Below, in pieces: positions 1 to 36,218 of a DNA stretch of 36,218 nt. How positions within the stretch are numbered: the first letter of the stretch is position 1; each line of letters opens with the position of its first letter. The stretch is from Chitinivibrionales bacterium (GTDB lineage Bacteria > Fibrobacterota > Chitinivibrionia > Chitinivibrionales > FEN-1185): contig DATJAL010000060.1 in the NCBI GenBank assembly GCA_035516255.1, forward strand, positions 1-36,218. Reading direction: 5' to 3'. Position numbers and translations under genes: made by a program. A model generated the notes under the pieces. The model had not been told where the DNA came from. It saw only the letters and a list, made by a program, of their open reading frames with translations, and searched no databases.

Positions 1-425
<425 letters not shown>

Positions 426-497
426 GCTTTTTATTTACATCACAACGAAAGTGTGCTTCATTATCAGGATATATTCAAAGATAATCTTTGAAAAATT

Positions 498-613
498 TCT
501 GGTGGTTATTGCGCGGAGGAAACACCCGTTCCCATACCGAACACGGCAGTTAAGCTCCGCCGCGCCGATGGTACTGCATGGGCAACTGTGCGGGAGAGTA
601 GGTCGCCGCCAGA
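498..613 (+). rRNA. 5S ribosomal RNA
   Basis: This 116-base gene has the universal CCCATACCGAACACG block of loop B/helix III at about 530-545 and GGGAGAGTAGGTCGCCGCC at the 3' side. The terminal helix closes between 498-506 and 605-613 with G-U pairs, which fixes both ends. It follows 23S rRNA directly and is followed by a hairpin terminator, so it ends the rrn operon. Two degenerate relatives of this gene occur elsewhere in the window (1430-1511 and 31653-31762). Confidence 0.96.
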
Positions 614-625
614 TTAAATTACGGG

Positions 626-657
626 CCCTCGCTTCTGAGAAGAGACGGGGGTTTTTT
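626..657 (+). terminator. rrn operon terminator
   Basis: A GC-rich hairpin (CCCTCGCTTCT...AGAGACGGGGG) followed by TTTTTT ends the rRNA operon. It is an imperfect member of the terminator family that recurs throughout the window. Confidence 0.8.
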
Positions 658-702
658 ATTTGGGTTCGATTGCCTAAAAGCGGTGATGGAAATTTTACGA
701 TA

Positions 703-731
703 TTGACAAAAAGGGCATGATGCTCTATATT
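703..731 (+). promoter_or_regulatory. sigma70-type promoter, TTGACA-N17-TATATT
   Basis: The -35 box TTGACA (703-708) and -10 box TATATT (726-731) are 17 bases apart. It lies 46 bases behind the rrn terminator and should drive the small gene at 888 with a leader of about 150 bases. The same TTGACAAAAA start and spacing recur in the two 5S-derived copies. Confidence 0.8.
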
Positions 732-887
732 CTTAGGCAAGGAGGAGCGTTTTAAAACCTTGACTACCGCAGGAAATAAAGCGGGAAAGGCGCAGATTGT
801 CAAACAGTTGCTTTGGGGAATCCGAGGATGGTAGAAAAAGAAAATTCATATTAATATTTGGGACATTCACGTATTCAGGGAGGTATT

Positions 888-1250
888 ATGCTCGCAAAAT
901 CTTCAAAGACAAAAAGCCCGGCCGTTTCGGCCGACAGAATTTTCCCCGGAATCTGGCGGAACACATGGACCCACGGCGCCGAATCCGATTTTGAGATATT
1001 TGAAATCAGGAACGGGGTCGAGTACCACATCCTAAAGAAGGAGAAGGTTAACGGCCGCTGGGTGCACGACCATCATCGTTTCAACATAAAAATCCTGGAA
1101 GTCAACGAAAAAGAGGTGTCGTTCTCAAAGCAGTTCGTCGGCGAGGACAGGCCGGAAATTGTCAACCGGCACATGAAACTGATCGGGCCCGGCAGGATCG
1201 AAGGAATAGAAAGCGACAGCGCGCAGGTGGTCTATACGAGGGAGGAATAG
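888..1250 (+). CDS. hypothetical protein, 120 aa
   Basis: I do not recognise a family. The product is small, charged and soluble, with no signal peptide or membrane segment. A longer reading from 858 is possible, but the ATG at 888 follows GGGAGG at about 878-883 at good spacing and gives MLAKSSKTK, so I chose it. The middle (ITF/WRN...ESDFEIFEIRNGVEYHILKK) and the run of short beta-like segments suggest a compact beta-rich fold. It sits alone between its own promoter (703-731) and a terminator (1304-1328), so it is probably monocistronic. Confidence 0.7.
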   Translation: MLAKSSKTKSPAVSADRIFPGIWRNTWTHGAESDFEIFEIRNGVEYHILKKEKVNGRWVHDHHRFNIKILEVNEKEVSFSKQFVGEDRPEIVNRHMKLIGPGRIEGIESDSAQVVYTREE

Positions 1251-1303
1251 GCGGACGGGTGGGTCATGTGACCTTTGATCCAAAATAATTCTCCTCCGTG
1301 TTC

Positions 1304-1328
1304 CACGGCCGTTCCGGCCGTGTTTTTC
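1304..1328 (+). terminator. intrinsic terminator
   Basis: A perfect 7-bp stem, CACGGCC/GGCCGTG, with loop GTTCC and a TTTTT run lies 54 bases behind the stop codon of the 888-1250 gene. It is a different hairpin from the recurrent CCCCGC family. A partly matching stretch without the first stem arm occurs at 4840-4872. Confidence 0.85.
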
Positions 1329-1429
1329 CTGCTACAATCCATTCAAGCTAAAGTTTTTATTTCGGCATAGGAGATTAATTAGGTTATTCAAAATTTGGAA
1401 TCTGGAATTTGTAATCTGATCTTTAAAAT

Positions 1430-1511
1430 TTCCAGTGGTTGTTGCGCAGAGGATACGGCCGCCGACGGTACTGCATGGGCACCTTTCGCGGGAGAGTAGG
1501 TCGCCGCAAGA
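1430..1511 (+). pseudogene. degenerate, internally deleted 5S rRNA copy
   Basis: This segment aligns with the real 5S gene. It keeps the 5' arm (CAGTGGTTGTTGCGCAGAGGA) and the 3' half (GGTACTGCATGGGCAC, GCGGGAGAGTAGGTCGCCGC). It lacks about 34 internal bases, including the CCATACCGAAC block and helix III, so it cannot be a working 5S rRNA. The similarity extends upstream into the 23S-5S spacer (AATCT...TTT.AAAATTTCC) and downstream through the terminator and promoter, so a block of the rrn tail was copied, not just 5S. Confidence 0.85.
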
Positions 1512-1520
1512 TTAATATAA

Positions 1521-1558
1521 GGGCCCTCGCCTCTGTGGAGAAGCGTGGTATTTTATTT
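1521..1558 (+). terminator. degenerate copy of the rrn terminator
   Basis: GGGCCCTCGCCTCTGTGGAG...GCGTGG followed by TATTTTATTT matches the terminator behind 5S at 624-657 base for base in long stretches. Pairing is poorer, so termination efficiency is doubtful. Confidence 0.5.
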
Positions 1559-1598
1559 GATCTGCTTGACTAAAAGCGAAGAGAGAAATGTTGCATTA

Positions 1599-1627
1599 TT
1601 GACAAAAACGCTATTAATCCGTATATT
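1599..1627 (+). promoter_or_regulatory. sigma70-type promoter, TTGACA-N17-TATATT
   Basis: TTGACA (1599-1604) and TATATT (1622-1627) have a 17-base spacer. It is part of the duplicated 5S-terminator-promoter block and should drive the Tat-exported protein at 1854 with a leader of about 215 bases. Confidence 0.8.
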
Positions 1628-1853
1628 ATCAGGTGAGGCCGAATGCAGTCAAAGTGCAAATGAAGGTGGTAAAAGGAGGAAAATAGAAACGTCCGTAAAG
1701 GAAAGCCACACATACTCTCAACCCACCAATGAAAAAGCAGATTTCCCTTAAAAGTATAAAATGGCAGTTTGCTACGGGAAATATCCAACACAGGATATTC
1801 GAAATCAGTTTACGTTCAAGAGCGGGAAAACCAAACAGAAACAAGGAGCTAAT

Positions 1854-2978
1854 ATGAAGATTTCACGCAGGTCGTTTATAAATTCCTCGGCGGCTGCCGC
1901 GGCGGCAATGGCATTGCCGGCCGGCTTCGCTCGGACAATACTCGCCGGCGATGCTTCGGAAAAAACGGCGTTTAAGCCCGGTCCGGGCAACAAATGGCCG
2001 GGACGGGTGGTCATCAATTTCAACAAGAACGCGGTTACACTCAACGGGATAAACCCAACCGCGGTACCGTCGGTCATCGGCGACATGGTCAACGCATCCA
2101 TTCTAAAGCTCACCGGGCAGACCGCCGTTGGGGCAGCCTGGAAAGCGGTATTTCCTTCATCGCTCGCCGCGACGTCGACGATTGCCGTCAAAGTTCCCCT
2201 CGGATGCGCCAACAGCCTTATCGCGCCCCACTGGTCATCGGTCCGGGCCATCACCGACGGCCTGCAGCAGATGGATTTCAATGGGGCCAGGATCCCCGCC
2301 GCGAATATCACTATCTACGATATGCGGTGCCGCAATAATCTTTCCAATTACGGTTATACGGCCGCAAATTTCCCCGGCATTAAACTGGTGTACGACACCA
2401 TGGGGACAGGTTATACCGATGGAGCGCGGGGAAGGCAATACGCAACGTCACTGCGCTCAACGTTTCTCATCAATGTGTTCCGCCCCGGCGGGCATGGAAA
2501 GGCTTATGAAGGGTTTACGCTTGGATTCAAAAACCATTACGGCTCCTATGAAGTGGACCATAATGAGGAGACCGCGCCCGGCTATCTCCGCGACATCAAC
2601 GGCACCGGCGTCGTCTTTGACAAGACCGTGCTCTCAATCTGCGTGGGGATTTTCGGGGCGCAGGAGGCGTCGGGAAGCCCCCATTCGGCATCAGTCAATT
2701 ATTACAATTACGCGTCCTCCATTGACGGTTCAATTGCCAATGCCATGGTCCCGCCGACGACAATAATCATGAGCACCGATCCCGTCACGGCCGAAATGCA
2801 GGCCATAAAGATGATGCGGCTCAATAAAAAGCCGGCGGCCGCTTTCGGCGCCAACGATATGCCTCGGTACCTGAGGGCCTCGGCAGGAATCACCGGCGCG
2901 CTGCCGGACAAGGCCCTTAATTTCGGCGTCATCGACGAAAAAAAGATGGACATCCGGCGGATCATCAACGGAGTTTAG
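1854..2978 (+). CDS. Tat-exported DUF362-like protein, 374 aa
   Basis: The N-terminus MKISRRSFINSS followed by an alanine-rich hydrophobic stretch is a twin-arginine signal peptide, so the protein should be exported folded. The body looks like DUF362. It has a strand ending AVKVPLGCAN, then an HWSSVRAITDGLQQM helix and an ITIYDM strand. Near the C-terminus IIMSTDPVTAEMQAIKMM resembles the family's 'gtDPVavDav' segment. No cysteine cluster for an iron-sulfur centre is visible. The start is set by AAGGAG at 1843-1848, five bases before the ATG; the longer reading from 1761 lacks a signal peptide and a ribosome site. The reaction is unknown for this family. It is alone in its unit, and I see no clear terminator behind it. 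Confidence 0.8.
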   Translation: MKISRRSFINSSAAAAAAMALPAGFARTILAGDASEKTAFKPGPGNKWPGRVVINFNKNAVTLNGINPTAVPSVIGDMVNASILKLTGQTAVGAAWKAVFPSSLAATSTIAVKVPLGCANSLIAPHWSSVRAITDGLQQMDFNGARIPAANITIYDMRCRNNLSNYGYTAANFPGIKLVYDTMGTGYTDGARGRQYATSLRSTFLINVFRPGGHGKAYEGFTLGFKNHYGSYEVDHNEETAPGYLRDINGTGVVFDKTVLSICVGIFGAQEASGSPHSASVNYYNYASSIDGSIANAMVPPTTIIMSTDPVTAEMQAIKMMRLNKKPAAAFGANDMPRYLRASAGITGALPDKALNFGVIDEKKMDIRRIINGV

Positions 2979-3042
2979 AAAGCGCGCTCGATGGGGTGAG
3001 GAGCGTCGCTTCATTTATAACGGTGCGGCACGGATACCTTCG

Positions 3043-3258
3043 TCAGTGTGTAACCTTATCTAAGGATGCGCGGTATGGCTTATCCGGATCATTGGAGATG
3101 CCGATAATCCAATTTGAATAGTCAATATAAGGCGCCTTCTTTACGCAAGCTATAAACCTGTTAATCATTTCTTGCCTGTTCATGGGAGTATTCCCGGTTT
3201 CCAAATGATCTAGGAATGCTCGGCACTCCATTTCGATCTTATAATGACACTCCCGCAT
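3043..3258 (-). CDS. small hypothetical protein, 71 aa (uncertain)
   Basis: This is the only sizeable reading frame in the gap between 2979 and 3487. The segment YSNWIIGISNDPDKPY resembles a motif (DWxxGIxNDPxxR) I associate with small bacterial proteins, but the similarity is short. No convincing ribosome site lies upstream of the ATG, and base composition is AT-richer than neighbouring genes, so it may be a relic or recently acquired. The rest of the gap holds AT-rich sequence with no clear promoter or terminator. Confidence 0.35.
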   Translation of the reverse strand: MRECHYKIEMECRAFLDHLETGNTPMNRQEMINRFIACVKKAPYIDYSNWIIGISNDPDKPYRASLDKVTH

Positions 3259-3487
3259 TCTGCCATAGCAAGTAGTCGCTTAATTATCGATAATATTGAC
3301 TTAATCCGATAAGGACGAGTTTTCCTAAAGAAAACATTTTTTTATTGGCCATTGCATCTTCGCCCATGTTTTAATAATATTATGGATGGATTAAGGTAAC
3401 GGATGAATACGGTCCCCAACGTTGCGTGTCATACATAGTTCTTAACTTGCATGCCACACTTTAACAAAAACATGAAAGATGTTTTTT

Positions 3488-3694
3488 ATGCGTCAGGTTG
3501 TTACCCTTTTTCTTATAGCGGCATCATTTTCCATTTATGCCCAGGAGACGAAGGAGATAATCAGTTCAACTTCCAAAACACCCGGGCATGTTTTTACCGA
3601 CCAAGGTAGTATTTGGACAGGCGGCAATATCACTTGGGCAATATCAGGACATCGCTTCTGTAAAGAGGCTGTTTCGGGAATTTCTTGTCTCTGA
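3488..3694 (+). CDS. short secreted protein or frameshifted remnant
   Basis: MRQVVTLFLIAASFSIYAQ is a good signal peptide with cleavage after YAQ, but only about 50 residues follow before the stop. A different forward frame stays open across the 3' part (encoding QYQDIASVKRLFREFLV then SDALTAAAGNSYF) and ends just before the hydrolase gene at 3759. A single frameshift near 3625 would join signal peptide and tail into one protein of about 85 residues. It may be a short real gene or a damaged one. I do not recognise a family. Confidence 0.4.
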   Translation: MRQVVTLFLIAASFSIYAQETKEIISSTSKTPGHVFTDQGSIWTGGNITWAISGHRFCKEAVSGISCL

Positions 3695-3758
3695 CGCCTT
3701 GACCGCCGCGGCAGGAAATTCCTATTTTACCCTTTCCCCACGGAAAGGATAATTGCTC

Positions 3759-4715
3759 ATGAAAAGAGCTTTCTTCCTCTTGGCGTTTGCGGTCATCTTG
3801 TGCGGATGTCAATCTTCAAACAATCCGCCCTCCGCAATCGGCTTGGCCGACACCGTCACGAAGTGGGACACGGCCGCTACTGGCATCAGGCACGCCAGCG
3901 GCGGGTTTCATTCGAGGGACGGGCTTGCGCTGTACTTCCAGGCATGGGAACCTATCGACACCATGCGGGCCGTGGTTTTTCTCATCCACGGCGTTGCCGA
4001 ACACGGCGGACGCTACGCAAGGTACGCGTCAATGTTTTGCAGTAAAAAGTACGCTGTTTCCACGTTCGATCTCCGGGGGCACGGCAGATCAATGGGCCAG
4101 CGCGGCCATTTCCCGTCGTTGGACGCCGCGCTGGATGACATTTCCCTGTTTGAGAAAAAAGTAAAAGGCATGTATCCCGGAAAGAAACTTTTTCTGTATG
4201 GGCATAGCCTTGGAGGGAACTTTGTTCTCAACTACTCGATCCGGCGAGGCACAAGCGCGGCCGGCGTGATTGCATCTGCGCCTTTTATCAAGACAACAAC
4301 CGAACCGCCCGTGTGGAAAATGGCTCTGGGAAGGGTGATGAATGTGCTCTGGCCCACCTTCAGCATGCCTAACGGACTTGCTCTGGCAGATGTCACCCGC
4401 GATTCGCTCACCAAGCTTTCGATCAAGAACGACACGCTCGTGCAGAATCGAGTCTCTGCCCGCTTCATTGGTATGTTCGAAGCGGGCGATTGGCTGCTGG
4501 CCAACGCCGACAAGATGAAGTATCCGTTGCTTCTGATGCACGGCGATGCGGACCGCATCACGTCCGAACAGGCAAGTGCGCATTTCGCCCAAAAGGCCGG
4601 TCCCGTTTGCACGTTCAAGGTATGGCCCGGATTCTATCACCAGATTCACGATGAACCCGGCAGGGAAGCAGTGTGTGAATATGTCGTGTCGTGGATGGAT
4701 TCGGTGGGGAAGTGA
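3759..4715 (+). CDS. lipoprotein alpha/beta hydrolase, monoacylglycerol lipase-like
   Basis: The N-terminus ends in a lipobox LCGC with Cys17, so it should be a lipid-anchored envelope protein. The body is a Hydrolase_4 (monoglyceride lipase/lysophospholipase) domain. It has an oxyanion-side motif FLIHGVAEHGGRY (75-86), FDLRGHGRS (103-111), a nucleophile elbow GHSLGG with Ser150, an acid motif HGDADRI with Asp265, and histidines in YHQIHDEP (His294 and His297), the first being the likely catalytic one. Length (318 aa) suits the family plus a lipoprotein leader. The expected activity is hydrolysis of monoacylglycerol or lysophospholipid esters at the cell surface; the exact substrate cannot be told. 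The ATG at 3759 follows AAAGGA at about 3744. Confidence 0.9.
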   Translation: MKRAFFLLAFAVILCGCQSSNNPPSAIGLADTVTKWDTAATGIRHASGGFHSRDGLALYFQAWEPIDTMRAVVFLIHGVAEHGGRYARYASMFCSKKYAVSTFDLRGHGRSMGQRGHFPSLDAALDDISLFEKKVKGMYPGKKLFLYGHSLGGNFVLNYSIRRGTSAAGVIASAPFIKTTTEPPVWKMALGRVMNVLWPTFSMPNGLALADVTRDSLTKLSIKNDTLVQNRVSARFIGMFEAGDWLLANADKMKYPLLLMHGDADRITSEQASAHFAQKAGPVCTFKVWPGFYHQIHDEPGREAVCEYVVSWMDSVGK

Positions 4716-4839
4716 TTCCCTACGGGTGCCCTGTATGAAAAACTATCCATGTGTTACTGCAATGTCGGCTTTGCTTAGAATTCTGGCGGTTTTTGCGCAT
4801 GGGCGCTCTGTATAATCTTTCAATGAAACTAATAAAGTA

Positions 4840-4872
4840 CCTCCGTGTCGTCCCGGCCGTGTTTTTCCCGGC
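4840..4872 (+). other. degraded terminator-like element
   Basis: CCTCCGTGTCGTCCCGGCCGTGTTTTTCCCGG partly matches the terminator region at 1294-1330 (CTCCGTG...GGCCGTGTTTTTCC), but the first arm of the stem is lost. It may be the decayed terminator of the hydrolase gene. The rest of the 4716-4994 gap shows only a possible -10 box TATAAT at about 4811 without a good -35. Confidence 0.3.
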
Positions 4873-4994
4873 AGCACTTACTTGCCCCCGACGTTGCATT
4901 TAGTATTTTACTTTAAACGCCGTGCATCGCTGGAAACTGTTTAGAGACTATTTTGTTTTCTACGGACCTGAAATTTAACTTTGGAGTTGCGAAA

Positions 4995-5480
4995 ATGAAT
5001 AGAAAATTTGCTGTCATTCTTCTAGTCATGTGCACCATCGCTTGTTCATTTGTTTTTGCTCAAAACGTTAATAAAAAAACGGAGAAACCCAAAAAGAAAT
5101 CGGTTCTCATCGTTAGAGATTCCAGCGGCCTGGAAATTGCCGTCACCAGAATATTGAACGATAGTCTCTCAAAACTGGGATGCCGTGTAAAGGAAGCCGA
5201 GCTCTCAAACATAAAAAAAGAAAACGCGTCATCGTATAAGATTTCAATAGTATTCAGCGCAATAAAGGCCGGAAACGAAGTTGACCCCCGGATACAAAAT
5301 TTTATCTCCTCCAAGGCCGACACCCTTTCAAAAGTCTTTTTGTTCACGGTTTACGGCGGTCTCTATGACGAACAAGGCAAAAAGGTTGATGCGACGACCG
5401 AAGCAACCAAGGCGCTCCATCCGGATTTGATTGCACGTCAAATATTGCGGTCGGTAAAGCCGGCCGTGTTGCCTCCGTGA
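4995..5480 (+). CDS. exported flavodoxin-like protein, 161 aa
   Basis: A signal peptide (to about residue 23, ending FVFAQ) precedes a domain whose order matches the flavodoxin fold: SVLIVRDSSGLEIAVTRIL (strand, loop, helix), ISIVFSAIKAG, a helix with PRIQNFISSK, and KVFLFTVYGG. The spacing and the 'S.IKAG...FI' pattern recall protoporphyrinogen-oxidase-type Flavodoxin_5 proteins. The phosphate-binding loop is DSSGLEI rather than the usual T/S-x-T-G-x-T, so FMN binding is doubtful. The start at 4995 follows GGAG at about 4983. Function unknown; fold call moderate. Confidence 0.65.
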   Translation: MNRKFAVILLVMCTIACSFVFAQNVNKKTEKPKKKSVLIVRDSSGLEIAVTRILNDSLSKLGCRVKEAELSNIKKENASSYKISIVFSAIKAGNEVDPRIQNFISSKADTLSKVFLFTVYGGLYDEQGKKVDATTEATKALHPDLIARQILRSVKPAVLPP

Positions 5481-5535
5481 TAACCTCCGCTCATTCGTTT
5501 TTCCCAAAGATTTACAGGCGAAATTCCGAACAAAA

Positions 5536-5564
5536 TTGACAAGTGCGTTTGGAATACCTATATT
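5536..5564 (+). promoter_or_regulatory. sigma70-type promoter, TTGACA-N17-TATATT
   Basis: TTGACA (5536-5541) and TATATT (5559-5564) have a 17-base spacer. It drives the lipoprotein gene starting at 5622, with a short leader of about 50 bases. Confidence 0.8.
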
Positions 5565-5621
5565 CTCCCATGAAGCCGTTCTTCAAAATAGATGCTTATC
5601 ACCCTGCAAAAGGAGGTCGCT

Positions 5622-6176
5622 GTGTCTCTTAAAAAGATAGTCACCGTTGCAGCAGCGTTGATCGTGCTTGCGGGATGCGGAAATCCATTCATGCTAAAAA
5701 TCGAAACAAAACCAGATATGCATGCCAACGCTTCCAAGGCGGCACTGGTAATTTACCGCAGCACTTCGTTCGGACCCCGCATGCCGGTTCACAACTTTAT
5801 CGACGGGAAGTATATCGGGACAACGGTGGGGAAGTGCTTTTTTATCTCCAAGGTCGACCCGGGGTCGCGCTACGTGGTCGGTGATGCAGAAAACAAGGCT
5901 TGCGCGAAAATCAATTTCGAAGCAGGCAAAGTGTATTATCTACAGCAAATTCTCTACTTCGGGTTCAAGTCCGCACGCACTGGATACAGCGGATCGAATC
6001 CGAAAGATTTTGAAGATCAGCTGAAAGAGGGGATGGATTATATCGCAATCAATCCGGCGGAAAAGGCCCCGATGCTTAATGAAGGGGACTATAAGCAGAC
6101 CATCGCCGATTTTGAAAGGGAAGACAAAGAGGACCCGTCAAAGCATAAAGACACCGATTCGTTGCAGGGATACTGA
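5622..6176 (+). CDS. DUF2846-like lipoprotein, 184 aa
   Basis: Translation from GTG at 5622 follows a perfect AAGGAGGT at 5610-5617 and gives a signal peptide with lipobox VLAGC (Cys19). An upstream ATG at 5592 would put the ribosome site inside the gene and is rejected. The core, AALVIYRSTSFG...HNFIDGKYIGTTVGKCFFISKVDPGSRYV, matches the DUF2846 pattern: a beta sandwich with 'v.idg..ig.l..g.y....v.pG.h.v', followed by a strand-rich part and a charged C-terminal tail. Role unknown; the family is usually membrane-anchored in the periplasm. Confidence 0.8.
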   Translation: MSLKKIVTVAAALIVLAGCGNPFMLKIETKPDMHANASKAALVIYRSTSFGPRMPVHNFIDGKYIGTTVGKCFFISKVDPGSRYVVGDAENKACAKINFEAGKVYYLQQILYFGFKSARTGYSGSNPKDFEDQLKEGMDYIAINPAEKAPMLNEGDYKQTIADFEREDKEDPSKHKDTDSLQGY

Positions 6177-6220
6177 TCAGTGCAATTTTTTTGTGGAACA
6201 GGTGTCCTGAAATTCCAGGG

Positions 6221-6370
6221 TTTTCCCCCTCCGCGCCTGCCGGCGTTTCGCTGACGGGAACGGTCACCACCATGGAAATTTCCTGGCAGCCGGTCTCGGG
6301 CGCGACCTCTTACACCGTTTACGACACCAAGGACGGCACGACTCCCACCGCGCCAGTTTATCAAATGTCA
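6221..6370 (+). pseudogene. fibronectin type III domain remnant
   Basis: One frame encodes SPSAPAGVSLTGTVTTMEIS, then WQPVSGATSYTVYDTK, a clear fibronectin type III pattern with the core Trp and the GATSYTVY strand. The frame then runs into low-quality sequence and no start, signal peptide or partner domain is attached. It looks like the leftover of a larger secreted protein. Confidence 0.6.
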
Positions 6371-6454
6371 ATAAATGCCAAGCCGAACGAGGACAGGCGG
6401 TGGGTTCTTCTCCCGGCCCTCATGCGCCTATCACGCCGTCCGCGTGTCCTTGTT

Positions 6455-6483
6455 TTGACAAACAAACCTTTCTGCCTTAAGCT
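6455..6483 (+). promoter_or_regulatory. probable promoter, TTGACA-N17-TAAGCT
   Basis: A perfect TTGACA (6455-6460) is followed after 17 bases by TAAGCT, a weak -10 box. Its position 50-75 bases before the ATG at 6532 fits a promoter. Confidence 0.45.
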
Positions 6484-6531
6484 ATTTTCAACGGCGCACC
6501 CCGGCAGATTATTTAAAAAGGCGGTCGCATC

Positions 6532-8091
6532 ATGCGGTTCCGTTCCTTTCAATCCGGCGTTCCACTTCTTTCCGTGACTGCCGCTCTCATTCTCTTTTCA
6601 TGCACACCGCACCGCGTCGTGAAAACCGTTGAACAGGCGCCGTCACTCTGCGGCAACACCGACCTGCCGATCTGGTCCCCTCTCACCGATTTCGACGCCA
6701 TGGCGCTCGGCGGCGAGGAAAAGGCGCGGGCAGGCGATCCCGACGCGCTGCTTGCGCTTGCCCTGTTCGCTTCGGGCGATGTGCGCGACCAGGCGACCTG
6801 GGAGGCGTATCACGGCCGTGTTCTTACTTTTGTGGAAAAGGTGCGTCGTGACGCGGGCGGGGACACTTCGGATTACGGCCGCGGCAAGGTTCTTTTCGAC
6901 GGCGTGTGCCGCGAATTTTTCAGGCACCGCTTCGTCGATGACGAGCTCAAGGGATACGATTTCGCGCAGTCAAAGCTTTCCGGGGTGTTCGCGTCGGCGA
7001 AATTCAACTGCGTCAGTTCGGCGCTCCTGTACGTGGTTTGCGCCCGCTATTTGGGCCTGAATGTCAACATCGCGGTCATTCCTTCCCACGTGTTCGTGCA
7101 GCAGACGTTGCGGGACGGGAGAAAAATAGACATCGAGACCACCGGCAAGCAGGGATACGATTTCAAGAACGACAAGAGCTCGTTTGAGCGCTACGACGGG
7201 AACTGGTTCAAGGCGCGCGGCCTGGTGATGCCGACGTTCGGCGACTATACAAAACGCGAAATCATTTCCCCGCTCGAGGCGGTGGTCCGCAACATGATCA
7301 ACCAGCACACCGAGGCGGGCAGAATGGCCGACGCCGACCGCTACCGCCTGCTCGAGGCCATGGGGTTTTGCTATCCCGGCGTAAAGGAATATGAACACTG
7401 CCGCCTTGTCGCGCTGTACAACGAAGTGATAGAATTGCAGCGGACGGAGGACTATCCGTCAATGGCGCGGTTCTTTAAGAAAATGGCGCCCGTGGTCCAT
7501 GCGATCGATTCGGTCAGCGGAAGCGACACGTCGTTCGGCTACATGGTCGCTTCGCTTCGGCTGAGTCATGCCTTCGCGATTTTCAAGACCACGGGCGCTC
7601 CAGCGGCGGCGGACACCGCCGCCGACATACTGGCTCATGCCTCCGACGCCCTGCCCGACTATAAAAAGCTCGTCAACAACATCGGCGTCATCGTGCAGCT
7701 GATCATTGATAAAGGCACAAAGGAAAACAGGTTCGAGGAGTCAGAGGCGGTCGCACAGCGGTTTTCCCGCTATCCCGACCTCCTGCCGTGGATGCGGTAT
7801 CTTGAGTCGTATATTTACGGAAGCTGGGCGGCGCGGCTCTGGCCTCAAAAAGACTGGAGCACGGTGATACGGCTTTTGCAAAAGGCAATTTCGCTTTCGG
7901 TCAAGGACGAGGACCGAAAGGCCCTGGTCTCAAACATCAAGGGCGCATATTACAACTGGACCGTGGAACTGTATAACGGGAAGAGGCTTGCGGAATCGTT
8001 GAACCTGCTCGAAGCATGCGAGAAAGATTTCGGCCTTGACGGCACCGCCATTGAGCTTAAGAAGAGAATAGTTGCGGCGATGAGCCAATAA
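6532..8091 (+). CDS. lipoprotein with transglutaminase-like (SirB1-type) domain, 519 aa
   Basis: A signal peptide ends in LFSC (Cys24), so this is a lipoprotein. Residues about 110-215 form a transglutaminase-like core: FNCVSSALLYVVCARYLG with candidate nucleophile Cys160, IPSHVFVQ with His186, and KIDIETT around Glu202. That arrangement is known from the SirB1/Transglut_core2 family, where it is often linked to TPR repeats. The C-terminal half is helical, with repeat-like segments (SWAARLWPQKDWSTVIRLLQ, YNGKRLAESLNLLEACEK) that fit TPR-type helices. The likely site is the periplasmic face; the partner is unknown. The start has a weak ribosome site (AAAGGCGG). Confidence 0.8.
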   Translation: MRFRSFQSGVPLLSVTAALILFSCTPHRVVKTVEQAPSLCGNTDLPIWSPLTDFDAMALGGEEKARAGDPDALLALALFASGDVRDQATWEAYHGRVLTFVEKVRRDAGGDTSDYGRGKVLFDGVCREFFRHRFVDDELKGYDFAQSKLSGVFASAKFNCVSSALLYVVCARYLGLNVNIAVIPSHVFVQQTLRDGRKIDIETTGKQGYDFKNDKSSFERYDGNWFKARGLVMPTFGDYTKREIISPLEAVVRNMINQHTEAGRMADADRYRLLEAMGFCYPGVKEYEHCRLVALYNEVIELQRTEDYPSMARFFKKMAPVVHAIDSVSGSDTSFGYMVASLRLSHAFAIFKTTGAPAAADTAADILAHASDALPDYKKLVNNIGVIVQLIIDKGTKENRFEESEAVAQRFSRYPDLLPWMRYLESYIYGSWAARLWPQKDWSTVIRLLQKAISLSVKDEDRKALVSNIKGAYYNWTVELYNGKRLAESLNLLEACEKDFGLDGTAIELKKRIVAAMSQ

Positions 8092-8214
8092 AAACGTTGA
8101 AGCGGGGCTGCCCGCAAAGGCTCAATCCTCCAAAGTCCGATATTTCGTGTTTCCTCCCTGGCGAAATAAGTGAGGGTCGCTGCCGAATTTGCAAATCTTG
8201 GAACCCATTTTCCA

Positions 8215-8517
8215 TTATGGGAAACTTGCCAATAAAAGTGACTTTACTTGGGGCGGACACGGCATAAAATCGCTACAAGCCTGATCGGGCAAATAACTGA
8301 ACAATTTTACCAATATCTTCCTCTCGAGATAATTATCCCACCCAGGTGCTTGCGGATAGCTGCCTTGATCATTTTCCAACATGACGTCCCGGAGCGTTCT
8401 GTTTTCGCCGAGGCGCTCACCGGTTCGGGGATCCGTGAGACGCAGGCGATTACGATTCGTTAGAGAATTGTTAAAGGGCTCCTGCCAAACGCAACCATTG
8501 GGACTTCCCCCCGGGAA
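8215..8517 (-). pseudogene. possible gene remnant without a start codon
   Basis: On the minus strand a frame of about 100 codons reads as natural protein: PNGCVWQEPFNN, then RLRLTDPRTGERLGENRTLR and LVKLFSYLPDQ. It begins right after a stop and has no credible start or ribosome site. I do not recognise the family with confidence. It is the only protein-like signal in the roughly 670-base gap between 8091 and 8761, apart from the promoter at 8600. Confidence 0.3.
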
Positions 8518-8599
8518 TTAATCCGTGTCAATCCATGGATCTGCGGATCCGCTTGTTGAGCCGCAAAAATACCAATCATAGTGACCGTCATATTAAGAC

Positions 8600-8628
8600 T
8601 TGACATAATGACCAAAAATGCATATATT
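8600..8628 (+). promoter_or_regulatory. sigma70-type promoter, TTGACA-N17-TATATT
   Basis: TTGACA (8600-8605) and TATATT (8623-8628) are 17 bases apart, about 130 bases before the lipoprotein start at 8761. It probably serves both the 8761 and 9604 genes. Confidence 0.8.
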
Positions 8629-8760
8629 TTGTATCCCCATTAACCGCGCGTCGGGCAATTGAAGGGATTAAACGAGAAATAAGCGAAACGCCGGCCATCT
8701 ATCTCCATGAAAAAGCTCACCCGCAAAAAGAAATACCGTTCACAGGGAAAGGACCTGCAG

Positions 8761-9525
8761 ATGATCAACTCAACAGCGTGTCTGCCTTTCCGGGCATTGG
8801 TCCGGATAATCTTGGTAGCAGCCGTTGCGCTCGCCCTCGGTTGCAGCGGCCAAAAAAGCGGCGCTGCGATAACGGGACCGACGGCTACCGGATCAACCCA
8901 GAACTTGATAGTCAATGGAAACGCCGAAGCCGCCGCCGGATCGATCGACGGAACGCCTGTTACCACGCCGGGCTGGGTTTCTCAGGGCGAAGCAACCGCG
9001 GCGCAGTATGGAATCAACTTATGGCCGGCGCTTACCGACACCGGCCCCGCGGACCGCGGGTTGAACCTTTTTTCCGGCGGACAGGACGACTCTGCGTCTT
9101 CGCTCACCCAGGCCATCGACGTGAGCCGTTATGCTTCTTCCATTGACAAGGGCCACGTCACGTATACCTTATCGGGCTGGCTGGGCGGATATGATGGCCA
9201 GGATGATAACTCAACGGTGTCCGTGACTTTCAAGGACGGCCAAGGCCACGAACTCGGCACGGGGAGCATCGGGCCGGTTCTGGCAAGCGACCGTTCAAAC
9301 CAGACCGGGCTCCTGCCGCAATCGTCCGAGGGCCCCGTGCCCGCGAAAACACGAACAGCGACCGTTGAAATCCTCATGATCCGCACTGATGGCACTAACA
9401 ATGACGGCTATGCAGACAACCTGTCGATCGTGTTTAACGGCATTGACTCAACGTTGCTGGGTTCGGGCGCTCTCCTTAAAACGGGGGCGGCGCAGTTGCC
9501 GATCCAGGCGCCCACGGCTCCGTGA
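8761..9525 (+). CDS. lipoprotein with carbohydrate-binding-like beta-sandwich domain, 254 aa
   Basis: I start at 8761 because AAAGGA lies seven bases upstream and the product then has a lipoprotein signal ending LALGC (Cys28). The frame is also open from an ATG at 8707, which has no ribosome site. After the leader, the protein has a galactose-binding-like jelly-roll pattern: NLIVNGNAEA at the first strand, GWVSQGEAT, a RGLNLFSGGQDD turn, then TYTLSGWLGGYDGQDDNSTV and a final strand in DGYADNLSIVF. 'N-G-[ND]-A-E' starts of this type are common in carbohydrate-binding modules of secreted enzymes. The binding target is not determined. The next gene starts 78 bases downstream with no terminator between, so the two are probably co-transcribed. 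Confidence 0.75.
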   Translation: MINSTACLPFRALVRIILVAAVALALGCSGQKSGAAITGPTATGSTQNLIVNGNAEAAAGSIDGTPVTTPGWVSQGEATAAQYGINLWPALTDTGPADRGLNLFSGGQDDSASSLTQAIDVSRYASSIDKGHVTYTLSGWLGGYDGQDDNSTVSVTFKDGQGHELGTGSIGPVLASDRSNQTGLLPQSSEGPVPAKTRTATVEILMIRTDGTNNDGYADNLSIVFNGIDSTLLGSGALLKTGAAQLPIQAPTAP

Positions 9526-9603
9526 GGCAAAGAGATGAGGAAGGTTTCAATAGCAGGCGATCTCGGCGGAATGGTGCCACCATTTACAAGAAAGAGGCGA
9601 TAA

Positions 9604-11301
9604 ATGAGGAATAAAAAATTCATGGGGATGATCTGGCTCGCGACGGGCATCATCGGCGCTGCATCAGGTCAGAACGTGATTCAATCGGACCTTTCCGGCA
9701 CCGTGACCGATGCCAACGGTAATCCGCGCTCCGGAGCAATCGTCATGCTCGTAAATGCCGGGTTGATTGACTCAACGGATGACAACGGAAATTTCACGCT
9801 CCAGGGCGATGTCGGCGTGCGGCACCCCGCTTCTTCGGTGATTGCGAAAAACGAAGCCGCCATACGTGGCAACAAGCTCTTTTTCACCATTCATTCTGTC
9901 AGGACGCCGGTTGCGGTTGAGCTGTTCGATTGCCTCGGCAGGATGCTTTACAACATACCGCCCGCGGATTTCTCGCCCGGCAGCCATTTCATCTCGATCG
10001 TGCCTCCCGCGTCTCCCGCGATGGCCGTGAGCGCCATCGCCCGGGTCTTCATCGGGCATGACGCGATGATTTTCCGTTTTCCAGGCCTTGGCTCCGCGCC
10101 CGCGCAAGGCGCGCAGGTTCCGGGCCGTCCCGCGCAACTTTCAAAGACGCTGGCCGTGGTCGACACGCTGCTGGTGTCGGACTTCAATTCGATGACCGTG
10201 AGGGTTCCTCTCACCCAATATGTCGCGTCCGCGCTCAACGTCACCGTTCCGGACGACAATAGAACCAACGAACTGATTCTCAACGATGTCATCGTGATAG
10301 GAGGCGCCGGCAATACGGTGACTCGATCGACCGACGAGATCTACCGTGCGCCGGGAGGGGATTCGGGCACCACCCTGTCGTTCTTTGGAACGCGAACGAC
10401 CGAAGCGCCCGATTTCGTGGACGTCGATTACGTGCAATTCACGAATCCAAACGGCCAGTGGCCCTACCGGATCGTTTACAGCCGCGAGTTGCTTCCGATC
10501 AACTGGTCCATCGACTCGTTTACCATCGTCGTCACCGCCAACGGCGAAGACAGCATCAATCCCTATCAGGTGGTGCACCTGTTGTACGGCGCCGACACCG
10601 TGACCGACACCTTCACCCTGTGCCTGTACCCGGGCGACCTCCACGTGCTGCTTGGCAAATGCAAAACGGCGGTCCCCGCTTTCGACACCATGCCGGTCCA
10701 CGCTTTCTTCGCCTCAAACGGCATCAACCAATACAACGATCTGCTGCGCCTGGCATACACCCGGTCGGCCAACACCGCGTATTACCGGTACCTGTGCGTC
10801 GTATTCTCCACTGCCCAGGCGTGCATCGAGATGACAAGGGTCTTTCCTTCGCATTTTGCCAAGGTCAAGCGCTCCCTGGCCGCGGCAAAGAGAAGCGGCG
10901 AGTTCGGCCCCACCACCATCGCGGAAGACCTGCTGAAGACGATGCTCAAGAGCGTGCTCAAGGAAATCGCCCGCGACCTGCTGGCAAAACCGCCCTCGGG
11001 GATCGGCGCCCTGCTCTGCGAAGGCGCGGATGACAACTGGGACGAATGCAAATACCAATACGTGCCTTTCCAGGGAACCGCCACCGGCTCGGTCCCGCCC
11101 GACGCGATAACCAAGTGCATGAGCATTTGTTCGTGGGTGACGCTCGCGTGCTTTACGAACATTTGCATGCCCATGACCCTTGAAGAGGCCGAGGCCGGCG
11201 ACATCAAGCAACAGCTCGCGAATTTCGATCAGCAGTACTTTGGGGGCATTTTCACGAGCAGCGGTTTGTTGAAGACGGCAAAGGTAAAGAGACTCCGGTA
11301 A
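9604..11301 (+). CDS. secreted protein with carboxypeptidase-regulatory-like domain, 565 aa
   Basis: A signal peptide (cleavage near AASGQ, residue 23) precedes a CarboxypepD_reg-like fold (about 29-70: LSGTVTDANGNPRSGAIVML...DDNGNFTL). Next comes an internal module at about 90-125 (LFFTIHSVRTPVAVELFDCLGRML) that resembles the sorting-tail fold normally found at C-termini in this genome. The remainder is a beta-rich then helical domain I do not recognise, with several cysteines in the last 100 residues (TKCMSICSWVTLACFTNICM). The protein at 35560 has the same opening order of modules, so they are paralogs. There is no C-terminal sorting tail. It is probably surface-exposed; function unknown. 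A strong terminator follows at 11328. Confidence 0.75.
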   Translation: MRNKKFMGMIWLATGIIGAASGQNVIQSDLSGTVTDANGNPRSGAIVMLVNAGLIDSTDDNGNFTLQGDVGVRHPASSVIAKNEAAIRGNKLFFTIHSVRTPVAVELFDCLGRMLYNIPPADFSPGSHFISIVPPASPAMAVSAIARVFIGHDAMIFRFPGLGSAPAQGAQVPGRPAQLSKTLAVVDTLLVSDFNSMTVRVPLTQYVASALNVTVPDDNRTNELILNDVIVIGGAGNTVTRSTDEIYRAPGGDSGTTLSFFGTRTTEAPDFVDVDYVQFTNPNGQWPYRIVYSRELLPINWSIDSFTIVVTANGEDSINPYQVVHLLYGADTVTDTFTLCLYPGDLHVLLGKCKTAVPAFDTMPVHAFFASNGINQYNDLLRLAYTRSANTAYYRYLCVVFSTAQACIEMTRVFPSHFAKVKRSLAAAKRSGEFGPTTIAEDLLKTMLKSVLKEIARDLLAKPPSGIGALLCEGADDNWDECKYQYVPFQGTATGSVPPDAITKCMSICSWVTLACFTNICMPMTLEEAEAGDIKQQLANFDQQYFGGIFTSSGLLKTAKVKRLR

Positions 11302-11327
11302 TTATTTATTCGGCCGGAATAATTTGA

Positions 11328-11360
11328 AGCTCCCGCCTCCGGGAAGAGGCGGGGGCTTTT
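11328..11360 (+). terminator. intrinsic terminator, recurrent family
   Basis: A 12-bp stem (AGCTCCCGCCTC/GAGGCGGGGGCT, one G-U pair) is followed by TTTTATTAT. It ends the 8761-9604 unit. No consensus promoter follows at the usual distance. Confidence 0.9.
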
Positions 11361-11584
11361 ATTATGGATCAAGAGTGGTAAGTTGCCGTCGGATTACGTG
11401 AGGACCCTTCCGGAGTAAACAATCCGTAAAAAGATGCCCCGATCCACGGGCTCGGGTATTTTGAACCTATGACCGGCAAGAAACGACAGTAATAACGAAG
11501 CGCGACGGTCGCCCGCGGGATTTCCAATTTGTTTAAGCGTTCGCGTCCATAAAAACGCCAATTGATTCTCAGAAGGGAGAGGTC

Positions 11585-12127
11585 ATGGATAATCGAGTCA
11601 AAATTTCTCTGATGGTATTTGTTTTCGCCGCGTCCCTGTTTTACGTCGATGCCGCGGGGACGACGGATACGCTGTTCCAGCGTTTGAGCCAGACGCCGAT
11701 AGGTCAAATGTCGGACCCGGAATATGAATATTTCCTCAAAATCCACGGGCGGCACGGCAGCGGTGACCGTTGTAACGATTTCCAGCTCAATGAAATCCTC
11801 AAGTCGAGGCCCACCATCGCCTCGATGACCGGCAACGAGGCCCGGTACTTTGACAACATGGTGTACGAATGCGAAAGCATCAATCCCTGCACCCTACCGC
11901 AGTTTGTTGCCCTGCAGAAGAAAGACACCGCAACCATGTCAAATGAGGAGTACTTTCAGTTGACCGAACTCAGGGAACATTGCGCAATCTACATGGAGAA
12001 ATATCACCCGACCAGGGACCAGACACGTGTGAAAATCGGGTTCACGGTGCTGACCGCGGTTGTTATCATGCTGGGGATTGTGGTAGGAATACTGGTCTAT
12101 CAGGTAAACGGCCCCGGAGGAAGGTAA
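11585..12127 (+). CDS. exported single-pass membrane protein with three short repeats, 180 aa
   Basis: A signal peptide (to about residue 23) and a C-terminal membrane helix (about 152-174, VLTAVVIMLGIVVGILVYQV) place the middle in the periplasm or outside. Three imperfect repeats of about 15 residues start at about 39, 78 and 115: IGQMSDPEYEYF, IASMTGNEARYF and TATMSNEEYFQL. They share M-[ST]-x-x-E-[YA]-x-x-[FL], separated by cysteine-containing linkers. I do not recognise a family. The ATG follows GGGAGAGG closely. A terminator of the recurrent family ends the unit at 12191. Confidence 0.75.
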   Translation: MDNRVKISLMVFVFAASLFYVDAAGTTDTLFQRLSQTPIGQMSDPEYEYFLKIHGRHGSGDRCNDFQLNEILKSRPTIASMTGNEARYFDNMVYECESINPCTLPQFVALQKKDTATMSNEEYFQLTELREHCAIYMEKYHPTRDQTRVKIGFTVLTAVVIMLGIVVGILVYQVNGPGGR

Positions 12128-12190
12128 CAATGGTTTGCCTCATTACAGGCTATTGTGCATGAAAGCCTGCCGCCCCAAAAAAATTAATAA

Positions 12191-12232
12191 GCCCTCCGCC
12201 TTAGAAAAGAGGCGGAGGGCTTTGTTTTTTTT
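12191..12232 (+). terminator. intrinsic terminator, recurrent family
   Basis: GCCCTCCGCCTT pairs with AAGAGGCGGAGGGC around an AGAA loop, followed by TTTGTTTTTTTT. It ends the 11585 gene. Confidence 0.92.
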
Positions 12233-12411
12233 AGTCATTATAAGGAACAATCGCAAATTTAACAATATTGACAAGAAGGACATCAAATCCGTTACGGTCC
12301 TGTGAATCGGGGCGACCGGTGCTTGGTGAAAGGAAGGAAATGCTGCATAGAGGCAAGCGTGAGTCCCGGATGGATTTAGGGATGGGGGAAAAGGGCAATT
12401 CGTGACGATTA

Positions 12412-12441
12412 TTGACAAAAACACGCTGAGGAAAATATAAT
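12412..12441 (+). promoter_or_regulatory. sigma70-type promoter, TTGACA-N18-TATAAT
   Basis: TTGACA (12412-12417) and TATAAT (12436-12441) have an 18-base spacer, about 120 bases before the protease gene. A second TTGACA at 12268, at the usual distance behind the terminator, lacks a -10 box and looks decayed. Confidence 0.75.
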
Positions 12442-12558
12442 TGTTACATCGGTGCCGCAGGCGGCGTTGTTACAAGGAACGGGCAAGGTGATGGCGATTT
12501 TTGCCGTGGCCGGGAATTATACAATCAATTGACCATTTACATCATCTAAAGGAAGCAT

Positions 12559-14349
12559 ATGAGACGCATCGCAAACATGCTGGGCAAATGGCAGCTTCTT
12601 TTCATGATCGTCTTCACTATATCAGCGGGCGCCGCCAAAGGGTTTCCTTCGCAGGAGGGTGAGCTGTCGGCAGGAGCCAAACGCATCGACCTCCAGGCGC
12701 TCAATGCAAAATACTGCAACGCGGTCGTGCGCATCGAGTCAACGCCCGTCGTGAACATGGAGGAGACAAAGCTCAATCCCCGCAAAAGCGAATCTTACAC
12801 CGGAGGCGACGACGTCGGTGCACATGGAAGCGGTTTTTTCCTCAACGACAGCGAGATCGTGACCAATGCGCACGTCGTGGAGGACGCGCGTAAGGGCAGC
12901 ATCCGCATCAAGACGCCGGCGTCGGGCAACGTCACCTTTACCGTCGACGTGATGGGCGTCGGCGGAAGCGGGTCGGTGGACCTTGCGGTGCTCAAACTGC
13001 CGCAGGACGAACGCATGCGCTATCACAAACACACGGGGTTCGCGGCGGTCCCGTACTTGACATTTGGCGACTCCGACTCGCTGAAACAGACCGATCAGCT
13101 CGCCATTTTCGGGTATCCCACCGTCAGCGATGAATTGAAAGTGATACAGGCCGAGGTGACGGGGCGGCAGTACCAGCACGAGGGGCTGCAGGATTTTTAC
13201 AGCAACCACCAGTACATCGAGGTCGGCCCGGGCGGCGTCGTGCAGCCGGGAAACAGCGGCGGGCCCGCGCTTGACGCCACCGGCAAGGTGGTCGGCATCC
13301 CCGCGCTGGGAGACTGGCAGGGCAATCAGGGCTGGCTCATCCCCATCGCCATTGTCCGCGAATTCATCGGACGCATACGAAACAACCAGGCCGGAAGCGT
13401 GGGTCTGCACATTCCGATGCTCGGCGTCGTTCTCTCCAAGAACTCGACCGGCACGCTCGTGCTCGCGGGCGCTCCGGAGGAGGTCGTGCTGTTCGAACTG
13501 GGCGTCATCGTACGCGAGGTTTTTCCGAAAAGCATGGCGGAGGCATGGGGCCTCAAGGCCGGCGATATCATCGTGGGGTTTGCGAACAAGCAGCGGAAAA
13601 TCTGCTGCGCGCTTGACTTTGAAGGGTACCGCGTGTCAACGGGGAAAATGTCCCGCTGGCCGCAATCGAAGGACGGGGTTTCCAACAGCAATCTGGCGAA
13701 GATCCATTTGATGGAGATGATCTTCACCAGTTCGATCGGCGACGAAATCACCCTGTGGTATGTGCGGCCGTGTTCGGGCGTCCCTACGGGGGACAGCCTG
13801 CGCACCATGACCAACCGCGTCATGCAGGACATGATATCCTCGCTGCCGAACATGGGATTGTATGAAAAGCCGGAATATGAATATTGGGGCGATTTCGTCA
13901 CGCAGAATTTCAACGAGTTTAATGTCCGCATGTTCAATGTCCCTGTTCCCGAAATCGTCGCCGGGGGCGTATTGGTGACGTATGTGGAACCCAACAGCCT
14001 TGCCAGTCACGCTGGATTGGAAATGTCGAAACGCTTCGGATACGGCATGTTCGGATACCACCGATATCACGGCGGAATGCGGGGAGCCGAACGCTGGTAT
14101 ATCGTCGAGAAGGTTGATGGTAAGCCGGTGGCGGACCTGAAGGGATTCAGCGCCACCCTGCGCGAAGCCGAAAAAGGGTTTGTCGCGCGTCAGGGCGCGC
14201 CGGGCTACCGGCCCGAGCGAAAACTGCTCTATCGCGAACGTTATGTCCAGCTCGGCGTGCGCACCAACACCGACGAGGGAAGAATACTGCATTTCGACGC
14301 GACGTTTCCCATTGACGAGGCAATGGAATACAGCGGGGCGGGGAAATAA
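12559..14349 (+). CDS. HtrA/Deg-family serine protease with two PDZ domains, 596 aa
   Basis: After a signal peptide (to about residue 27), residues 50-275 form a trypsin-like protease of the Deg type. The catalytic triad is His105 (TNAHVV), Asp141 (DLAVLKL) and Ser233 (GNSGGPAL), all intact. PDZ1 spans roughly 284-400 (GVIVREVFPKSMAEAWGLKA then GDIIVGF) and PDZ2 roughly 468-540 (GGVLVTYVEPNSLASHAGLE, later IVEKVDGKPV). It is longer than DegP (about 470 aa); the extra length lies between the PDZ domains and at the C-terminus. It should degrade or hold misfolded proteins in the periplasm, fitting a window full of exported proteins. The start is backed by AAAGGAAG six bases upstream. Confidence 0.92.
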   Translation: MRRIANMLGKWQLLFMIVFTISAGAAKGFPSQEGELSAGAKRIDLQALNAKYCNAVVRIESTPVVNMEETKLNPRKSESYTGGDDVGAHGSGFFLNDSEIVTNAHVVEDARKGSIRIKTPASGNVTFTVDVMGVGGSGSVDLAVLKLPQDERMRYHKHTGFAAVPYLTFGDSDSLKQTDQLAIFGYPTVSDELKVIQAEVTGRQYQHEGLQDFYSNHQYIEVGPGGVVQPGNSGGPALDATGKVVGIPALGDWQGNQGWLIPIAIVREFIGRIRNNQAGSVGLHIPMLGVVLSKNSTGTLVLAGAPEEVVLFELGVIVREVFPKSMAEAWGLKAGDIIVGFANKQRKICCALDFEGYRVSTGKMSRWPQSKDGVSNSNLAKIHLMEMIFTSSIGDEITLWYVRPCSGVPTGDSLRTMTNRVMQDMISSLPNMGLYEKPEYEYWGDFVTQNFNEFNVRMFNVPVPEIVAGGVLVTYVEPNSLASHAGLEMSKRFGYGMFGYHRYHGGMRGAERWYIVEKVDGKPVADLKGFSATLREAEKGFVARQGAPGYRPERKLLYRERYVQLGVRTNTDEGRILHFDATFPIDEAMEYSGAGK

Positions 14350-14427
14350 TTGTTGACGGACGGCAATTGAAGAAATAGTGACGGTTGCACGAAAGGTGTT
14401 TTTCTGAGCGAATTTCGGCACTATTCC

Positions 14428-14456
14428 ATTCGCCCTGAGCCTGTCGAAGGGTGAAT
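14428..14456 (+). repeat. REP-like short palindromic element
   Basis: ATTCGCCCT...AGGGTGAAT forms a 9-bp hairpin around GAGCCTGTCGA. The core CCCTGAGCCTGTCGAAGGG is a palindromic repeat I have seen in many unrelated bacterial genomes. It is the only copy I noticed in this window. Confidence 0.6.
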
Positions 14457-14493
14457 AAAGAGCTTTTCAATACCTTGCTAACGGAGAATGAAG

Positions 14494-14907
14494 ATGAAAA
14501 AATTACTTGCTCCACTGCTCTTATGTGCCGCATTGCTTGTCTATGATGGCTGCACGAGCGAAGGATTATCCGACCGGTTGTTCGGAATCGCAGGCATAAC
14601 GTTTGACGCAAAAGACAGCACGGTTCTCAAGGGGACATCCGTCACATTGACGGATTTTTGGGGTCATCTCAAGAACCCTGTTCCTGATGTCAACACGGTC
14701 AGCGACTCCACGGGTCATTTTTACATTAAAGTTGATATAGGTATCTATGTGATCAAAAATCTGTGGGGGACAACCACCTATGAGGCGGACTCATGCAGAG
14801 TAATTTTTTCCAAACCGGGATACCGCAATGACTCGATGGTTCTCAGGGGTGCCTCCAACTCTTTGGACACGGCAGGCAGAAACCCACCAGATTCAATCTA
14901 CCTTTAG
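14494..14907 (+). CDS. small lipoprotein with a transthyretin/CarboxypepD-like fold, 137 aa
   Basis: The ATG at 14494 is preferred over 14488, because GGAG (14483-14486) is seven bases before the former and almost touching the latter. The leader ends in YDGC (Cys20). The mature part has GIAGITFDAKDSTVLKGTSV, then TVSDSTGHFYIKVDIGIYVI and VIFSKPGYRNDSMVL. This is the 'sequence-change, then DsxGhF.i, then kpGY..' order of carboxypeptidase-regulatory-like beta sandwiches, which supports a surface-anchored accessory role. No strong promoter is seen; the REP-like element lies just upstream. Confidence 0.7.
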   Translation: MKKLLAPLLLCAALLVYDGCTSEGLSDRLFGIAGITFDAKDSTVLKGTSVTLTDFWGHLKNPVPDVNTVSDSTGHFYIKVDIGIYVIKNLWGTTTYEADSCRVIFSKPGYRNDSMVLRGASNSLDTAGRNPPDSIYL

Positions 14908-14969
14908 AGAGATTACTACTCCATTTCCACCGTTATTTTCGCGATTTCAAAGCCGGTAATTTTTTTGCG

Positions 14970-14998
14970 TTGACAAGCATCGCAGCTAACCTTATTTT
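14970..14998 (+). promoter_or_regulatory. sigma70-type promoter, TTGACA-N17-TATTTT
   Basis: TTGACA (14970-14975) and TATTTT (14993-14998) have a 17-base spacer. It gives the first thaumatin-like gene a leader of about 220 bases. A second TTGACA at 15039 has no -10 box. Confidence 0.7.
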
Positions 14999-15100
14999 TT
15001 CCAGTAAGGCAGGCGGTGGCGGCCGTTCAAAGGAAGGCTTGACAAATTGCATTTGTAAAGTGACCCCGCCGTTATGTAAAGCGCATCCTGCGACGGTGCG

Positions 15101-15149
15101 CAACTTTTTTCGTGTTTTTTGGAAAAAATGCTGTAAATTTCTTTATAGG
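15101..15149 (+). promoter_or_regulatory. conserved leader block of the thaumatin-like genes, copy 1
   Basis: CAACTTTTTT, a TTTTTT run, then TGCTGTAAATTTCTTTATAGG is repeated upstream of the second paralog (16528-16575). It could be a proximal promoter (TTGGAA 15119-15124, N17, TTTATA 15142-15147), but the matching copy has a poor fit to those boxes. A leader element or binding site is therefore equally possible. Confidence 0.5.
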
Positions 15150-15223
15150 ACGAGACTTTAGCGTTTAAGACGGGGCGAGACAACAAAATCTTATTCCATA
15201 TCTTTACTTGAAGGGGGAGTTTT

Positions 15224-16282
15224 ATGAAAAGGTTTCTTTCCGAGTTGGCGCTGTTGACCGTTCTTTTAATTCCGTTCGCCGTTTCTGCCGATACAACCTT
15301 TACCTGTCCGGAATGTTTTCCCGCAGTTGCTGATACGTGGCCTCATACCGGTAAATATGGCGCAGGCACGCGGCATTACTTCATGCACAATTACTGGCAT
15401 AAAGATCTCACCGTTCACGTGAACGGCAACGGCGGCGCCGGTTGGACAAACCTCACCTTCACGCTGAAAATCGGGCACGACACAATCATTGAGATCCCAA
15501 ATGGCTGGGCATCTGCAAGAATCTGGGGCCTTTGGGATCCCAAATATGCCAATGGGCCGTTTACCCTCGCCGAAATCACGTCGCATGCCGGCTGGGGGTG
15601 CGATTGGTATGATGTAAGCCTGGTTGACGGATACAACCTTCCCATGTTGTATTATCCGCTGCCGGGAACGTTCCCGCCCGATAATCCCAAACTGGACTCG
15701 ACCTACGGCCGGCAGGGATGGACGTGTGGAGGGGAGGATGACTGCACAAAAGACCTGTATCTGACCGCACCGGCGTCAATGTTGAATTTGGATACCATTA
15801 ACGGCGTACTCGACACCAACGGGTTTTATTGCAGTGGTGATGTTGGTTCACCCTGCGCTGCTCTAAAAAAGGCTGCTTGTCCAACTTCGTACAGTTATCC
15901 TTACGACGATCCTCACAGCCTGTTTACCTGTCCATCGCCGACCGTGAATGCCGCAGGCACCGCGGTCGGACCAGACTATATTCTTGATTTCGGACTGCCG
16001 CCGACCTCTCTTGTTGACAACAACAAGAAGCTGGCGATAAACCGTACTATTCTCGGGAACGCATCAATTACAATAACCAGGAATAAAGAACTGAAATACC
16101 TCTATGGCGGACAAGGACCCGCGTGGCTGGAAATCTATTCCTGTTCAGGAAAACTGATGCTTCGGACCGCGGTCAACGATTATGGAACCATTGCCGTTCC
16201 GCAGCTGAACAGAGGCGTGTATATTGTTTCTCTCAAGTCGGACCGTGTGCTGGCGACAAAGCAAATGCTGGTTTCGCGGTAA
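15224..16282 (+). CDS. thaumatin-like protein with C-terminal sorting tail, 352 aa
   Basis: A signal peptide (to about residue 22, AVSAD) precedes a thaumatin/PR-5 domain of about 235 residues. Landmarks are HNYWHKDLTV, ASARIWG, GPFTLAEI, WYDVSLVDGYNLPM, then AACPTSYSYPYDDPHSLFTC and DYILDFG; the plant family has the same order. The acidic-cleft set (Arg, Glu, Asp, Asp, Asp) maps to Arg99, Glu117, Asp130, Asp135 and Asp228/229. Nine cysteines are in this domain, fewer than the 16 of large plant members. The last 60 residues (LYGGQGPAWLEIYSCSGKLM then GVYIVSLKSD) form a type IX-like sorting tail. In plants such proteins bind or hydrolyse beta-1,3-glucans, and some permeabilise fungal membranes; here the role is inferred only. 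The start is fixed by AAGGGGGAG. Confidence 0.85.
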   Translation: MKRFLSELALLTVLLIPFAVSADTTFTCPECFPAVADTWPHTGKYGAGTRHYFMHNYWHKDLTVHVNGNGGAGWTNLTFTLKIGHDTIIEIPNGWASARIWGLWDPKYANGPFTLAEITSHAGWGCDWYDVSLVDGYNLPMLYYPLPGTFPPDNPKLDSTYGRQGWTCGGEDDCTKDLYLTAPASMLNLDTINGVLDTNGFYCSGDVGSPCAALKKAACPTSYSYPYDDPHSLFTCPSPTVNAAGTAVGPDYILDFGLPPTSLVDNNKKLAINRTILGNASITITRNKELKYLYGGQGPAWLEIYSCSGKLMLRTAVNDYGTIAVPQLNRGVYIVSLKSDRVLATKQMLVSR

Positions 16283-16320
16283 AAAGGCCTATAGAGTAAG
16301 TGTCGGCGTGATTGCAAATA

Positions 16321-16355
16321 CCCCCGCTTCCGAATAGAGGCGGGGTTTTGTTTTT
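16321..16355 (+). terminator. intrinsic terminator, recurrent family
   Basis: CCCCGCTTC and AGAGGCGGGG pair around CGAAT, followed by TTTTGTTTTT. It separates the two thaumatin-like genes, so they are independent units. Confidence 0.9.
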
Positions 16356-16384
16356 CCGCTCTTGCAGCCTGGGCACGTTCTTAT

Positions 16385-16413
16385 TTGACAAATACCTACG
16401 TAAACTTTATATT
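16385..16413 (+). promoter_or_regulatory. sigma70-type promoter, TTGACA-N17-TATATT
   Basis: TTGACA (16385-16390) and TATATT (16408-16413) lie 30 bases behind the previous terminator and about 240 bases before the second thaumatin-like gene. Confidence 0.8.
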
Positions 16414-16527
16414 TTCGATTATGGCATGCCGCTGGAAATGGAGAAAGGCGCGCTGGAAAACGCCGGAAACGTTTCCGGCATAAATAAAGGAAAAACGGAA
16501 AAAGTCGCAGCTGTCAGGAACGATGGA

Positions 16528-16575
16528 CAACTTTTTTCCATATTTTTTAAAGAAATACTGTAAATTTCTCTATGG
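16528..16575 (+). promoter_or_regulatory. conserved leader block of the thaumatin-like genes, copy 2
   Basis: It matches 15101-15149 base for base over CAACTTTTTT and CTGTAAATTTCT.TATGG. The aligned -35/-10 boxes (TTAAAG, CTATGG) are poor, which argues that conservation reflects something other than a promoter, or recent duplication. Confidence 0.5.
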
Positions 16576-16653
16576 GCCAAGACTTCGGCGCCTAAAACAA
16601 GACAAGAAAATGAAATCCACCAATTCAATTTCTTCAAAAGAACGGGAGTTTTT

Positions 16654-22870: not shown

Positions 22871-25690
22871 ATGCTGACTACGTGCAGGCTTGCGGCAATA
22901 GGTATTGGATTGGTTTTTGTGATGTCCGTGGTTCATGCCGAAGTATATACGCCTGAACCGTCGAACCGGGTGACCATCAATTTGGGGGTCACGCCCTGGA
23001 AATTCACAAAAGGCGATCCCGTGAACGCCCAGACAGCCGGTTTTAGTGATGCCGGATGGACGGACGTGGGCGTACCGCATTGTGTCAATGAAGACGAAGC
23101 CTACACCAACATGATCAGCGGCGGCGGCAACCAGTATGGCGGCACCATGTGGTACCGCAAGCACTTTACGCTTGATGCGTCGTACTCGAACCGCAAGGTG
23201 TTCGTCGAGTTCGAAGGCGCGAACACCGGCGCCGCCGTGTACATCAACGGCACGTTCATCCCCGGAAACAGCGCGATCAACCCTCTTTGCACGCATGTGA
23301 ACGGCTTCATTCCCTTTGTCGTTGACCTCACGCCGTACGTTCAGTTCGGCGGTGCGGACAACGTCCTTGCAGTCAAGGTGAACAATAACGGCGGCACCTA
23401 TGTCGAGGCGATTTCCGGGGCGTTCCGCTTCGGCCAGGCCGACGGCGGACTGGTGCGCAAGGTTTGGATGCACATCACCGACAAGGTGTACGTGCCGGTC
23501 AACGTATATTCGGTTGTCAAGAACTGGGGCACGTGCGTGGGCACGACCGCGGCTTCGGACGCCTCGGCGACCGTTCGCATTATGACCAACGTGCAGAACG
23601 ACAACGCGACGGCCCAGACCGTGACGGTCACCACCAAGGTCTGCGACGCGCAGGACAATGTCGTTCTCTCTCAGCAAAGTTCGCCCCAGTCCATTGCCGC
23701 GAACTCGTCGTACGTATTCGACCAGTCGGGCGACATCACCAATCCCAAGCTGTGGTATCCCGCCAACAGCACGTACGGCACGCCGTACATGCACAAGGTG
23801 TATCACATCGTGCAGGTCAACGGCGCCACCGTCGACGTGTTCACGTCGCCGCTCGGCATATGCAAGGTCACGTGGGACCAGAATTACCCCTATTTCAACG
23901 GGAAGATGCATTATGTTTGGGGTGCTTCGGGCCGGTACAATTATCCTGCGCTCGCCTCCGGGGTCCCCGACGAGCTCCTGTGGAAGGATGCCAAGCTCAC
24001 CGCGGATTGCGGAGGGAGGGAATGGCGTCCGGGGCACTCCACCTGCACGCCCGAATTTGTTGACGCATGCGACGCGTTCGGCGTGCTGATCGATCAGCCC
24101 AGCGGCGACGGCGAGGGAGCATTCCAGGCGAACAACATCACCCAGAACATTATTATCCTTAAGGGCGAACTGCACCGCGACATGATCGTCCGCGACCGCA
24201 ACCATCCCAGCATCCTCATGTGGGAGGTCACCAACGCGGGCATCATCGACAGCCTGTCGCGGGCGCTCAAGGCGCTTGCGCACCAGTGGGACCCCATCAT
24301 GCTCCGGGCGCAGTCCGACCGGTCGTATCTCGACGGCTGCAAGGCCGGCATCTCCGACGTCATCGAATGTTCATCGGCCGGCTGCGAGGCCGGGCAGAAA
24401 TTGAATTCCGCGTGCACGAATTTTCCCGCCTTCGGCGCCGAGGCGTGGGACGCGGGTCCCGCGCGCGCGTCGCGGTTCGCCTGGGACTACGAAATCCAGT
24501 TCGCTGCCTCGTATCTGATAAACTGGAAAAACGCCGTGGCGGCCAAGGCCTTCGGTCTTGCGCACTGGTATCTTGCCGAGGCGCCTGGCGAGGTGGGGCC
24601 GTTCCTCGGAGACACCCGCACGGCGCGGTCGTTCGGGTCGTCGATCATGGACGCGAACCGCCTTCCCAAACTGCTTTACAAAATCTACGGTGTCGCGTGG
24701 GTTCCCTTCTCGCAAAGGCCCGGCATCGTCATCGCGCACCACTGGAACCGCAGCGGCACGGTGCGCGTCAACGTGTTCAGCAACTGCCCCAAAGTCCGGC
24801 TGCTGCTGAACGGAACCAGTCTCGGGGATAAAGTGCCGCTCGGGCCCTCGGGAACCTCGGGAGACGACAGGTCGCAAACGTCAACCACGCTGCCGTGTCA
24901 GGCCTGGTACGACAACGTGACCTGGGCGGCCGGGACGCTGCTCGCCGAGGGACTCGATTCGACGGGCAAGGTGGTGTGTACCGATCAGAAAGTCACCGCG
25001 GGCAACCCCGACCACATCGACCTGACCGTCGACCCGAGGCTCGTCAAGCCCGACGGCTCGGTGTTCAACATCACGGCCAACGGCACCGACTGCGCGACGC
25101 TGCTTGCAAAAGTCGTTGATGCCAACGGCAACCTGTGCCCGACCGCGACCAATATCGTCACGTTTTCGGTCACCGGCCCCTGCGTATACCGCGGCGGCAC
25201 CGATGCGTTCGTGACCGACGGCCAGCCGGTGGGATACCATTCGCCGCTTGATCCGAATCTCTCGGCGGAGGGCGGCATGTGCCACGTCGCGGTGCGGTCG
25301 ACCTTTACGCCGGGAAACGTCACGGTAACGGCCGCGTCCGCCGGGCTCGGCAGCGGCACCGCCTCGTACACCATTGTGCCGCTGTCGGCGGGACAGACTT
25401 CCCTGGCGATGCCGGAAGGCGCCAACGGGTCGCGCGCCGCCGCATTGCACGGCTTTGATGTAACCGGGACCACGATAAAGTATTATTTGACAAGACCGTC
25501 CATGGTCTCCTACGCCGTGCTGTCCGCGTCCGGCAGAACGGTGTTCAGCCAGAAGCCGACGGCGGCGCACGCCGGATGGACCGTCGCCCGGATCCCCGGC
25601 AGCGCGCGCATGGCCGCGGGCATGTACTTTGTGCGCATGGTTGTTGACGGGAAGGAAAATGCGGCGAAGAGATTTTTCGTGGTGAGATAG
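22871..25690 (+). CDS. glycoside hydrolase family 2-like protein with sorting tail, 939 aa
   Basis: A signal peptide (to about residue 23) is followed by the GH2 order. A sugar-binding jelly roll (about 35-210) has TPWKFTKGDP, GTMWYRKHFTL, VFVEFEGANTGAAVYINGT and DNVLAVKV. An Ig-like domain (about 215-325) and a TIM barrel (about 330-610) follow, then a DUF4982-like domain (HWNRSGTVRVNVFSNCPKVR, LLLNGTSLG), a GH2 C-terminal domain (PDHIDLTVDPRLVKPDGSVF) and a type IX-like tail ending AAKRFFVVR. In the barrel, RDRNHPSILMWEVTNAG has Ala456 where GH2 enzymes have the acid/base Glu of the Asn-Glu pair. Glu524 (GAEAWD) could be the nucleophile. Activity is therefore uncertain. Beta-galactosidase-like enzymes are the closest known relatives. 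The ribosome site GGGGGGAG is close to the ATG. Confidence 0.85.
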   Translation: MLTTCRLAAIGIGLVFVMSVVHAEVYTPEPSNRVTINLGVTPWKFTKGDPVNAQTAGFSDAGWTDVGVPHCVNEDEAYTNMISGGGNQYGGTMWYRKHFTLDASYSNRKVFVEFEGANTGAAVYINGTFIPGNSAINPLCTHVNGFIPFVVDLTPYVQFGGADNVLAVKVNNNGGTYVEAISGAFRFGQADGGLVRKVWMHITDKVYVPVNVYSVVKNWGTCVGTTAASDASATVRIMTNVQNDNATAQTVTVTTKVCDAQDNVVLSQQSSPQSIAANSSYVFDQSGDITNPKLWYPANSTYGTPYMHKVYHIVQVNGATVDVFTSPLGICKVTWDQNYPYFNGKMHYVWGASGRYNYPALASGVPDELLWKDAKLTADCGGREWRPGHSTCTPEFVDACDAFGVLIDQPSGDGEGAFQANNITQNIIILKGELHRDMIVRDRNHPSILMWEVTNAGIIDSLSRALKALAHQWDPIMLRAQSDRSYLDGCKAGISDVIECSSAGCEAGQKLNSACTNFPAFGAEAWDAGPARASRFAWDYEIQFAASYLINWKNAVAAKAFGLAHWYLAEAPGEVGPFLGDTRTARSFGSSIMDANRLPKLLYKIYGVAWVPFSQRPGIVIAHHWNRSGTVRVNVFSNCPKVRLLLNGTSLGDKVPLGPSGTSGDDRSQTSTTLPCQAWYDNVTWAAGTLLAEGLDSTGKVVCTDQKVTAGNPDHIDLTVDPRLVKPDGSVFNITANGTDCATLLAKVVDANGNLCPTATNIVTFSVTGPCVYRGGTDAFVTDGQPVGYHSPLDPNLSAEGGMCHVAVRSTFTPGNVTVTAASAGLGSGTASYTIVPLSAGQTSLAMPEGANGSRAAALHGFDVTGTTIKYYLTRPSMVSYAVLSASGRTVFSQKPTAAHAGWTVARIPGSARMAAGMYFVRMVVDGKENAAKRFFVVR

Positions 25691-25715
25691 GCCGGCGGCT
25701 CGTTGAAAATAATGG

Positions 25716-25750
25716 CCCCCGCTTCCGGAAGAGGCGGGGGTTTTTTGTTT
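25716..25750 (+). terminator. intrinsic terminator, recurrent family
   Basis: CCCCCGCTTC and GAGGCGGGGG flank CGGAA, followed by TTTTTTG. It ends the first GH2-like gene. Confidence 0.92.
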
Positions 25751-25811
25751 CTGGATGGCATTTTGACCCCATGAAGCAATGGTGCTTTCAAACTTTTTTT
25801 GATTTCCTTAT

Positions 25812-25841
25812 TTGACAGGCATGACCGCGACCGAATATATT
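25812..25841 (+). promoter_or_regulatory. sigma70-type promoter, TTGACA-N18-TATATT
   Basis: TTGACA (25812-25817) and TATATT (25836-25841), spacer 18, lie 60 bases behind the terminator and about 60 bases before the lipoprotein gene. Confidence 0.75.
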
Positions 25842-25899
25842 TTTATGCCCAACCGTTTTAAAACATCGGATGTAAAACCAACTATACACAGGAGATTTC

Positions 25900-26226
25900 A
25901 TGAAACCTCTATTCGCCCTCGCGATCGCTGCCGCTTTATTGATAACAGCTTGTTCAGGCAAGCCGCCTCAGGCCCGGGTCATGAACACGGGCCGCGACTC
26001 GACCAGCGTTCAATTCAAGGCACAGGGCGGGAATACGGTGAACATCAACGGCGTGGCGCCCGGAACCGCCAGCCCCGCTGCGGAAATCAGCAAAGGCGGG
26101 AACACCGTGACTTCCGATACCAAGGCCGTGAAAGATACGGATGCAATCACCGCGGCCACGAGCAAGCTTTATACTGCGGTGGTTGATTCAGTTGGAAAAA
26201 TGACGGTGCAGGAGGGGAATCAATAA
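25900..26226 (+). CDS. small lipoprotein, 108 aa
   Basis: MKPLFALAIAAALLITAC ends in a lipobox with Cys18. The mature part is polar, with two similar segments, QGGNTVNINGVAPG and KGGNTVTSDTKAV, that may be a short internal repeat (GGNTV). I recognise no family. GGAG lies at 25891, about six bases before the ATG. It has its own promoter and is followed by a converging truncated gene. Confidence 0.75.
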   Translation: MKPLFALAIAAALLITACSGKPPQARVMNTGRDSTSVQFKAQGGNTVNINGVAPGTASPAAEISKGGNTVTSDTKAVKDTDAITAATSKLYTAVVDSVGKMTVQEGNQ

Positions 26227-26268
26227 CGGCACCGCCGGTTCATCGCTCCTCCGGTCCGGATCTTTAAA

Positions 26269-26808
26269 TTACTCAAGCTCCGCCACCATCTTCTGCAGCG
26301 TTTTCGTTATCTCGTCGGGGGTCTGCGTGTCGAAGCGCGTTTCCCGGCCGAACACCGTTTCCACGGCTCCGGGGGAGGGCCACCTCCTGTTGTGGGGCAG
26401 GAGCTCGAAGGAACGCCTGATCTTGACAGGCACGACCGACACCCTCATCTCCTTGACGATCACGCCGACGCCGTTCTTGAATTCGCCCATGGCGCCGGTC
26501 CTGCTTCTGGTCCCCTCGGGGAAGATCACCACGCTACGTCCCTTGTCGATGAAGCCGCCGATGTGCACGAGATTGGCCCTGAACTTGTCTTTTCGGAAAA
26601 AGGGGAACATGTTGAGCACGAGCGACGTGAAGAGCGAGGCCGGGCTCATGCGGCCGAAGAGGAAATCGGCGGCGGCGGCGACCGTCGTCCTCGCCCGGAG
26701 GCGCGGAGGAAGCCCGGCCAGAACCGCGACCGTGTCCAGGTGGCTCTGATGGTTGGCGACGAAGATGAACGGCCCGCCGGACCGCGGAAGGAAGCACCGC
26801 GGCGACAA
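26269..26808 (-). pseudogene. 1-acylglycerol-3-phosphate acyltransferase (PlsC-like), probably 5'-truncated
   Basis: The core is clear: NHQSHLD (acyltransferase motif I, H-x4-D), a hydrophobic stretch, FPEGTRS (motif III) and VVPVKIR. Such enzymes make phosphatidic acid from lysophosphatidic acid at the inner membrane. The reading frame opens only at a TTG preceded by a stop at 26821-26823 and lacks the N-terminal membrane segment and the usual 'v.G.enlp' strand. Upstream, another frame encodes RLTGLALVAAV, which could be the missing start after a frameshift. It is probably a decayed gene, though expression from TTG cannot be excluded. Confidence 0.65.
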
Positions 26809-26905
26809 GGGCGAGCCCTGTTAGTCGGAACTTATCGAGCGCTGACCTTCGGGGGATAATGTTTTCTTACAGAAAACCTTTTTTTGAATTTATGCTCAAT
26901 TTCCA

Positions 26906-26934
26906 TTGTAAACATGCGCCAAATGCTATATATT
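26906..26934 (+). promoter_or_regulatory. sigma70-type promoter, TTGTAA-N17-TATATT
   Basis: TTGTAA (26906-26911) and TATATT (26929-26934) have a 17-base spacer, 58 bases before the start of the frame-disrupted gene. Confidence 0.65.
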
Positions 26935-26991
26935 AGAAATGGAAACGTACTTCGCCTGCGGAGGGACACCTATAGCGATAAGGAGGTTCCT

Positions 26992-27847
26992 ATGCGTACT
27001 ATTTCAGGTATCATCCTTTCGACAGCGCTTTTTCTTTCTTCCTATGCCGGTTCGGTCACGTTGCCGAACAACTCATGGGTAAGTTTTGAACCCGCGCCTC
27101 CATATGATTTTTCCTATACTGTAAATCAAAATTCCTCGGACCCACCATCATGCTTGTCCGGCGACCCTGATTTCTCCTGGAATTATTACGAAGGCTGCAC
27201 CTGCATGTGCTTCTGCTGCCCGACTCTTGCGGTCTCCTCCAAAAGGCCCTTTTACGTGTCAAGGAAGCCTTGGAATTGTATCGCCGCGATAAGCCGATAC
27301 CGCCATTCTTGCAGATACAACGGCTTTTACCAAAGTTAACCTGTCCGGCACCAGTTGTTCCTCCGCGTCGGCGGTTCTTTCGGGCGCTTTAAGCGTCATT
27401 CCGGGCGGCCCGGACACCCTCTACACCCGTCTCCTCGTTTTTCGGACAAAGTATAACGATTATTTGCCCCTGCGGTATATTCCCCTAAAAATCGACAGGG
27501 TATTTTCCAGCAATCCCTATTGCCCGTGGGGCACTTCCACAGCATACGACAGCATACAGGTGATCTTTGGCAATTCACTGTCTTGCACGGAAGTTTTTGC
27601 AAGGGTCGCTCCGGGTTCCCGGAGCGTACTTCGCGTTTCGACAACCGGGGCAGGGTATGTGATTTCAGGGTTTGTTGCAGGCATGGGCAGTTTGGAAATC
27701 GTCAATGCCCAGGGAAAAACGGTGTATTGCCGGCCCGCGATTTCATCGTCATGTATAATCGGAAAGAATATTCTCGGGCCGGGGATCTATTTCGTACGGG
27801 TTTATTCACAGGCGGGAATTTCGTCGATGGTGCTGCCCGTGCATTGA
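26992..27847 (+). pseudogene. frame-disrupted secreted protein with sorting tail
   Basis: The first frame starts at 26992 behind a strong AAGGAGG, with signal peptide MRTISGIILSTALFLSSYAG and a cysteine-rich stretch (EGCTCMCFCCPT). It ends at 27339 in unnatural sequence. A second frame, open from just after an in-frame TAA at about 27291, reads ADTAILADTTAFTKVNLSGT, later IPGGPDTLYTRLLVFRTKYN, then a sorting tail (MGSLEIVNAQGKTVY and GPGIYFVRVYS) up to 27847. Signal peptide, middle and tail all look natural but lie in different frames. A frameshift near 27260-27295 is the simplest explanation; an assembly or sequencing error is possible. The family of the middle part is unknown. Confidence 0.7.
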
Positions 27848-27881
27848 GGGACGAGCAGGTCACCGCCCGATTGATCTGAGA

Positions 27882-27912
27882 CCCCGCTTCTGGAAAGAGG
27901 CGGGTTTTTTTT
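27882..27912 (+). terminator. intrinsic terminator, recurrent family
   Basis: CCCCGCTTCT and AGAGGCGGG flank a GGAA loop, followed by TTTTTTTT. It ends the frame-disrupted gene, showing that the unit once was an ordinary gene. Confidence 0.9.
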
Positions 27913-27976
27913 CAAGGGAGATGACCTGCAGTCCATCCAATTCATTCAAGCCGTCCATTTCGCACTGACTCGTCAT

Positions 27977-28112
27977 CCATTCGATTGAATGGCGCAGCCC
28001 GCGCTTTCCCCGCGACTTGGCGCGGGGGTAGCGGGCAACAGAAAAATATTCTATTTCCATGGCCAAGGAAGAATCCCCGCCACTTGGGGTGGGGTTCTTC
28101 AATCATTTTTTT
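27977..28112 (+). other. cluster of three hairpins
   Basis: Hairpin 1 (27977-27992) is CCATTC/GAATGG with loop GATT. Hairpin 2 (28008-28027) is CCCCGCG/CGCGGGG with loop ACTTGG. Hairpin 3 (28068-28100) has a 13-bp stem with one bulge (GAAGAA, CCCC, G-U, CC) and the same loop ACTTGG, followed by a TTTTTTT run. It precedes the promoter of the second GH2-like gene in a 410-base gap. It could be a small structured RNA with its own terminator, or a remnant of an IS200/IS605-type right end, where similar hairpins occur. No transposase sequence is visible. Confidence 0.5.
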
Positions 28113-28116
28113 AAAA

Positions 28117-28145
28117 TGGACAAAAAGCCGAAAAAACCTTATATT
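28117..28145 (+). promoter_or_regulatory. sigma70-type promoter, TGGACA-N17-TATATT
   Basis: TGGACA (28117-28122) and TATATT (28140-28145) have a 17-base spacer. The operator palindrome at 28228 lies about 75 bases downstream of the expected start of transcription, so repression would act as a roadblock or by looping. Confidence 0.7.
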
Positions 28146-28227
28146 TTCAATTATACAAGGCCCCTGGAAACCGCATATACCGGATAAATGGGGCGTCCAT
28201 AATTTCGAAAATCAAATTATTCATCAA

Positions 28228-28239
28228 TTAACCGATTAA
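28228..28239. promoter_or_regulatory. palindromic operator TTAACCGATTAA upstream of the second GH2-like gene
   Basis: It differs from the 22841 and 18547 sites by one base (T to C). It ends 20 bases before the ATG at 28260, almost the same position as in the first GH2-like gene. Confidence 0.65.
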
Positions 28240-28259
28240 CGCTCACAGGGGGAGACGAC

Positions 28260-31055
28260 ATGAATTACTTAAAGTTCTTTGTGCTTATGCTTGCCGTTCT
28301 TTTTTTGTCAATGACATCCTTGCAGGCGCAGACCGACCAGGGCAACAGGGTGAAAATCAACTTTGGCGCCACGCCGTGGAAATTCTCCCGCGGTGATCCG
28401 GCCAATGCCCAGACCACGGGGTTCAGCGATGCGGCGTGGACCGACGTGGGGCTGCCGCACACCTGGAACGAGAACGACATTTACGTCAACATGGCCGCCG
28501 GCGGCCCCGCGCCGAACATGGGCGGCATCTCCTGGTATCGCAAGCATTTCACGCTTGACCAGAAATATTCCGACAAGAAGATATTCGTGGAGTTCGAGGC
28601 ATCGCATATAGGATGCCAGGTCTATATCAACGGCACGTTGATAAAAGGCAACAGCCAGAGAAACCCCAACGCGACGCACGTCGTGGGGTTTTTGCCGTTC
28701 ATCGTCGACCTTACTCCCTATGTCACGTTCGGCGGGGCCGACAACGTTCTCGCGGTGCGCATCGCGGACGGCGCCGCGTTTTTCTCGACCCCGACCTTTT
28801 CCTACGATTTCCGGTTCGGCCAGGGCTGCTACGGTTTGTGGCGGCCGGTGTGGATGCACATCACCGATAAACTGTATATCCCGGCAAACGTTTATTCTGT
28901 TGTCAATAACTGGGGAACCTGCGTGGGCGCCGTAACGGCCAGCGACGCCTCGGCCACGGTGCGCGTTCTGACCCACGTTCAGAATGAGTACACCACCGCG
29001 CAGAACGCCACGCTCGTCACCGAGATCGTGGACGCTTCAAATACCATCGTCTCCACCCAGACGAGCACGCAGTCCATCGACGCGGGGCAGAGCTTTGTGT
29101 TCGACCAGACCCACACCGTTGCCAACCCGCACCTGTGGTATCCGGCCGCCAGCACCTTTGGCGGGCCGTACATGTACAAGGTTTATCATATTGTCAAGAT
29201 CGGCGCCACGACCGTCGACGCGTTCAAGAGCCCGCTCGGCATCCGCGTCATCACTTGGGACAACAACGGGCTGCCGGTCATCAACGGACATATGCACCAG
29301 TTGTGGGGCGTGGGTTCGCGCTACGATTATCCCGCGCTCGCCACCGCGGTTCCCGAGGAACAGCAGTGGCGCGACGCCAAAATCTGCTCCGAATACGGCG
29401 GTCGGCTCTGGCGTCCCGGCCATTCCACCGGAAGCCCGGAGTTCACCGCCGCGTGCGACGCGTACGGCATCATGCTCATGCAGCCCAGCGGCGAGCTCGA
29501 GGGGAATTTCGCAACGGCGCAGATCGCGGCGGGTCCCGATACAATGTACAAACGGATCCTCAAGACCGAAGTTCACCGCGACATGATCATCCGCGACCGC
29601 AATAATCCTTCCATCCTTTCGTGGGAGGTCAGCAACGGCCCCATCGACGGAACTTTCGAACAGTATCTGCGCGACAGCATCCAAAAAGTCTGGGACCCGA
29701 TAAGTTATCATGGGATGTCGGACCGGGGATACGGACAGGCCGCCACGAACAACATTGCCGAAATATGGTCGTGCTCCGGGCTGGGATGCGGGATCGGATT
29801 CAAAAACGGACATGCGGCGAATCCCATATGGGGCGCGGAGGAGTGGGACTACACGCACCGCACCTACCGATGGGATTACGCAAACGAACTCAGCTTTGCC
29901 CAGGTATTTGTCCAGAACTGGTACGGGTATCAGCAGGCGAAATGTTTCGGGCTCGCGCACTGGTATTTCTCCGAGACGCCCGGTGAAACCGGGCTCGGCA
30001 GGGGCTTCCAGGAGGCGATGTTCGACCAAAACCGCATTCCCAAAATGCTCGCGAAAATTTACCGGGCCAACTGGCTGCCGTATTCTGTCAAGCCGGTGGT
30101 AAGCCTCGCCAATCACTGGAACCGCTCCGGCGCGGTTCAGGTCAACGCCTTCAGCAACTGCCCGAAAGTCAGTCTGCTGATCAACGGCCAGCAGCAGGGC
30201 AGTCCCGTGGTTCCCGCGGCCGGAGGCGGCAGCCTCATGCCTTCGCAATGCCAATGGAACGTGACGTGGGCCTCGGGGACGCTGCGCGCCAACGGGCTTG
30301 ACGCGAACGGCAATGTCGTCTGTTCCGATTCGTTAAGGACGGCGGGAAATCCCGACCATATTCTCTTGACCGTGGAGCCGCCGCTGGTGAAACCGGACGG
30401 CAGTCAATTCCAGATCACCGCCAACGGCTCGGACGCGGCGTTCATTCTGGCCACGGTCGTCGACGCGCAGGGCATCTGGTGTCCCACCGACAGCCACAAC
30501 ATCACCTTCGCGGTTTCCGGGCCGGGCACCTATCGGGGCGGCGCGGACGAGGACGTCAAGCCGGGCGCCATCACGGTCCACGCGCCGGGCGATCCCGAGC
30601 TGTCGGCCGAGGGCGGCATGTGCAAGATAGCGGTGCTTTCGACCTTTACAACCGGCACGGTCACGGTGACCGCGACGTCGCCGGGACTCGGCCAGGGCGC
30701 GGCATCGTATACGGTTGCTCCCGCCGTCACGGAAGTGCCGATTTTTGACACGCCGGTGAACGCGGTGATCGGCTCGCCGGCGCAGCGCGCGCTTCCGGAA
30801 TGCCACATCTGGTCCAACGGCAAAACCATACGGTATTTCATCGGTCAGGCAATGCCGGTATCGGTTGAAATTCTCGGCGCCAACGGCAGGATGATCAAGA
30901 AAGTATCGGAAAGCCGTTGCGGAGCGGGCTGGCACCAGGTTTTCCTGGGTGATCAGTCGCGCGGCTTCGCGCAGACCAGCGGCGTGTATTTCATCCGTCT
31001 CTCATCGGGCGGCAATGATCTTGCGGTCCGGCGCGTGGTGCTGATGGGGAATTAG
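28260..31055 (+). CDS. glycoside hydrolase family 2-like protein with sorting tail, 931 aa (paralog)
   Basis: This is the paralog of the 22871 gene, with the same domain order from signal peptide to tail. Shared landmarks include TPWKFSRGDPANAQT, SWYRKHFTLD, VYINGT, the barrel segment HRDMIIRDRNNPSILSWEVS, the DUF4982-like HWNRSGAVQVNAFSNCPKVS and the tail SGVYFIRLSSGG...VRRVVL. The acid/base position after the conserved Asn459 is Gly460 instead of Glu, as the first copy also lacks it. Glu527 (GAEEWD) may be the nucleophile. Because both copies lost the same residue, the loss predates the duplication or is tolerated. It may act as a lectin-like binder or use another residue. GGGGGAG lies seven bases before the ATG. 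Confidence 0.85.
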   Translation: MNYLKFFVLMLAVLFLSMTSLQAQTDQGNRVKINFGATPWKFSRGDPANAQTTGFSDAAWTDVGLPHTWNENDIYVNMAAGGPAPNMGGISWYRKHFTLDQKYSDKKIFVEFEASHIGCQVYINGTLIKGNSQRNPNATHVVGFLPFIVDLTPYVTFGGADNVLAVRIADGAAFFSTPTFSYDFRFGQGCYGLWRPVWMHITDKLYIPANVYSVVNNWGTCVGAVTASDASATVRVLTHVQNEYTTAQNATLVTEIVDASNTIVSTQTSTQSIDAGQSFVFDQTHTVANPHLWYPAASTFGGPYMYKVYHIVKIGATTVDAFKSPLGIRVITWDNNGLPVINGHMHQLWGVGSRYDYPALATAVPEEQQWRDAKICSEYGGRLWRPGHSTGSPEFTAACDAYGIMLMQPSGELEGNFATAQIAAGPDTMYKRILKTEVHRDMIIRDRNNPSILSWEVSNGPIDGTFEQYLRDSIQKVWDPISYHGMSDRGYGQAATNNIAEIWSCSGLGCGIGFKNGHAANPIWGAEEWDYTHRTYRWDYANELSFAQVFVQNWYGYQQAKCFGLAHWYFSETPGETGLGRGFQEAMFDQNRIPKMLAKIYRANWLPYSVKPVVSLANHWNRSGAVQVNAFSNCPKVSLLINGQQQGSPVVPAAGGGSLMPSQCQWNVTWASGTLRANGLDANGNVVCSDSLRTAGNPDHILLTVEPPLVKPDGSQFQITANGSDAAFILATVVDAQGIWCPTDSHNITFAVSGPGTYRGGADEDVKPGAITVHAPGDPELSAEGGMCKIAVLSTFTTGTVTVTATSPGLGQGAASYTVAPAVTEVPIFDTPVNAVIGSPAQRALPECHIWSNGKTIRYFIGQAMPVSVEILGANGRMIKKVSESRCGAGWHQVFLGDQSRGFAQTSGVYFIRLSSGGNDLAVRRVVLMGN

Positions 31056-31090
31056 ACATTCAACTTGTCAAGTGAAGATTTGATTGCAGG

Positions 31091-31121
31091 CCCCCGCTTC
31101 GGAAAAGAGGCGGGGGCTTTA
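31091..31121 (+). terminator. intrinsic terminator, recurrent family
   Basis: CCCCCGCTTC and AGAGGCGGGGG flank GGAAA, followed by CTTTAAT. It ends the second GH2-like gene. Confidence 0.85.
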
Positions 31122-31169
31122 ATATCGGTTATCGCTTGACTAATAGCCATGATTGGAATTCTGCCGCTG

Positions 31170-31198
31170 TTGACAAAAATTTCAGGAGGCCTTATTTT
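31170..31198 (+). promoter_or_regulatory. sigma70-type promoter, TTGACA-N17-TATTTT
   Basis: TTGACA (31170-31175) and TATTTT (31193-31198), spacer 17, lie 49 bases behind the terminator. The gap shares the text CTTGACTAA.AGC with the 5S-derived block at 1565-1577. Confidence 0.75.
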
Positions 31199-31310
31199 TG
31201 AGGTATGGCGTGGCGCTGGAATGGCGAAAGGATCGGGAAAAGGGTGAATTTGCCTCTTTTCACGTGGTATTGGGATCAAAGATACGGAAAAGGAAATTCC
31301 CGCTAGTTCA

Positions 31311-31616
31311 ATGAATCAATACAATCTTGATGGTATTATCGTCGGCGTTTTGGCATTCTTGATTATCGGCCTGTTCCATCCGATTCTCATTAAGAGTGAG
31401 TACTATTTTGGGACTCGAATCTGGCCAGCGTTTGCCGTCGCCGGGGTTGCTGTCCTCATTGTCTCAGGCTTTGTCCAAAATTTTTCTTTCAGGTCAATTT
31501 TGGCTTTCACCGGATGTACACTCCTATGGTGTATCGTCGAGCTTTTTGAACAAAGAAAGCGGGTAGAGAAAGGGTGGTATCCGCAGAATCCTAAACGAAA
31601 GAAGTCATCCGGTTGA
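31311..31616 (+). CDS. DUF4491 family membrane protein, 101 aa
   Basis: The sequence matches the DUF4491 pattern throughout: LDGIIVGVLAFLIIGLFHPI, then LIKSEYYFGTRIWPAF, a second hydrophobic stretch (VAGVAVLIVSGFV), a third (ILAFTGCTLLWCIVELFEQ) and the conserved RVEKGWYPQNPKRK end. It should be an inner-membrane protein with three membrane segments. Function is unknown for the family. Length agrees with the usual 95-100 residues. The ribosome site is weak. Confidence 0.92.
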   Translation: MNQYNLDGIIVGVLAFLIIGLFHPILIKSEYYFGTRIWPAFAVAGVAVLIVSGFVQNFSFRSILAFTGCTLLWCIVELFEQRKRVEKGWYPQNPKRKKSSG

Positions 31617-31652
31617 GCCCTGGAAATTCCAGAAGGAATTCAAATTTCAAAT

Positions 31653-31762
31653 AATTATTGAGCATAGGAAACGCCCATCCCCATACCGAACACGAACGGC
31701 AACATCCTCCGCACTGATGGCCCTGCACCGGCAATGGCGCAGGAAAGTAGTTCTTCGTCGGA
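31653..31762 (+). pseudogene. divergent full-length 5S rRNA-like sequence
   Basis: It aligns without gaps over 110 positions with 5S rRNA 503-613. Conserved text includes TTATTG.GC...AGGAAAC.CCC and CCATACCGAACACG, later GCAGGAAAGTAG against GCGGGAGAGTAG. Many changes break the terminal helix and helix III, and it is not behind 23S rRNA, so I call it a pseudogene. A transcribed 5S-like RNA cannot be ruled out. A terminator and a promoter follow in the same order as behind the true 5S gene. Confidence 0.8.
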
Positions 31763-31771
31763 TAAAGTTGA

Positions 31772-31808
31772 GGCCTCCGCTTCTGAAAAAGAGGCTGGTA
31801 TTTTTTTT
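31772..31808 (+). terminator. terminator-family hairpin behind the 5S-like sequence
   Basis: GCCTCCGCTTCT and AGAGGCTGGT flank GAAAA, with a TTTTTTTT run. Pairing is imperfect, but the order 5S-like, terminator, promoter is kept. Confidence 0.7.
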
Positions 31809-31851
31809 AATATCTGCTTGACCATTCATGCAAGTTAAAAAATCGCCGAGG

Positions 31852-31880
31852 GTGACAAAAAGCTCCTTAAATCGTATGTT
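31852..31880 (+). promoter_or_regulatory. promoter copy, GTGACA-N17-TATGTT
   Basis: GTGACA (31852-31857) and TATGTT (31875-31880) have a 17-base spacer, with the same AAAA after the -35 box as at 703 and 1599. It is weaker than the others and drives the lipoprotein at 32002. Confidence 0.6.
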
Positions 31881-32001
31881 GCATTCGTAAAGGGCGGGGA
31901 AAGAGCCGGCGGGGAAAGCGGAGATTCGGTGACGGCGGGACGCCAGGAAAAAGGGAAGGGCGACGGATTTTTCCGACGTCAGGAAATTGGAATATAATTA
32001 T

Positions 32002-32730
32002 ATGGTAAAACATTTCCTCTTGGTGCTTTTCTGCCTATTATATTCTTGCGCGTCCACCCGGCAACGGGTGGAACTTATCGAACCTTCCCAGGATGAACCG
32101 TCCCAAGGGTCGTGCGGCGCCGTTCATAATTCGGCAGATGAAATTCACAGGCCCTTTGGCGTTCAAACCGCGAACCGCCAATATGATTTTTCATCTCTGG
32201 GCGAAAGGGCGTCGGGAATCTCGGATGTGGCGCTGAACAGCACTGTTTTTATTTCCGTTGATCCGAAAAGCGCCGCGTCGGACAGCATCATTCTTTATGT
32301 CGATAGAAACAATGTCGGGCAAATCGAAAAGCCCGGGTCATATGCATTTCGGATTCCTTCCGGAGAACATTTCGTAATTTTAAATGTTGGCGAACAATAT
32401 TATACCGACCACCTCACCTTCGACCCGGACGGGAAAAAGGCGGTTTCCGTGTCTTTCCCGTTCCCCGCCGATGACGACAAGTTCCTCCGCTCGGTTTCTC
32501 TCTCCGGCGCCGAAATGCCCAGGGATATTTTGGGCGAGCGATTTTCCGAAAAGGAAAACGCCCCTGTTTCGCTGACGTATGGAAATGGGAATCTGCTGAT
32601 GAACGAAAGACTGTTTAACGGGCTTACCGCTTCGTTTTCCGAAGGGAAAAGATTTGTTAATTTACAGGAAGAAAGCGATGAAATATTAAAATGGCTGAAG
32701 CCGGCCGACCCGCGTATCTTCAGGCGATGA
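32002..32730 (+). CDS. lipoprotein with DUF2846/PEGA-like part, 242 aa
   Basis: From ATG 32002 the leader MVKHFLLVLFCLLYSC ends in a lipobox (Cys16). A TTG at 31987 in the same frame overlaps its only purine-rich stretch and is rejected. Residues about 85-145 (TVFISVDPKSAASDSIILYV, DRNNVGQIEKPGSYAFRIPS, GEHFVILNVGEQYYTDHL) have the 'vd...g.i..pg.y.f.ipsGeh.v' pattern of DUF2846/PEGA beta sandwiches. This recalls the 5622 lipoprotein but without clear paralogy. The C-terminal part is polar and unassigned. It is likely to be anchored in the envelope. Confidence 0.75.
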   Translation: MVKHFLLVLFCLLYSCASTRQRVELIEPSQDEPSQGSCGAVHNSADEIHRPFGVQTANRQYDFSSLGERASGISDVALNSTVFISVDPKSAASDSIILYVDRNNVGQIEKPGSYAFRIPSGEHFVILNVGEQYYTDHLTFDPDGKKAVSVSFPFPADDDKFLRSVSLSGAEMPRDILGERFSEKENAPVSLTYGNGNLLMNERLFNGLTASFSEGKRFVNLQEESDEILKWLKPADPRIFRR

Positions 32731-32769
32731 TGTTGAGGGCGCCCTTTAGCCCCGGAAGAAAACAACCGT

Positions 32770-33174
32770 CTACGAATCCAGGTGAATTTTCTGCAGGAAT
32801 TGCGAAATAGAGCTTCTGTTCTTATCTGTCAACCCTACGAACTCAACGCCGATGTCAACCGGGACGTCATCATTGGCCGGGGCGCCCCGCTGAAAAAATC
32901 TGAGTGCCGCGTCGCAGGTCACCGGGGTTTCATTGCCGGGCAGCTTGAGTTCCAGGACTATAACGACGATTTCTTCGGTGAGGGCATCTATCTGCTTATT
33001 CGAGAGCGTCGAATTGAACCGTATGCCGCCGAGGCTTATGTTCTCGACCATGCCGTGCAGCCAATCGGTAAAGGGCTTTTTCTCGTTTTCCAGCGTGATC
33101 CGGTATTTCAGGGAAAATTCTACTTCAAACCGCACATACTTTCTTCTCTCAAGACCGAAGAGATCGTCTTCCAT
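32770..33174 (-). CDS. PilZ domain protein, 134 aa
   Basis: A single PilZ domain. ERRKYVRFEVEF carries the R-x3-R arginine motif (RKYVR), and ENISLGGIRF carries the [DN]-x-S-x2-G motif, which together bind cyclic di-GMP in this family. The closing strand DIGVEFVGLTDKNRSSISQF is also typical. It should be a cytoplasmic receptor that changes a motility, adhesion or secretion target; none is encoded next to it. The start at 33174 is chosen because AAGGAGG lies seven bases upstream; the ATG at 33192 would put that site inside the gene. Confidence 0.9.
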   Translation of the reverse strand: MEDDLFGLERRKYVRFEVEFSLKYRITLENEKKPFTDWLHGMVENISLGGIRFNSTLSNKQIDALTEEIVVIVLELKLPGNETPVTCDAALRFFQRGAPANDDVPVDIGVEFVGLTDKNRSSISQFLQKIHLDS

Positions 33175-33293
33175 TTGATGTCCTCCTTGCATGGATTTTA
33201 CCGGAAGGTTCCCAACAGGACACTACCGACAGAATCGTAATTTCGTCTGGAAATGAAAATAATATATGCGGACGTGCGGGTTGACCCGGCGAT

Positions 33294-33779
33294 TCAGGCC
33301 GGGTGTTTTACATAAAGGCATTCCCACGGCATGACCATCATTTCCCCGAAAAGGGCCGAATAATTTCTGCCGTACTGACGCCTAACTTCCTTTTTATCAA
33401 CAATGATAAAACCTTCTTTTTCTATCAGCTTCCGTGAAATCTTGTTGTTCTTCTCCGCGGCGGTGTAAATGTCAATTGGCCCGTTTTTCTCGTAGATCAA
33501 GCGCATGGCCCGTTTCATGAGCGCCGTGCCCGTTCCCTTCTTTCTCCAGCCGGGAAGCACGGCAAGCCAAAAAAGGTACCCGATGGAGATGCCGGGAGCT
33601 GCATAGACGCGCCAATTGATGACGCCGATTACTTTCTCATCAATCAGGGCAACCAGGGCGTTTTCGAAGCCGGTGAATGATTTTTTCGCGTAATAGGCGT
33701 AGATCTTGGAAAAGGAGGAATCCAGAATGGAAGCAATGGACGTCCTGTCCGATTCTTCAGCGGGTCTAAATTGTGTCAT
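33294..33779 (-). CDS. GNAT-family N-acetyltransferase, 161 aa
   Basis: Features of the GNAT fold are in order: an N-terminal FRPAEESDRTSIASIL strand-helix, ALVALIDEKVIGVINW, then motif A LAVLPGWRKKGTGTALM with the acetyl-CoA loop R-K-K-G-T-G, and IDIYTAAEKNNKISRKLIEK followed by GF in motif B. The acceptor substrate cannot be deduced. I chose the ATG at 33779; a TTG at 33791 in the same frame would add four residues. It lies behind the PilZ gene's promoter side in the same direction, 120 bases apart, possibly as a separate unit. Confidence 0.88.
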   Translation of the reverse strand: MTQFRPAEESDRTSIASILDSSFSKIYAYYAKKSFTGFENALVALIDEKVIGVINWRVYAAPGISIGYLFWLAVLPGWRKKGTGTALMKRAMRLIYEKNGPIDIYTAAEKNNKISRKLIEKEGFIIVDKKEVRRQYGRNYSALFGEMMVMPWECLYVKHPA

Positions 33780-33902
33780 GGCCCCATCCAAAATTTAAAT
33801 TGATACGCTGATTTGCGCTGCCATGGAAGAAAAATAAATACCTAATGAAAATATATGTCGGAAATAAGGTTCAATTTGATGTCCGGGGAAAATATTTTTC
33901 AA

Positions 33903-33931
33903 TGGATAAAATAGCGCAATAACTTTATAAT
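33903..33931 (+). promoter_or_regulatory. probable promoter, TGGATA-N17-TATAAT
   Basis: TGGATA (33903-33908) and TATAAT (33926-33931) have a 17-base spacer, about 60 bases before the ATG at 33998. Confidence 0.5.
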
Positions 33932-33997
33932 TCTTATGGTGTAAGCCATTAAAAAATTCATTGTGCCGTGGTACTAAAACGTCTCGGGGCATGGCTG

Positions 33998-35248
33998 ATG
34001 ACGAAACGGCCGATAACATTGACCATTGACAAAACCGGAAATGTCCGCGTCGCCGATCCTGAGGCGCTGCGCGCGCTCGGCGCTTTCCCGGGCGACTGGA
34101 TGCTCACCGGGGCCACGGCGGGGATGCTCCTGCTGCAGCGCGGGGGCAAGGCCGGGGCGCCGCCGCTTCTGATGGCCGGGACCATACGGGGCCTTGGCTG
34201 GCTCGCGGAGGTCGCGAACCTTATCGCCACCGCACGGCTCAGCGGGGTTCTCTATACGTTAAGCGACGGCGTCCAGCGGGATTTGTGCTTCGAGGCCGGC
34301 GCTTTGCGCATGGCAAACTCCGCATCCACGCGCGATCTCATCGGCGAATACTTGGTGGGCGAGGGCATCATCACCCGACCCCAGCTCGAAAAGGCGCTTG
34401 CCGGGCAGGCCCTCGGCAAGAAGCTGGGCGAAGTGCTGGTGGAGCAGGGATTGGTGAGGCAGGCGGATATATTCGGCGTGCTCGTGCGCCGGACGGAGCG
34501 GATTTGCCATGATGTCATCGCGCTGACGCACGGCTCGTATTCCTTTGCGGCGGACCTGGAGGTGGGGCGGTTGCCCGCGCTGCTGTGCCTCGATACGCAG
34601 GCGACGGTGATGGACGCCGTGCGTGAGATCGACGAAGGGGCGCGGCTGCACACCGCGGTCCTCAGGCGCCGGCGCGCGCAAGCCGTTGACCAGTCGCCGC
34701 AGAACGATGATACCGTGTCGATGCGCAACTTTTTGGAATGCGTGGACGGAAAAAGAAGCGTTGCGGAGATCACGAGCATGCTGTCACTGGGCAGGCTGGA
34801 GGCGGTGCGCATCGCGCGCCAGCTCATTGAGCGCGGCCGGGTGGAGGTCGCCGGCGAGGCCGCGGGTGTCCGTGACCTGAACGTTGTCGTGGCCTGTTTC
34901 AACGAAGCGCTGGCCGTAATCTATTCGGCGGTCAAAGACGCTCTTCCGCAAGCGAAGCTGACGGAAATCTGCCGCCAATACATCAAAGACGGCTCGCACG
35001 GCAGCCGTGCTCTTCAGCAATTGGCGCTGGAGGCTGACGGCCGCCTGGACCCGGCAAGCGTCACCGCCATGGCAGCCGCCTCGTCCCGAAACGGCAACGA
35101 GGCCCTGCGGCTTCTGGTCATGACGCTCACCCAATACTCTTCCTTTGTTCTGTTCTCCGCAAACTCTCATTTGTCACCGCAGGCGCAGGCCGCGCTCACC
35201 GGGAAGGTGAACGCCATGCTGAACTCCGTGTTTGCGACGGTTGTTTAA
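33998..35248 (+). CDS. DUF4388 (PATAN-like) domain protein, about 416 aa
   Basis: Residues about 55-190 match DUF4388: GLGWLAEVANLIATARLSGV then LYTL...RDLCFEAGALRMANS, followed by the helical GEYLVGEGIITRPQLEKALA and KLGEVLVEQGLVRQADIFGVL segments usual in these proteins. A second, helical half (VDGKRSVAEITSMLSLGRLE and AVRIARQLIERGRVEV) looks like a winged-helix-type segment. The family is found in two-component and gliding or polarity proteins, suggesting a cytoplasmic signalling adaptor. The frame also allows a GTG start at 33968; neither start has a strong ribosome site, and ATG is chosen. The neighbouring PilZ gene may hint at a shared signalling role, but this is weak. Confidence 0.75.
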   Translation: MTKRPITLTIDKTGNVRVADPEALRALGAFPGDWMLTGATAGMLLLQRGGKAGAPPLLMAGTIRGLGWLAEVANLIATARLSGVLYTLSDGVQRDLCFEAGALRMANSASTRDLIGEYLVGEGIITRPQLEKALAGQALGKKLGEVLVEQGLVRQADIFGVLVRRTERICHDVIALTHGSYSFAADLEVGRLPALLCLDTQATVMDAVREIDEGARLHTAVLRRRRAQAVDQSPQNDDTVSMRNFLECVDGKRSVAEITSMLSLGRLEAVRIARQLIERGRVEVAGEAAGVRDLNVVVACFNEALAVIYSAVKDALPQAKLTEICRQYIKDGSHGSRALQQLALEADGRLDPASVTAMAAASSRNGNEALRLLVMTLTQYSSFVLFSANSHLSPQAQAALTGKVNAMLNSVFATVV

Positions 35249-35322
35249 GGTCTTTTCCGGCTTGGATGATAAAAAAGACACGGGTTCCGTATCGTCAAGA
35301 CCAAAAAGTTTTTTCTTGCCGT

Positions 35323-35352
35323 TCACCGCTTCTGAAAAGAGGCGTCCTTTTG
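35323..35352 (+). terminator. intrinsic terminator, recurrent family
   Basis: CGCTTCT and AGAGGCG flank a GAAA tetraloop, followed by TCCTTTTGTT. It is a shorter stem than other members and ends the DUF4388 gene. Confidence 0.65.
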
Positions 35353-35397
35353 TTGACGGCGACGTGTTCGAAAGCCCCTTCTCAAGCTCCGTTTACG

Positions 35398-35426
35398 TTG
35401 ACAATTATCGCAGGAAACCTTATATT
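35398..35426 (+). promoter_or_regulatory. sigma70-type promoter, TTGACA-N17-TATATT
   Basis: TTGACA (35398-35403) and TATATT (35421-35426), spacer 17, lie 46 bases behind the terminator and about 125 bases before the last gene. Confidence 0.8.
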
Positions 35427-35559
35427 TCTCAAGTAGAACGGATTTCCGAAATGGCGTATGTGCGATCATATCAACCATCCGCACTTTACTGAGCTTTTGC
35501 GTTTAAGGCAATTTCCAATCAATTTACATTTTATTCACCAATAAATGGGGGAGGGTGAA

Positions 35560-36218
35560 ATGAAAAGGTCAGCAGCAGTGTTTCTGACGGCGGCATTTTT
35601 CGCCGGATCCGTTTTTTCCCAGACCGTCAACATTTGCGGCAAGGTGACTGACCCTGCCGGAAATCCCCTGACCCACACGGTGCTCAGGCTGGGCCAGGCA
35701 ACGCAGGACTACGGGTTCGGGCCCATGCCGTATCTGGTGACCACGGATGCCAACGGCAAATACCAGCTGGGCTCCGGTGTCTGCGTTCCCGCCGACGTAA
35801 TGAGGGGGCCAAATGCCGCGAGGGGCGCCGCCTATTCGAAGCCGGTATTCTTGGGAGGAAAAGTGTTGTTCAGCGTGCTTCCTGACAAAGCATTGGTAAA
35901 GATGAGCCTGTATGACCTTGCCGGCCGGTTCGTGAGAGACGTGATGAACGGCACGCAGAACAGGGGAAATTACTCCGTATCGATAGACACGCGCGGCATT
36001 TCGTCGCAGTTTTATGTTCTTCGGGCAACCATCAACGGCGCGACGACGGTTTTGAAATTCCGGCCGGTTTCACGCACCAAGGGCGCGAAGGAGGCTCAAA
36101 ACGTTCCTGAATTCCAGGCCAAGCTCCAAAAAATAACCGCCGTGGTCGACACGTTGCACGCCACCGAGCCCGGGTACTCGATCGGGGTGGTGCCGATTGA
36201 CACGCTGGTGGGCTATCA
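35560..36218 (+). CDS. secreted protein with carboxypeptidase-regulatory-like domain (partial, runs off the window)
   Basis: The ATG follows GGGGGAGGG. A signal peptide (AGSVFSQ) precedes a CarboxypepD_reg-like fold (about 25-70, ICGKVTDPAGNPLTHTVLRL, then TTDANGKYQL). An internal tail-like module follows (about 105-165, GKVLFSVLPDKALVKMSLYD, LAGRFVRDV, SSQFYVLRATINGA). The next stretch LQKITAVVDTLHATEPGYSI matches LSKTLAVVDTLLVSDFNSM of the 9604 protein, so the two are paralogs. No stop occurs before the window ends, so 219 codons are seen and the C-terminal domain is missing. Confidence 0.85.
   Translation, partial: MKRSAAVFLTAAFFAGSVFSQTVNICGKVTDPAGNPLTHTVLRLGQATQDYGFGPMPYLVTTDANGKYQLGSGVCVPADVMRGPNAARGAAYSKPVFLGGKVLFSVLPDKALVKMSLYDLAGRFVRDVMNGTQNRGNYSVSIDTRGISSQFYVLRATINGATTVLKFRPVSRTKGAKEAQNVPEFQAKLQKITAVVDTLHATEPGYSIGVVPIDTLVGY

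Follow-up and report, generated by a model that had tools for sequence, protein, structure and literature searches.

Repeated, decaying copies of a ribosomal RNA operon tail lie between unrelated genes downstream of the operon in a Chitinivibrionales genome

Why should the end of an rRNA (rrn) operon recur, in altered form, directly in front of a gene for an exported protein? The window analysed here, meaning the whole stretch of 36,218 nucleotides (contig DATJAL010000060.1 of assembly GCA_035516255.1, Chitinivibrionales bacterium), opens with the last part of such an operon. Downstream of the 23S end, block A consists, in this order, of the 5S gene, a terminator, the motif CTAAAAGCG and a promoter. 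An initial annotation, made from the sequence alone, described positions 1405-1627 as a second copy of about 480-731 and suggested that the block had moved as a unit and that such cassettes spread strong, growth-linked promoters. Table 1 lists the operon end, this second copy (block B) and the related elements found along the rest of the contig.

Table 1. Operon end, tail copies and associated genes in the window
Feature	Position	Strand	Evidence or remark
3' end of 23S rRNA	1-428	+	Rfam RF02541; contig begins within gene
5S rRNA of A, intact	498-614	+	Rfam RF00001, 106.7 bits; fold -45.5 kcal/mol
rrn terminator of A	620-656	+	Hairpin and T-run
CTAAAAGCG motif of A	674-682	+	Between terminator and -35
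Promoter of A, TTGACA-N17-TATATT	703-731	+	Exact match
Gene for 120-aa protein between A and B	888-1250	+	Pfam: none
23S-5S spacer copy of B	1385-1430	+	Nearest to spacer of same-genus relative G001
Decayed 5S of B	1431-1512	+	36-nt gap
Terminator of B	1519-1557	+	Stem weakened
Promoter of B, TTGACA-N17-TATATT	1599-1627	+	Exact; ahead of Tat-signal protein gene
Gene behind B for a secreted protein with Tat signal	1854-2978	+	Pfam PF10518
rrn-type terminator	11329-11356	+	After gene 9604-11301
rrn-type terminator and degraded promoter	12188-12308	+	Model R1, E 4.6e-6
rrn-type terminator and promoter TTGACA-N17-TATATT (16385)	16316-16425	+	Model R1, E 2.3e-4
rrn-type terminator	17764-17789	+	After second thaumatin-family gene
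rrn-type terminator	25714-25740	+	After GH2 gene 22871-25690
Decayed 3' half of 5S, and terminator	27822-27912	+	72% identity, E 5e-5
Copy D: terminator-CTAATAGCC-promoter, without 5S	31090-31198	+	Ahead of DUF4491 gene 31314-31616
Block C: spacer remnant, decayed 5S, terminator, degraded promoter	31620-31880	+	71% identity, E 4e-15
Lipoprotein-like gene behind C	32002-32730	+	Pfam: none
Degraded rrn-type terminator core and promoter (35398)	35323-35439	+	Model R1, E 4.2e-4

Block B is clearly a copy of A, as had been proposed. In a DNA search of the genome itself the two matched with 80% identity over 151 columns (E 7e-30), and their local alignment score of 197 compares with a maximum of 35 among 300 dinucleotide shuffles. 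The alignment passes through the 23S-5S spacer, 5S, terminator, CTAAAAGCG and promoter in the same order, and the promoter described for both copies is exact in each. Two details required correction. Comparison with the spacer of the relative places the left edge of B near 1385 instead of 1405, and the deletion in its 5S, put at about 34 bases, is a gap of 36 nt. The gene behind B, unrelated to the operon, does encode a Tat signal. Among the relatives of this protein in named genomes (three loci, in Fibrobacter sp. and Chitinispirillaceae metagenome-assembled genomes (MAGs)) none has an rrn tail upstream, so the linkage of this promoter with the Tat gene is not conserved. An AT-rich TTTGGAATCTGGAAT repeat occupies window positions 1386-1427 and is also seen at L074 2541-2573 and L110 504-547; within the genus it occurs in 23S-5S spacers and at other sites.

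The self-search that would have left B as a solitary copy instead found several more (C, the copy at 27.8 kb, D and others). Beyond B, the contig carries block C and about eight more rrn-type terminators, and all copies in the window are on the + strand. The 5S of C (31647-31763) is nearly full length and decayed. The outline of the terminator can still be made out, and the promoter of this block (GTGACA-N17-TATGTT, 31852-31880) remains in register; the alignment to A reaches the -35. The 27.8-kb copy overlaps the 3' end of the preceding reading frame, and the score of its 5S part alone was matched by none of 1,000 shuffles. By homology to the 5S of the adjacent operon and its flanks, B, C and the 27.8-kb copy are 5S pseudogenes. 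Rfam, however, recognises only A, with no 5S match for B or C even at E<=1, and the predicted folding energy of the decayed copies is -25 kcal/mol against -45 kcal/mol for the intact 5S. The shuffle test gave no significant 5S remnant upstream of the terminators at 11329, 16322 and 17764. A further candidate from the own-genome search (C44:39888-39927; 40 nt, 85%) was rejected as too short and as overlapping a galT-like coding sequence and stop codon.

Some pieces may have travelled in another way. Copy D stands immediately after a GH2 gene, as does a piece on another contig of this genome (C18:8333-8451) that follows a different GH2 gene, likewise comprises terminator and promoter without 5S and is 80% identical to D. 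This pair probably moved together with the GH2 gene. The 16.3-kb element sits between two tandem thaumatin-family genes, and a promoter-like TTGACA-N18-TATATT (25812) lies behind the terminator at 25.7 kb. The two terminator pairs behind paralogous genes may have spread with those genes.

How far are these elements confined to the neighbourhood of the operon? A search of the whole genome (4.28 Mb) for the terminator core, allowing up to two mismatches, gave seven sites. Five are on this 36-kb contig, all on the + strand. With a hairpin finder, six of the eight terminators in the window are rrn-like (five of seven when the operon's own is left out) compared with three of 73 in 304.5 kb elsewhere. 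This contrast (5/7 versus 3/73, Fisher p 5e-5) is conservative because some of the control contigs were picked for holding matches. We also used a covariance model of terminator and promoter (R1, trained on A, B, C, D and the C18 piece). Seven of its eight best matches in the genome fall on this contig, which represents 0.85% of the genome; four are training copies. The non-training matches clearly above background (12188-12308, 16316-16425 and 35323-35439) are all here and all on the + strand. Applied to G001, the model found the rrn tail of that genome (E 8e-18), all further matches being at background level. REP- and MITE-type repeats are also repeated intergenic sequences containing a hairpin, but those are dispersed genome-wide in both orientations, whereas here one contig predominates, only the + strand is used on it, and the origin lies in the rrn tail.

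Terminators and promoters might alternatively have come to resemble each other through composition and selection, with A and B the only true duplicates. TTGACA-N17-TATATT is indeed common across the genome, and GC hairpins with CUUC..GAGG arms evolve easily. Such convergence is nevertheless improbable given the 5S remnants at B, C and 27.8 kb, the concentration of the terminator family on this contig and the restriction of CTAAAAGC with a downstream TTGACA to four places.

The promoter itself deserves separate consideration. Judged by its sequence, that of A and B is the ordinary sigma-70 type of this genome (42 sites, compared with 2 for the reversed control), and the growth-linked label is unsupported because it is of this type and unlike the rrn promoters. 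The latter, upstream of 16S (C29:125038 and C29:125168), differ from it in sequence, and the discriminators of A and B begin CTTAGG and ATCAGG and are not GC-rich. The specific feature lies between terminator and -35, not in the core promoter: CTAAAAGC with a TTGACA 12-30 nt downstream occurs only at A, B, the C18 piece and one other site. The idea of a rigid cassette that disseminates strong, growth-linked promoters is therefore correct in part. The block was copied whole on at least three occasions, and its terminator-promoter half more often. In six of the seven terminator-promoter cases (A, B, C, D and those at 16.3, 25.7 and 35.3 kb, the last read from the sequence) the distance from terminator to -35 is 40-53 nt, and unrelated genes follow the promoters. 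But the promoter is a common one and not that of the rrn operon, the piece that recurs most widely is the terminator rather than the promoter, and the spread is local, almost wholly on the contig downstream of the operon. As a whole, this explanation is quite improbable.

Relatives show comparable arrangements. In G001 (same genus) the rrn tail also has a terminator and promoter, followed by a different gene (GLUG repeats). Two partial 5S copies come next, 2.2 and 4.4 kb further downstream. Over 72 nt the nearer matches the 5S of G001 itself with 93% identity and consequently represents a separate event. B and C share a stretch of the G001 23S-5S spacer that A does not have, which makes an older form of the tail their probable source. 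Genome G032 has the order 5S-terminator-promoter-5S-terminator, with two 5S genes that are 97% identical; this is presumed to be the simplest starting state.

The layout is also found at both rrn loci of G014, which belongs to another family. Each has an intact 5S and terminator, then cargo, then a decayed 5S and terminator. The cargo at C131 is a 159-aa protein gene; at C44 of that genome it is a nucleotidyltransferase-HEPN pair (L135 194-938) directly behind the rRNA operon, a pairing typical of toxin-antitoxin systems. An additional decayed copy at C131 overlaps the 3' end of a GH9 gene. The first decayed copies of the two loci are 88% identical to each other around different cargo, and the tandem tail therefore probably predates the cargo. 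A genome-wide search of G014 found decayed copies only behind its two rrn loci. A similar layout has arisen separately in another family. No decayed copies were found in about two dozen other rrn tails of the phylum with usable downstream sequence (431 kb of rrn-downstream sequence in all); the process is therefore not a phylum-wide one. Since the copies are many, are clustered on this contig and have a layout that recurs in another family, a one-off local duplication is excluded.

An assembly artefact at a repeat must be considered for a fragmented, metagenome-type draft in which the contig begins within 23S. It is scarcely credible: the copies are 20-30% diverged and are found as far as 31 kb in from the end of the contig, and independent genomes show the same layout. 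In addition, the 23S flanks (C29:127312-127365 and window 431-481) are 87% complementary, as expected of the processing stem. Because this stem pairs across both contigs, C29 and the present contig (C60) fit together as one operon.

The explanation that we consider reasonably probable is that the rrn tail was duplicated serially and that genes came to be placed between the copies. The tail (end of the spacer, 5S, terminator and the sigma-70 promoter that follows) would have been duplicated repeatedly on the downstream side of the operon in direct orientation, leaving spare 5S-terminator units, some with a promoter, beside it. Genes from elsewhere would then have come to lie between the copies; we infer that tandem duplication came first and gene insertion second. 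The extra 5S copies would be redundant and would decay, the intact gene beside 23S being sufficient. Terminators, and often promoters, would be retained for insulating and driving the inserted genes. Those of the copies are presumably in use, and the operon tail seems to have provided ready-made stop and start signals for newly placed genes.

The chief alternative, which we regard as unlikely, is that genes were captured in one step through recombination at 5S. A gene with its own 5S and terminator would enter the conserved rrn tail by a single crossover, the donor being another rrn locus or another cell, and each step would add a gene and a tail and push older genes downstream. This predicts the same final layout. 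It also agrees with the lesser decay of the nearest copy, B, compared with C, 31 kb away, and with a short identity in G014: the same 15 nt, AATGGAATTAACATC, are present at the start of the C131 cargo (L134 ~186-200) and at the C44 junction between the HEPN gene and the decayed 5S (L135 ~945-960), where they are possibly a remnant of replaced cargo. On the other hand, the decayed copies of G014 share a derived form around different cargo, which favours a pre-existing tandem, and distance and decay are not strictly ordered, the copies at 27.8 and 31.6 kb being alike.

A broader proposal is that genes accrete at the downstream edge of rrn operons in this bacterial order. Each new gene would be placed immediately after 5S, its addition would leave a tail copy, and older genes would be pushed outward; the decayed tails would then record the order of gain and double as transcription boundaries. 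We advance this only tentatively and regard it as unlikely. On the usual view, each gene's terminator and promoter originate next to that gene. Here one locus, the tail of an essential RNA operon, appears to be the source of both, repeatedly, and from the decayed 5S copies one could work out when, and in which sequence, genes were gained next to the operon. Searches of the open-access literature found no account of rrn-tail copies recurring serially between genes.

Several known systems resemble parts of this arrangement. Tandem 5S genes end some rrn operons (for example, the second 5S of E. coli rrnD), and G032 provides an intact example of such an extra 5S downstream in direct orientation. 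In contrast, the copies in the window are decayed, are accompanied by terminator and promoter, are separated by unrelated protein genes and extend over 31 kb. Integrative elements at the 3' ends of tRNA and tmRNA genes leave partial gene copies, and share with the present case an intact RNA gene, variable cargo and a partial copy as a direct repeat. But the piece copied here is longer, with spacer, terminator and promoter, and the breakpoints vary where an attachment site would be constant: the 5S start is complete in B and C, is at nt 66 in the 27.8-kb copy and takes two other positions in G014. No integrase was found among the 15 window proteins scanned in Pfam, all of which are encoded to the right of the operon.

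An integron-like or other site-specific cassette array, with the 5S-terminator hairpin as recombination site, is a further alternative. As in integrons, unrelated genes are separated by related hairpins in one orientation; the hairpins closely follow stop codons, the cargo is variable and the repeat is species-specific. However, the hairpins here are rrn terminators, the cargo reaches 2.8 kb and has its own promoters, the breakpoints within 5S differ between copies, and no recombinase is present among the window proteins examined. We consider such an array highly improbable.

For the gene encoding the 120-aa protein between A and B there is a single orthologue, which in G001 lies elsewhere and not behind an rrn tail; DNA homology stops 12 nt past the stop codon. 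This is weak evidence for insertion because gene order between the present genome and G001 is poorly conserved overall. The scattering of G001 orthologues was not retained as proof of insertion, a control region being scattered as well.

Other observations concern individual genes and promoters. The tandem thaumatin-family genes (15224-16282 and 16654-17724) carry secretion-tail domains, and the pair is conserved in G001 (C7), there without rrn-type terminators. There are three GH2-family paralogues (window 22871-25690 and 28260-31055, and C18 (L108) 5238-8060) with 50-56% amino acid identity; two of the three are followed by closely similar terminator/promoter pieces, which suggests duplication of gene plus signal. 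Finally, the promoters at window 14964 and 35398, C18:8411 and C17:15977 have an unusually similar spacer, ATCGCAGGAAACCTTATATT.
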